A stretch of DNA of 49,418 nt. Source: a bacterium. GTDB lineage: Bacteria; Bacteroidota; Bacteroidia; NS11-12g; UBA955. The notes below the pieces were generated by a model. It was not told where the DNA came from and did no database searches. It saw only the letters and a list, made by a program, of their open reading frames with translations. This document shows positions 1 to 49,418 of this stretch, one piece after another. Where the stretch lies: the NCBI GenBank assembly GCA_029945665.1, contig JAQSCZ010000016.1, forward strand, positions 1 through 49,418. Reading direction: 5' to 3'. Position 1 is the first letter of the stretch. Each line of letters begins with the position of its first letter. The translations under genes and the position numbers were made by a program.

Positions 1-103
1 AATTAATACTTTTTGTATTATTATTAAACGTACTCTTTTTGGGGGAGCCTACAATGCCTATGTTATCAAAGCGTAGGTATTAACAATTTTAAAAGAATTA
101 GAG

Positions 104-118
104 GTCTTCCCAGAAGAC
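104..118. promoter_or_regulatory. Short perfect inverted repeat upstream of the AraC-type gene
   Basis: GTCTTC and GAAGAC (6-nt arms) flank a 3-nt centre, about 65 bases upstream of the regulator start at 181. It could be a dimer operator or a small hairpin. The first 180 bases otherwise hold no gene that I can support. Confidence 0.25.
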
Positions 119-180
119 ATTTAATCTTAATAATGTTAACAGCTACGCTTTTTTTGTTTGAAAACTTTTTATAAATAAAA

Positions 181-1035
181 ATGATAGAAAATAAATTGCC
201 TCATTATTCTTTTAAAGGTTTAGGCCTAGAGAATCAAATGGCTAATATTGCTAATTTGAATGGACCTTCTTTATATAATTATGAAGAAATCCATACTCGC
301 GATTTTTATAATTTATCAATTTTCAAAAAAGGAGGAAGTTTTCACTTTATAGACTTCCAAAGGAGAGAAATTAAGGATTTTTCAGTTCATTTAATTTCTA
401 AAAATAGCATATACAGATCTGAAAAATGTGCTTGTACAGATGGATTATCAATACTTATTTCACATTTATATTTAGAACAATTACAACGATTTGATAGTGG
501 CATTGATTATATTAATTTTTTTGATCGATCTAGAATAATAAATTTCAATAGTGACTTAAATGCTTTTAATTATTTTTTTAATGAATTAATTGCTAATCAG
601 ATAAATAGCTCTAATTTTCTAAACACTCTAGCTTCTTTTTTATCAAAATTAATTACATTTAAAAATGAAAATATTATAGAAACGCCTAATTCATTAGTTG
701 ATAATTTACGGGATTTCATAAATAACCATTATCAAAATAGGCGATGTATAAGAGGTTTTGAAGAAACTAATAACTTTACAGAAGTGACTTTAAGGAGAAA
801 AATAAAAAATCTAACAGGTAAGACCCCATTACAGCACTTACATGACAAAATTCATTTGGAATCAAAAAGCTTGATATGTAACTCATTCAAAAGCATTAAG
901 GAAATTGCTTTTGAATTAGGATTTGGGAATGAATCCTATTTTTGCAAACAATTTAAGAATTACGAAAAGGTAACAGCATTAGAGTTTAGGAAAAGTACAA
1001 AAAGTACCATAAATGGTTCAAAAAGTACCATTTAA
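181..1035 (+). CDS. AraC-family transcriptional regulator
   Basis: A 284-aa protein. The last ~85 residues (about 190-272) have the double helix-turn-helix layout of the AraC/XylS family: 'TEVTLRRKIKNLTGKTPLQ' resembles the first recognition region, and 'IKEIAFELGFGNESYFCKQFK' compressed around 'IAFELGFGNESYFCKQF' is the conserved second HTH. The N-terminal ~170 residues are the variable sensor or dimerisation half, typical of Bacteroidota AraC proteins, and its ligand cannot be inferred. The family binds DNA in the cytoplasm and usually controls nearby genes. The T9SS surface-protein genes start about 75-280 bases downstream on the same strand, so they are possible targets, but nothing in the sequence proves it. 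The last codons include a short repeat (KSTKSTINGSKSTI). Confidence 0.88.
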   Translation: MIENKLPHYSFKGLGLENQMANIANLNGPSLYNYEEIHTRDFYNLSIFKKGGSFHFIDFQRREIKDFSVHLISKNSIYRSEKCACTDGLSILISHLYLEQLQRFDSGIDYINFFDRSRIINFNSDLNAFNYFFNELIANQINSSNFLNTLASFLSKLITFKNENIIETPNSLVDNLRDFINNHYQNRRCIRGFEETNNFTEVTLRRKIKNLTGKTPLQHLHDKIHLESKSLICNSFKSIKEIAFELGFGNESYFCKQFKNYEKVTALEFRKSTKSTINGSKSTI

Positions 1036-1109
1036 AGTTCAAATATTAGCATTATTTTTATATTATTAAAATCTAGTTTTGTTTTATCTAAATATTAATA
1101 TATATTCGT

Positions 1110-1283
1110 ATGAACAAAAACAAACAAAAAATTGAAACTACTGTTTTTATTAACAGTAGCTTCATGAGGTCATTGATGTTAGCTTTAATTTTAATGATTT
1201 CTTTAACTGCCTATAGCCGAAGTGCTAGGCCAAACATAAATACATTCAGCGATGCTGATAAACTTATACTTTCGGCTACATAG
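1110..1283 (+). pseudogene. Detached signal-peptide end of the tyrosinase-like gene (frameshifted 5' fragment)
   Basis: This 57-codon frame starts at ATG 1110. It encodes a basic N-terminus and a hydrophobic stretch (MRSLMLALILMISLTAYS) that looks like a Sec signal peptide, then runs to TAG at 1281-1283. The next frame, open from 1262, encodes FGYIDEWLTTYLITMHGDN, which is the missing upstream part of the copper-binding domain of the following gene. The two frames overlap at 1262-1283. A single missing base, for example one G at the 'ctttcggctac' position near 1274, would fuse them into one precursor. I read this as a disrupted 5' end of the next gene, or a sequencing error, rather than an independent gene. 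Confidence 0.7.
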
Positions 1284-1312
1284 ATGAATGGTTAACTACT
1301 TACTTAATCACC

Positions 1313-3943
1313 ATGCACGGTGATAATTTTGGCAATATGCATACAACTAACGACTATTTAAGATGGCATAGGGATCATTTTCTTGATTTGGAAAACTTTA
1401 TTTTAGAAAACCATCCTGCAGATTCAAGATTTATCCCATTGCCAAAATGGGATCCATCAACCGCTGTGCCAGCATACTTTGATGGTTTTGAAGCTGACAA
1501 TACAACTCCGTTTAATAATATTTCTTCCAAATGTGGAAGTGGAATAGGAAGTGGGTGCAGGCTGAGAGAAGATTATCAAAATTCAGGATCAACCGGCTTT
1601 CAATTTAACCAAAATGGTCTTTTTAATGCAAATATTCCTTTACCATCAAGGTATAGTTCTACAGGTACAGTTTGTTCATATAGTCAAACAGTAAATTGGT
1701 TTAATAGCACCACTAGGGCCTTTAATTTTAATGATATAGCTAACTATACAGATAATCAGCAATTTTTCTATCATAATTCTGGTCATGTTGCGTTTGATAG
1801 AGTAGTAGCAGTTTACCCTAATTCAAATGGTATACCTGTTACTCCTGATGCAGACTTGTCTATTATGGGGAGTGGTTTTGACAGTTATACAAATAGGGCT
1901 GCCGCTGCATATATATTCTGGCTATGGCATGCATGGATAGATGATCTTTGGTGGAATTGGGATGCTTGTCATAAACAAAATAACGGTAGTACGATAACAG
2001 CTGCTTATGATATTTCTAGTGGAATTACTATAGCGACTGGCACCACTACAACATGGGGTACAAATGGAAATATAAAAAAAATACAAGGGAACATTATTAT
2101 TCAACCGGGAGCGACTTTAATAATAGAAAATGGACAAATAGTTGAAATGTTGGATGACTATTATACAGACCAAAGTTGTGATATTATTGTTCAAGCAGGT
2201 TCAGGAGCATCGATAGGAGGTAGATTATATATCAGAAGTGGTGCCAAAATTAGGGGTATTACTTCATTGGGTTCTAATATTACACAAGTAGGTGGTGCAG
2301 GATCTAATATTAGCACAGATATAACCAATACAAATATCTATTCAGATGCTAAAGTTTATTATCTTTCACAATGGGCTGGTATTATAGTTTATGGTGACCC
2401 ATCACAAAACACATTTAGTGGAAATCATGGGGCTGTTGATATTGATGGTACTATTACGACAAATGGTGCAACAGAATTAAAATATGCCAAAACGGGGATA
2501 AAATCAGTTGATGGGGGTGTAGTATTATGTAAAAATGGATTGTTTACAAATTGTACTGTAGGTGTTGATTTTCAGCCATATCTGAGTAGTCATGATTGGA
2601 ATGTTAATCAATCTCATTTTGAAAATACTACTTTTACAACTGAAGATCAAGTAACAAGATATGTAACAAATGATAATGTCTGGATGCACTACAAGCACGA
2701 TTTTCATCATCATTATCATGTAAAATTAAAAGGTGTTAGAGGAATATCATTTGGCGGGTGCAAATTTCAGAATATGGATCCTAATACCTTCACTGCAAGC
2801 CACGATAATAGCAGAGGAACTGGTATTTGGTCAGAAGATGCAGGCTTTTATCTACATGATGATGGTGACCCATCAGAGGACTTAACCACGGCTTGCCCTC
2901 AGTATACCGGAACTAACAGGTGTACATTTACAAATTTAAGTTTTGGCATTGATGCTAGGAATATTGTTCCTGCTACAGGGGTAAAAGCAGAAACTGAAAT
3001 TGGTATTCAACACGCAGTATTTACCAATTGTCATGATGCAATAAATTCAGTTAATGGCGGTGGAATGAGAATATATAGATCTAATTTTGATTATGATAAG
3101 GATGTAGCTCTTTTCCCACCTCTTACTGCACACCATCATTTCATAGAATTGTCTGGTACAAATGTAATTGTGATTTATAAAAATACATTTGCGTCCAAAG
3201 CGAGTTATTCTAAGTTTATTGATATCACAAATAATACAGCAACTCCGTTAAATTATTTTACAAAGATTCAATTAAACAAATTTGACAATAGTCTTGGAGT
3301 AAATCCAACTTCTTCGATAGGAGTTGAACTTTCAGGAAGTAACCTGAATACCGATATATTATGCAATGATTTTGCTTCCGGGTTAACGAAAGCCATTTGG
3401 AATTTAGGTACATTGAAAACCCAAGGAGATCCTGCCAATGGTGCCGGAAATAAATTTGGTGTAACAAATTGTAATTTAGATGTTGAACAATTCATTTCGA
3501 GCACAAGTGCTTTTACATATAATCACAATGCTGCATTTAACTTTAATCCTGCACTTTGTAAATCTTCAAATGTAACAGTCAACCTTATTAATTTTTCCCT
3601 TACTGTTAATACTGGGGTTTTAGCAAATGAAGAGAGTACACCTGTATGTAAATTGGGTTGTTCGGGATATAAAGTTAATTTAACTAAAGTTAACAAATCT
3701 GAAAATTTCAAACTTTATCCCAATCCAAGTAATGATTTTTTAGTCGTTGAAAGTATGGAATTTGGCAATAATCAACTTTATACTATAAATATTTATGATC
3801 TCGTTGGAAAATTAGTGCTCACCAAAAATTTAAATGAGAATATAAATGGCTTTTCGGTGGAAACCTTAACACCAGGGGTATATACTGCATCAATCATAAA
3901 AAACAATGAAGTTATCAATTCAATAAAACTAGTAAAACAATAA
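1313..3943 (+). CDS. Tyrosinase-like copper protein with beta-helix and T9SS sorting domain
   Basis: An 876-aa open frame. The N-terminal ~215 residues carry both copper-site signatures of tyrosinase/polyphenol oxidases. CuA-like histidines lie in 'MHGDN', 'NMHTTN' and 'LRWHRDHF'. CuB-like histidines lie in 'YHNSGH' (H-x3-H) and 'WLWHAWIDDLWW'. The family oxidises phenols with O2. The middle (~250-760) is Asn/Gly-rich and repetitive, as in parallel beta-helix proteins. The C-terminal ~75 residues ('KLYPNPSNDFLVVE' ... 'GVYTASI') are a type A T9SS sorting domain, so the mature protein should be exported and surface-anchored. The true start should lie at 1110, but the frame is broken near 1274. 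ATG 1313 lacks a signal peptide, so secretion would fail unless the frameshift is an error. Confidence 0.8.
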   Translation: MHGDNFGNMHTTNDYLRWHRDHFLDLENFILENHPADSRFIPLPKWDPSTAVPAYFDGFEADNTTPFNNISSKCGSGIGSGCRLREDYQNSGSTGFQFNQNGLFNANIPLPSRYSSTGTVCSYSQTVNWFNSTTRAFNFNDIANYTDNQQFFYHNSGHVAFDRVVAVYPNSNGIPVTPDADLSIMGSGFDSYTNRAAAAYIFWLWHAWIDDLWWNWDACHKQNNGSTITAAYDISSGITIATGTTTTWGTNGNIKKIQGNIIIQPGATLIIENGQIVEMLDDYYTDQSCDIIVQAGSGASIGGRLYIRSGAKIRGITSLGSNITQVGGAGSNISTDITNTNIYSDAKVYYLSQWAGIIVYGDPSQNTFSGNHGAVDIDGTITTNGATELKYAKTGIKSVDGGVVLCKNGLFTNCTVGVDFQPYLSSHDWNVNQSHFENTTFTTEDQVTRYVTNDNVWMHYKHDFHHHYHVKLKGVRGISFGGCKFQNMDPNTFTASHDNSRGTGIWSEDAGFYLHDDGDPSEDLTTACPQYTGTNRCTFTNLSFGIDARNIVPATGVKAETEIGIQHAVFTNCHDAINSVNGGGMRIYRSNFDYDKDVALFPPLTAHHHFIELSGTNVIVIYKNTFASKASYSKFIDITNNTATPLNYFTKIQLNKFDNSLGVNPTSSIGVELSGSNLNTDILCNDFASGLTKAIWNLGTLKTQGDPANGAGNKFGVTNCNLDVEQFISSTSAFTYNHNAAFNFNPALCKSSNVTVNLINFSLTVNTGVLANEESTPVCKLGCSGYKVNLTKVNKSENFKLYPNPSNDFLVVESMEFGNNQLYTINIYDLVGKLVLTKNLNENINGFSVETLTPGVYTASIIKNNEVINSIKLVKQ

Positions 3944-3944
3944 T

Positions 3945-6935
3945 TTGGTAAAAAAGACCTCAATATTATTCATCCTGTTAAGCTGGGCTACAATTATGTA
4001 TGCCCAGCAATGGGATTGGATTAGGTCTCCGGATAATAGATTCGCAGGTTTAAATTGGACCTGGTCTGATTCCTTAGGAAATATTTATAATTGTTTGGCA
4101 TACCCTGATAATGTGCAGGTCCAACATTCTAAAAAATATGCAGATACACTTAACAATTTACCCGATAGATACAGAAGCGGGAACCTGATTAAAAGTAACA
4201 AAAGAGGTAAATTGCTATGGCAGGCTATTTTTTGGGGAAGACCAATTGAAATGTCATTTTTTAATGATAATATATATTTATTATGCAGGTTTACCCGATC
4301 AGAATTTATTGCTTTTACTTTTGGTAGTAAAACATTAGATTTAACTTCTAATGATGGTTCAAGAGAATATTATTTTCTGTTTAAATATGATAAATCAGGT
4401 AATCAAATTAAATCATCTCCTTTTTTTAATACCCCTTCATCATATACAGCAACTATTGGAAATTTGATAGTGAAAGATGAAAACAACATTTTTTTCGGTA
4501 TAAGTTGTGTCACCGATAAAAAGAATGATTCAATAAATTTTAAAAATAAAAACATCTATATTAGCAATGATAAAATAAAATACCCGTTTTTAGGGTATTT
4601 AATATCTACTAAACTTGATGGTTCACTTAATTGGAGTTCCGGACTAAGCAGTAGTGTTAACTTAAATACATTAAGTATTAACAATGATATCTTAACAAAA
4701 TTATCGATTGACTATACACCCAATCCACAATTATATTCGGATGATATCATCACCCAATATGATTTGCAAGGTAATTTAATTAATGTGAAAAGAATTGATA
4801 GAAATTTTGACAGATTTGATCCATTTCAATCACTTATTTTAGGGAAGGATGGCAATTATTATCTTTTCGGCAGAGTGGATGATACTGTAAAAATTGGGAA
4901 TAAAATCATTCCAATTACTAAATTAAAGCCCATAAATGGTCAATATTACAGCTATCCTATAATTATAAAGATGGATCAGAATTTTAATTATGTATTGCAT
5001 TGGACCTTTCCAAATTTTAAAACAAGTATCGGCACCGGAGTAATTGATAAATTAGGTAATATATTCACTTCCTTGGGTTTTCGCGATACTGTGATTATTA
5101 ATGGAATTTCATACTTTAATTCTAATAATTTATTACCTTCAAGAGTTCTTTTTAAAATAAGTAATAGTGGGAAAATTGAAACAACAATAGTCCTTCCTTC
5201 CGATATTTCATTAAATGGATTATTTTTTCATTTATGGCTTGATAAAAAAGATAATTTATATTGCGATGGGGTGGTTTCAAATATTTACAATGATTTGCTT
5301 GTAAATATAGATTCATTTTATCTGAAACTTGGTAATTATGGCTATACTAGTTTCCAAGCTAAATACAATAACCAGAAACTTCAATTGAAGAATAAAATTC
5401 TATATTGTAAAAATGACAGTCTTCATGTTGTTGCAGATACTGCTTACAAAAAATTTAAATGGATAATTGATAAAATAGTGTATTGGGGCACTGCAATTAA
5501 GCCACAACTGTCAAGTTATGGTAAATACTATGTCTCGCTATATGGTTATGAAGATGATTCTGTAACATCCCTGCATAATGATAGCATAATGTATTATCAG
5601 GCACCCAAAGCAGGTTTAATGGTAGATAAACAGAAGATTTGTCGTTATTCCTCAATTAAATTTACTGATAATAGTTTGATTGAGCAAAGTCTCGGAAGTA
5701 GCATAAAAGGTTTTTTAAGGTTTGGAGATGGAAAAGACACTGTAGTGACTAAATCAAATAAATCGATGCTTATTCCTCATCAATACACCGATACTGGTTT
5801 GTTTAATGTACAATACATTATGCAACACAAAAATTGTTTAGATACTATTGATCTATTAAAGTTAATACAAGTCATTAACTCTCCTAAATCTGATTTTAGT
5901 ATATTAAAAGATAAAAGTTGTACCCCCGTTTTACTTAAATTAAAATCTAATTACACGGGATACTATGACAGTATGATTTGGTTTCTGGATGGCAAACAAA
6001 TTACATCATCAAAGATTTCCGATTTTCAGTCGAAAATAAACCAAAGCGGAACCCATATCATAAGTCATCAAATATTCGGATATGGATGTAGCAATTCCAC
6101 CAAGCAAACTTTGAAGCTATTTGAGGGCTTTACTACAACTGACTCCCTAATTTGTAATTATGCTACGATAACTAATAATACATCTATACTTTTATCGTGG
6201 AATAAACATCCGGCAGCTGTGAAATATAATATTTATTGTGGTTCTGAATTTAAAACTACCCGTGACACATTCATCATTATTAATAATTATAACATTAATC
6301 GGCAAAGCTATAACTTTATTGTTAAGGGTATAGATACATGCGATAATATGATTAAAAGCAATGTTGCCAATACAATCTATTTAAATGGTATAGCAGAAGA
6401 CTTTAATAAAAATTCCACCTTAAACTGGACACCATATTTGTATTGGTATAAAGGGATAAAAAATTATCAATTGCAGTGTATTAATTCTCGAACTGAGACA
6501 TGGGAAAATGTAACTATTATTTCTTCTTCTATCAATAACTTTATTGATCATCATTTTATTGAAGGTCATTTATTCAGTGCAGGTAAGTGTTACAGAATTA
6601 TTGCATCTGAAAATAATAGTAATTATAACAGCACCAGTAATGAATTTTGTTTAGAATATAACCCATTTATATTCGCACCTAACAGCTTTACTCCAAACAA
6701 TGATGGAATAAATGATACATATCAATGGAGTATTCCGGGTGCCAGAAGTTTTAAAATAGCTATCTTTTCAAGATGGGGAAATAAGGTGTTCGAAAGTAAC
6801 AATATAATTCAGAATTGGGACGGAAAATACATGGGAGAAATATGTTCAGATGGAGTATATCTGGGAAAAATAGAAATAGTAAGTGAGACAGGAAAAATCT
6901 ACTATTTAAACACTACTATTACTCTAATAAGATAA
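3945..6935 (+). CDS. Large secreted surface protein with PKD-like region and T9SS type B (gliding-motility-associated) C-terminal domain
   Basis: A 996-aa protein starting at TTG 3945, one base after the stop of the preceding gene, so the two are probably cotranscribed. The N-terminus 'VKKTSILFILLSWATIMYAQQ' region is a good Sec signal peptide with cleavage after Ala. Residues ~40-500 look like repeated beta strands (bacterial surface propeller type). A PKD-like stretch follows (~570-650, 'LRFGDGKDTVVTKS'). The last ~85 residues begin 'FAPNSFTPNNDGINDTYQW' and contain 'SRWGNKVFES' and 'WDGKYMG...DGVYLGKI', the hallmark of the gliding-motility-associated/T9SS type B sorting domain. It is presumably cell-surface or secreted. 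Its ligand or activity cannot be inferred. Confidence 0.85.
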   Translation: MVKKTSILFILLSWATIMYAQQWDWIRSPDNRFAGLNWTWSDSLGNIYNCLAYPDNVQVQHSKKYADTLNNLPDRYRSGNLIKSNKRGKLLWQAIFWGRPIEMSFFNDNIYLLCRFTRSEFIAFTFGSKTLDLTSNDGSREYYFLFKYDKSGNQIKSSPFFNTPSSYTATIGNLIVKDENNIFFGISCVTDKKNDSINFKNKNIYISNDKIKYPFLGYLISTKLDGSLNWSSGLSSSVNLNTLSINNDILTKLSIDYTPNPQLYSDDIITQYDLQGNLINVKRIDRNFDRFDPFQSLILGKDGNYYLFGRVDDTVKIGNKIIPITKLKPINGQYYSYPIIIKMDQNFNYVLHWTFPNFKTSIGTGVIDKLGNIFTSLGFRDTVIINGISYFNSNNLLPSRVLFKISNSGKIETTIVLPSDISLNGLFFHLWLDKKDNLYCDGVVSNIYNDLLVNIDSFYLKLGNYGYTSFQAKYNNQKLQLKNKILYCKNDSLHVVADTAYKKFKWIIDKIVYWGTAIKPQLSSYGKYYVSLYGYEDDSVTSLHNDSIMYYQAPKAGLMVDKQKICRYSSIKFTDNSLIEQSLGSSIKGFLRFGDGKDTVVTKSNKSMLIPHQYTDTGLFNVQYIMQHKNCLDTIDLLKLIQVINSPKSDFSILKDKSCTPVLLKLKSNYTGYYDSMIWFLDGKQITSSKISDFQSKINQSGTHIISHQIFGYGCSNSTKQTLKLFEGFTTTDSLICNYATITNNTSILLSWNKHPAAVKYNIYCGSEFKTTRDTFIIINNYNINRQSYNFIVKGIDTCDNMIKSNVANTIYLNGIAEDFNKNSTLNWTPYLYWYKGIKNYQLQCINSRTETWENVTIISSSINNFIDHHFIEGHLFSAGKCYRIIASENNSNYNSTSNEFCLEYNPFIFAPNSFTPNNDGINDTYQWSIPGARSFKIAIFSRWGNKVFESNNIIQNWDGKYMGEICSDGVYLGKIEIVSETGKIYYLNTTITLIR

Positions 6936-7084
6936 AATGACTATCCGTTTTATTCTTATAAGTTGTTTTTGGAAGCGTTCTATTATGAAATGACATTGGG
7001 AGTTAAAGGTTCAGTTGCTACAAAGTGCAGGCAATAGGCAAAATGTCGAACTTCTATTTTTAAAGAATAATTTGTTGGTGGCCC

Positions 7085-7106
7085 CGCAGCAGAGTTCTCC
7101 GCTGCG
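7085..7106. repeat. GC-rich 22-bp palindrome
   Basis: CGCAGC and GCTGCG flank A-GAG-TT-CTC-C, giving an almost complete hairpin with one A/C mismatch. It sits in a GC-rich patch (about 7080-7130) that stands out from the AT-rich surroundings. The 6936-7258 interval otherwise contains no gene I can support. Confidence 0.35.
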
Positions 7107-7139
7107 CTTCGAACACGCTACGGGACATACAAAAATAAA

Positions 7140-7162
7140 AAAACCGCCCTAACGGCGGTTTT
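7140..7162. terminator. Bidirectional intrinsic terminator
   Basis: A 9-bp stem AAAACCGCC / GGCGGTTTT with a CTAAC loop, an A run on the left and a T-rich tract on the right. It can end the host operon from the left and the leftward repressor transcript from the right. It lies at the presumed left edge of the mobile element. Confidence 0.75.
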
Positions 7163-7169
7163 AATTTTT

Positions 7170-7189
7170 GTGGTACCTCCAGTACTCAC
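7170..7189 (-). other. Candidate left junction: degenerate tRNA 3'-end-like sequence
   Basis: On the minus strand this reads GTGAGTACTGGAGGTACCAC, which resembles a tRNA T-arm remnant plus acceptor end with CCA. It lies next to a terminator. A similar scrap with the same arrangement (46625-46648) lies at the other edge of the element. No tRNA cloverleaf can be drawn here, so this is a weak hypothesis for a decayed attachment site. Confidence 0.2.
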
Positions 7190-7258
7190 AAACACTAGCA
7201 ATAGCGTGGCTTGTCATTGATTTGGTGGAGTTTTAATGAAGCATTAATTATGTAGAAG

Positions 7259-7585
7259 TTATTTTCCATTTTTCTTGAAGTTACTTTTATAGAATTCAAT
7301 CTGGTCTTTCAAAAGGTTATTATGCTCTTTATAAATTTCAATTTTATCCATAAGCTGGGTTAATTCTATATTTAAACTTTGTTTATATTCTTTACTTAGA
7401 AAAGCAGCTGGAGGAACTTGCAATAATTTAGCAATATCTAAAACCTCATCAAACGTTCTCTGATTAACATCTTCCCTTAACCATCTATAAAACGTCCCTT
7501 TACTGATTTCTAAATCAGCCATTAATCTGTCATTCGTAATTTGAGCATTCTTAATTAGGGGCTCTATAATCTCTTTTAATTTCAT
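7259..7585 (-). CDS. XRE/Cro-like HTH repressor with C-terminal coiled coil
   Basis: A 108-aa protein. Residues ~15-62 form a helix-turn-helix ('NDRLMADLEISKGTFYRWLRED', shortened: MADLEISKGTFYRWL) followed by 'EVLDIAKLLQVPPAAFL', typical of XRE-family DNA-binding proteins. The rest (~68-105) is heptad-rich and probably a dimerising coiled coil. It is transcribed leftwards, divergently from the early genes. The 127-bp intergenic region contains two perfect palindromes (7631-7652 and 7678-7695), the arrangement expected of a lysogeny-type repressor and its operators. It is the first gene of the mobile element. No recombinase lies next to it. Confidence 0.75.
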   Translation of the reverse strand: MKLKEIIEPLIKNAQITNDRLMADLEISKGTFYRWLREDVNQRTFDEVLDIAKLLQVPPAAFLSKEYKQSLNIELTQLMDKIEIYKEHNNLLKDQIEFYKSNFKKNGK

Positions 7586-7630
7586 TTATGGTTAAGTTTA
7601 TATATCTTAAAACAAGTTAGTTACAGAATT

Positions 7631-7652
7631 TTAGTATATTATATTATACTAA
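7631..7652. promoter_or_regulatory. Palindromic operator candidate (AGTATA-N6-TATACT)
   Basis: TTAGTATA and TATACTAA (8-nt perfect arms) are separated by six bases, between the divergent repressor gene and the first early gene. The same half-sites with the same 6-nt spacing recur at 7916-7935. It is probably a binding site for the XRE-type protein encoded at 7259-7585 (inference). Confidence 0.5.
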
Positions 7653-7668
7653 TTATATTTAATTGTAA

Positions 7669-7676
7669 TACTTTTG
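7669..7676 (+). promoter_or_regulatory. Bacteroidota-type -7 promoter element
   Basis: TACTTTTG matches the TAnnTTTG -7 consensus of the Bacteroidota primary sigma factor, 37 bases upstream of ATG 7713. No clear -33 TTTG partner was found. The predicted transcription start falls inside the adjacent palindrome 7678-7695. Confidence 0.5.
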
Positions 7677-7677
7677 T

Positions 7678-7695
7678 TTCCGTAAATCTACGGAA
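7678..7695. promoter_or_regulatory. Operator-like perfect inverted repeat at the early promoter
   Basis: TTCCGTA-AATC-TACGGAA has 7-nt perfect arms and begins two bases after the -7 box. It would cover the start of transcription of the early operon, an ideal place for repression. Confidence 0.5.
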
Positions 7696-7712
7696 TATAC
7701 AATTCAAAAGCA

Positions 7713-7928
7713 ATGCCAAACTATCAAAAAAATTCTTACCTGCAATCAAAAAAACGTCTAGATGCAGCATTTAAAGCCATTATATGTGAAACTCTGGACT
7801 GGTCAGATGACGTTGAATTCAATAAAAGAACCGACAAAACACTAATAACTAATGCGGAAAGTATAGTTTTAGGTCGTATTACTTTTATAATATTACAGGG
7901 CTTTCCAGATGCTAATAGTATAATATAA
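7713..7928 (+). CDS. Hypothetical 71-aa protein, first early gene
   Basis: A small soluble protein of unknown family, immediately downstream of the early promoter and operators. Its position opposite the XRE repressor is where a Cro-like or other control protein usually sits, but I see no convincing HTH. Its stop overlaps the second operator-like palindrome (7916-7935). Confidence 0.55.
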   Translation: MPNYQKNSYLQSKKRLDAAFKAIICETLDWSDDVEFNKRTDKTLITNAESIVLGRITFIILQGFPDANSII

Positions 7929-7935
7929 TATACTT
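7916..7935. promoter_or_regulatory. Second AGTATA-N6-TATACT palindrome
   Basis: TAGTATA and TATACTT (six matched bases per arm) are separated by ATATAA, the same half-sites and spacing as at 7631-7652. It lies just upstream of ATG 7941, suggesting a second repressor-controlled site. Confidence 0.4.
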
Positions 7936-7940
7936 AATGC

Positions 7941-8471
7941 ATGAAAAACATAGACTTTACTACAAACTGGAATGGTAAATTATCCGCTAAATGCTTTACT
8001 ACAATTAGACTAAAGTCCGAAAAGTATGTATTAGGCGAAGAGTACCTGGTAACTATGAAATCCAATTTAAGAGGTTTTCTGATAAAGAAAATGTACAGTA
8101 ACCAACCGGTCGACAAGGCTGAAAGGTTTATTATAATTGGAAAATTTAAAATTATTCAGATTGAATCCATCACGTGGGAACAAATGATGAAGCCTTCTAC
8201 CGGAATGAATAGAGTATTTTTAATGGATACCGGATACGAACAAAAATCAGCGGTAGGCATCTTCAGTAAAATGTATGCTAATGAAATTGCTACTTTAGGG
8301 AATACCGCAATATTTTACATTTTAACATTGGCTTGTAATGAAGATGCCTATAATGTGCCAATTGAAACTTTTGTGAATGATACCCTATTTCAGGTAATAC
8401 CTAGAAAAGCAATGATCGCTAATAGAAATTGGATGAATGAATTAATTGAAGCCGATTATGCCAAATCCTAA
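7941..8471 (+). CDS. Hypothetical early protein with possible ASCH/PUA-like fold
   Basis: A 176-aa protein. Residues ~10-75 contain 'AKCFTTIRLKSEKYVLGEEY' followed by 'GFLIKKM' and 'FIIIGKFKIIQIESI'. This rhythm (TIR motif, charged stretch with G, then beta strands) recalls ASCH/PUA-like nucleic-acid-binding domains, though the match is weak and made by eye. The remaining ~100 residues are unassigned. It sits in the early operon, followed by an overlapping small gene (14 bases). Confidence 0.55.
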   Translation: MKNIDFTTNWNGKLSAKCFTTIRLKSEKYVLGEEYLVTMKSNLRGFLIKKMYSNQPVDKAERFIIIGKFKIIQIESITWEQMMKPSTGMNRVFLMDTGYEQKSAVGIFSKMYANEIATLGNTAIFYILTLACNEDAYNVPIETFVNDTLFQVIPRKAMIANRNWMNELIEADYAKS

Positions 8472-8667
8472 TTTTCTAGATTTCTTAAAAGCTGGTCTGG
8501 AAGTAGCAAAAGCGATTAAAGGCAATGATGAAAATGAGAAAGCTTACCGGATTATCCAAACCATTAAAAATAATGCAACAGCAGAGGAGATAGAAGCATT
8601 AGAAAAACTTTTTAATGATTGTAGCCAGAGGGGGTTGCTTAAAAGCATTAATAACAACAAAACATAA
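8458..8667 (+). CDS. Hypothetical 69-aa protein
   Basis: I chose ATG 8458, which overlaps the previous gene's end by 14 bases (translational coupling), over an upstream TTG. The protein is mostly helical and charged ('GNDENEKAYRIIQTIKNNAT', 'AEEIEALEKLFNDC'). The family is not recognised. The next small frame starts directly at the stop codon. Confidence 0.5.
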   Translation: MPNPNFLDFLKAGLEVAKAIKGNDENEKAYRIIQTIKNNATAEEIEALEKLFNDCSQRGLLKSINNNKT

Positions 8668-8790
8668 ATGGTAAAAAAAAATACAAAGGTAATAATCATT
8701 GCAATTGATAGCACTTTCGAGATAAAACAATCCAGAATTGGTAAAACAGCTTTTAACAATGCGCTGAAAGGAGTTAATAACTCCAAATGA
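8668..8790 (+). CDS. 40-aa small protein coupled to the primase gene
   Basis: This frame starts on the base after the stop of the 69-aa gene and ends in an ATGA overlap with the primase-helicase start (8787). It is basic at the N-terminus with a short beta-like stretch (KVIIIAIDSTFEIKQSRIGK). The tight packing on both sides argues that it is translated. No family is recognised. Confidence 0.4.
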   Translation: MVKKNTKVIIIAIDSTFEIKQSRIGKTAFNNALKGVNNSK

Positions 8791-11700
8791 GTCTTATTAT
8801 AAACTCAGATGAAATTATTGATAAATGCCTTACAGAAGAAGTTTTATTGCACTACAATTATAATATCATAAGGCATGGTAAGGAATTATGGTGTAAGTGT
8901 CCATCCTGCGGTAAAGTGCCAGCAAAAGGCAAAAAAGCCTTTCAATTATTTACTAAGAAAAACAAACAAAGTGGAAAGTGTTTTAGCTGTGGTTATAGCG
9001 CAGATGCTTATGCACTGGTTAAGTTTTTAGGAAATTTATCAGAAACAAAGGATCATCCTGAAATTTTAAAAATATTAGCAGATGTCAGTAAGGTTGAAAT
9101 TAAGTATGAAATTGTGACAGCAGCTCCTACAAAAACCACAAAGGATAAAGCAATCGAAATATCCAATAATAAAAAACTGTTTACTACGACCCATTTTGTC
9201 CAACCAGGTTCTTTTGCTGAAGAGGATTTAGTAAAGTCAGGTTTAACTGCTGAGGATTTTTTAACAAAAGTTACGACTGTTATTGATGGAATATCAACAA
9301 CAGTTGAAATTTTTAGAGCCAGGTCTGCTTCTAAAGATGGCAAATACATTATCCCAGGCGATGATTTAGTTTTCATCTACCAAGGTCTTGACGGGAACAT
9401 CATGGAGTATCAGCTTAAGGATAAAAAAGGCAATTATATGGGTAAACCCATAGAATTATCAAGGGTTCGATACCAGCACCCGGAACATCATCAGGCAACA
9501 AATGGTAAATCAATGAAATATGCTTCACCTTATGGCAGTGGCAGTCAATTATGGTGGCCTAATAAATTAATCGAAATGTATCAATCCGGCACGCAGTTCG
9601 ATACTTTATATATTCAGGAAGGCGAAAAGAAGGCAGAAAAAGCAACAAAAGCCGGCATGTTAAGTGTTGGTATAATGGGAATTGCCAATATTATGGGTGC
9701 TAATAAACAATTGCACCCTGATTTTGCCCTTATCATTAAAAAATGTAAAATCAGGAACATTGTATTTGTGGTGGATGCTGACTGGAATATATTAAAATAC
9801 GAACCCAGCAATGAACCTAGTAACATGGTTAATTCAAGGGCACTCACTTTTTTTTCAGCAACTAATAATGTAAAAGCCTATTTCCATGCACTTATCAATA
9901 ATAATATTGATGTCAATGTGCATTTTTCATACATACTACCCAATGAAAATAAGGATAAGGGTATGGATGACTTACTGGCAAATACACTAAAAGGAAAAGA
10001 ATCAGATTTACTTGCAGAATATGCCATGCTATTAAATACACCGCATGGTTCCGGCACTTATGTCAACACGCACAATATTTCCGTAATGTCTGCTTCCAAA
10101 TTACAGGAAATATTCAAGATTGGTACAAAGGACCAGTTTGTAGAAGCCAATTTTAACTACCTGAAGGAACTAGAAAAATTTAATTATAATGGTACATGGT
10201 TAAAGATTGATGATAACTGTAAAGATGTAATGGCACAAGCCCTTGCACCGGAAGAAGAATTCTATAAAATAAGCTATAATAAAAAAGGTGAGATTGTTAT
10301 TAAATGGATGCCTTCTAAGTTTCACAAATATCTGGTAAATAATGGAACTGGGCAATATATAATAAGTAAGCAGCAAAGTGCGGTTAATGAATGCCTTATT
10401 AAATGTAATGCAGACCTTAAAACAGTAACTAAAATACGACCAAAGGATCTAAGGTTTGATATTCTTCGCTTTTTTGAAAACATTGGTGAATACGACATGT
10501 ACGACTTTTGTGTTAATAACGAAAAGTATCTTTCAGATAATTCGTTCATTAATAATATAAAATACATTAACGATCAGGTAAATCTGGTTGAAAATACACC
10601 CACAAGCCAAAACACCTATTTTAATAATTGCTACTGGCATGTAACAAAAAGTGGTATTGAAAGTAAAAACCTTGCAGATTTGAATGGTTATATATGGCAG
10701 CAGCAGGTTAAAGACTTTGCACCAAAACTAGGAAAGGAACCATTGGTAAGATTCGTGAAAATAGATGAATACAATTATAAGCCAATTTTCAGAGACGATT
10801 TTAAAAAGGCAGATTTCCTGCAATTCCTCATTAATACCGGAAATGATTATAGGACAATTCCATTTGAAAAACTTACCCCAGAGCAGCTTCAGAAGGTTTG
10901 GAATAATCTTGCAAATAAATTAAGTGGCATTGGCTATGCTACACACAGGCATTTTAATCCATCAATAGCCAAGGCGATAGTAGCTACCGACAGCAATGAT
11001 GCAAGCGAAGGTGAAAGTCACGGACGGACCGGAAAATCACTCTTAGGGCAGCTATTTAAGAATATATGTACTACTTGGGAGATTGATGGTAAAAAGCCGG
11101 ATATTGATACTGATAAAAACTTATATGGCGATGTCGATGAAAATACTGAGCTCGTTTATTATGACGATACACGTAAAGGCTGGGATTTTGAAAGTGTGCT
11201 TTCAAGAATAACAGGCAATTTTAAGATTAGGCAAATGTATAAGGCAGAAATACACCTACCAAGAGAAAAAACGCCTAAATTCTTTATTACAACCAACCAT
11301 ATTATAAAGGGTTATCTTAATTCACCCTCCTTCCGGGATAGAATAAACTATATTCCTTTTTCCAATTTTTATAATGAGAACTGGAAGCCTTCGAACGATT
11401 TTAAAAACCTGTTTTTTGATGAATGGGATTGGGAGCAATGGAATCTTTGTTACGAAATGGTTGCTTGTTCCCAGCAGATCTATTTTGAAAATGGGTTAAT
11501 ACAAGGTAATATGGACCTAGTCTCTCAAAAATCATTATATACCGAAATTAGTGAAACAATTGTCAAATGGTTTGATGAATTTTTTATAGATGGAAAAGAC
11601 AATACAATTCTCAGAGATGAGGGTAAAACTGTTCACCGATTAAATTTAGAAATTGACAAGAGTATAATCCTTACAAAATTTGAATCAGAAAACCGAAAAT

Positions 11701-11987
11701 ATGTCAACCAATTTGGAATGACAAGTACAAAATTTAAGCAGAAAATTAAACAATGGTGTGTTTTTCACGGTTTTAAATTCAACCCTAAGGTACCATTAAA
11801 GGATAAAACAGGTGAAATTTTGAGTGAATATGGAGGTGATGATAAGCGTTCAGGAAAAGAATATATCACCATAGGTTCAAGTATAGCAAAGGAAGACAGC
11901 TATTCTGAAATATTTAATCCTGACTTAATTGAATTTGATGCAAATGTGTTAAAAGTTAATGAAATGACACCTTGGAATTCCCTATAA
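8787..11987 (+). CDS. Large primase-helicase (CHC2 zinc finger, TOPRIM-like domain, SF3-like helicase)
   Basis: A 1066-aa replication protein. Residues 36-68 form a CHC2-type zinc ribbon (C38-x2-C41 ... C65-x2-C68). Residues ~275-335 contain 'IQEGEKKAEKA' and 'VFVVDADWN', the acidic E and DxD of a TOPRIM/DUF3854-like nucleotidyl-transferase site. Around 745 the P-loop 'HGRTGKSLLGQLF' is followed by the Walker B-like 'LVYYDDTRKG' (~790) and the sensor-like 'PKFFITTNH' (~835), as in superfamily 3/D5-like helicases of phages and plasmids. It likely initiates and unwinds during element replication. It starts in an ATGA overlap with the small gene upstream and is followed by an 87-aa gene and a terminator. 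An iteron-like region lies ~450 bases downstream. Confidence 0.85.
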   Translation: MSLIINSDEIIDKCLTEEVLLHYNYNIIRHGKELWCKCPSCGKVPAKGKKAFQLFTKKNKQSGKCFSCGYSADAYALVKFLGNLSETKDHPEILKILADVSKVEIKYEIVTAAPTKTTKDKAIEISNNKKLFTTTHFVQPGSFAEEDLVKSGLTAEDFLTKVTTVIDGISTTVEIFRARSASKDGKYIIPGDDLVFIYQGLDGNIMEYQLKDKKGNYMGKPIELSRVRYQHPEHHQATNGKSMKYASPYGSGSQLWWPNKLIEMYQSGTQFDTLYIQEGEKKAEKATKAGMLSVGIMGIANIMGANKQLHPDFALIIKKCKIRNIVFVVDADWNILKYEPSNEPSNMVNSRALTFFSATNNVKAYFHALINNNIDVNVHFSYILPNENKDKGMDDLLANTLKGKESDLLAEYAMLLNTPHGSGTYVNTHNISVMSASKLQEIFKIGTKDQFVEANFNYLKELEKFNYNGTWLKIDDNCKDVMAQALAPEEEFYKISYNKKGEIVIKWMPSKFHKYLVNNGTGQYIISKQQSAVNECLIKCNADLKTVTKIRPKDLRFDILRFFENIGEYDMYDFCVNNEKYLSDNSFINNIKYINDQVNLVENTPTSQNTYFNNCYWHVTKSGIESKNLADLNGYIWQQQVKDFAPKLGKEPLVRFVKIDEYNYKPIFRDDFKKADFLQFLINTGNDYRTIPFEKLTPEQLQKVWNNLANKLSGIGYATHRHFNPSIAKAIVATDSNDASEGESHGRTGKSLLGQLFKNICTTWEIDGKKPDIDTDKNLYGDVDENTELVYYDDTRKGWDFESVLSRITGNFKIRQMYKAEIHLPREKTPKFFITTNHIIKGYLNSPSFRDRINYIPFSNFYNENWKPSNDFKNLFFDEWDWEQWNLCYEMVACSQQIYFENGLIQGNMDLVSQKSLYTEISETIVKWFDEFFIDGKDNTILRDEGKTVHRLNLEIDKSIILTKFESENRKYVNQFGMTSTKFKQKIKQWCVFHGFKFNPKVPLKDKTGEILSEYGGDDKRSGKEYITIGSSIAKEDSYSEIFNPDLIEFDANVLKVNEMTPWNSL

Positions 11988-12005
11988 TTGCAAAAAAAGA
12001 GCCTA

Positions 12006-12269
12006 ATGAAAACCCAAAACACCAATGACACTGAATATGTCAACCATTTACTTTCACTGATATCCTTACATTCGAAAATATTTTACAGAAGAGATTTAGA
12101 TTGCGAATTGCAATATCGCACTGCTAAATTTATAGAAAAAACATGTGCAATAGTTCATTCTTTTGACCCATCCATCAATACAACTGATGTTATATTTGAA
12201 AGTATAGAATGCTTTAATATCAACAGCATTTTAAACGAGCAGATTGCAAACCTGGAATTTAAATTCTAA
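12006..12269 (+). CDS. Hypothetical 87-aa protein
   Basis: I use ATG 12006 rather than an upstream TTG that directly follows the primase stop. It is a small helical protein with two Cys, last gene of the primase operon before a strong terminator. The family is not recognised. Confidence 0.5.
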   Translation: MKTQNTNDTEYVNHLLSLISLHSKIFYRRDLDCELQYRTAKFIEKTCAIVHSFDPSINTTDVIFESIECFNINSILNEQIANLEFKF

Positions 12270-12290
12270 AATATTGCCGTTAAAGTTTTA

Positions 12291-12317
12291 AAAAAGCTCC
12301 TTTAGGGGAGCTTTTTT
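12291..12317 (+). terminator. Intrinsic terminator of the early/primase operon
   Basis: A 10-bp stem AAAAAGCTCC / GGAGCTTTTT with a TTTAGG loop and a T tract, 22 bases after the stop of the 87-aa gene. Confidence 0.8.
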
Positions 12318-12425
12318 ATTAGTACTTATCCTTTAGGATGCCTTATTGGTACTTTTCCCCTTTGAATGGGTTACCCTGCCCCCGCTCCCCCTATCCTATA
12401 AGATAAAAGTAAAAATGGTTTTATT

Positions 12426-12610
12426 TTGTGCTTTCAAGCTATGAATTTTCAGCCGAAAGGATAGCACTTATTTTTTATTCTTTTTCTTTTCTTAAAAAAA
12501 ACACAAGCAAAAATCGTGCTTTCGTGCTTTACCCTGCCTTCATCATTCTTCATAGCACGAATTAAGCACAATTTAGCACGAAATTTTATACGGTGTGTAA
12601 TAATCGTGCT
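12426..12610. repeat. Iteron-like cluster of TCGTGCT / AGCACGA heptamers
   Basis: Perfect TCGTGCT copies lie at 12514, 12522 and 12604, and its complement AGCACGA lies at 12554 and 12575. One-mismatch versions lie at 12426 (TTGTGCT) and 12565 (AGCACAA), and a shorter AGCAC core lies at 12463. They fill the ~460-bp gene-free gap between the primase operon terminator and the next promoter. Such clusters usually bind a replication initiator or regulator, so this is the best candidate origin or control locus of the element. Confidence 0.55.
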
Positions 12611-12703
12611 AACTGCTATAAATCATTATAATCCACTGTATAAACAATAGTATAAAATTTAAAGGTTTTTGGATAAAAATTAAATAAGTATTGTTTTTTA
12701 TAC

Positions 12704-12711
12704 TAATTTTG
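12704..12711 (+). promoter_or_regulatory. Bacteroidota-type -7 promoter element
   Basis: TAATTTTG matches TAnnTTTG, 19 bases upstream of ATG 12730. TATACT half-sites, as in the early operators, lie at 12699 and 12721, and a TAGTATA lies at 12648, so the early repressor may also act here. Confidence 0.45.
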
Positions 12712-12729
12712 CAAAGACATTATACTTCA

Positions 12730-13152
12730 ATGAATAAAAAGCCAATATTTCTTACCAGTCACGATATAGCAGTATTGGAAGGCTTTAGCTCTATATCCAG
12801 CGCCTACAAGAGAATACTATATATCAACACGAAGCTAGAGTGTATAAACAAGCGACAATTAAAATACCCTGGAGTTAGTATAGATAATTATACTTATTTA
12901 TATGAAATACCCAAAGATCAGGTGTATAAAGCACTAGAAGCAAAAGTTCAATTAATTCTAAAATCTAAAGATGTTAATTTTTTAGAGAATAAGTGTAAGA
13001 ACAATTATCAAAATTTTCAAAAAACCTTAAAACTAATTGGCAGGATGATAATGAATGCCGTTACGCTATATGACTATGCCGCGTATTATGATATTGATCC
13101 TCAGAATATCATTGAATCACTGAAAAGTAGAAATATTATCATAAAAAAGTAA
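12730..13152 (+). CDS. Hypothetical 140-aa protein, possibly DNA-binding
   Basis: I choose ATG 12730, just downstream of a -7 box, over an upstream TTG that lies inside the promoter. The N-terminal 'FLTSHDIAVLEGFSSISSAY' stretch resembles an HTH helix pair of the kind found in MerR/excisionase-like or plasmid regulators, and the protein is basic overall. It is the first gene after the iteron-like cluster, where initiators or control proteins commonly sit. Function is unassigned. Confidence 0.55.
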   Translation: MNKKPIFLTSHDIAVLEGFSSISSAYKRILYINTKLECINKRQLKYPGVSIDNYTYLYEIPKDQVYKALEAKVQLILKSKDVNFLENKCKNNYQNFQKTLKLIGRMIMNAVTLYDYAAYYDIDPQNIIESLKSRNIIIKK

Positions 13153-13169
13153 GCTAAAATCAATAACCA

Positions 13170-13448
13170 ATGATAGCACAACTCATACAATTAGTATTAG
13201 AACTCCTGAAATACTTAGGATTATTTACAAAAAGAGAAACGAAACGATGTTCCGGAATGCCGCAATTGAATATGCAAATAAATAATACCATGCCGGAATA
13301 TGCTCCACAACTTGAAAGAATTGGGAATAGATTTTACAATAATCGCAAATGGACACCCGGAAGGAAAATACAGGTGATAACCGCTGCGGTTATAAATTCA
13401 GTTGGTGAAGTAACATTCAGAAGTAAACAGATCAGACATACCTCATAA
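13170..13448 (+). CDS. Hypothetical 92-aa basic protein with N-terminal hydrophobic helix
   Basis: The first ~20 residues (IAQLIQLVLELLKYLGLF) form an amphipathic or membrane-associated helix, followed by a basic region rich in Arg and Asn. Family not recognised. It starts 17 bases after the previous stop and ends 3 bases before the next start. Confidence 0.5.
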   Translation: MIAQLIQLVLELLKYLGLFTKRETKRCSGMPQLNMQINNTMPEYAPQLERIGNRFYNNRKWTPGRKIQVITAAVINSVGEVTFRSKQIRHTS

Positions 13449-13451
13449 TTT

Positions 13452-13739
13452 ATGTTCTCAAAACTCAAAGAACTGCTTACATTATTCAATCAAATTGCCA
13501 TATTTAAGGAAGGCAAAGATCAATGGCATATAAGTATTGTTATAAATCCAGCTGAAAATCATGAACTGGATGGTTTTACATACGAATTAAAACTATGGTG
13601 CAATATTTTCGGTTTTCCTGCTTTTGATAAATCAGAAAAACGAGCCTTGAATACTATTATAAACAATGCTCAAAGAGTTGGCTATCTGAATGAGCACGAT
13701 TATATCAAAGCTTACGAAATTGTTAATAGGATCATTTGA
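13452..13739 (+). CDS. Hypothetical 95-aa protein
   Basis: A soluble protein with aromatic residues and an EKRALNTIINNAQRVGYL-type helical end. No family is recognised. It is packed three bases from each neighbour, so it belongs to the 12730-14313 operon. Confidence 0.5.
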   Translation: MFSKLKELLTLFNQIAIFKEGKDQWHISIVINPAENHELDGFTYELKLWCNIFGFPAFDKSEKRALNTIINNAQRVGYLNEHDYIKAYEIVNRII

Positions 13740-13742
13740 GCA

Positions 13743-14132
13743 ATGGATATAACAAATAGTTTCTATCTGCTTTCTAAATTTAAGAGAGAAAATGGATTAA
13801 ATGTAAATGCTAATCCTGTATCTGAATATAAAGGTTCTAAAATTTTCCTTGTCCAGTGCAAACAGTTCTTAACGGACCTCACCCCAGCGCAAATAGTAAA
13901 AAAATACAAAAGCAAATTTACCGATGCGGAGGATATAAAGGATGGCACGCTCCTAATAGCCAGAAGTATGGCCAAGGTTAATAAAATAAACACTGCGCTA
14001 GGCATTGATGAAGCTATTCAGTATGTCTTGAACCGAAAACAATTTAACCTTTTATATAAGAATTTCGACTTAAAAGACCTCAATTCACCTCAAACCGATT
14101 TCAAAACAAAACCGATAGAAAACCATGACTAA
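13743..14132 (+). CDS. Hypothetical 129-aa protein
   Basis: A basic helical protein ('AQIVKKYKSKFTDAEDIKDG', 'IDEAIQYVLNRKQFNLLYK'). No family is recognised. Its stop overlaps the next start in an ATGACTAA arrangement (8 bases). Confidence 0.5.
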   Translation: MDITNSFYLLSKFKRENGLNVNANPVSEYKGSKIFLVQCKQFLTDLTPAQIVKKYKSKFTDAEDIKDGTLLIARSMAKVNKINTALGIDEAIQYVLNRKQFNLLYKNFDLKDLNSPQTDFKTKPIENHD

Positions 14133-14313
14133 TGATCCTTTCCTATTTATAGAACGAACCATAATAGCCATGCTATTAATAGTGGGCATACTATTCGATG
14201 TATTAATACACTTTCCGATACAAAAAATAGTTCATGGTAAAGGTGTTTCCTATTACTTTAGTGTTATAAAACTATGCAGAGATGCAAATAAAAAGCTTTG
14301 TAAAATAAGATGA
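14125..14313 (+). CDS. 62-aa single-TM protein
   Basis: One strong membrane span (residues ~10-30, 'IIAMLLIVGILFDVLIHF') with a basic C-terminal tail. It overlaps the preceding gene by 8 bases and is the last gene of the left rightward module before the leftward cargo. Function unknown. Confidence 0.5.
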   Translation: MTNDPFLFIERTIIAMLLIVGILFDVLIHFPIQKIVHGKGVSYYFSVIKLCRDANKKLCKIR

Positions 14314-14410
14314 AAGGATTGGACATATTTAAAAAGGTCTTCCTCAATTAAATTGGGTTTATACTCCGATAATCAGACTGAAAAGGTAGGATCACACTTT
14401 TTTTTGTCTA

Positions 14411-17400
14411 TTAATATTTGTTAATTTCTAAAATACCAATAATTGCTATTTCAGACAAATCATTCACACTTGAAATACTAATAGTTGGCTCATTATTTGA
14501 AACACTATGCAATAATATTTCGGTCATTGGAAGAAAAGTTCCAGGGGGTGTATGTTGGCTTACTTCTAATTTACGAATGGTGCAATTGGTATCGTATGTA
14601 TCGTTTATCGATTTATGATGTACTAAGCAAAGATTGTTTGCAGCTTTGCTGTAATCTGTTGTATGGTTAAGAATTAGCCAACTATCAGCATCGTAAAGCG
14701 GTAACAAGGCATTGCCTTTTACCTGCACTACAAATTGAGTGCTTAAATAATTGCTTGCAATTATTGGCACTTCTAACCAACCATCGGGCTTTGCAGTCTT
14801 TTGGTTTTTTATGAAATTCTTATATGCCTTTTCTGGTGAGTATGCAGGTAGGTATTTAATAAACCTATCTTCAGTAGGAGCATCTGCCAATAATGTTGCT
14901 TTAGATTGATGTTTTGCAAATGCACTTTCTGCCTCGGTTATGAACTTTTCAAAATCCCAATAATCATAACCCATTTTATCCATTTGGTTAGAAAATACCA
15001 ATAAGCCTTTGTAGCCTGTTGTATGTTCATCACCGGGTATTTGTTCTAATCTTTTTAGCAAAGCATTTTTCTTATGGTCGGCAAATACTTCACCTTTGGT
15101 TTCAACTATATAAAACTGACCATCTTTGAATAAAAGAAAATCGGGATAATATTTTTTTGAGCCGTACTCAAAAAATACGTTGCGTTGGTTACGAACCCAA
15201 AAAGGTTTATTATCTGCTGCAACTTTTTTAAGTATCACATCTAAGTAATCTGCAAAATGAAATTCGGTGTAACTATCAAACTTATCATAATCGTACACTG
15301 ATTTTTCATACCCATAGAAATGCACTTGTGCATCTATCAATTCTAATGATTTTGCTTTGTCCTTAATCTTCAAACGAAGTTTATTTTCAACTAATTCATC
15401 AGGAATTTTTATTTCATAATCTTTAAAGTAGGTAGGTAAGTAAAAACTATCTTCTGCCTGTATTTCTCTAAAGTCTAAATTGAAATAATCCTTCTCAATT
15501 TTGTTACGGTAATAATTACAAAAAGCATCCCTAAACAAATTGAAAGCAAGTGTATCGTCAGCATCATCAATACGGTAGTATTGCAAGCCTATTTGATTGA
15601 ACTTACTTATATAGTTTTTAAATGCTGTCTTTGATGTTTCTGTATCGGGCAAACAAGGCAGGTTCTTTAGAACCCTGCCGTAAATGGTTTTCGTGTCTTT
15701 ATCTGTTATGGTTAAAGTGGTGGGAACACCACCACCCTGTTGTATTTGTTTGTGATATATTTCTTTGTCTGAAAAAACATCTACCTCTACAAAGAACCTA
15801 TCAGGTCGGTACTTTAAAAAGCGTTTAATTGTATCGTTTTCGCCTTCAAAGCAATTATCATCAATGAACCTGTTTACAATAGTTTCAGCATCTTTAATTA
15901 AGCCTATTAAATCTACTTCGGGTTTACGTTTAAAATCTGCCCTTATTCTTGGTATGCTTTTGTTTTTGAGTAGGTCGGACTTTGCCCGGTTTGTTACTGG
16001 TGATTTTTCTTTGTCAAAACTTAGGTACTTATTGTTTAAGCCAAATTCTTTTTGAATAGCCAATATTACTTCCTCAAAGTTTTTCCCCTGGTCGCAGACG
16101 ATGTGTAATTTTTCTGCATTTGCTTTTAGAATATTGGTATCATCGTCAAACTCCCTTTTATCTTTATTGAGCCTTACACCTCTACCTATAATTTGCTTTA
16201 CTGATGTTTTAAAATCGGAATTATTATCATTGATTACTGCCATTGAAAAGATGTTTGGTAAATCTATCCCTTCATCTAATCGCTGCATATAAACAACTAC
16301 CTCCACTTCGTTCTTACGGATATTTAAAAACTTCTTTTCGGTTTCTTTATCTGAATTACCATAATAGAATATTGTGGTATCAGCAACCTGCTGTATGTCT
16401 TGCCTTAGCTTTAAAATATTGCTTTGGTATTGTGTTTTGTATTGCTCTGTAAGCAGTGATGTAATTTCTAAATCTTGTTGTTGTATCTTCTGAAGTATTA
16501 TTTCAATGTTTTCAAGGTCGGAGGATAACTCGGACTTGATATAATTGAAAACCTTTTGAGTGTAAATAGTTTCGTTCTTAACCTTTACAAATGATATAGG
16601 CTTTATGTTGGTGCTTTTTGGGTCTAACTTTATTGCTTCTCTTTTCAATAGATGAATGAGAAACAATGTGATTAGTTTTAGTTTTTCAGATTGTGCAATT
16701 TCATCTTTCCTTGCTTTGGTTTCACCTGCTAATGCAACTGCCCTAACTAACTTGCCGTGTCCATCTGCTAAAAACCGTTTGATGTCGTATTTATAAACGA
16801 TGGTTTGATTTTTTTTATCTTGGCCTCTAACATCTTCTACTGCTGTTGCTGTAAACTCTAATGTGGCAGTAGGCAAAAAATTATGTATAATTTTTTTGGC
16901 TACGGGGCTTTGATGATGGTGTGCTTCATCGGTAATTATTACCAACTTTTTATCTTGCAAAAACTTCTTTATGCTGATGCTGTTCCCATCTTCATCTTTC
17001 CATACTGCATTTTCCCATGTCTTTTGAGTGTTTGAAGCATTTGTACCAAACTTGCTAATGTTGAAAATGAAAATGTTTGCCTCTTTGGTGTCATCAAAAA
17101 AGAGATTTTGAGAATAGTTATCGCCTGTAATTAGATTAAATGTAAAAGGAGTATCATCAGCCCAAACACTTTCAAAATTACCTACTTCAAAATTTCGTAT
17201 TGTCTTTTGGTAAATGTCGGTACTGGCTGGGGTAATGATTAGAAAGTTTTTGATACCAAACTTTTGATTTAAGAAATAGATGCTTGCACCCATCAACATA
17301 GTTTTACCCGAACCTGTTGCCATTTCGTAAGAAAGGAATGGTGTTTTTGATTTACTGGCCTTGTCTACTTCTTCTAATAAGTCTTTCTTTTCGGGCTTGT

Positions 17401-17635
17401 TATCAGAACATTTAAGTAAGTAATCCAATATGTATAAAGCCTCCATTTGATAGTAACGCAAAGGATGCTTGGTAATACCGTTTTCAATATTATTGAAAAT
17501 GGCATAATCGGATGTTGCAAACAAATTACTTGATTGCATAACCCTTTCAGTATTGTATCGGCTTACAACATCATTGAGCAACTTTCTATGTTTCTCAAAA
17601 TATGTGGAGCTTATATTTTTTGATGCTTTAGCCAT
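14411..17635 (-). CDS. res: Type III restriction endonuclease subunit (Res) with unusual S24-like C-terminal extension
   Basis: A 1074-aa helicase-nuclease. The P-loop 'YEMATGSGKTMLMG' lies at ~103-116, a DEAH box 'VIITDEAHHHQS' at ~235, and 'IIGRGVRLN' is motif VI. A PD-(D/E)xK nuclease follows, 'YYPDFLLFKDGQFYIVETKG' being the catalytic core (~830). These are the standard parts of type III Res, which cleaves after ATP-driven communication between unmodified sites. The last ~150 residues are additional: 'VVQVKGNALLPLYDADSWLIL' resembles the S24/LexA 'VxGDSMxPxxxDGDxxxV' signature, but the Ser is Ala and the later Lys is Arg, so it is probably a catalytically dead regulatory or sensor domain. 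Two bases separate it from mod. Confidence 0.9.
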   Translation of the reverse strand: MAKASKNISSTYFEKHRKLLNDVVSRYNTERVMQSSNLFATSDYAIFNNIENGITKHPLRYYQMEALYILDYLLKCSDNKPEKKDLLEEVDKASKSKTPFLSYEMATGSGKTMLMGASIYFLNQKFGIKNFLIITPASTDIYQKTIRNFEVGNFESVWADDTPFTFNLITGDNYSQNLFFDDTKEANIFIFNISKFGTNASNTQKTWENAVWKDEDGNSISIKKFLQDKKLVIITDEAHHHQSPVAKKIIHNFLPTATLEFTATAVEDVRGQDKKNQTIVYKYDIKRFLADGHGKLVRAVALAGETKARKDEIAQSEKLKLITLFLIHLLKREAIKLDPKSTNIKPISFVKVKNETIYTQKVFNYIKSELSSDLENIEIILQKIQQQDLEITSLLTEQYKTQYQSNILKLRQDIQQVADTTIFYYGNSDKETEKKFLNIRKNEVEVVVYMQRLDEGIDLPNIFSMAVINDNNSDFKTSVKQIIGRGVRLNKDKREFDDDTNILKANAEKLHIVCDQGKNFEEVILAIQKEFGLNNKYLSFDKEKSPVTNRAKSDLLKNKSIPRIRADFKRKPEVDLIGLIKDAETIVNRFIDDNCFEGENDTIKRFLKYRPDRFFVEVDVFSDKEIYHKQIQQGGGVPTTLTITDKDTKTIYGRVLKNLPCLPDTETSKTAFKNYISKFNQIGLQYYRIDDADDTLAFNLFRDAFCNYYRNKIEKDYFNLDFREIQAEDSFYLPTYFKDYEIKIPDELVENKLRLKIKDKAKSLELIDAQVHFYGYEKSVYDYDKFDSYTEFHFADYLDVILKKVAADNKPFWVRNQRNVFFEYGSKKYYPDFLLFKDGQFYIVETKGEVFADHKKNALLKRLEQIPGDEHTTGYKGLLVFSNQMDKMGYDYWDFEKFITEAESAFAKHQSKATLLADAPTEDRFIKYLPAYSPEKAYKNFIKNQKTAKPDGWLEVPIIASNYLSTQFVVQVKGNALLPLYDADSWLILNHTTDYSKAANNLCLVHHKSINDTYDTNCTIRKLEVSQHTPPGTFLPMTEILLHSVSNNEPTISISSVNDLSEIAIIGILEINKY

Positions 17636-17637
17636 AA

Positions 17638-19506
17638 TTATTTTTCTAATTCTGCGAAAATTGCGTTAGGAATTTTTACTACTTCTAAATCATCGGGCTT
17701 ACTGTCATAAGCAATCTCAATACCTCTGTTGGTAAAAATATTTATATACTCCGGGGAGTATTTCTTTTTTACTGTTTTATAGATTGATTGCATTTCTTCG
17801 TAGGATAGTGTTTCTAACTTTCCTTTAGGCTCATTTAAGGTTATTACAGCAACTCTTTTCTTTGTGCCAATGGTTTGAACACCAACCAACGGTTGGTGCT
17901 TCTTATCGGTAAATAATTCGCCTTCCTTAAAGTCAATTGAGGTATCAATAATGTAGTCGTAAGAAGATAAAAAGCTTTCCTGTATAAATTCTTTGCCTAA
18001 GCTCCAATTAAAATCACCTGTACCATCTTCATTTAATCTAATGATACTTTCGCCTAAGTGATAATATTTGAATGAGCCACCGCCTTGCCAGTTTGATGAA
18101 TTAGTAATTCCTGTTTTGTCTTTCCCTGCTAAAACAAGTTTAAGCCTTTCAATAATAACAGTATCAGCATGAGAACCCACCTCAACACCTAACCATTTTC
18201 TATTCATTTTGTGCGAAGCTGCAAACGTAGTGCCTGAACCACCAAAAATGTCTAATACAAAATCGCCTTCCTCCGATGCTAATTTTAATACTCTTTCTAA
18301 TAAACCCTCTGGCTTGGGATTATCAAATACTTTTTTACCAAATAGTTTTTCTAAATCTTGTGTGCCATTTGTAGTAGTTGGTAAATCAGTCCAAAGTGCA
18401 GGATTAGGATAATCAGCTTCTAAAATTTCATCAAGCCATAGTGTAGTGGGTGTTGTTCCTTTTCCTTCTGCATCAACCCAAAATCTTTTTAATTGTGGCT
18501 TCGTTTTACCTTGCTTCCCAAACACAATTCTGTTATCTGCAAGTAGCTTTAAATATTCCTTTTCTTCTGTTCTCCAACATCTACCACTTGGCGGTAAATG
18601 ATTTACCCCTGTGTTTGGATTGTGGATGAGATAGGTTAAATTAGGACGTAAATTTGGAGCATCAAAAGGGTCAGCAATCCATTTGCCTCTTGGATCATTA
18701 TCTGGGTTTGAAAATTTATCTTCGTTTGCATCTAATTTGAAATCTGCTTTGTTATTTACTTCAATATTTTTTGCATAAAGCAGAATATGATTAGTAGAAA
18801 GGGAAACAAACGTATCGTTTGAAACTGATTTTCTACTCTGCCAAACTATATCACCTAAAAAATTACTCTTTCCAAATATTTCATCCATCAACAACTTGCA
18901 ATGAAATGTTGCATTATCATCAAGAATTATAAAAATATATCCATCTTCCCTTAAAATTTCATGTATTATAACAAGCCTATCCCTCATTAAAGTAAGCCAT
19001 GATGAAAGTTCTAAATTATCATCATAGTTTAAAAACGCCTTACCAGTATTATATGGAGGGTCAATGAAAACAACCTTTGGTTTTTGTAATTCGGGTTTAT
19101 TAGACAGAAGTTTTTTAATAGCATTTAATGCTAATAAATTATCCCCTTTTATAAGTATGTTTTCAATTGAAGCATCGTCTTTTGAAAGTTCCTCAATTGT
19201 ATATTCTTTTACTATACCGGGCAATGAACCAGCTTTGTCATTTGCAACTGCATTAAATATCTTTTGAAAATTAAGTGGTCGGGCTTCCTTTACTCTTATG
19301 TCGTTTCTATCAACCCAATATGGTTTCAAGCCTCTGCCTTCCTCGTCTATTATTTCATAGAAAAGTGCTTCATCTTTGTTTACCCAATTTATTTTAGGTG
19401 CAGGTATATCCGTAGCCGTTTTTGTATCTGCTTCGGAACGAAGTAGAATAGCTTTTTGTTTGTTGTACCAGTCTAATGATAAACTGCCCTTATATTGCTT
19501 TGCCAT
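17638..19506 (-). CDS. mod: Type III DNA adenine methyltransferase (Mod)
   Basis: A 622-aa site-specific DNA methyltransferase. The catalytic motif IV 'VVFIDPPYNTGKAFLNYDD' comes first (~150) and the SAM-binding motif I 'VLDIFGGSGTTFAASHKMN' later (~420). This beta-class order and the DPPY sequence are typical of N6-adenine Mod subunits. Between them is the variable target-recognition region. Mod methylates one strand of the recognition site, protecting host DNA, and is needed by Res for recognition. Target sequence not predictable. It is cotranscribed with res (2-bp gap) and lies 115 bp downstream of the helicase-nuclease gene. Confidence 0.92.
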   Translation of the reverse strand: MAKQYKGSLSLDWYNKQKAILLRSEADTKTATDIPAPKINWVNKDEALFYEIIDEEGRGLKPYWVDRNDIRVKEARPLNFQKIFNAVANDKAGSLPGIVKEYTIEELSKDDASIENILIKGDNLLALNAIKKLLSNKPELQKPKVVFIDPPYNTGKAFLNYDDNLELSSWLTLMRDRLVIIHEILREDGYIFIILDDNATFHCKLLMDEIFGKSNFLGDIVWQSRKSVSNDTFVSLSTNHILLYAKNIEVNNKADFKLDANEDKFSNPDNDPRGKWIADPFDAPNLRPNLTYLIHNPNTGVNHLPPSGRCWRTEEKEYLKLLADNRIVFGKQGKTKPQLKRFWVDAEGKGTTPTTLWLDEILEADYPNPALWTDLPTTTNGTQDLEKLFGKKVFDNPKPEGLLERVLKLASEEGDFVLDIFGGSGTTFAASHKMNRKWLGVEVGSHADTVIIERLKLVLAGKDKTGITNSSNWQGGGSFKYYHLGESIIRLNEDGTGDFNWSLGKEFIQESFLSSYDYIIDTSIDFKEGELFTDKKHQPLVGVQTIGTKKRVAVITLNEPKGKLETLSYEEMQSIYKTVKKKYSPEYINIFTNRGIEIAYDSKPDDLEVVKIPNAIFAELEK

Positions 19507-19621
19507 AATTAATTATTTTCTCTTTTTAATTTTTCAAATTCCCAATTCCATCTATTAGGATGAACCATTACAATTATCAATAGACAACTTAATATGTATT
19601 TGATTTTTTTCATAATAAGCT

Positions 19622-22342
19622 TTACTTTTTGGTTGTTTTGAACCTACAAGCACAAGTAGGGTCGTTACAGGTTTTCTCTAAATTATTGCCTCTTATATCA
19701 TTTGCCGAATTACGGATTTTCTCTTTCATGGTATCTAAATCTTTTGTGCTTAATTCGGTTCTGTATGGTTCGTTTTTATCTAAATTGTAAATCTCTAAGA
19801 AGTCGGCATTTTCTCCTGTTAGGGCTTTGTAACCTAAGGCGTATAATTGTAATTGGTCAATGGTTGCCAAATACTCCTGTGCTTTTTCGGTACTCTTAAA
19901 GTCAATGATTGTTTTCTCTACTGTGCCATCTTGATTTTTCTTTTTGATTAAATCCATTTTACCATTTACCAAAATTCCATCGCCTAAGTCTAATTGTATA
20001 TCCTGTTCGGCATACTCAATGTTTTTAAACTCATTCAAATTGCTATCATAGTAGATGTTTACGGCCTGTTCTGCTTTATCACTCATGCTTTGTTCTATGG
20101 TAGGTATGGCATAAGGAAAATGCAAATGTTTTTGCAATAGTGCTGGCAATTGTTCTTTGGTAATTATGTTACCCTCTAAAAATTCTCTGTGTATTTCCAT
20201 TAGTGCATGATGTATTGAAGCACCATAACCAATTCTTGCCCCGAAGCTGGACTGAAAGCCGTAAAAGCTTTCAAACTTGAACCTGTAAGGACAATCAAAG
20301 AATGCTTTAAGTAAAGAGAAATTGAGTGAAATATTTGCAATCTCTAAAGATGAAGCAGGTGGTAGTTTAGCCCTTTCTGAATAATCTCTATCCAATGAAC
20401 TAAAAGCATAAGTTGACTTACGAACCTCTGAACCAAAAATACTTTCCTTGCCCTGCTGCCTACCATCTGGAGCCCTACTAATCATTAGGAATTTCTTTGA
20501 CCTTGTAATGGCTACATACATTAATCTTCTTTCATCTTCTTCACCAGGGAAATATCTATCCACATCAATAATTAAAACCTTGTCAATGTGATGCCACAAC
20601 TGTTTGCCACCGGGTTGTTTTGTTGGTAGATAATTTTTATTTAAACCGGGTACAAATACTACTGGAAATTCTAAGCCTTTTGATTGGTAGATACTCATTA
20701 TTTGCACCGCATTTGGTGTTTTGTAAGTATTGTTCAGCCAACCTTCGGAATAATTATCAGTAGCGGAATAGGTAAGGAAATTTAAGAAGGTAGCAATTTT
20801 GTACAATGGATCGGACTTGTAGTAAATGGTTTCAAAATCATAAATGATTTTTGAGAACATACCTAAATTATAAAAAATAACTTCTGCGGTACTGTAGCCA
20901 ACTGCTTCGGGGTGTTCTTCGCTTGGAAAAATATCTTCCCGTACACCAATAATATCAATGAAATCAGTAAAGAAAGTTTGAAAATCAAACCTTTCATAAT
21001 AACTGTTTGAATTGGCAATGTGCTTATCTAAAAAATCAACTCCCTTTTCTAAATTTTCATCAGTAATAAGTGGACTTAAATTTTGCCAATAGTCTTTTAA
21101 AACTCCTTTATCAATTTGATTGTATAGGTATTGAAATATGGCTTGTGATGCCCTTACTTCTAATCGTTGAAATAAATTGTTTATGCCTGTAATCACAAAA
21201 GGAATACCTGCTTGTGTAAATGCTTCAACTATTGCTTCTGCCTTTTTCCACTTACGGACCAACACAACCATATCGGAATAGTTAAGCCCTCTTTCTGTTG
21301 TATCTTCTTTGTCTTTAAAAGCTACCCCACGAAGTTGATTTATCTTTTCAATGATAAAGGCGTTTTCATCTGCAACACTTGTAAACTGATTGTACAAAAT
21401 ATCGCCTCTTTCATACTGCTGAAAGCCTTTAGCGTTCATTACTTTTGGCAGCCTTACCGTGTTGTTAGTAATGCTTTTAATTGCTACATCTACAACTGCA
21501 TTTGTAGAACGAAAGTTATCTTCTAATGTAACTGAATGAACATTATCGTACCGGGTAGTAAACTGCTGAATGTAGTTGATGTGTGAACCCCTCCATTGAA
21601 ATATTGTTTGGTCATCATCGCCTACAACACAAATATTTGCACCCAAATTGTACAACTCCCTTACTATGCTTTCTTGAACTGGATTTACATCTTGGTACTC
21701 GTCCACAATTAAGTAACCAATATCACGGGTTATTTTGCTCCTAAAATTCTCATCAGATTGGAGGCAATGCACAGCATCCGACATAATCATTGTGAAGTCA
21801 AAGTAGCAATGTTTTCTAAGTACCGTTTCGTACTTATGCAGGGCTTCAAAAAGGTTTGGTGGCACATCGTCCCTGTTGTGAAATTGTGCTTCTCTAAGCA
21901 GGCTCATAAGGGCTACAAACCGCCCTGTATCTTTAAACCTTTCCATCGAAAGGTCTTGCATCCCAATTTGTTTGAAATTCTTATCTACAAACAGTTTTAG
22001 TTTTATTTCATCTAAAACACTGAATTTTTGATATTCGTATTTGTACTCCTGTAAAGCATTTAAGCACCAGGAATGTATTGTGCCTACATACATATCTGCA
22101 ATGCCTTGTGTATCGGGCAACTGTTCTTTGCAAAGTTTTAATATTCTTGCCTGTAATTCTCCTGCTGCTTTTTCGGTGTATGTAAATGCAATTATTTTAG
22201 ATGGGTGAACTCCTGTTTTGAGAATTTCAATTATACGCTGTGATATTACCTGTGTCTTACCCGACCCGGCACAAGCAATTATTTGAAGATTGCGGTTTAA
22301 AGTGGAGATTGCCTCCTGTTGTCTTGGTGTGTAATTTGGCAT
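19622..22342 (-). CDS. UvrD/PcrA-like superfamily 1 helicase fused to a RecB-like Fe-S nuclease
   Basis: A 906-aa protein. SF1A helicase motifs are clear: I 'IACAGSGKTQVISQR' (~22), II 'LIVDEYQDVNP' (~210), III 'VVGDDDQTIFQWRGS' (~240), and VI 'RLMYVAITRSKK' (~610). The last ~250 residues are a PD-(D/E)xK nuclease: 'FDCPYRFKFESF', then 'VNGKMDLIKKK' and 'KTIIDFKST'. It ends with a Cys cluster (C..C.C in 'TCNDPTCACRF') which, with the earlier Cys of the domain, suggests an AddB/RecB-type Fe-S cluster. It unwinds and degrades DNA ends. It leads the leftward operon with mod and res, so it probably acts in the same defence. It has its own palindromic upstream region (22375-22401). Confidence 0.85.
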   Translation of the reverse strand: MPNYTPRQQEAISTLNRNLQIIACAGSGKTQVISQRIIEILKTGVHPSKIIAFTYTEKAAGELQARILKLCKEQLPDTQGIADMYVGTIHSWCLNALQEYKYEYQKFSVLDEIKLKLFVDKNFKQIGMQDLSMERFKDTGRFVALMSLLREAQFHNRDDVPPNLFEALHKYETVLRKHCYFDFTMIMSDAVHCLQSDENFRSKITRDIGYLIVDEYQDVNPVQESIVRELYNLGANICVVGDDDQTIFQWRGSHINYIQQFTTRYDNVHSVTLEDNFRSTNAVVDVAIKSITNNTVRLPKVMNAKGFQQYERGDILYNQFTSVADENAFIIEKINQLRGVAFKDKEDTTERGLNYSDMVVLVRKWKKAEAIVEAFTQAGIPFVITGINNLFQRLEVRASQAIFQYLYNQIDKGVLKDYWQNLSPLITDENLEKGVDFLDKHIANSNSYYERFDFQTFFTDFIDIIGVREDIFPSEEHPEAVGYSTAEVIFYNLGMFSKIIYDFETIYYKSDPLYKIATFLNFLTYSATDNYSEGWLNNTYKTPNAVQIMSIYQSKGLEFPVVFVPGLNKNYLPTKQPGGKQLWHHIDKVLIIDVDRYFPGEEDERRLMYVAITRSKKFLMISRAPDGRQQGKESIFGSEVRKSTYAFSSLDRDYSERAKLPPASSLEIANISLNFSLLKAFFDCPYRFKFESFYGFQSSFGARIGYGASIHHALMEIHREFLEGNIITKEQLPALLQKHLHFPYAIPTIEQSMSDKAEQAVNIYYDSNLNEFKNIEYAEQDIQLDLGDGILVNGKMDLIKKKNQDGTVEKTIIDFKSTEKAQEYLATIDQLQLYALGYKALTGENADFLEIYNLDKNEPYRTELSTKDLDTMKEKIRNSANDIRGNNLEKTCNDPTCACRFKTTKK

Positions 22343-22374
22343 ATTTCTAAACGCTATTTCTTTTTAGTTTTTGT

Positions 22375-22401
22375 AAAATTATTATTGCAAATAATAATTT
22401 T
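22375..22401 (-). promoter_or_regulatory. Perfect 12-bp inverted repeat upstream of the helicase-nuclease/mod/res operon
   Basis: AAAATTATTATT and AATAATAATTTT flank a GCA centre, 33 bases upstream of the start of the leftward operon. It could be an operator that delays restriction until methylation is established. As an AT-only stem with a T run it could also act as a weak rightward terminator. Confidence 0.4.
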
Positions 22402-22541
22402 TTTGTTATTTATAAATGTTTCGGACTTGGTATATGTTAGTTGATAAGAAGCTGAATAAATTATTTAACCACTGAACCGCCAATTCCTTGTATGCGCTGT
22501 TATGGACTGAGCTTCTTTTGGTCGTTATTTTTTTATATTCG

Positions 22542-23267
22542 CTATACACTTGTCTGTAGCTGTTGTTCCGGCATTTCGTCATACGTCTTGCCGTTTAAAA
22601 GTCTACCGTTTGCTTTTTTATTTCGTCCACCCCATTGTTTAAAAAAGAATGCAACATCTGATTTTTCACATTGCTCTTGAATGTCTAAAACCCAGTCAGC
22701 GTCCATTGGTCTGGGTCTGTGTCCGCTTTCTCCACCTACAATCACCCAGTCTATTTTCTTTAAGTTTAGTTTTGGTAGAGGTCCAATTAGAGGTTCGCAA
22801 GATAAAAATTTAACTCTTGCTTTTGTCTTCCGAAGAAAATCAATTCGGTCAATTACACTTTCATTTTCTACCGAAACTCCCATCCAAATGTTATGTGTCC
22901 ATTTTAGTTCCTTTTGAACTTCAAAAAGTCTTTCTGCTCTTTTCGTCAGAATTTGAAAAACGTGATTTGGGTTGTCGTTCATTACCTTAAAGACTTTCTT
23001 AATAAAATCAAGCGGAATGTCTTTGTGAAAAAGGTCACTCATTGAGTTTACGAAAACAATTTTTGATGATTTCCAAGTGTAAGGTATGTTGAGTTGGTCG
23101 GGATGGGTTCTCACTTTAAAAGCATCTTTGTATTTTTCAACACCCATTGCTTTTAGTCTTTTGGACATTATTTCTGCATAGCAGAATTTACAGCCACTTG
23201 AAATTTTTGTGCAACCCGTTGTCGGGTTCCAAGTCATTTCAGTCCATTCTATTGATGATTGAGCCAT
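22542..23267 (-). CDS. DUF5131 (phage Gp37/Gp68-like) three-Cys-motif protein
   Basis: A 241-aa protein from ATG 23267, chosen because it starts right after the previous gene. A longer frame to 23315 would overlap that gene by 47 bases. The N-terminus has the signature '[16 protein letters not shown]' (C-x6-C-x2-C), which resembles a radical-SAM-type iron-sulfur site. '[15 protein letters not shown]', '[10 protein letters not shown]', 'WMGVSVEN', '[10 protein letters not shown]' and '[16 protein letters not shown]' are conserved blocks of the family. The reaction is unknown. The family almost always pairs with TcmP, as here, and occurs in phages and mobile elements. Confidence 0.88.
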
Positions 23268-23268
23268 T

Positions 23269-24105
23269 TTAGTTATTATATTTTTTGACAATATCACTTC
23301 CGATTTTTTCGGCAATTTTATTGTTCGAAGTTAAGAATAAATGATACATTATTGAGTTACTTGAATTTTTTAATTCGTATGGTTTAGAAACAAATTCAAA
23401 AACTTCTTTCAGTCTTGATTTATAAAGTTTTGCGGAATTTTCTATAGCATCCTTTTCTTTCTCAATAAAAGTTATGTCTTCAAATAGAGTCGCCGTTTTT
23501 TTGTAAAAGCGTTTTTCAATTTCTATTCGACTTAATCCCAGAAAAATTTCAAGCTTTTCTAACCAAGCATCAGAAATCTGTCCATTCTTTTTAAGTAGTC
23601 TGTTTACACCAAGTCCGGTAGGAACAAGTATCCACATATCAATTGGAAGTCCCCTAAGGCTTTCAATTGAACGCCATTCAACTTGCATTCCACAAGGGTC
23701 AACGTATGCAAGGGTTCTAACATTTTTATTCTTTGGGTCTCGAAGAAAATTTGCTAGGTCAATAATTTTTTTGTTGCAGTCGTCACACTTTATATAAATT
23801 GTTTTACTCGGAAATGCATTTTTTGTATTCTCTTCAAGTAAAGCAAAATTATTTGGGTCTTTCTCAACGAAATAATAGCTGTCAAAAGGTCTAGGCTCTG
23901 AGATTTCAATAATCCGTCTTGCAGCTCCAACAGTTATTTCAATATCTACTTTTTTATCCTTAACAATAAAGCCACTGCCCGCAAAACCGTCAAAATACAT
24001 AAGTTTAAAAAACTTACGGTCTTTCATTATATTTAAATATGCTTTTGCATATTCAACCAAAATTTCAATTTTTATTTTTGTCCAATCTCCACCAAAATTG
24101 TTCAT
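23269..24105 (-). CDS. tcmP: Three-Cys-motif partner protein TcmP
   Basis: A 278-aa protein paired one base upstream of the DUF5131 gene, the standard TcmP arrangement. '[11 protein letters not shown]' near the N-terminus, '[19 protein letters not shown]' and '[20 protein letters not shown]' resemble class I methyltransferase-fold motifs and are typical of TcmP. The pair's biochemical function is not established. The context with a restriction module suggests nucleic-acid modification or defence. Transcription is leftward, probably from the 24106-24459 gap. Confidence 0.85.
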
Positions 24106-24416
24106 AGGTCGGCTATTATAAATGTCTGTTTGTTGTTGTTCGAAAGGCCGTCACAGCCTTGCCCATAAAAAGTATATACTCCTGATAAAACCTCTGTTCT
24201 ACTTCCATTTTTTGGTGTATAACCCTGATATTCAAAAGGGTTTACTTTTCAAAAGTATATGATTCTTTAAATATATCCAATTCTAAGATTACTAATTTTT
24301 TTAAGATCCTTTATAACCTGAAAAATTTCTTAAAAATTGAATGGTGGAAAATAACTATAAAATTAGCTATAAACCTTCAAACGCTAGACTATTACAATAT
24401 TGACAATGACATGAGT
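24106..24416. other. Gene-free divergent intergenic region between cargo and late module
   Basis: About 310 bases with no supportable gene. It must hold the leftward promoter of tcmP and probably the rightward late promoter. A compact AGTATATACT at about 24168 and AGTATA at about 24255 echo the half-sites of the early operators. AGGC/GCCT forms a small inverted repeat near 24150. No clean TAnnTTTG box was found. Confidence 0.4.
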
Positions 24417-24453
24417 AGTTGTTTTGCTCTACTTATTGGTAGCGAAAGCAACT
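24417..24453 (+). promoter_or_regulatory. Long stem-loop immediately before the first late gene
   Basis: AGTTG-TTTT-GCT-(CT)-AC pairs with GT-AGC-GAAA-(G)-CAACT around a TTATTG loop, giving about 14 bp with two small bulges. It ends 6 bases before ATG 24460. It could control translation or mRNA stability of the late operon. Confidence 0.45.
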
Positions 24454-24459
24454 TATCAC

Positions 24460-25128
24460 ATGTCAGAAAGTAAATCTTGGTTATTAAAACTTGCAATTGG
24501 AGCTGCTGTTACCGGAGGTATTGGTGTATTTATATCCAAAGCTGCCAACTTTAAGACCAACTTTAAATTCGATTTGTCCAATTACAGAGCGCAAAAGTTA
24601 ACAGGTATAAGCACTTTAAGCACCGTTGCAGAATGTAAAATAACCAATGGCAATAGCCTAGGGCTTAATATTACCAACCTTTTTGTACAAATTCAATACC
24701 TGGAGAATAAGTTCTGGTATGATTTAGCAAAGTCACCCATTATAGTGCCTTCGCTTACTGTACCTGCAAATAAGGTATTCAATACTTCCATTACTTTAAA
24801 TTATTCTCTACTCAGCTTTCCATACTTCCTGCTTGCCAAAATGTTTACAGGAACTCCTCTGAAAGTAAAAGTAATTTCAAAATTCGATATAGCTGGTGTT
24901 ACGCAAACAGTGCCAATCGAATTAGAATTGGCAATACCATCTGCAATTTCATCAATTATTAAAAACTTATTGCCCAAGAATGTTAGTGGACTTGGCGAAG
25001 CTAATGTTGGTAGGCTTATAAAAACTGCCATCAGGAAAAGGATAATGCAACCGCCACAAAGGTTAACTATACCTAATCAGATGCAAAAAAGGTTGGTTCA
25101 AAATAAAAAAATATTACTTCATGTTTAA
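24460..25128 (+). CDS. Late membrane protein with LEA2/WHy-like beta domain and GLG motif
   Basis: A 222-aa protein from ATG 24460, chosen because the upstream TTG lies inside the stem-loop. A membrane span (~8-26, 'LAIGAAVTGGIGVFISKA') is followed by a ~115-residue beta-rich domain ('AECKITNGNSLGLNITNLFV', 'PSLTVPANKVFNTSITLNY', 'LKVKVISKFD') resembling type-2 LEA/WHy domains. The tail contains VSGLG at ~171, a variant of the recurring site, then a basic segment (KTAIRKRIMQPPQRL). It leads the late module and overlaps the next gene by 8 bases (ATGTTTAA). I infer a virion or membrane-complex component. Confidence 0.6.
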   Translation: MSESKSWLLKLAIGAAVTGGIGVFISKAANFKTNFKFDLSNYRAQKLTGISTLSTVAECKITNGNSLGLNITNLFVQIQYLENKFWYDLAKSPIIVPSLTVPANKVFNTSITLNYSLLSFPYFLLAKMFTGTPLKVKVISKFDIAGVTQTVPIELELAIPSAISSIIKNLLPKNVSGLGEANVGRLIKTAIRKRIMQPPQRLTIPNQMQKRLVQNKKILLHV

Positions 25129-27448
25129 AGGACTAGGATATACAGCAGGTAAAAAACGCATTATAAAGGATGGCAGTCGATACAATTCCTTAATAGTTGG
25201 AATGGTAAAGAACACCAACCCTATTATTAATCAAGCAGCAGATACCTATGACACTGTTAAGCTTATAAAGGATATTGTAAATGATACCCTGCCTCAAACT
25301 AAAAAACTTTCTGATTTTCTTTGGAGCGAAGCCAATGGTGATCTAAACAGGTTTCTATTCCTAATATGGAAATTTTTATACGATCATGTGGACTATGAAC
25401 TCGATTCTGCCGATATGGAGCAATTGAGAGAACCTGTGAGAACATGGAGGGATAAAAAGGCAGATTGCGATTGTTATAGTTTATTTATTTCAAGTGTCCT
25501 TACCAATAAGGGTATTCCACATTCATTCCGTATTGTAAAAATGAATGGGAAAAGCTATTTCCAACACATTTACATAGTTGTACCTAAAAATGGTAAAACC
25601 TTCGATGGAGATGATAATAAAACGTATTACACCCTCGATTGCGTTGTGGATAACTATAACTACGAGCCCCCGGGCATTACATTTAAAACTGATATAAAAA
25701 TGACAATACAAGTTCAACGATTAAACGGATTTGGAAATACTGACAAAGGATTTCAGTGTATTCATGGCGCAGAATTTACCACTTTTGGAAACTTAAGAGG
25801 ATTAGGTTTAGCTTTAGGATGCTGCGAAGCCGATAAAGTTGCGGCCCTTCATAGCGATTTTAACAATCGACTGAAACAATTTTTTATAAATTCCAGAGAA
25901 GCAATGGTTAAAAGCCCAAGTTATTTACCTGGTAAAGCTGCTCAATACATTCGCGATGTAAATGGATTGCTTTCAGTATGGAATGATGAGAATGCCAAAA
26001 TAAACGCACTGGAAACCTTATCAAAGGTATGGAGTGATGAAGCAGACAATCTGGAAGCTGCCAGAGCAATAGGCAGAACCATTGGATTAAGGGAAGCTCG
26101 TATCAAAAAGGTTAAAGGTGGACCGTATTTGCGTTTTAAACGTGGTGTTACTGTTTTACCAAATGGCATTATCAAATCTCCAGTTGAAGGTGAAATATCC
26201 GTATTACCTCATGCTCACCGTATGGGAGATATACAAGGTCAGGATTTGGGTAGCATATTTTCAGGGCTTGGTTCTACTGATGATGATCTGGTTCTATTAG
26301 ATGGTTATCGTGAGGATGATGAACATGATTTATCCGGTGTAGATGGCCCTGAGGATATTGAAGAACATTACCTGATTGAAGGTCTTGATGGATTAGGTAA
26401 AAAAGCTAAAATATCCTTTAAGCCTAAAAACGTATTTAAAGCTGCGACCAAAGCAGTTAAAACTGTCAATAAAAAGGTTATTGACACGCACAAAAAAGTA
26501 GGTAAAAAAATTGTAGCAAAAGCTAAAAAGGATGCTAATAAATTTGTTAAAGTAGCGAAAAAAGTAGGCAAGCTGGTTGTAAAATTCGACCCTTTGGCAT
26601 CTACGATCAGAGCAGGATTACTATTCTCTTTGGCTTTAAATATGAATAAATCAGCAGAAAAACTGATTGTAGCCTATGGTTCAAAAGAACAGGCCGCCAA
26701 AATAGGAATAGGCGAAAGCGACTGGAAAGCTGCAAAAGACAAGTTGGCAAAAGTAGAAAAACTGTTTGCTGATAAATTGCAAGGAAGTAGAAACAATATG
26801 AGAAAAGCAATTTTTAAAGGCAAGAAGGCAAAACGTATTGCCAATAAAATGGGCTTAAATGGTTTGGGAGTTATTGCAGCAACTACTATTACACTTGCTA
26901 CAACTATTATTACAGCAGTTGCAGGTATCATTAAGTCATTGGCATCCCCAAAAGTAAAGGATATGCCAGGCGATAATGTCAATCCCGAAGATCTACCTGA
27001 AGTTGATGTTAATGCAACAGATGCAAGTTTACCTGAAAATGATTCAACTGATAATTCTAAACCGCAAGAAAACGGAACAATTGTAAATGATATTGAAAAT
27101 AGTTCTGATAAAAAATATCAGGATCATAGTTCAACATCAGATATAACTAATACAGATGCAAAACAAGACAGTAAGCAAACGGATATCACAGACAGTAATT
27201 CTGAAACTGATCAAAGTAGTCGTGATGGTGATGACAAAAAAAACAACACCGGTTTGATTGTAGGAATTTTAGCAGTACTGGGAGTCGGAGTCGCTGCTGT
27301 TGCACTAAAACCTAAAAGATTAAATGGCTTAGGCTGCAATGATAAACCAAATATAGGAGAAGTGGAAACGCCAACAAACAGTAATGATGTAACTGAATTA
27401 TCCGGAAGCGGAAATCGCAAAAAGCGGACTATCACAATGGACGTATAA
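25121..27448 (+). CDS. Polyprotein-like late protein with transglutaminase-like cysteine protease domain and seven GLG-type sites
   Basis: A 775-aa protein. Residues ~70-190 fit the transglutaminase-like fold: catalytic candidates are C116 in 'ADCDCYSLFISSVLTNKGIP', H149 in 'YFQHIYIVV' and D173 in 'YTLDCVVD'. Sites of the form x-x-G-L/F-G lie at 2-6 (FKGLG), 201-205 (LNGFG), 225-229 (LRGLG), 380-384 (FSGLG), 422-426 (LDGLG), 579-583 (LNGLG) and 734-738 (LNGLG). They separate distinct segments: protease-like, unknown, acidic linker (384-425), Lys-rich basic segment (426-580), a TM helix (584-606) with an acidic Ser/Asp-rich spacer and second TM (711-729), and a tail. The layout suggests a precursor cut at GLG sites, with the protease domain as candidate maturase (inference). 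It lies in the late module next to the capsid candidate. Confidence 0.65.
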   Translation: MFKGLGYTAGKKRIIKDGSRYNSLIVGMVKNTNPIINQAADTYDTVKLIKDIVNDTLPQTKKLSDFLWSEANGDLNRFLFLIWKFLYDHVDYELDSADMEQLREPVRTWRDKKADCDCYSLFISSVLTNKGIPHSFRIVKMNGKSYFQHIYIVVPKNGKTFDGDDNKTYYTLDCVVDNYNYEPPGITFKTDIKMTIQVQRLNGFGNTDKGFQCIHGAEFTTFGNLRGLGLALGCCEADKVAALHSDFNNRLKQFFINSREAMVKSPSYLPGKAAQYIRDVNGLLSVWNDENAKINALETLSKVWSDEADNLEAARAIGRTIGLREARIKKVKGGPYLRFKRGVTVLPNGIIKSPVEGEISVLPHAHRMGDIQGQDLGSIFSGLGSTDDDLVLLDGYREDDEHDLSGVDGPEDIEEHYLIEGLDGLGKKAKISFKPKNVFKAATKAVKTVNKKVIDTHKKVGKKIVAKAKKDANKFVKVAKKVGKLVVKFDPLASTIRAGLLFSLALNMNKSAEKLIVAYGSKEQAAKIGIGESDWKAAKDKLAKVEKLFADKLQGSRNNMRKAIFKGKKAKRIANKMGLNGLGVIAATTITLATTIITAVAGIIKSLASPKVKDMPGDNVNPEDLPEVDVNATDASLPENDSTDNSKPQENGTIVNDIENSSDKKYQDHSSTSDITNTDAKQDSKQTDITDSNSETDQSSRDGDDKKNNTGLIVGILAVLGVGVAAVALKPKRLNGLGCNDKPNIGEVETPTNSNDVTELSGSGNRKKRTITMDV

Positions 27449-27487
27449 AAATAACAATTAAAAAAATCAAAAAAAATAACACAAATC

Positions 27488-28036
27488 ATGTTAGCAATTC
27501 CAAACACAAAACAAATCATCAATGCAGGTACAAGTACCGGAGCAATAGGTGTCGGTTTGATAGTAGGTAAAATCCTGCAATCTACTGTAATGAAAAATGC
27601 CGAAGGCAAAGGGTTCATACCGGACAATCTTATTACCAATATAGCTGCAATGGCTGTTCTGGCAATAGGTTCAATTCTTGTTCCCAACAAATTTGCAAGT
27701 TTAGTATTAGCAGCAACAGCAGGTTACTTCTTAATCCGCTCTGTAAATAAAGGAACAGAAAAACTGTCAGGTCTTGGTTCAATTACTGGAGGTGTTAAAG
27801 ACTTCTTGGCAAAGTATGTTCCCCAACTTGGTGAAGCAGATGAAGAATTAAATGGTTCAAGTCTTAATATGCTTAACTATGGTTATGGCAATATTACCGA
27901 ACCTGCGCTTTTGCCACCTGCTGAAATGGAAATGAATGGTATGCAAGGCTTGTTTGGTGAAGCGGAACCGGTTGATGGCTTTAGTAATGTAAACAGACGT
28001 GCAACAATTGCACTTCCTACCTCAAGGTTGTTTTAA
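27488..28036 (+). CDS. Late membrane protein with GLG site
   Basis: A 182-aa protein with up to three hydrophobic stretches (~18-32, 50-66, 68-83). LSGLG at ~93-97 directly follows the last span, and a related GLFG lies at ~152. The C-terminal half is soluble and Asn/Glu-rich. Cleavage at LSGLG would release it from the membrane part. It stands immediately before the capsid candidate. Probably a virion membrane protein, family not recognised. Confidence 0.55.
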   Translation: MLAIPNTKQIINAGTSTGAIGVGLIVGKILQSTVMKNAEGKGFIPDNLITNIAAMAVLAIGSILVPNKFASLVLAATAGYFLIRSVNKGTEKLSGLGSITGGVKDFLAKYVPQLGEADEELNGSSLNMLNYGYGNITEPALLPPAEMEMNGMQGLFGEAEPVDGFSNVNRRATIALPTSRLF

Positions 28037-28113
28037 CGACTGTAAAAATATAAAGAATTGGAATTTGATGATGGCTTAATCGAAACAAACCAAAATCAAA
28101 AAAACCAATTAAA

Positions 28114-28833
28114 ATGAACGAACAAAGATTCACCCAACAACAGTCTCAAAATGCACTAACTGCTATTGCGACTGAATTGCAATTATCCGGTAGAACCGAT
28201 ATTGCTACCGCCATCACTTCAGGCAGAAAACGTGCAGTTGAAAACACACACTACTTCCGTAAACCCGTAAGTACAACAGCCGGAGATTTAACAGGTACGA
28301 TTAAATTAGTTGAAGAAACTGATGTATTCGCTAAAGGAAAAATCAGCTTATCTGCAGGTAAATTACCTTCAGGTACTATTATGGCGATTACCAAAATCGC
28401 TTTGGAATATTCATCTCACGCTTCAGATACCGATGCTACAACAAAAGTATTTAACAACAATATTTTTGATGCCGAGGCTTATGCAGCAGGTACTGTAGAT
28501 TTAAACTCAACAGAAACCGGTAACCAGTTGCTTGGTGTGAGTTCAAGACGTGTGCCTATTAAATTGCTTAACGCCACTTTCGTCCTTTTTCATGGTACAA
28601 ACCCCATTGCAAAAGGTATTGTAGGAGATTTCTTCAAAGTTGGCGAGAAGGACTTTTCTGAAGGATTAGGCGCAGAAAACAAATCACTTTTCAAAACCAT
28701 TCAGCCACTGTATGTTGCCGATGATACTGCAAAGTTCGATTTAGTGATCGATATGCCCTCCACTGGTTCAGCAGGTTCCTTAATCCACTACTTAGGATTC
28801 AAACTGTTTGGTATGGAAATTATCGACAGATAA
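28114..28833 (+). CDS. Candidate major capsid protein (beta-rich, 239 aa)
   Basis: A helical N-terminus ('ALTAIATELQLSGRTDIA') precedes a long beta-rich body rich in Thr/Ser/Gly, ending 'HYLGFKLFGMEIIDR'. It has an A-rich leader (28085-28113) and is the only late gene with its own strong terminator directly behind it (28866-28908), consistent with very high expression. A GLG site variant (SEGLG, ~189-193) lies in it. No database family can be recognised by eye. The capsid call rests on position, size, composition and terminator, so another abundant structural protein is possible. Confidence 0.5.
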   Translation: MNEQRFTQQQSQNALTAIATELQLSGRTDIATAITSGRKRAVENTHYFRKPVSTTAGDLTGTIKLVEETDVFAKGKISLSAGKLPSGTIMAITKIALEYSSHASDTDATTKVFNNNIFDAEAYAAGTVDLNSTETGNQLLGVSSRRVPIKLLNATFVLFHGTNPIAKGIVGDFFKVGEKDFSEGLGAENKSLFKTIQPLYVADDTAKFDLVIDMPSTGSAGSLIHYLGFKLFGMEIIDR

Positions 28834-28865
28834 TCACTATTAAAAACGAAAACACAAATCAATAG

Positions 28866-28908
28866 AAGCTCACTCACCCTTAACAAAAGTGCGTGGGTGA
28901 GCTTTTTA
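28866..28908 (+). terminator. Strong terminator after the capsid candidate
   Basis: AAGCTCACTCAC pairs with GTGGGTGAGCTT (one mismatch) around a 15-nt loop, followed by TTTTT. It lies 33 bases after the stop at 28833. Confidence 0.75.
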
Positions 28909-28930
28909 ATATTCTTAAATTTAATACGCA

Positions 28931-29314
28931 ATGAAATTTTTAAAAAGAACAAAAAGCCTTACAATAACGTACCCAATAGGCACAAATGCAGGCGTACAGG
29001 AAACAAACTTTTCACTGGACAAGGACATGGATACCGTTGAAGCAATTGGCTTTACAGAAACTTCTGGTTCCGCAGCGCAAGCCTATAAAATTGGCCTTAA
29101 GAACACTAACAATGGTATTAATTTTATTGATCCTATTGATAAGAACTTTTTATTAGCTGCCAATTCGCAAAAGATAGATGACAGGTTTTATCGTCCTGGT
29201 TACATTGAAGCAGCTGGAAAACAAATTACAGTTCAAATTGAGTTTGCTGCTATCAGCACTGTTGCTATTACTGTGAATGTAGCATTTGAACAACAAAAGA
29301 AACTAAGCGACTAG
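28931..29314 (+). CDS. Small beta-rich late protein (possible minor or second capsid protein)
   Basis: A 127-aa protein, basic at the N-terminus (MKFLKRTKS), then alternating beta strands ('LTITYPIGTNAGVQETNFSL', 'KQITVQIEFAAISTVAITVN'). It directly follows the capsid candidate and terminator. A 239-aa plus 127-aa beta-rich pair is reminiscent of viruses with two single-jelly-roll capsid proteins, but this is only a comparison of layout. Confidence 0.5.
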   Translation: MKFLKRTKSLTITYPIGTNAGVQETNFSLDKDMDTVEAIGFTETSGSAAQAYKIGLKNTNNGINFIDPIDKNFLLAANSQKIDDRFYRPGYIEAAGKQITVQIEFAAISTVAITVNVAFEQQKKLSD

Positions 29315-29318
29315 CAGT

Positions 29319-29624
29319 ATGTGTCTATTTAAAGACTATGGCTATGAAGTAGTAGTAAATCAATTGAGTGGTGATAATACCGTTTTACCATCTAAAGGCA
29401 GATTTGATGTTCGTGTTGAAAATACTGGAGAAACATCTCTGTTTATAGGAGGTGTTGGTGAAATCGTACCGGGTAGTGAAAAGTGCATTGGTATTTCACA
29501 AGTGCCATGTGCAGTTGATTTAGCTATTACTTATGCTTCAGATGAAAGTGGTACACTTAAAAAACAATGCACTGTTTATTCAAACAGATTGGTTTGTATG
29601 GACTGGAATTGCTTGAATGGCTAA
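29319..29624 (+). CDS. 101-aa beta-rich, Cys-containing late protein
   Basis: Beta-strand pattern with six Cys ('GSEKCIGISQVPCAVDL', 'KKQCTVYSNRLVCMDWNCLNG'). It overlaps the next gene by 8 bases (ATGGCTAA). Family not recognised. Position suggests a minor virion protein. Confidence 0.45.
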   Translation: MCLFKDYGYEVVVNQLSGDNTVLPSKGRFDVRVENTGETSLFIGGVGEIVPGSEKCIGISQVPCAVDLAITYASDESGTLKKQCTVYSNRLVCMDWNCLNG

Positions 29625-30426
29625 GAGCATTGAAGATATAGCCAATGTTGCCAAACTAAGTGGTTATTTAAGCATAACCACAGAAAGTGGCAATGTAATA
29701 GCCGAAAAGGTATCTGCAAAAGATTATCCGAACCTATCTGAAACACTAACAGAGTATTCCAAAAAATCGCCTTTAAAAATAAGTATTTTCAAAAAACACC
29801 TAAATAAATATAACCTATTGAATGATGAACCTTTTTTAATAGCTAAAACCGAAACCGAACCAACCCCTAACCCTCAAAAAAAAACCGCAATGATCAGTGA
29901 TAAACCATCAGGTAATTCTGAACAATACATTTGGCAGAATATGCTGAATGAAAAGCAGAAAGAAGTTAATAAACTTGAAAGAGTTTACGATAAGCTAGTT
30001 GATAGGTATGAAGAAAGCCAAACCCAAAGAGGACAACTTCAGGCCACTATTAATGAACTTACTGTTAAAATAAATACTGCTGAAAAAGAAAAGGAACTGG
30101 CATTACTTACCGCCAATGCCACTAACAAACAGTCTTTAAACGGATTTGTTACAGATGCTTTAAAACCCGAAACACTCACCGGCATTGCTGCTGTATTCTC
30201 AGCGATAAAAAACGGAACTATGCCAGCTACTTCTTCAAATTCTATGGTGAGTGACCTTACCCAACAGAAAAAGGACAGTTTGGTTGCGTTTAAAGATGTT
30301 TTGGTAAAACTAACAGATAAGGAAGCAATAAAACTCGCTGTAATAGTTGCCAACTTATCCAAAGACCCGGAAGATATTGAAGAAGCCTTTTCAAAATTAA
30401 ATTTAGATAACCTAACCGAACAATAA
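29617..30426 (+). CDS. Coiled-coil late protein, 269 aa
   Basis: The N-terminal ~80 residues are basic and helical, then a Pro-rich linker with a KKK run ('TEPTPNPQKKTAMI'), then a coiled coil (~108-170, 'KQKEVNKLERVYDKLVDRYE' ...). The end is helical and acidic. It could be a scaffold or internal virion protein. The family is not recognised. Start chosen at ATG 29617 in an 8-base overlap. Confidence 0.5.
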   Translation: MAKSIEDIANVAKLSGYLSITTESGNVIAEKVSAKDYPNLSETLTEYSKKSPLKISIFKKHLNKYNLLNDEPFLIAKTETEPTPNPQKKTAMISDKPSGNSEQYIWQNMLNEKQKEVNKLERVYDKLVDRYEESQTQRGQLQATINELTVKINTAEKEKELALLTANATNKQSLNGFVTDALKPETLTGIAAVFSAIKNGTMPATSSNSMVSDLTQQKKDSLVAFKDVLVKLTDKEAIKLAVIVANLSKDPEDIEEAFSKLNLDNLTEQ

Positions 30427-30444
30427 ACCTTAACTAACTAACCT

Positions 30445-30624
30445 ATGACACAAAATATTACCATCAAGATTCCTATTCTTAAAGCCAAACCGGAAGTAGT
30501 TGCTGCACTTCAATCAATTGCAGAAACTATTAGTGAAAAAAACCTGATAGCAGTTGCTAAAAAATGCACAAAACTTGGGGACGATATTAATGGAAAACTG
30601 GATACCGGGTTATCCTTTATTTAA
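30445..30624 (+). CDS. 59-aa small late protein
   Basis: A small gene filling the gap between the coiled-coil and membrane proteins. It encodes a beta then alpha pattern ('NITIKIPILKAKPEVVAALQ', 'AVAKKCTKLGDDI'). The 18- and 11-base gaps to its neighbours support it. Family not recognised. Confidence 0.45.
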   Translation: MTQNITIKIPILKAKPEVVAALQSIAETISEKNLIAVAKKCTKLGDDINGKLDTGLSFI

Positions 30625-30635
30625 TACATTCACTC

Positions 30636-31484
30636 ATGGAAACCACATCACAAAATAAACCGGATCTATTAAAAAGCGTTAGCAATATTGCTATTGCCGG
30701 AGCTGTGGTATACGGTATTTCGCAAATAGGGAAACTATTTGGGAAAAGTGATGCTTCTAAAAATACGCAAGATGATATAAAAAAATCGGATGATTTACTT
30801 AAAAAGTTGACAGTAAAACAAAGCAATCTACTATTGGAAGCAATCTATTATAAAAATATTGCAGATAATATATACTCTGAGCTTCAGGATAGAATTCCGC
30901 TTACAAATATCTATTTATATGATTTCGATAAAATATACAACTGGCTATCTCCACTCAATATAGACGAGTTAAGGCAGGTTGCTAAAGATTTTGGCACTCG
31001 TCAACAATACCTTTTTCTGATTTTTGGCCTATCAGATCACCAGGGAACCTTGTTTGAGTATTTTGAATTTATACTGAAGGAGGATGAAATATTAAAACTC
31101 AGAAAACTATTTTATAATTCTGGAATTTGGGGAAGTATGGCATTAATTGATACAAGGGAAACTGAAAGAATGAAAGACTGGAAAGCATTTGTTAAAAGCG
31201 ATATTGGTAAACCTGTTTATTCATATACGCTTTTGAAGCTGCAAACAATGGGTGCTTTCATCAATAAAGTCTGGACTCCAAAATATACCACGCTTCGTAT
31301 GGTTGGTTTTGGTAAAGTAGGTGCAATTATCAGTGTGGACCCATCCGGAACAATCCAGATTCAGATAACCGACCAAAGACTTAAAACCATCAATGGCAAT
31401 AGTGCCTATGGTTCTAAATATTGGGTAAATGGTAATAATTGGCTTAAAACAGCCCCTCCAAATTCAGATAAATATCCTCATTAA
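30636..31484 (+). CDS. Late membrane-anchored protein, 282 aa
   Basis: A membrane span at ~15-33 ('VSNIAIAGAVVYGISQIGKLF') followed by a charged helical stalk ('DIKKSDDLLKKLTVKQSNLL') and a larger soluble domain ending in an aromatic beta region ('WTPKYTTLRMVGFGKVGAII'). One of several single-TM proteins in this module, consistent with a membrane-containing particle or a host-envelope complex. Family not recognised. Confidence 0.5.
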   Translation: METTSQNKPDLLKSVSNIAIAGAVVYGISQIGKLFGKSDASKNTQDDIKKSDDLLKKLTVKQSNLLLEAIYYKNIADNIYSELQDRIPLTNIYLYDFDKIYNWLSPLNIDELRQVAKDFGTRQQYLFLIFGLSDHQGTLFEYFEFILKEDEILKLRKLFYNSGIWGSMALIDTRETERMKDWKAFVKSDIGKPVYSYTLLKLQTMGAFINKVWTPKYTTLRMVGFGKVGAIISVDPSGTIQIQITDQRLKTINGNSAYGSKYWVNGNNWLKTAPPNSDKYPH

Positions 31485-31492
31485 ATAGCATT

Positions 31493-32203
31493 ATGAAACC
31501 AACAAACATCTTATTAGGTATAGCAGCATTGGTAGGTATAGGAGTAGCAGCATCAAAAGCGACTAAAGAAAACACAAGCGCACAAGATGACCCTACTCCT
31601 ACACCTACAAATACTGATTCTAAAGCTCCAAAGGACTTAAATGCATTCCCGCTTACCAATGGAAGTTATGGCAGCAATGTAAGGGAATTGCAAACATTGC
31701 TTAATTCCTATTTTGAATACAATGGCATAAAAACCAAAATAGGGGTAGATGGCCAATATGGTGGACAAACAGAATTGGCAGTAAAATCCTTATTTAATAT
31801 TTCGAGAGTAACACAAAATCAGGTGACCTGGCTAAAAACTACCATTGCAGCATACAAACTGGCCAAAACAATAAACGACCTGAAGGTATATATTGGAAGG
31901 ACCGTAAAACTTATAACTCCAAAAACACTTATCATGTTTCCGGCATCTGCTAAAGCGCCAATTACCGGACAATCAATAAAACTTTCAAATGGCTATTACA
32001 TTCAAAACAGTGGATTGTCAAAGTCATTTTTACTAAATACGCCATTTAAAGTTGCATACGAAAGTGATTTGACTGTAATCCTGGATTATGGTTCAATAAT
32101 TAAACCTGATTTGAATTCAGGAAAAATCGGTTCAGATAACAGTTTAATCACCTCGTCAAGATATTTTCTTGCTTACAAAAAGGACATTAAAATAATTGCG
32201 TAA
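31493..32203 (+). CDS. Late membrane protein with peptidoglycan-binding domain
   Basis: A 236-aa protein with an N-terminal membrane span ('ILLGIAALVGIGVAASKA', 5-22), a Pro/Thr linker (30-50), and a PG_binding_1-type domain at ~54-100 ('GSNVRELQTLLNSYFEYNGI' ... 'VDGQYGGQTELAVKSL'). The remaining ~130 residues are beta-rich and unassigned. It probably anchors to the cell wall while held in a membrane. It sits two bases before the lysozyme gene. Confidence 0.7.
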   Translation: MKPTNILLGIAALVGIGVAASKATKENTSAQDDPTPTPTNTDSKAPKDLNAFPLTNGSYGSNVRELQTLLNSYFEYNGIKTKIGVDGQYGGQTELAVKSLFNISRVTQNQVTWLKTTIAAYKLAKTINDLKVYIGRTVKLITPKTLIMFPASAKAPITGQSIKLSNGYYIQNSGLSKSFLLNTPFKVAYESDLTVILDYGSIIKPDLNSGKIGSDNSLITSSRYFLAYKKDIKIIA

Positions 32204-32205
32204 GA

Positions 32206-32859
32206 ATGGCAGATTTTTTACCCATATATAACAGTACATTAAAAAAAGAAGGTGGTTATCAAGCCGACCCTTCCGATAGTGCGAACTATTGTTATTCTTA
32301 TATAAAAGGCAAACGTACCAGAGGTGCATTAATTGGCACGAACAAAGGCATATCTGCCACTGCATTGCAGGTTTATCTTAAAAGATGCCCGACAGTAGCT
32401 GAAATAAAAGCTATAACACCAGAACTAGCTTATAAAATATTTAAAGCTAATTATTGGGATAAAATCCAGGGTAGTTTGATTAAAGATCAATCAGTAGCGC
32501 AAATGATATTTCAAATGCGTATAGGTTCCGGTAATCTGGTGCATTGTAGGCAAGCTATCAATTTACTTTGTCTCCAGGTATTTAAGAAAAAACTGATTTA
32601 CGAGTCAGGTATGAATATGCAAGTACCTGCTAATTGGCAGTATGAATTTATACCATCCAGTATAAATGTTATCAATTCACTTCCTGCTGAAAAATTATTC
32701 AATACACTTAAAACAGCCCATTCAGCCTATTATGATAAAATAATAAAGAATGACCCAAAACTTGAAAAATTTGAAACAGGATGGAAAAATAGACTAGCCA
32801 GTATAGAGTATACACCTGCTGAAAAAATAGGTGGAATAGGTGGTTTTTTTTTGCCCTAA
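32206..32859 (+). CDS. GH108 family muramidase (lysozyme) with PG-binding C-terminus
   Basis: A 217-aa enzyme predicted to cleave the glycan of peptidoglycan. The catalytic Glu motif 'LKKEGGYQADPSDSAN' lies near the N-terminus, and the C-terminal 'IIKNDPKLEKFETGWKNRLA' matches the small domain (PG_binding_3-like) usual in this family. There is no signal peptide, so it needs the holin or virion delivery. The C-terminal tail 'EKIGGIGGFFLP' contains IGGIG, matching the adenovirus-like site. It could be a lysin or a virion entry enzyme. Confidence 0.85.
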   Translation: MADFLPIYNSTLKKEGGYQADPSDSANYCYSYIKGKRTRGALIGTNKGISATALQVYLKRCPTVAEIKAITPELAYKIFKANYWDKIQGSLIKDQSVAQMIFQMRIGSGNLVHCRQAINLLCLQVFKKKLIYESGMNMQVPANWQYEFIPSSINVINSLPAEKLFNTLKTAHSAYYDKIIKNDPKLEKFETGWKNRLASIEYTPAEKIGGIGGFFLP

Positions 32860-32898
32860 CAATTATTGCACTAATAATAAATACTAAAACAAACAACC

Positions 32899-33579
32899 AT
32901 GTGTAACGAAGTAAATTGGAAATACCTCAACGAATTTAAAACAGTAACTATTGTAAGTTCGACACTTATATTTAATGGCTTAGGTAAACCCATTCACAAT
33001 GTTAAAACAAGTGCAGCAGCTAATTTTACATTAGTTTTAAAAAGAATATCAAATGGCGGTAATTATAACCTGATAGTTTTAAAAAGCATTGCAGGTGATG
33101 TGGTTATTACACTTCCTGCAAGCAGCAAAATATCAGGAAGTGCCGACACAACTATTACCTTAACTGGCGATGTTAATACATCCTTTTGGATTAATTTTAC
33201 AAAAGACGCTACTTACAATTATTTTACCGTTACTGGCTCAAGTGCAAGTGGTGGATCTGGTGGAGTAGTTATCGAAGAAGTAACAGCAAGCCGAATGTTA
33301 ACTATTTTGGATAGTGGAAAACATCTCATTTGCAATAGTGAAGCTCCAATGACAATAACCATTCCCGCAGGATTACCAAAAACACCTACGGCATTTAACT
33401 GTGTCATATATCAAAAAGGAAATGGTAAAATAACAATTTTACCTGCCGGTGGTGTTACATTGAATGAACCGGACCTGCAATACTCTACAGCTAAAAAATA
33501 CGCAACGATCGGTGTTTTAAACAATGGCTTAATCTTAGGGGATGAAATATATACTTTAACTGGATATACAACTATATAA
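32899..33579 (+). CDS. Beta-rich virion or spike protein with FNGLG site
   Basis: A 226-aa protein. The N-terminal part is followed by FNGLG (~28-32). The rest is a Ser/Gly/Thr-rich beta pattern with a Gly-Ser hinge ('SSASGGSGG') between two beta regions. Such composition is common in phage fibre or spike proteins. Family not recognised. Confidence 0.5.
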   Translation: MCNEVNWKYLNEFKTVTIVSSTLIFNGLGKPIHNVKTSAAANFTLVLKRISNGGNYNLIVLKSIAGDVVITLPASSKISGSADTTITLTGDVNTSFWINFTKDATYNYFTVTGSSASGGSGGVVIEEVTASRMLTILDSGKHLICNSEAPMTITIPAGLPKTPTAFNCVIYQKGNGKITILPAGGVTLNEPDLQYSTAKKYATIGVLNNGLILGDEIYTLTGYTTI

Positions 33580-33581
33580 AC

Positions 33582-34460
33582 ATGAGTGTTATTAAATTTC
33601 CATATATAGCCGGAATAATGAGTAGCAGAAGTAGGCGACACGCAAAAACAGTTGCATTTGTCAATGCTGCCAATATCACAAACACAAACTTAATTACGGC
33701 AATTGACACCTTCTTTATTACAATTGATTCGGTAATAAATAAATGTGAGTATATAAAATTTGATATAACTGATTTAACTGGTGGTACTAATTCGCAAAGA
33801 TTATCTCAAATGAAATGGAACGCAGTTAATCCGGTAGATTCTGATTCCGCATACAGAAGCATTTATATTAATGCACCTCTTGCGAATACAAATGGAATAA
33901 CATTCGATGGTATCTCCCAATATGAAAACACAAAATGCACACCTTCAAACTGCACTAGAATAACTTCGGCTGTTACATCATTAATGCGCTCAAACAAATG
34001 GATATCTGGCTATGGAAGTATTCAAGGTGGAGCAGTTGGAACAGGCAATTGTTGCACTGTGTTAAGTGAAGTTTGGGGTGGTGATTATAATTTATTTGGC
34101 ATCAATACAGATGGTCAGGGAGCAGTAGCCTACCAAGCCGCAGATGGAATTTCAAAGAACTCATTAACTACCGCCTATAGGCTTACTTATGGAGCCAATA
34201 TTATTAGGCGAAATAATGTATTTATTATCTCCATAGGAAGGCAATCTAATGGGAATCTTACAAATCAAGCTTTATACAGGGGTTGTTGGAATAACTTAGG
34301 AACCGAAGCAGGGTTTGCTAATTGCAGAATGAGTGGTGAAATATTTGGCGCATTTGCATCAATCTCTGAAATATCATTGGTAGAAAATGCACTCAACGAC
34401 TTTAATAAAGAAGTAGAATTAATATTCGGATTAACAGTTGGAACAAGAAGTAACTATTAA
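33582..34460 (+). CDS. Beta-rich candidate receptor-binding protein
   Basis: A 292-aa protein with a basic N-terminus ('SSRSRRHAK') and a long aromatic, Asn/Gly-rich beta domain ('FDGISQYENTKCTPSNCTR', 'GYGSIQGGAVGTGNCCTVL'). This is typical of lectin- or tail-spike-like proteins. It follows the other beta-rich gene by 3 bases. No family is recognised. Confidence 0.5.
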   Translation: MSVIKFPYIAGIMSSRSRRHAKTVAFVNAANITNTNLITAIDTFFITIDSVINKCEYIKFDITDLTGGTNSQRLSQMKWNAVNPVDSDSAYRSIYINAPLANTNGITFDGISQYENTKCTPSNCTRITSAVTSLMRSNKWISGYGSIQGGAVGTGNCCTVLSEVWGGDYNLFGINTDGQGAVAYQAADGISKNSLTTAYRLTYGANIIRRNNVFIISIGRQSNGNLTNQALYRGCWNNLGTEAGFANCRMSGEIFGAFASISEISLVENALNDFNKEVELIFGLTVGTRSNY

Positions 34461-34471
34461 ATAAAAAGTAT

Positions 34472-34720
34472 ATGGCAGAAACTAAGAAAAAACATTATGT
34501 AACACCTTTAGAAGATGTTGCAGAAAATCAAAGAAAGCAAAACGGGGATGGGATGCAATTGTTTTACAGGAAAAATAATACTGGAGAATATGTAACACCA
34601 GAAGGTTCTGAGTTAGAATTTCCATTAATAGATTGGAAAAATCTATCAGCTAAAGAACTTGGAATTTCAGATTTTCCGGCGGAAACACCAGGTGATCCAA
34701 AAGACATTAATCCCAAATAA
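34472..34720 (+). CDS. 82-aa hypothetical protein
   Basis: A short charged protein with no hydrophobic segment, 11 bases after the spike candidate. Possibly a chaperone or small virion component. No family recognised. Confidence 0.4.
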   Translation: MAETKKKHYVTPLEDVAENQRKQNGDGMQLFYRKNNTGEYVTPEGSELEFPLIDWKNLSAKELGISDFPAETPGDPKDINPK

Positions 34721-34753
34721 ACCACACCAATACTTGTATACCCGCAATTAGAT

Positions 34754-35353
34754 ATGACAAAAGCAAATTTTCGATACATACTACAAACTTTATCAGTGAT
34801 AATAGTTACGGCTGTAATTTATATAATCATTCAAAAGTATAAAGTAAAAAATGACAGTATTATCCAGGTTAAAAATGCAGATACAACAATTGCTATTACT
34901 CACTTTACAGATAGTACAAGTCATGTAATTAATAATATCAATTATTACGTTACAAAAACAATCACAACCAATATTCCTGCGGTTATTGATACTCAGGCTG
35001 TTCTTAAAGATTATTATTCCAAAAAAACAGGGAGCAATAATTACAGGGATTCAAATATGTCAATAACTGTTTTTGATACCCTATTCAAGAATTCTATTGT
35101 AGGTAGAGGTTTAAATTATAAAATATTAAGACCTAACACCACTATTGAAAAGACTATCACAAATACAGTTACAAAAACCATTGAACGAAAGTCAAGAGAT
35201 TGGTATGTGGGAAGCGGTTACACCACACAATACGGGATTTATCCTACACTATCATTCGTTACAAATAAATGGCAAGTAAACACTGGAGCATTTTATTTTA
35301 ATCCCAAAAATCAAGTTTATCCATTCATTAATTTACAAATCAAAATCAAATAA
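34754..35353 (+). CDS. Single-TM protein with periplasm-facing domain (possible spanin-like)
   Basis: A 199-aa protein with an N-terminal membrane span (~8-27, 'YILQTLSVIIVTAVIYIIIQ') and a Thr/Asn-rich outside domain ending in beta strands ('WYVGSGYTTQYGIYPTLSF'). Proteins of this shape are common next to phage holins in Bacteroidota and may serve as spanin-like or structural factors. Not assigned to a family. Confidence 0.5.
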   Translation: MTKANFRYILQTLSVIIVTAVIYIIIQKYKVKNDSIIQVKNADTTIAITHFTDSTSHVINNINYYVTKTITTNIPAVIDTQAVLKDYYSKKTGSNNYRDSNMSITVFDTLFKNSIVGRGLNYKILRPNTTIEKTITNTVTKTIERKSRDWYVGSGYTTQYGIYPTLSFVTNKWQVNTGAFYFNPKNQVYPFINLQIKIK

Positions 35354-35359
35354 TCAACC

Positions 35360-35509
35360 ATGACAACAAAATCAAAAGCAGCCTCTAAAGCAAAAACCAA
35401 AGGTAAGAAAGCCCCTAAGTCTGCTAAAAAAGCAGCACAAAAGGAAGCAGGAAAACCAGATGAGCAGGTAATTCAATTTCATAGAAACGTGAAATTTTCA
35501 AAAGGGTAA
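35360..35509 (+). CDS. 49-aa Lys/Ala-rich basic protein (DNA-condensing candidate)
   Basis: The first ~30 residues are almost all K, A, S, T and P ('AASKAKTKGKKAPKSAKKAA'), like histone H1 tails or viral core proteins. The end is more ordinary ('DEQVIQFHRNVKFSKG'). It sits 6 bases after the previous gene. Likely neutralises packaged DNA (inference). Confidence 0.55.
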   Translation: MTTKSKAASKAKTKGKKAPKSAKKAAQKEAGKPDEQVIQFHRNVKFSKG

Positions 35510-35541
35510 AATCAATTAACAATTAAATAAACAAAAAAAAC

Positions 35542-35769
35542 ATGCCACTTCCAATTCTAGCAGTAGGAGCTATCGGTGCAGGTATCGAAGCTCTAACAGG
35601 TGTTGTACGTAAAACCGTTAAAGGGCTTAAGGGTAAAACTACAAAACGCAAACCAAAAGCGAAAGCAAAACGGAAAAAATCATCCTCTTCAGGCAAAAAA
35701 GCTAATGGAACTTTGAAAAAAGGTTTCCGTTATGCAAAAGGCGGAAGAGTTGTAAAAGCAAAAGGTTAG
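35542..35769 (+). CDS. 75-aa basic protein with hydrophobic N-terminus
   Basis: Residues 3-24 are hydrophobic ('LPILAVGAIGAGIEALTGVV'). The rest is Lys/Arg-rich ('KGKTTKRKPKAKAKRKKSSS', 'GFRYAKGGRVVKAKG'). A membrane-touching, DNA-binding core-type protein is plausible. It follows an A-rich leader and precedes a hairpin, as expected for an abundant product. Confidence 0.55.
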   Translation: MPLPILAVGAIGAGIEALTGVVRKTVKGLKGKTTKRKPKAKAKRKKSSSSGKKANGTLKKGFRYAKGGRVVKAKG

Positions 35770-35784
35770 TAAGGTTTGAAATTC

Positions 35785-35814
35785 AGTGCGGCGAGGGTTT
35801 TCCCTTACCGCATT
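35785..35814 (+). terminator. Bulged hairpin after the basic-protein genes
   Basis: AGTGCGG-(CGA)-GGG-TTTT-CCC-(TTA)-CCGCATT forms a stem with a symmetrical internal loop 15 bases after the stop at 35769. There is no good T run, so it may attenuate rather than end transcription. Confidence 0.4.
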
Positions 35815-35871
35815 GATTTCATAATTGACATAGCCCATTAAATATCCCTAAAAAACCCTTAAACCTAACCA

Positions 35872-36174
35872 ATGATACTTAAACAAATAAAACCAGACAC
35901 CTTCGACCTAAGATCGATTAAAATGAATGAACTGGAACACGTTATACAAGGCTTACAATTATTGCAAGATAACAATACCAACATTCTGAACAAACCGATA
36001 ACCGAACAACAAAAAATTTACATTGATGCAATGATGGCAAATTCCAATATTACTGAAGATAAAAAGATAGTGAAAGAAACAATCCTTTCTCAGTGGGATG
36101 AAATAGCAGCCACCATGCAAAAAAATAGCTTCACTATTCAAAAAACACTTACTGAAATAAGAACAATAAAATAA
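35872..36174 (+). CDS. 100-aa helical hypothetical protein
   Basis: A soluble helical protein ('NELEHVIQGLQLLQDNNTNI' start). No family is recognised. It lies just before the holin gene. Confidence 0.45.
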   Translation: MILKQIKPDTFDLRSIKMNELEHVIQGLQLLQDNNTNILNKPITEQQKIYIDAMMANSNITEDKKIVKETILSQWDEIAATMQKNSFTIQKTLTEIRTIK

Positions 36175-36187
36175 TTCTAAAAAAAAT

Positions 36188-36682
36188 ATGAACCACACAA
36201 AACCAAATCAACTGCTGGAAGTTAAGGATTTTTTAAATTCCTTCTTTGGTTTAAAAACACCTATTATCAATATTTCAGCAGGATTTTCAGCCTACTGGAT
36301 AAGTAATTATCACAAGATATTTATTGATAATGATAAAGTATTTTTAGCCATTACAGCAGTTATACTTTTGGATTTCATATTTGGTGTTACAGCCAATATT
36401 AACGATTTTAGAACTAGAAAGGCATTAAAATTAGTATGGTACTTAACAGGATATTGGGCAATAGCCGCAACAACCATTACAGTTGAATTGGCTTTTAAAT
36501 CTGCGTTCTGGCTTACTGATACGATAATGCTCACAATTATTACTTTTCAATTTATATCTATCCTTAAGAATGCCTGTAAATGTGGCATTCTTACCAATGC
36601 TCAGTTTAAAGCAATTTTGGATAAAATTGATAAGCACAAGGATTATACAACCGATGAAACCAGTCCGTCTCCCAACTTATAA
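36188..36682 (+). CDS. Phage-type holin (holin 4/toxin-secretion family-like)
   Basis: A 164-aa membrane protein with three to four spans (~28-43, 56-73, 86-106, 112-124). 'VFLAITAVILLDFIFGVTAN' followed by a basic turn with R-K and 'YWAIAATTITVELAF' is the pattern of the Bacteroidota phage_holin_4-type family. It would open the inner membrane for the GH108 lysozyme and CHAP hydrolase encoded in the same module. Confidence 0.75.
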   Translation: MNHTKPNQLLEVKDFLNSFFGLKTPIINISAGFSAYWISNYHKIFIDNDKVFLAITAVILLDFIFGVTANINDFRTRKALKLVWYLTGYWAIAATTITVELAFKSAFWLTDTIMLTIITFQFISILKNACKCGILTNAQFKAILDKIDKHKDYTTDETSPSPNL

Positions 36683-36705
36683 CCTACATCAGAACAATTC
36701 AATTA

Positions 36706-39700
36706 ATGTTAAGTCATTCTGAAAAGGATTTTTGTGAAAAAGTAAAGGCGCTTATTCTTGATAATATCCAGAATGGTGGTAAATCGGCACGAAAGGATAG
36801 TCTTGAAAAATTGGCTAAAACCTTTGGCATTGATGACCAAACAGAAGTAAAAGAACTGGCTGAATATGCCATTGTGCAAATGGCCCGTAAAATTGCCATG
36901 CAACCGGATCAACCACATGATCAGTATGCGAAAATTGTTGAACTTTATAATTCTCAGCCCACTTTATCCCATAGAAGTAGTACCAGTATGATTTATCAGC
37001 AATATAGCACACCAGCTCCTATTGCTTTTATTGGTGGTTTGTGGTGTATGGATAAAAATGAATTAGGGAGTATTAAACGCAGTGGGGGCTTCACTAAAAA
37101 TCATTTTGCACCATCAAAATCCACATATAGTCCAAATGATTATTCAAAACCCCTTGTTTTAGAACCAAGTGCCGGAAACGGATTGTTTACCACTGCTTTT
37201 AATCCTCAGAATGTTTGGGTAAACGAAATAGATAAATTCAGGGCAAAAATATTAAGCGATCAGGGTTATTACAAAGTAACTGAAATGGATGCAAGTATTC
37301 CAGCCAATTTTGAAAAGCTATTCGGTAAATTCGATATCGTTACTTCAAATCCTCCCTTCGATTCATTACAGCACGATATAACCTTCAATGGAAGTGAATT
37401 TGGCGTACTCGATCATTTAATGGCAGCAATAGCACTTGAATGTTTAAAGCCTAATGGAAAGGCGGCTATAATAATTGGCGGTCATACTGCATACGATAAT
37501 AAGGGAAGAGTGCAGGCAGGGAAGAACAGGAAATTTATTTCTTACCTCTACCAGAATTATAATGTTGAAGATATTATCAGTATTAACTCAAAACAATTAT
37601 ACACCAAACAAGGAACAGGTTTTAATGTAAGACTTATACTTATAGATGGTAAAAAAGCAGTTAAAAGTGGTTTTCCTCCCCTATTCCATGATTTAGATAT
37701 TGAAAAACAAAAAATAGTCAACACGTTTGATGAATTATACAGCAGAATTTTTCCAATGAAACAACAAAATACAAAAACACTTGAGCTGGAAGCAGAGGCA
37801 TTGGTGCTCGAATTAGAGTTAACAAATCTCAATGGATTTAATGGAGCTTCACCAATGAAATATCCAATACAGCCAATAACTTACAATATCCTGAATGGAC
37901 CAGGCGATGTCGATTTACCTGATTACGTGCCTGAAATAAAACTAACGTTTAAAAAAAGTACCGCAAAGCTCATACCTGCTGACTTTACTATAAACAATAG
38001 TCAGTCAATTAACTCACTTATAAAAAAGTTATGGCAGAGAAATACAATTGAAGTTGCCGAGAGATTTTTTATAATATTCCTTTCCAGGGCAAACAAGCCT
38101 ATTGGCTGGTTGAATGTTAGTCTTGGAACAAAAACAGGCACAATGGTTGACCCTGCACAGGTAGTTGCAGTAGCCGCTAAAACAAATTGCTCTGGAGCTA
38201 TCATTGCTCATAATCATCCTTCAGGGAATTTAAGAGCAAGTGAAGCCGATTTACAATTGACAAGAAAATTAAAAGAAGCTCTTAAACTTATTGATGTCGT
38301 ATTATTGGATCATTTAATTGTGACAACCGATGGCTATACTTCGTTTGCAGATGAAGGTTTGTTTGGACTTACTGGCTTAGGGATGGCATATACTCCGGTA
38401 TCGGATGCTTGTAATACCTTGAATGTAGATGTTTCAGACAGTATGGCTTTTGAAACGCATGAAGCATTGCGTAAAATGCAAGTTGAAGTGGGTGGTGATG
38501 TAACAGAATTTGTGAGAGAAAAATTAAATTATCCTACCAAATTGGATTTATGCAAGGCTTTAATGGCCGAACAGATTGATGGAGTTGCAACGGCCATTTA
38601 CAATATTGAAAAAAGAGATAATTTTTTGATTATCGGTGATCAGACAGGAATCGGCAAAGGCAGACAAGCTGCAAGTATTATCAGGTATGGTGTTGAAAAT
38701 AAATTAACACCTGTATTCCTTACCGAAAAGGATACACTCTTTAGCGATATGTACCGGGATTTAATTGATATCGGTTGCGGTCATTATAAACCATTTATTG
38801 TAAATGCCAGGTCTAAAAAATCGAATGTAAAGGGAGAAGATGCCAATGGAAACCAGATTATCATTCACCGTGCTCCAGAGAAAACTTTGCAAAAGGATCT
38901 TATTCTGCACCCAGAGAAAATAAAAGGACAATTTGATTTCATCATGTCCACCTATTCGCAGTTTAATCGCAATGGGATAGTATTAAAAGGTAAAGACAAA
39001 GGACAGGATAAAAGGGATGATAAAGGCAGATTTTTAGAAGCGGTATCGGTTAATAATATTATGATACTCGATGAAAGTCATAATGCAGGTGGTGATTCTA
39101 AAACTGGAAAATTCGTTACCGGTTGTGTCGCTTCATCAAAAGGTGGTGCATTTTTAAGTGCCACATTTGCTAAAACACCTGAAAATATGCCACTGTATGC
39201 TGCTAAAACAGCTTTACAAGATGCCAATATGAAACCGGAAGACTTTATTCAAGCGTTTATTAAAGGTGGTGTAGCATTGCAGGAAGTAATCTCTGCGCAA
39301 TTAGTTGAAGAAGGGCAAATGATACGCAGACAGCGTGTTTTAGGTGATTTAAAAGTATCAAAAATTATTTTAACCGATCAGGCAATTGAACATGCTTCCA
39401 TTGCAGATAAAATAACTGCTGTAATGCGCAGAATTGTTCTTTTTGAAAAAATGTATATTGAGGAAATTGTTGAAAATGCCGATGATGAGTTGGTAACCAG
39501 TCAAGGTTCCGCAGCAAAAGCAGCCGGCGGCAAAGCTGGTGCAACTTCCTCTCCTTATTTCAGCAAACTGTTCAACGTCATTAATCAAATGTTATTCTCC
39601 ATAAAGGCGAAAGAAGTTGCTGAAGAAACAATAAAGGAATTAATGCAAGGCAAAAAAGTAGTTATTGCCTTCTCCAGTACAATGGGTGCATTCCTATCCA

Positions 39701-42282
39701 ATACAGCAGTAGGTGAAATAATCAATGCTGATTTTACCGAAGTGTTAAAGCGAGGACTGGATAGTACATTGAGTTATACTGAAAAGGATTCATCAGGCAA
39801 AGGAACCAAAATAATCATTCCATTGGATAGCTTGTCATTTGAAGGTCAGAAAGAATATCATAATATCATGAAAGATATAGCAATAGCGAGCACTGGAATT
39901 ACTGTATCACCAATTGATATCTTAATTCAAGAGATAGAAAAAGCAGGTTTTAAAGTTGCAGAGGTTACTGGTAGAAACAAGAAATTGCAGTATAGCTTCT
40001 CAGATGAAGATGTTCAGAACATTAAACGTATTGAAGCAACTAAACCAAAAAGGAAAATCAATAAAGACGACAATGAGGAAGGTGAAAATGAGGAGGAGGA
40101 TGACACCATGAGTGGATTGGGCAATGCTGAAACAGTTTACAAAAAAAATACATTGGCCTTAGTGATGCCTAGAGAGCCGAAAGACAAAACGGAAGCCTTC
40201 TATGAATTTAATAATAACGATGTCGATGTGCTATTGCTTAACCAATCAGGCTCAACAGGAGTGTCAGCTCATGCTGTAACAACCAAAAGAGTTCCTTTGG
40301 ATAAAGTAAAAACCAGAGTGATGATATTTTTGCAAAGCGAATTAAATATTAACACGCAAGTTCAGAAAATTGGCAGGATCAACCGAACTGGGCAGGTGCT
40401 ACCACCGGAATACAAATATATCACTTCCATTATTCCGGCAGAACAACGAATGATGATGATGATGATGATGAAAATTAAATCATTGGATGCCAATACATCT
40501 TCCAATCAAAAAAACAGTGATAACATTATTGATGTTCCTGATTTTCTTAATAAATATGGGGATGAAGTGGTATTGCAATACTTAATTGACAACCCGGAAA
40601 TCAATACTAGAATAGGAGATCCTGCTAAACTGAATGGTGCAGACGATGAAAGTGAGGAAAGTGAGAATCCAATTAGAGGGTTGGCGCACAAAGCATCAGG
40701 CAAAGTAGCTATTCTTTCTGTAAAAGAACAGGAGCATTTTTATACCAATGTAATGGAAAGTTACAAAAAGGAAATACTGAAGCTGAAGCAGCAAGGAAAG
40801 TATGACCTCGAAATGGAGAATAAAAACTACAAGTCGGTTACATTAGGCAGACAAATATTATATGTCAATCCAACACCAGGTAAATCTGTATTCGCCAATC
40901 ATTCCTTTATGGAACATGTTGAAATTGACAATTTGGTGAAACCATATAGCCAGTATGAGGTTCAGGAGAAAATAAATGAAAAAATTAAAGGCTTTAATTC
41001 TCCAAAGGATTACACCAACCAATTAGAATCTGAATTTGATTTGTTTGCGCAAAAAAAGTTAAATAACATCAGTGCGGAACTTCTCGAATGGCATAAAAGC
41101 AAAATCGGTAAAATTAAAGAAGAAAAAGCCTTCTTAAAATTGGATGATCAGTATGCGATGGAGCAATACATTGAAGACCGCACAAAAGAACTGGATAAAC
41201 AAAGGGATGATAAAACTGAGAAAGCACAGGAAGAATACAATAAACACGTTACCTATGTAAAAATGACCTTCCGTTATTTTGTACCCGGTAAGTCGGTTGA
41301 ATTTCCTACCTCTATCATTGCAGGTGGTGCAATTTATTCAAAAGCGGTTTTTATAGGTTACGATATAGCCATGAATAAAGAAAACCCCTACACACCGGGT
41401 AATATCTATTTGGCATTTGCTATGGCCGACAGCAATAGACACTTTGATTTAAATATCGTTAATGATGGCAGGCAGCAAGTAGATTTATGTCGTGCAAATA
41501 GTTACGATGTAAAATCGGATTATCTTGAAAACTGGAATGAACTATGTGGAAGGTCGAATAAGAACAGAGTAGAGCGCTATATAATTACCGGCAATTTATT
41601 GCAAACACTTTCCGATGGCAATTATGGTAGTGGGACGCTCGTAAACTATACCATTCAAAGTGGTGGCACTTCCAAAGGATACATTATGCCAGACAAGTGG
41701 AAACCTAATTATGATGTCACCAAAACAAGCAATGCACCTAATATTCTCATTCCTGTTCCTGTATATATGGCCAGAGAATTCATTAAACAAAATGCCAGGT
41801 CAAACAGACCATTGAAAACCAATACGTCTAATGTAACATTTGCCCGTAATTATGATGGTAATTTTACTATCAATGTACCTGTCAGTAAAACACAAGGAGG
41901 AAGTATTTTTTTGAATACAGATTTGATGGAATTGGTTGTCGGTAAAAACTTCAATAAAAGGGGTGATTTGATGGTCGGTGTTTGTTTTGAGAACAAAATA
42001 GATGAAGCCCTTCAACATTTACAAAAAGTAAACAAGCTGAATGTAATGGTGACCTCCGAAGAATTGAAAAACATTGATATACCGGAAGGAAAAGCCCCAG
42101 ACGTACAACCTGAACCAAAAGCAACCAATGCACCAAAGATACACATTGTTTCAGTCCCTACGGTTGATATTGTGGAACCTGAAAAGGCAGACGATACTCT
42201 AGATAATACAATAATGATACTTGAACTGGAAGCGGAAGCCCTTGCACTGGAGTTGCAATTGCTAAATATGGATGAACATTAA
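36706..42282 (+). CDS. 1858-aa DarB-like protein: N6-adenine methyltransferase, JAB/RadC domain, Strawberry-notch helicase
   Basis: The N-terminal part has an N6-adenine methyltransferase signature: 'LEPSAGNGLF' (~152) and 'VTSNPPFDSL' (~212, NPPF). A RadC/JAB metalloprotease-like domain follows, with 'AHNHPSGNLRASEAD' at ~501. Then a Sno-type superfamily 2 helicase: 'GDQTGIGKGRQA' (~644), 'MILDESHNAGG' (~787), and 'QKIGRINRTGQ' (~1220). The helicase-methyltransferase pairing resembles phage P1 DarB, an antirestriction protein carried in virions. GLG-type sites fall between domains: LTGLG 555-559 after JAB and MSGLG 1135-1139 in an acidic linker. 'LELEAEAL' motifs occur at 359 and 1839. There is a seven-Met run at ~1248. 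Inference: injected and processed defence-inhibitor protein. Confidence 0.8.
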   Translation: MLSHSEKDFCEKVKALILDNIQNGGKSARKDSLEKLAKTFGIDDQTEVKELAEYAIVQMARKIAMQPDQPHDQYAKIVELYNSQPTLSHRSSTSMIYQQYSTPAPIAFIGGLWCMDKNELGSIKRSGGFTKNHFAPSKSTYSPNDYSKPLVLEPSAGNGLFTTAFNPQNVWVNEIDKFRAKILSDQGYYKVTEMDASIPANFEKLFGKFDIVTSNPPFDSLQHDITFNGSEFGVLDHLMAAIALECLKPNGKAAIIIGGHTAYDNKGRVQAGKNRKFISYLYQNYNVEDIISINSKQLYTKQGTGFNVRLILIDGKKAVKSGFPPLFHDLDIEKQKIVNTFDELYSRIFPMKQQNTKTLELEAEALVLELELTNLNGFNGASPMKYPIQPITYNILNGPGDVDLPDYVPEIKLTFKKSTAKLIPADFTINNSQSINSLIKKLWQRNTIEVAERFFIIFLSRANKPIGWLNVSLGTKTGTMVDPAQVVAVAAKTNCSGAIIAHNHPSGNLRASEADLQLTRKLKEALKLIDVVLLDHLIVTTDGYTSFADEGLFGLTGLGMAYTPVSDACNTLNVDVSDSMAFETHEALRKMQVEVGGDVTEFVREKLNYPTKLDLCKALMAEQIDGVATAIYNIEKRDNFLIIGDQTGIGKGRQAASIIRYGVENKLTPVFLTEKDTLFSDMYRDLIDIGCGHYKPFIVNARSKKSNVKGEDANGNQIIIHRAPEKTLQKDLILHPEKIKGQFDFIMSTYSQFNRNGIVLKGKDKGQDKRDDKGRFLEAVSVNNIMILDESHNAGGDSKTGKFVTGCVASSKGGAFLSATFAKTPENMPLYAAKTALQDANMKPEDFIQAFIKGGVALQEVISAQLVEEGQMIRRQRVLGDLKVSKIILTDQAIEHASIADKITAVMRRIVLFEKMYIEEIVENADDELVTSQGSAAKAAGGKAGATSSPYFSKLFNVINQMLFSIKAKEVAEETIKELMQGKKVVIAFSSTMGAFLSNTAVGEIINADFTEVLKRGLDSTLSYTEKDSSGKGTKIIIPLDSLSFEGQKEYHNIMKDIAIASTGITVSPIDILIQEIEKAGFKVAEVTGRNKKLQYSFSDEDVQNIKRIEATKPKRKINKDDNEEGENEEEDDTMSGLGNAETVYKKNTLALVMPREPKDKTEAFYEFNNNDVDVLLLNQSGSTGVSAHAVTTKRVPLDKVKTRVMIFLQSELNINTQVQKIGRINRTGQVLPPEYKYITSIIPAEQRMMMMMMMKIKSLDANTSSNQKNSDNIIDVPDFLNKYGDEVVLQYLIDNPEINTRIGDPAKLNGADDESEESENPIRGLAHKASGKVAILSVKEQEHFYTNVMESYKKEILKLKQQGKYDLEMENKNYKSVTLGRQILYVNPTPGKSVFANHSFMEHVEIDNLVKPYSQYEVQEKINEKIKGFNSPKDYTNQLESEFDLFAQKKLNNISAELLEWHKSKIGKIKEEKAFLKLDDQYAMEQYIEDRTKELDKQRDDKTEKAQEEYNKHVTYVKMTFRYFVPGKSVEFPTSIIAGGAIYSKAVFIGYDIAMNKENPYTPGNIYLAFAMADSNRHFDLNIVNDGRQQVDLCRANSYDVKSDYLENWNELCGRSNKNRVERYIITGNLLQTLSDGNYGSGTLVNYTIQSGGTSKGYIMPDKWKPNYDVTKTSNAPNILIPVPVYMAREFIKQNARSNRPLKTNTSNVTFARNYDGNFTINVPVSKTQGGSIFLNTDLMELVVGKNFNKRGDLMVGVCFENKIDEALQHLQKVNKLNVMVTSEELKNIDIPEGKAPDVQPEPKATNAPKIHIVSVPTVDIVEPEKADDTLDNTIMILELEAEALALELQLLNMDEH

Positions 42283-42296
42283 ACAAATTAAAAAAA

Positions 42297-43082
42297 ATGA
42301 TAACAATAAACAACCACAACGAAAAAATTAGCAGCATTGATTTATCAACTGCCCCAGATGCTCTTATAAATGGCAAAGCCTTTTTTGCGAAGGCATCTTC
42401 ACTTTATGGCAAAAATGAAGGAATAAGTAATACCATAGATATTTACATTAGTAAGCTGAACGAGTTTGCTTCAAAAAATCAGGAAAACAAAATTGAAGTT
42501 GATACAAAGGTCGCAGTACCTGAAAAGGTTAAAAAAATAGCCAAAAAAGCGAAAAAGACTATCAATAAACAGACAATTATTGACCAATCAGATAATAAAA
42601 CAGCATCGAAGCCAGAAAAAATCAAGCCAAAATCTAAAATGGTGAAAACTACCAAATACCCCAATCGGCCTAAAAAGAACCCAAGACCAAAAGTAAAAGT
42701 AAAATTTGTAAAAGTAAAACAGGAATTGAAAAAAGCATCTGTTACTAAAAAGGTAAAATCACTGGAATTACAATTGCTTCAGAGATATGCTCACCTTGAT
42801 GGAAAAACACTCTTATACCCAATGGTGGTTAAATTTCATAAAGCCCTCTCCACTGCGCTTAACGAAAAGCTGATAACTGAACATGTTACGCTTATTAAGG
42901 ATATAATGGAATCATTTACTACCGTAATTGCCAAAATGAAAGAAACCAAATCCAATGAGTTAAAAATAAATTGCAAAGCAGATACACTTGCAAAAGCCAA
43001 AGGTATTTTAATAGCTCCAGTTGTTAAATTGAGAGTTGAATACCTAGGCAATGCGGATAACGGTGCAAATTTGGGAAAGTAG
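42297..43082 (+). CDS. Lys-rich basic protein, upstream partner of a probable -1 frameshift
   Basis: A 261-aa protein. Residues ~60-150 are strongly basic ('KKVKKIAKKAKKTINK' region, then PK-rich). A helical C-terminal domain follows ('VVKFHKALSTALNEKLITEH'). 'SLELQLLQRY' (~154) resembles the LELEAEAL motif of the preceding gene. The zero-frame stop TAG at 43080 lies inside a slippery-site/stem-loop cassette, so a fraction of ribosomes may continue into the ATPase frame to give a ~529-aa fusion. It probably binds DNA. Confidence 0.65.
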   Translation: MITINNHNEKISSIDLSTAPDALINGKAFFAKASSLYGKNEGISNTIDIYISKLNEFASKNQENKIEVDTKVAVPEKVKKIAKKAKKTINKQTIIDQSDNKTASKPEKIKPKSKMVKTTKYPNRPKKNPRPKVKVKFVKVKQELKKASVTKKVKSLELQLLQRYAHLDGKTLLYPMVVKFHKALSTALNEKLITEHVTLIKDIMESFTTVIAKMKETKSNELKINCKADTLAKAKGILIAPVVKLRVEYLGNADNGANLGK

Positions 43083-43112
43083 CATCATCTTCACAGGCGA
43101 GTGATGATGATG
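43067..43112 (+). promoter_or_regulatory. Programmed -1 ribosomal frameshift cassette
   Basis: Slippery heptamer A AAT TTG at 43067-43073 is in the right phase (codons AAT TTG in the zero frame). A 9-nt spacer follows, holding the TAG stop, then a stem of 43083-43094 with 43101-43112 (CATCATCTTCAC / GTGATGATGATG, 11 of 12 pairs, one T-T mismatch) and loop AGGCGA. After slippage the -1 frame is open through to the ATPase. Confidence 0.65.
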
Positions 43113-43138
43113 ATGATGAAGGTACTATTACTGAGTAC

Positions 43139-43885
43139 ATGCCTATTAAATTTTCCGACAGTAAAAAGGATAATGAAGAATATAATTTACCCATGCACAA
43201 TGTTTTCAATGGTTTTGCAGGTAATATTGATCCTAATGAAAAGCCAAGTAATAGTCTATTCAAGCGGAGCACGCATTTAAAAGCGGATGGCAATACATAC
43301 AAGTTACCCGGTGCGATTGGTAAATTCTTAGGTATTCTCTCAGATACCGATAATTCAATAACACTAACCGGAGAAATGGGAAGCGGTAAAACTAGGTTTG
43401 CCCTTCAATTGGCAAATGCCTATGCAAGTTTAGGTAAACGAGTTGCTATCTTCTCTTTGGAAATGTCACCGGATAATTACAAAGTGATTGAAATGAAAAA
43501 TCAGTACATTGTATCTAAAAATCAGCAGTTAGTTGATTGGGCTGGTGAAGTTCCCAATGGAATTACAGATGTTGAAAACGCAACAGCGGATTATGATGTA
43601 ATTCTGATTGATAGTTTCGGGAAACTTACACCTGATCCAAAAGAGTTTGACAGATTGATTAAGACTTATAGAAATACTGCCTGGGTTGTACTGTTTCAAA
43701 AAAATGGCAAAGGCACTATTCGTGGAGGCCCATCAGTCAATTTTGATGCCTGGATAAATTTAGATACCATTAAGGGTGCGCATTACAAAGAAAACTATGT
43801 GATAGCCACTAAAAACAGGTATGGCGAAGTTGGAATCAAATACAATGTTTACTCTGGAGGAATTATGAACAATGAAAATAAATAA
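43139..43885 (+). CDS. RecA-like ATPase, possibly expressed by -1 frameshift fusion
   Basis: A 248-aa P-loop protein: Walker A 'TLTGEMGSGKTRFALQLANA' (~76-95), Walker B 'DVILIDSFGKL' (~151), and 'VVLFQKNGKGTIRGGPS' (~180) like the RecA/DnaB/KaiC sensor region. ATG 43139 is one start, but the frame is open from 43061 upstream with an acidic run (SDDDDDEG), and the frameshift would begin it at 43073. Role could be packaging, recombination or replication. It is not an obvious terminase or A32-type ATPase. It overlaps the next gene by 14 bases. Confidence 0.75.
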   Translation: MPIKFSDSKKDNEEYNLPMHNVFNGFAGNIDPNEKPSNSLFKRSTHLKADGNTYKLPGAIGKFLGILSDTDNSITLTGEMGSGKTRFALQLANAYASLGKRVAIFSLEMSPDNYKVIEMKNQYIVSKNQQLVDWAGEVPNGITDVENATADYDVILIDSFGKLTPDPKEFDRLIKTYRNTAWVVLFQKNGKGTIRGGPSVNFDAWINLDTIKGAHYKENYVIATKNRYGEVGIKYNVYSGGIMNNENK

Positions 43886-44456
43886 AACCATGATTATTGT
43901 AGCATCAATTTTAGGCGGTATAGCTGCATTAGGTGGCGGTTATATGAGCTTGTCTGAAAACATCAGTAAGAAACTGGATGAGTTTATAGGCGTAACAGAA
44001 ATAAAAGGGAACCAAGGCTTTTCAAATCCGGCATTTGAAGCATTAATGAAAGCTGCTGGCTGGATTAAAGGCCAGGCTTGGTGCATGTACCTTGCTCGTA
44101 TGGTTTGGAAAAACACTATGCCTGAATTAGTTTGGAATGAAGCCAAAAAATTAATTTCAGGAAGTACACAGGGAAGTTATAATGCTGTTAAAAATTCAAA
44201 ATCTAATGTTATCTTCATTACAGATCGACCGCAAAAAGGATTTATAGCCGTATGGCAAAGTAAAATGAACCCAACGCTAGGCCATGCAGGTATTGTTAAG
44301 TCTGTTAATGCGGATAATACTTTCAACGACGTAGAAGGCAATACCAATAGACTGGACAGTAGAGAAGGTGAAGGGGTATATGCAAAGAAGCGTAATTTAA
44401 CCGGTATCAGCTCCGATTTGTTGTTGAGGGGTTTTATTGGGTTTAAAGTATCCTAA
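43872..44456 (+). CDS. CHAP-domain peptidoglycan hydrolase with N-terminal membrane anchor
   Basis: A 194-aa protein. A membrane span (6-24, 'TMIIVASILGGIAALGGGYM') precedes a CHAP-type domain with candidate catalytic Cys in 'GQAWCMYLARMVW' (~71) and His in 'GHAGIV' (~138), then 'VEGNTN'. It would cut peptide bridges of the cell wall, probably during entry or lysis. Last gene of the late module, with a 14-base overlap on the ATPase. Confidence 0.8.
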   Translation: MKINKTMIIVASILGGIAALGGGYMSLSENISKKLDEFIGVTEIKGNQGFSNPAFEALMKAAGWIKGQAWCMYLARMVWKNTMPELVWNEAKKLISGSTQGSYNAVKNSKSNVIFITDRPQKGFIAVWQSKMNPTLGHAGIVKSVNADNTFNDVEGNTNRLDSREGEGVYAKKRNLTGISSDLLLRGFIGFKVS

Positions 44457-44482
44457 GGAAAATTTGTTGCTGAAAAATAATC

Positions 44483-44510
44483 TTGTTATCTTTAAAAATT
44501 CTTATGTTTG
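44483..44510 (+). promoter_or_regulatory. Bacteroidota-type promoter
   Basis: TATGTTTG (-7, TAnnTTTG) at 44503-44510 with TTG at 44483-44485, 17 bases apart. It drives a 140-base leader to the lipoprotein gene at 44651. The 44457-44650 gap has no other gene. Confidence 0.45.
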
Positions 44511-44650
44511 TGACTGTTAAGGTTTTGATTTTTCTTAATTTTTAAATAATAATCTAGGCTTATATATGTCTAATTTATATATAATATGAGTGTGATTTTA
44601 CAAGTACTCATAATTGAAATAATCAAAATCGCTTAGCTAAAACCCACAAT

Positions 44651-45544
44651 ATGAAAATACCATCATTATTTGGAGCATTGTTCTTTCTAGCCTCCTGCAT
44701 TGATTCATCTCAATCAAATCAGTCGATTGATCTATCTAAATCTGACTCAATTTTTCAAAGAGATACGTTGTTTTCAACCTATTATTACGACCAGGTATTA
44801 AATGATTCCTTCTTCAAAGATCCTAAAAATCAAGGGTACGAGTTTTTAATTTCAAAATCGGAGTGTTACTTTCATATTGCATTTGACACAATAGATAGCA
44901 AATTGAAATCTGTTAATTTATATACATACAACGCTGACGTTAGCTCCTTCAATGAATTGCTTAGTTTATATACTGATAAATATTCTGTTCCGCACAAGAA
45001 TGTTAAATTCATAAAGAATTTCATTAGCGAAACTGAGGCTGTTGGAATAAAAAGGTTGTATTGGGAAAGCGCCAAACCTGAAGCCATTCCTCGTTTTGAA
45101 ATTAATGAATACGAAAATGTGAATGCAACTAATTGCAATAATTTATATGGTGACTTTAAACCTCGTTCAGGTTTAGGTTTATCTTTTGCAATTGGTATAC
45201 AGCGGGAAGGTAATTCAGATGAAGTTCCGGAGTATATTAAGGATTATAGGACAGGTTTTGAGTATTATATTTTTAAAGTAAACAAAAGTACAGGAATAGG
45301 GTATAAGGTTCCGCTTGAGCCAATATTAAAGACATCCAGCTTTAACAAGGAGGAAACAATCTATGAATGGCTTAAAGGCAAAAACAGAATTCAACTTATA
45401 TTGGAAAAACTGACAGCTATTGGTAAAGATGAAATGTTTCATATAGTGATTAAGTACTCAAGAATTTCTAATTCAGGTACTCGACAAAATGGCGAAAATA
45501 TTCAAAAGGTAGATTTATCGACCAAAAACCAAAATGATATTTAG
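44651..45544 (+). CDS. Lipoprotein, 297 aa
   Basis: A lipoprotein signal peptide ('FFLASC', lipobox ending in C at ~17) is followed by a Ser/Asp-rich mature N-terminus. The body is a beta-rich domain of unknown family. It has its own promoter, unlike the late operon, so it may be expressed in the integrated state (a moron-like gene) or be host. Not assigned. Confidence 0.6.
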   Translation: MKIPSLFGALFFLASCIDSSQSNQSIDLSKSDSIFQRDTLFSTYYYDQVLNDSFFKDPKNQGYEFLISKSECYFHIAFDTIDSKLKSVNLYTYNADVSSFNELLSLYTDKYSVPHKNVKFIKNFISETEAVGIKRLYWESAKPEAIPRFEINEYENVNATNCNNLYGDFKPRSGLGLSFAIGIQREGNSDEVPEYIKDYRTGFEYYIFKVNKSTGIGYKVPLEPILKTSSFNKEETIYEWLKGKNRIQLILEKLTAIGKDEMFHIVIKYSRISNSGTRQNGENIQKVDLSTKNQNDI

Positions 45545-45589
45545 TAAAAAAAGCCGTTAATTTAAATTTTGAATAATTTTTGAAACAAA

Positions 45590-46585
45590 ATGACAAACCA
45601 AAAACACCAAATATGGGTAAAAACATTTGTTGAAAAACAAAAACAGCTACCTCCAGCATTTGATGTAGAAAAGTTCCCATTTGAGAATGAGGGATACAGA
45701 AATCTGATAAATCAGTTTCTTTCGTTTTCGCAAACTAATCTTAAAAGATCTTGCGGCACCGTAGGGAAAAAGGCATTTGTGTATATTGTAGATCGAAATG
45801 ATGTTAATGGTTTAGCAGGACGAGTAGAAGGAATTCCTGTTGTTGGGATTTTTAAAGGCTCGCTGATCTCTCTATTTAACCTTATTGTAAAAGATACTGC
45901 TAATTTCAAAAAAGAAGATTATCTAACTTACCAAATTACGATCTTGTTTTTGTACTACCATGAGAAGGCTCATCTTATACAGCGCAATACCGGTGAATTA
46001 TGGCAATTAGATGAACTTACTTCTAATAACGGGTATGACCAACAGCAGCATTTGAGAGAATTTGACGCAGATTTATACGCAGTGACCATGATTTTACCTC
46101 ATATAGAAGAACTTGCTGCTAGAGAAAGATTTCCGATTCATGAACTAATCGCCCTCGCAATAGCAGGTTTATATATACTATGTATGGATTTTATGCACGG
46201 AAATGATCTATTCTATTTAAAAGACAAATCACATCCACATGGTCAACTGCGTGTCTTATATATTCTCACAAAATTCATAATGAATATAACCGTTTCAGAA
46301 ATTATTGATTTGCAAGAACATAATATTGGCATTTTGTGGCAAGATAAGTTATACAAATTATTAGATCGGAATGAATCAGAATTTAACAAGGTGATAAGTG
46401 TCTTTCAGAATCATCAGGCGGATATGGAGAATTACATTATGGAACTTCAAACTTTGCAAAGTAATTTTGATAATTCTGCGACCTTAAAGGATCCTAAATT
46501 ATCCGAAAAGTCTAGAAACAGATCAAGATGGGCAGCAACAGCCATAGATTTTATTAATGAGAAATTTTGTTCAAGTTACAAATAA
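45590..46585 (+). CDS. HExxH zinc peptidase, Lit-like or ImmA-like
   Basis: A 331-aa protein. 'YYHEKAHLIQRNT' (~122-135) holds the HExxH zinc site, and 'REFDADLYAV' (~157) supplies a third ligand. The arrangement resembles the Lit abortive-infection peptidase and M78/ImmA-type proteases. The C-terminal half is helical and membrane-like ('LIALAIAGLYILCMDFM'). It lies 45 bases after the lipoprotein gene, ahead of a terminator. Phage-exclusion or regulator-cleavage roles are possible, not shown. Confidence 0.6.
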   Translation: MTNQKHQIWVKTFVEKQKQLPPAFDVEKFPFENEGYRNLINQFLSFSQTNLKRSCGTVGKKAFVYIVDRNDVNGLAGRVEGIPVVGIFKGSLISLFNLIVKDTANFKKEDYLTYQITILFLYYHEKAHLIQRNTGELWQLDELTSNNGYDQQQHLREFDADLYAVTMILPHIEELAARERFPIHELIALAIAGLYILCMDFMHGNDLFYLKDKSHPHGQLRVLYILTKFIMNITVSEIIDLQEHNIGILWQDKLYKLLDRNESEFNKVISVFQNHQADMENYIMELQTLQSNFDNSATLKDPKLSEKSRNRSRWAATAIDFINEKFCSSYK

Positions 46586-46586
46586 A

Positions 46587-46614
46587 AAAGGCCTTACATC
46601 TTTGTAAAGCCTTT
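46587..46614 (+). terminator. Terminator after the HExxH peptidase gene
   Basis: AAAGGC-C-TTACA / TGTAA-A-GCCTTT stem with a TCTT loop, one C/A mismatch, right behind the stop at 46585. Confidence 0.65.
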
Positions 46615-46624
46615 ATTCTATTGA

Positions 46625-46648
46625 GTGGAACCAATGGTATTTGAACCC
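46625..46648 (-). other. Candidate right junction: degenerate tRNA 3'-end-like sequence
   Basis: The minus strand reads GGGTTCAAATACCATTGGTT followed by CCAC. GGTTCAAAT resembles a tRNA T-loop and CCA the acceptor end. As at the left edge, it lies next to a terminator. No full tRNA can be folded. Treat as a weak attachment-site candidate. Confidence 0.2.
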
Positions 46649-46745
46649 TATTTTGACTTTAATACTCTCAATACATTATTGAATTGCCTCATTTTCAATT
46701 TACAGGAATATTCGTATTATTGTAACTCATATTTAAATTAAGAAA

Positions 46746-47411
46746 GTGTTACGAAACCTTAAAGAACCTTGGAAGGATTACATCTTGTCTGATCTACCTA
46801 ATGAAATATGGAAAGAATGTAAGGATTACGAAGGCATTTATCTTGTATCTAATTTAGGCAGGGTCAAATCATTGAAAAGGATAATTCTTAAAAACAACGA
46901 CAGAAGGCTTACCATTAGTGAAAAGATTAAACATCAATATTTTTACATCAGAAATAATGTTCCCAATAGTGCAATGGTTACACTGTCAAATGAAGGTATT
47001 AATAATGTAATTGGAGTTTCAATCCTAGTAGGTAAGACCTTTTTAGGTGACACAAAAAAAAACGAAATTTATTGCCATTTAAACAAGAATCCTTTTGACA
47101 ATCGTCTATCCAATATCAGTATAATGAGTAGAAAAAAAAGTGTTGAAATTAATATTGGAATTGGACGACATAAATTTGTGAAAGATTTTATAACTAACCC
47201 GGTCTATCTGAAGCAGCGTTTTGTGCCCAAATTCCGATACTTTAAAATTGAACCGACAACCAAAAAAGTGATTGAGTCCTATACACGCAGTGAATTAATA
47301 ATGGCATTCAACAAACAAATTGCTCAATACATTGAGAAAATAGGCAGAGGAGAAAGGCAAAATAATATTTATAAAGATTTTCTGTGGGAAAGAAAGGCTA
47401 TTACTGGATAG
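46746..47411 (+). CDS. NUMOD4/HNH endonuclease (homing type)
   Basis: A 221-aa protein starting at GTG 46746. The N-terminal 'IWKECKDYEGIYLVSNLGRV' fits a NUMOD4 motif. 'VGKTFLGDTKKNEIYCHLNK' and 'NPFDNRLSNISIMS' follow, the HNH-like core (with Asn instead of canonical His in places). Such free-standing endonucleases spread by cutting uninserted alleles. It sits just outside the right junction candidate. Confidence 0.75.
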   Translation: MLRNLKEPWKDYILSDLPNEIWKECKDYEGIYLVSNLGRVKSLKRIILKNNDRRLTISEKIKHQYFYIRNNVPNSAMVTLSNEGINNVIGVSILVGKTFLGDTKKNEIYCHLNKNPFDNRLSNISIMSRKKSVEINIGIGRHKFVKDFITNPVYLKQRFVPKFRYFKIEPTTKKVIESYTRSELIMAFNKQIAQYIEKIGRGERQNNIYKDFLWERKAITG

Positions 47412-47439
47412 ATTTTACAATGTTTTCAAAAGCTAATAT

Positions 47440-48087
47440 TCAATAAGCCTTTTCCCAAAGGAAACTCTCAAAATATTTTCTAGTTTTCTTATCCAAATCT
47501 TCATTATAAAATAAAGCCGGTAGCACTGTAGTTAGGCCAATTTCATATCCATTCTTATAACAAAAAATAGAATGAGCTATGTATTTAAGCTTTTGATCAT
47601 ATGCCAATTTTGTATATGTATAAACTGTTAACTGAGCGTGAACGCCATCCAAATAGACATTTTTAATTTCAATTTCCTTAAAATCAGCAAACATTAATGA
47701 TAGTTTTTCTTTAACTGTATTTGTTTCCCAAATATCCCACTTTTTGATTTCCTCGTCACTTGCAATATTTGCACCATCAATTTTCTTTATTAAAAGATTA
47801 AAAACAATACCAGAATCCTGATGATACCCTCTCGCTACGATGTTTTTCCCTAAACCACGTCCATAGGACCATCCTTTGGGAAATTCTACTCTAAATTTAT
47901 GTTTATTATTTCGATATAAATTTTCAATCCATTCATGCTCCTGTAGTACCTTTAATTCTGTTTCATAAAAGGATTTAGAACTAGACTTTTGTTGTTCTTT
48001 GTTTTCACTCTCATCAGGTTGTATGCCAAAACATGATTGAAGCATTATTAAAAGTAGAAGTAGATAACTCAAATTAAATTTTCTCAT
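47440..48087 (-). CDS. Lipoprotein, 215 aa
   Basis: Signal peptide with lipobox 'LIMLQSC' (C at ~19), a charged linker, then a globular domain ('KHKFRVEFPKGWSYGRGLGK', 'DGVHAQLTVYTYTKLAYD') of unknown family. It is 8 bases downstream of the zinc-ribbon gene, so both form a leftward operon of host type. Confidence 0.6.
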   Translation of the reverse strand: MRKFNLSYLLLLLIMLQSCFGIQPDESENKEQQKSSSKSFYETELKVLQEHEWIENLYRNNKHKFRVEFPKGWSYGRGLGKNIVARGYHQDSGIVFNLLIKKIDGANIASDEEIKKWDIWETNTVKEKLSLMFADFKEIEIKNVYLDGVHAQLTVYTYTKLAYDQKLKYIAHSIFCYKNGYEIGLTTVLPALFYNEDLDKKTRKYFESFLWEKAY

Positions 48088-48095
48088 ATCTCAAT

Positions 48096-48857
48096 TCACC
48101 ATCTTACTTGTGTACCCGAAAATATATCACATAATGTTCTTCCATTTTTATTAAAAAACGATGCAAATGTCAATAATCCTAAACTACAAATTTCTAATAT
48201 CATTAAAAATATACGAATAAACTTTGACCTAATAGATACGCCATTATTATTGTTAAAATTTGCAACCTTTAGTTTCAAAATTTTATAACCAATTTTACCA
48301 TTTAATATAAAATGTGTTAAACCAAAATAAATTATCCCTAAAACAACAAAATTAATAATTATATAATGGAATTCTTTAGAGTCATAATAACTTTGCAACA
48401 ATTCTATCTCAGGATATTTAAAACCAACAACCTCTGGATTCACAATAAAAGCAAAAAATGGAATTAATATTACTAAATCAATTACAAATGCAGCTAACCT
48501 TAATAATTGTACTCTTAAATTGCCTAAATATACTTTTACTTTAAATACCTGAAGAACAAAGTAAAAAAGCAGTGGCAAAATAAAAAAAGCAATAATAAAA
48601 AAGGTCTTTTCAAAAGCCACATTGTCATAATAAGAATGCTTCCAATCTTCTTCTAACTTATAGGAATATATCAATACACCAAAGATAAAAATAATAATAT
48701 AAACTAAGATAAATACTTTATGTTCATGAATAATGCTCTTTGAATTAACCATATTAAAAGCCTTAGAAGAAATCAAATCTTCACCAATCTTCTTCCCACA
48801 TTTTGGGCAGAATACAGAATCTGATGTTGCATTATTTCCACAAAATCGACAAAACAT
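48096..48857 (-). CDS. Zinc-ribbon and RDD-family membrane protein
   Basis: A 253-aa protein. A zinc ribbon at the N-terminus (C3-x2-C6 and C18-x2-C21, 'MFCRFCG ... VFCPKCGK') is followed by several membrane spans. The RDD-like domain includes 'LRVQLLRLAAFVIDLVILIP' and 'NGKIGYKILKLKVANF'. RDD proteins are membrane proteins of mostly unknown function. It diverges from the next gene, which has a related zinc-ribbon start. Confidence 0.75.
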   Translation of the reverse strand: MFCRFCGNNATSDSVFCPKCGKKIGEDLISSKAFNMVNSKSIIHEHKVFILVYIIIFIFGVLIYSYKLEEDWKHSYYDNVAFEKTFFIIAFFILPLLFYFVLQVFKVKVYLGNLRVQLLRLAAFVIDLVILIPFFAFIVNPEVVGFKYPEIELLQSYYDSKEFHYIIINFVVLGIIYFGLTHFILNGKIGYKILKLKVANFNNNNGVSIRSKFIRIFLMILEICSLGLLTFASFFNKNGRTLCDIFSGTQVRW

Positions 48858-48958
48858 TTATTTCAAATATAATAATAAGAGTCAGATGAACAATATTTAG
48901 CTAAAAAAAATAATAAAAGTATCAATATTTTACCCTTATAATTGCAATAAAATTAACT

Positions 48959-49418
48959 ATGTTTTGTAAGTATTGCGGTTCTGAAATTGAAAATGACTCA
49001 ACATTTTGCAAGGAATGCGGTAAAAAACTGGATAATGTTGAGGGTATTCATCAAAGTGAGATTATTTCAATTGAAAATGCTAATTTAATTTCAGCACCTA
49101 ATGAGGAAATTGAACCAATTCTTCATGAAGGTTTGGCAAATTCAGATAAATTAAATGATGAATTAGTAAAAATACCTAAAAATTATTCAAATAAAATCAT
49201 TAAAGGAATAAGATTGATTTTAGGCTGGACATTAATAATTCTCGGTATTGCAGAAATCTTAAAACAGTTTACAGATGATACATATTACGGTTTTGCATCT
49301 ATTTCGATTATTTTGGGTGTCATTTTAATATTATTTGGGATTCTTATATTGAAAAAAGGTTTACAATATTCGTTTAATTTTATTGGGTGGTTCTTTGTAA
49401 TAATTGGCAGTCTTAATA
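48959..49418 (+). CDS. Zinc-ribbon membrane protein, partial at window end
   Basis: The start at ATG 48959 encodes 'MFCKYCGSEIENDSTFCKEC', another zinc ribbon (two CxxC pairs), then a ~60-residue charged linker and two to three membrane spans ('LILGWTLIILGIAEIL', 'ISIILGVILILFGILILKKG'). The 3' end lies beyond the window. The paralogous N-terminus suggests a duplicated zinc-ribbon module in this host locus. Confidence 0.65.
   Translation, partial: MFCKYCGSEIENDSTFCKECGKKLDNVEGIHQSEIISIENANLISAPNEEIEPILHEGLANSDKLNDELVKIPKNYSNKIIKGIRLILGWTLIILGIAEILKQFTDDTYYGFASISIILGVILILFGILILKKGLQYSFNFIGWFFVIIGSLN

Follow-up and report, generated by a model that had tools for sequence, protein, structure and literature searches.

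The window, that is, the whole stretch of DNA analyzed, is an entire contig of 49,418 bases, and the parent genome is 3.79 Mb. The gene of interest encodes a 775-aa protein with an enzyme domain near its N-terminus and a series of short glycine-centered motifs, called tags here. The features on which the argument draws are as follows.

24424–25128, plus strand: small upstream protein with a hydrophobic N-terminus; no Pfam match
25121–27448, plus strand: ORF of the 775-aa putative polyprotein (ORF list and translation)
25124–25138, plus strand: candidate site FKGLG, residues 2–6, before the domain
25148–25717, plus strand: transglutaminase-like domain, about residues 10–199 (alignment, model, and structure matches)
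25463–25643, plus strand: triad stretch with C116, H149, and D173 (codon mapping and alignments)
25721–25735, plus strand: candidate site LNGFG, residues 201–205, immediately behind the domain
25793–25807, plus strand: candidate site LRGLG, residues 225–229
26258–26272, plus strand: candidate site FSGLG, residues 380–384
26384–26398, plus strand: candidate site LDGLG, residues 422–426, ahead of the basic helical part
26855–26869, plus strand: candidate site LNGLG, residues 579–583, ahead of the hydrophobic segment
27320–27334, plus strand: candidate site LNGLG, residues 734–738, past the last membrane segment
27488–28036, plus strand: 182-aa hydrophobic protein, candidate substrate, with KLSGLGS (L at residue 93)
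28114–28833, plus strand: 239-aa candidate single-jelly-roll major capsid protein (model, structure matches, and co-occurrence)
29617–30426, plus strand: 269-aa probable coiled-coil protein, candidate substrate (three L[NSDTKER]G matches versus 0.42 expected)
36706–42282, plus strand: 1858-aa fusion of a methyltransferase, a RadC/JAB domain, and a strawberry-notch helicase

The initial annotation had placed a 775-aa ORF with a Cys-His-Asp triad here, and both are present: the ORF occupies bases 25121–27448 of the plus strand, with C116 in DCDC, H149 in FQHIY, and D173 as the first D of LDCVVD. The triad stretch is bounded by the first bases of codons 115 (25463) and 175 (25643). The order of parts in the protein is the transglutaminase-like domain, a linker, a basic helical part, hydrophobic segments, a C-terminal membrane segment, and a tail. 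In successive alignments, C116, H149, and D173 are invariant and in the order Cys-His-Asp in 6 of 6, 22 of 22, and then 56 of 56 sequences, and the 56 relatives are 34–45% identical to the window protein. L201, a relative from outside the pattern-found set, reads GIDCDDYSIF and by eye retains the Cys, the His, and the Asp.

Pfam profiles match many of the 56 aligned members, as follows: DUF553 (transglutaminase-like) 47, Transglut_core 16, and Peptidase_C93 two, the last with a best E of 1.2e-4. The window sequence itself has no Pfam domain match, Peptidase_C93 included, and PHROGs and PDB sequence searches with the enzyme domain gave nothing useful. The structure prediction proposed in the initial annotation yields a confident transglutaminase-like model, the best solved matches of which are mostly cysteine proteases. 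The AlphaFold2 model (pLDDT 85.4, pTM 0.80) is folded to about residue 199. Residues 1–5 and 209–230 have pLDDT below 50, and the 201–210 block averages 57. Because these low-confidence ends carry the neighboring tags, the tags flank the folded domain. The top solved match is the putative protease 3kd4 (Z 11.3, 139 residues at 2.8 Å), and LapG entries match at Z 11.0 to 10.1; these rows exceed the bulk of the structure-match rows, which lie at Z of about 8. We take 4u65 chain E to be LapG from its incomplete entry title. The lists of solved structures that match feature LapG, TglA, TGases, and PNGases prominently. Foldseek gives a best E of 3.6e-4 and modest TM-scores to LapG, 0.35–0.52. The C5 fold is absent among the solved-structure matches listed for the model, a list that cannot by itself exclude C5. 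By its triad, its model, and the profile matches of its relatives, the enzyme domain is a member of the transglutaminase-like superfamily.

LapG, a BTLCP protein (Peptidase_C93), is among the best of these matches. It is an endopeptidase with the transglutaminase fold and a C-H-D triad. According to one report, LapG cuts LapA between A108 and A109, and a C135A mutant of LapG is inactive (PMC3032545). The fold can thus serve a site-specific endopeptidase. The window enzyme differs from LapG in that the Peptidase_C93 profile finds two of its 56 aligned relatives and not the window protein, and in that it is apparently housed in a phage structural polyprotein.

The second line of evidence is the tags. 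The initial annotation had credited the 775-aa protein with the largest number of GLG sites, and so it has: GLG occurs six times versus 0.42 expected from composition, a count that none of 20,000 shuffles reaches, and the runner-up among the 36 window ORFs translated is the 1858-aa protein with two. (The 36 are drawn from 42 window ORFs of at least 100 aa; the other six overlap larger ORFs.) The pattern [LIVMF]xG[LIVMFY]G occurs eight times versus 0.40 expected, again with none of 20,000 shuffles reaching the count. With these two GLG-type patterns, the excess is limited to the 775-aa ORF among the 36. Seven of the eight matches are the candidate sites listed above; the eighth, at 719, lies within a hydrophobic stretch and is excluded from them. 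A GLG said to lie at residues 201–205 is in fact LNGFG; the nearest GLG is at 227–229, and another is at 4–6.

Relatives redefine the tag. They carry LSGV, LSGI, LDGL, and similar sequences, so that GLG is a local form, and plain GLG was dropped as the tag. The wider tag is L-[N/S/D]-G-(I/L/V/F). Among gapped residue pairs with no plain tie to the catalytic region, L-x-G is the strongest in 53 non-redundant sequences (359 versus 213 expected). Of 48 non-redundant relatives, a set that includes the window protein, 42 have a strict L[NSD]G just behind the domain; 500 shuffles gave 4.7 on average and never more than 12. Six lack it. In two of these, L041 and L195, the enzyme ORF stops ahead of the tag, which falls in the following ORF; L013, L187, and L161 have the variants ISG, LQG, and LRG, and L181 is divergent. 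At 43 of 48 sites of this first junction, L-x-G is followed by I, L, V, or F, and the final G of the LxGxG form is found in 10 of 48. The tail past the last membrane segment has a tag in 31 of 38 proteins (shuffle mean 5.9, maximum 12) and lacks one in seven. This test covered 38 of 47 proteins, the other nine having no predicted membrane segment, and shorter ORFs fall outside it. Because the proteins counted are homologous, part of the tag excess reflects shared ancestry. Many tags sit in otherwise low-complexity tails; this, together with the spacing rules known for such caps, led us to set aside a reading of LxG as a helix C-cap. The K/R-rich tail after the last tag often ends in a short hydrophobic motif such as VALL, KTVKLF, or TITMDV.

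First scans with the single sequence found no relative in viral contigs or genome contigs. The sole match among 50,697 phage records is gp34 of phage SSIP-1 (28% identity, E 5e-5; two copies of one genome). Of the 70 genomes of the family, 8 contain relatives, the window genome counted, as do 47 of 395 genomes sampled from one bacterial class (E 1e-10). Seven viral contigs also carry them. Among GTDB genomes, 285 stretches were confirmed from 311 candidates, and the best 80 of the 285 were analyzed. A looser search adds some matches that are ordinary cellular proteins with weak scores.

The layout of the gene in these relatives speaks to the role of the tags. Three modules can be distinguished, the small upstream protein, the enzyme, and the C-terminal part, and they are encoded as one, two, or three ORFs. 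The survey covered 88 loci, in 87 of which the enzyme was found by pattern and in one, L201, by reading; L196 is on the same contig as L041 and was omitted. The commonest layout is an ORF for the small upstream protein followed by an ORF for the enzyme plus the C-terminal part. The window's upstream protein presumably resembles LEA14-type proteins. L041, L195, and L201 have a comparable module joined to the enzyme in one ORF. In the first two, the C-terminal ORF has a tag near its start, and in L201 all three modules form a single 836-aa ORF. Eight loci (L141, L166, L170, L171, L174, L175, L188, and L194) have a separate C-terminal ORF, and all eight of these ORFs begin MELHRLDG, which is the junction sequence of the fused forms, so that the tag is at residues 6–8 of the separate protein. 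The eight loci are one clade, and the split is therefore not eight independent events. Three loci, L122, L161, and L199, have short forms, i.e., an enzyme without the long C-terminal part; L181 has a short enzyme ORF similar to that of the eight split loci, and no C-terminal partner ORF was found for it. Together with three ORFs truncated by a contig end, these eight split, two upstream-fused, and three short forms and L181 make up the 17 enzyme ORFs below 370 aa. Such variation between one, two, and three chains, with the tag retained at the joints, is as expected if the modules are separate in the particle.

Two genes downstream of the putative polyprotein is the 239-aa candidate capsid protein. 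The model of this protein (pLDDT 82.4) consists of a helix at the N-terminus and a beta sandwich, and its matches include SPV1 (Z 7.6), HHIV-2 (7.5), HCIV-1 (7.3), SH1 (7.2), and P23-77 VP17 (7.0). Scores of 7.0–7.6 are middling for this model, as unrelated beta proteins score alike, e.g., a monooxygenase at 7.2. No match was found among the phage records, and BLASTP shows no similarity to SSIP-1 gp46, the sole SSIP-1 structural protein compared. The linkage to the enzyme is close: the capsid family is present in 43 of the 395 class genomes, and 42 of these also hold the enzyme (Fisher p 8e-50), a co-occurrence possibly inflated because the capsid profile was built solely from enzyme-bearing loci. 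In the one exception, G271, the capsid gene is close to the contig start. In five class genomes, the enzyme is present and the capsid family finds no match.

Candidate substrates are found among the neighbors. With the looser pattern L[NSDTKER]G, the 269-aa coiled-coil protein stands out among the 36 window ORFs. Families of neighboring proteins were counted with L[NSDTKERQA]G versus locally shuffled sequence, the members of a family being homologous. A coiled-coil family that occupies a similar position in other loci has 64 tags versus 26 expected (27 of 27 non-redundant members), and in most of the members displayed the tags are on both sides of the middle part; BLAST does not join the window's 269-aa protein to this family. 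The enzyme family has 353 tags versus 159 expected; among its 169 members are also copies of the upstream protein, C-terminal parts from split loci, and, probably, some spurious ORFs. Enrichment is likewise seen in four families of hydrophobic proteins adjoining the enzyme (z 2.2 to 4.9) and in two further families (20 versus 9.6 and 15 versus 6.0), and weakly in the capsid family (40 versus 28, z 2.0). Most other neighbor families are near expectation, e.g., 13 versus 13.5, 6 versus 6.0, and 37 versus 37.8. Taken alone, the window's 182-aa hydrophobic protein has a tag count not above chance in shuffles. At two loci (L126, 13295–13957; L134, 13319–14008), a hydrophobic protein has five or six consecutive [DE]L[DT]GL tags in its acidic tail, a run that reads as a possible serial cleavage array.

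The element also encodes a GH108 lysin together with a holin and a CHAP protein. A 1066-aa protein (8787–11987, plus strand) matches DUF3854 and, weakly, a DnaG-type zinc ribbon, and is likely the element's primase-helicase. Between the replication gene and the virion genes is a minus-strand block, 14411–24105, with a type III methyltransferase, a UvrD-like helicase, and a pair with matches to the candidate defence models PDC-M41A/B; a 1074-aa protein adjoining the methyltransferase has helicase-like motifs by eye and no PADLOC match. The block looks like defence cargo of the provirus.

Two viral systems help to place these genes. According to a review, SSIP-1 is a membrane-containing phage with PRD1-adenovirus type architecture and two types of capsid protein (PMC6356626). 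The SSIP-1 particle is tailless. SSIP-1 gp34, annotated as a structural protein, has the same triad and one LNG tag behind the domain; it differs in being 304 aa long and in having no multi-tag C-terminal part. This single clear tag, SLNG, weighs against our main reading. In a scan of 16 SSIP-1 proteins, gp44 is the sole one with many matches to the broad tag, a raw count made without shuffles. By eye, gp34 and gp36 carry RGMG and QGMG where relatives show xGLG, possibly SSIP-1's own version of the tag. SSIP-1 gp43, also annotated as structural, has methyltransferase domains and a ParB domain, and no RadC match.

The other system is adenovirus, whose protease AVP is a protein in its own right and belongs to a different protease clan. 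The window enzyme differs from AVP in being transglutaminase-like and, we propose, housed in its own substrate. AVP, a cysteine protease encoded by the virus, matures both core and capsid proteins, one enzyme acting on several substrates with an 11-residue cofactor taken from the C-terminus of a substrate, and its sites are (M/I/L)XGG|X or (M/I/L)XGX|G (PMC4246237). Five of the seven window tags (LNGFG, LRGLG, LDGLG, LNGLG, and LNGLG) fit the second of these forms at every position; FKGLG and FSGLG do not fit. The likeness is narrower among relatives, which often lack the final G, as the 10 of 48 first-junction sites noted above show.

The gene, its triad, the fold model, the enrichment and placement of the tags, the fission and fusion of modules, and the linkage to a candidate jelly-roll capsid gene are observations; from them we infer that the tags are cleaved, at which bond, by this domain, and when. 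The proposal is as follows. The window would carry a provirus, that of a Bacteroidota phage with no tail and probably with a membrane. The 775-aa protein would be a virion polyprotein, the N-terminal transglutaminase-fold domain of which is a cysteine endopeptidase, with C116 as the nucleophile and H149 and D173 completing the triad. During assembly the enzyme would excise itself and free the C-terminal segments. The cuts would flank the enzyme domain, precede the basic helical part and the hydrophobic segment, and part the tail from the last membrane segment. Further virion proteins that bear L-x-G-(hydrophobic) tags would be processed in trans at those tags, the likely substrates being the hydrophobic 182-aa protein and the coiled-coil protein. 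That is, a maturation protease of the transglutaminase fold is embedded in its own substrate, and on the evidence above we hold this reading to be probable. The initial annotation had already suggested a maturase within its own substrate; the fold and the presence of tags at junctions that some relatives encode separately sustain the idea, and its GLG recognition site proves too narrow and gives way to LxG. 

The most serious alternative cutter is the RadC/JAB domain of the 1858-aa protein, which is metallo-isopeptidase-like. JAB-type peptidases are known to cut after glycine, and BLAST finds RadC in 14 other family loci besides the window element. If RadC/JAB, or else a host protease, cleaved the tags, the transglutaminase domain would be a substrate or have some other role. 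Among the seven viral records (SSIP-1 and six contigs of 25.8–57.9 kb, which may be fragments), however, RadC is found in none and the transglutaminase domain in all seven, and a host protease leaves the close gene linkage unexplained; we consider cleavage by either of these unlikely. Other transglutaminase-fold enzymes act on cell walls or cross-link proteins, and the phage lysins PeiP and PeiW, pseudomurein endoisopeptidases that cut cell-wall isopeptide bonds and are not known as particle proteins, have a transglutaminase-like fold that matches the model at Z 9.8 and 8.3, respectively. Because of this shared fold, the domain could be a virion-borne cell-wall hydrolase that opens peptidoglycan on entry, the tags being processed otherwise or serving to position it, and the structural annotation of the SSIP-1 homologue would suit such a role. 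Yet the element already has its lysin, holin, and CHAP protein, PeiP ranks below the best protease rows and about level with the lowest LapG row, and the domain is flanked by tags that are also present in other proteins. The hydrolase reading is thus improbable.

The tags themselves might be something else, i.e., binding or hinge motifs for capsid or membrane docking or flexible glycine linkers, with an enzyme function unrelated to them. Glycine-rich linkers recur between domains in many proteins, and the ancestry shared by the homologues contributes to the enrichment. Against this stand the specificity of the tag, in particular the hydrophobic residue that follows nearly every first-junction L-x-G, its persistence within tails that are otherwise of low complexity, and its place close to the start of the separate C-terminal proteins of one clade; we find the motif reading rather doubtful. 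Finally, human transglutaminases match the model at Z of about 8, and the domain might be a transglutaminase proper; it might also be an inactive scaffold. Among the structural matches, proteases rank best, and a scaffold is unlikely because the triad is kept in all 56 aligned relatives despite their divergence from the window protein; these last two options are scarcely credible.

Proteolysis has a central part in the maturation of tailed phages, herpesviruses, and adenoviruses. Our preferred reading, a self-embedded transglutaminase-fold protease acting as virion maturase in a tailless phage lineage, is probably a new combination of known kinds. A literature search over titles and the beginnings of abstracts returned no paper that we recognized as describing this protease, and the words "protease" and "transglutaminase" are absent from the passages available of two reviews (PMC6356626, PMC5894146). 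A published evolutionary model of the jelly-roll lineage has the maturation protease enter with the eukaryotic transposable element (PMC6260650).

A wider proposal can be put forward tentatively. The locus may represent a widespread group of single-jelly-roll tailless Bacteroidota phages, undescribed to the extent of our searches, with a transglutaminase-fold protease born inside its main substrate and an adenovirus-like L-x-G-x tag, an independently evolved counterpart of adenovirus maturation. By analogy with adenovirus pVIc, the cationic C-terminal peptide released by the last cut might serve to activate the enzyme or to bind DNA. If true, this would be a clean case of convergence, in which a prokaryotic jelly-roll virus has its own, differently folded maturation protease with similar glycine-centered tags. 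The tags would then predict the boundaries of virion proteins throughout a group found in 47 of the 395 sampled class genomes.
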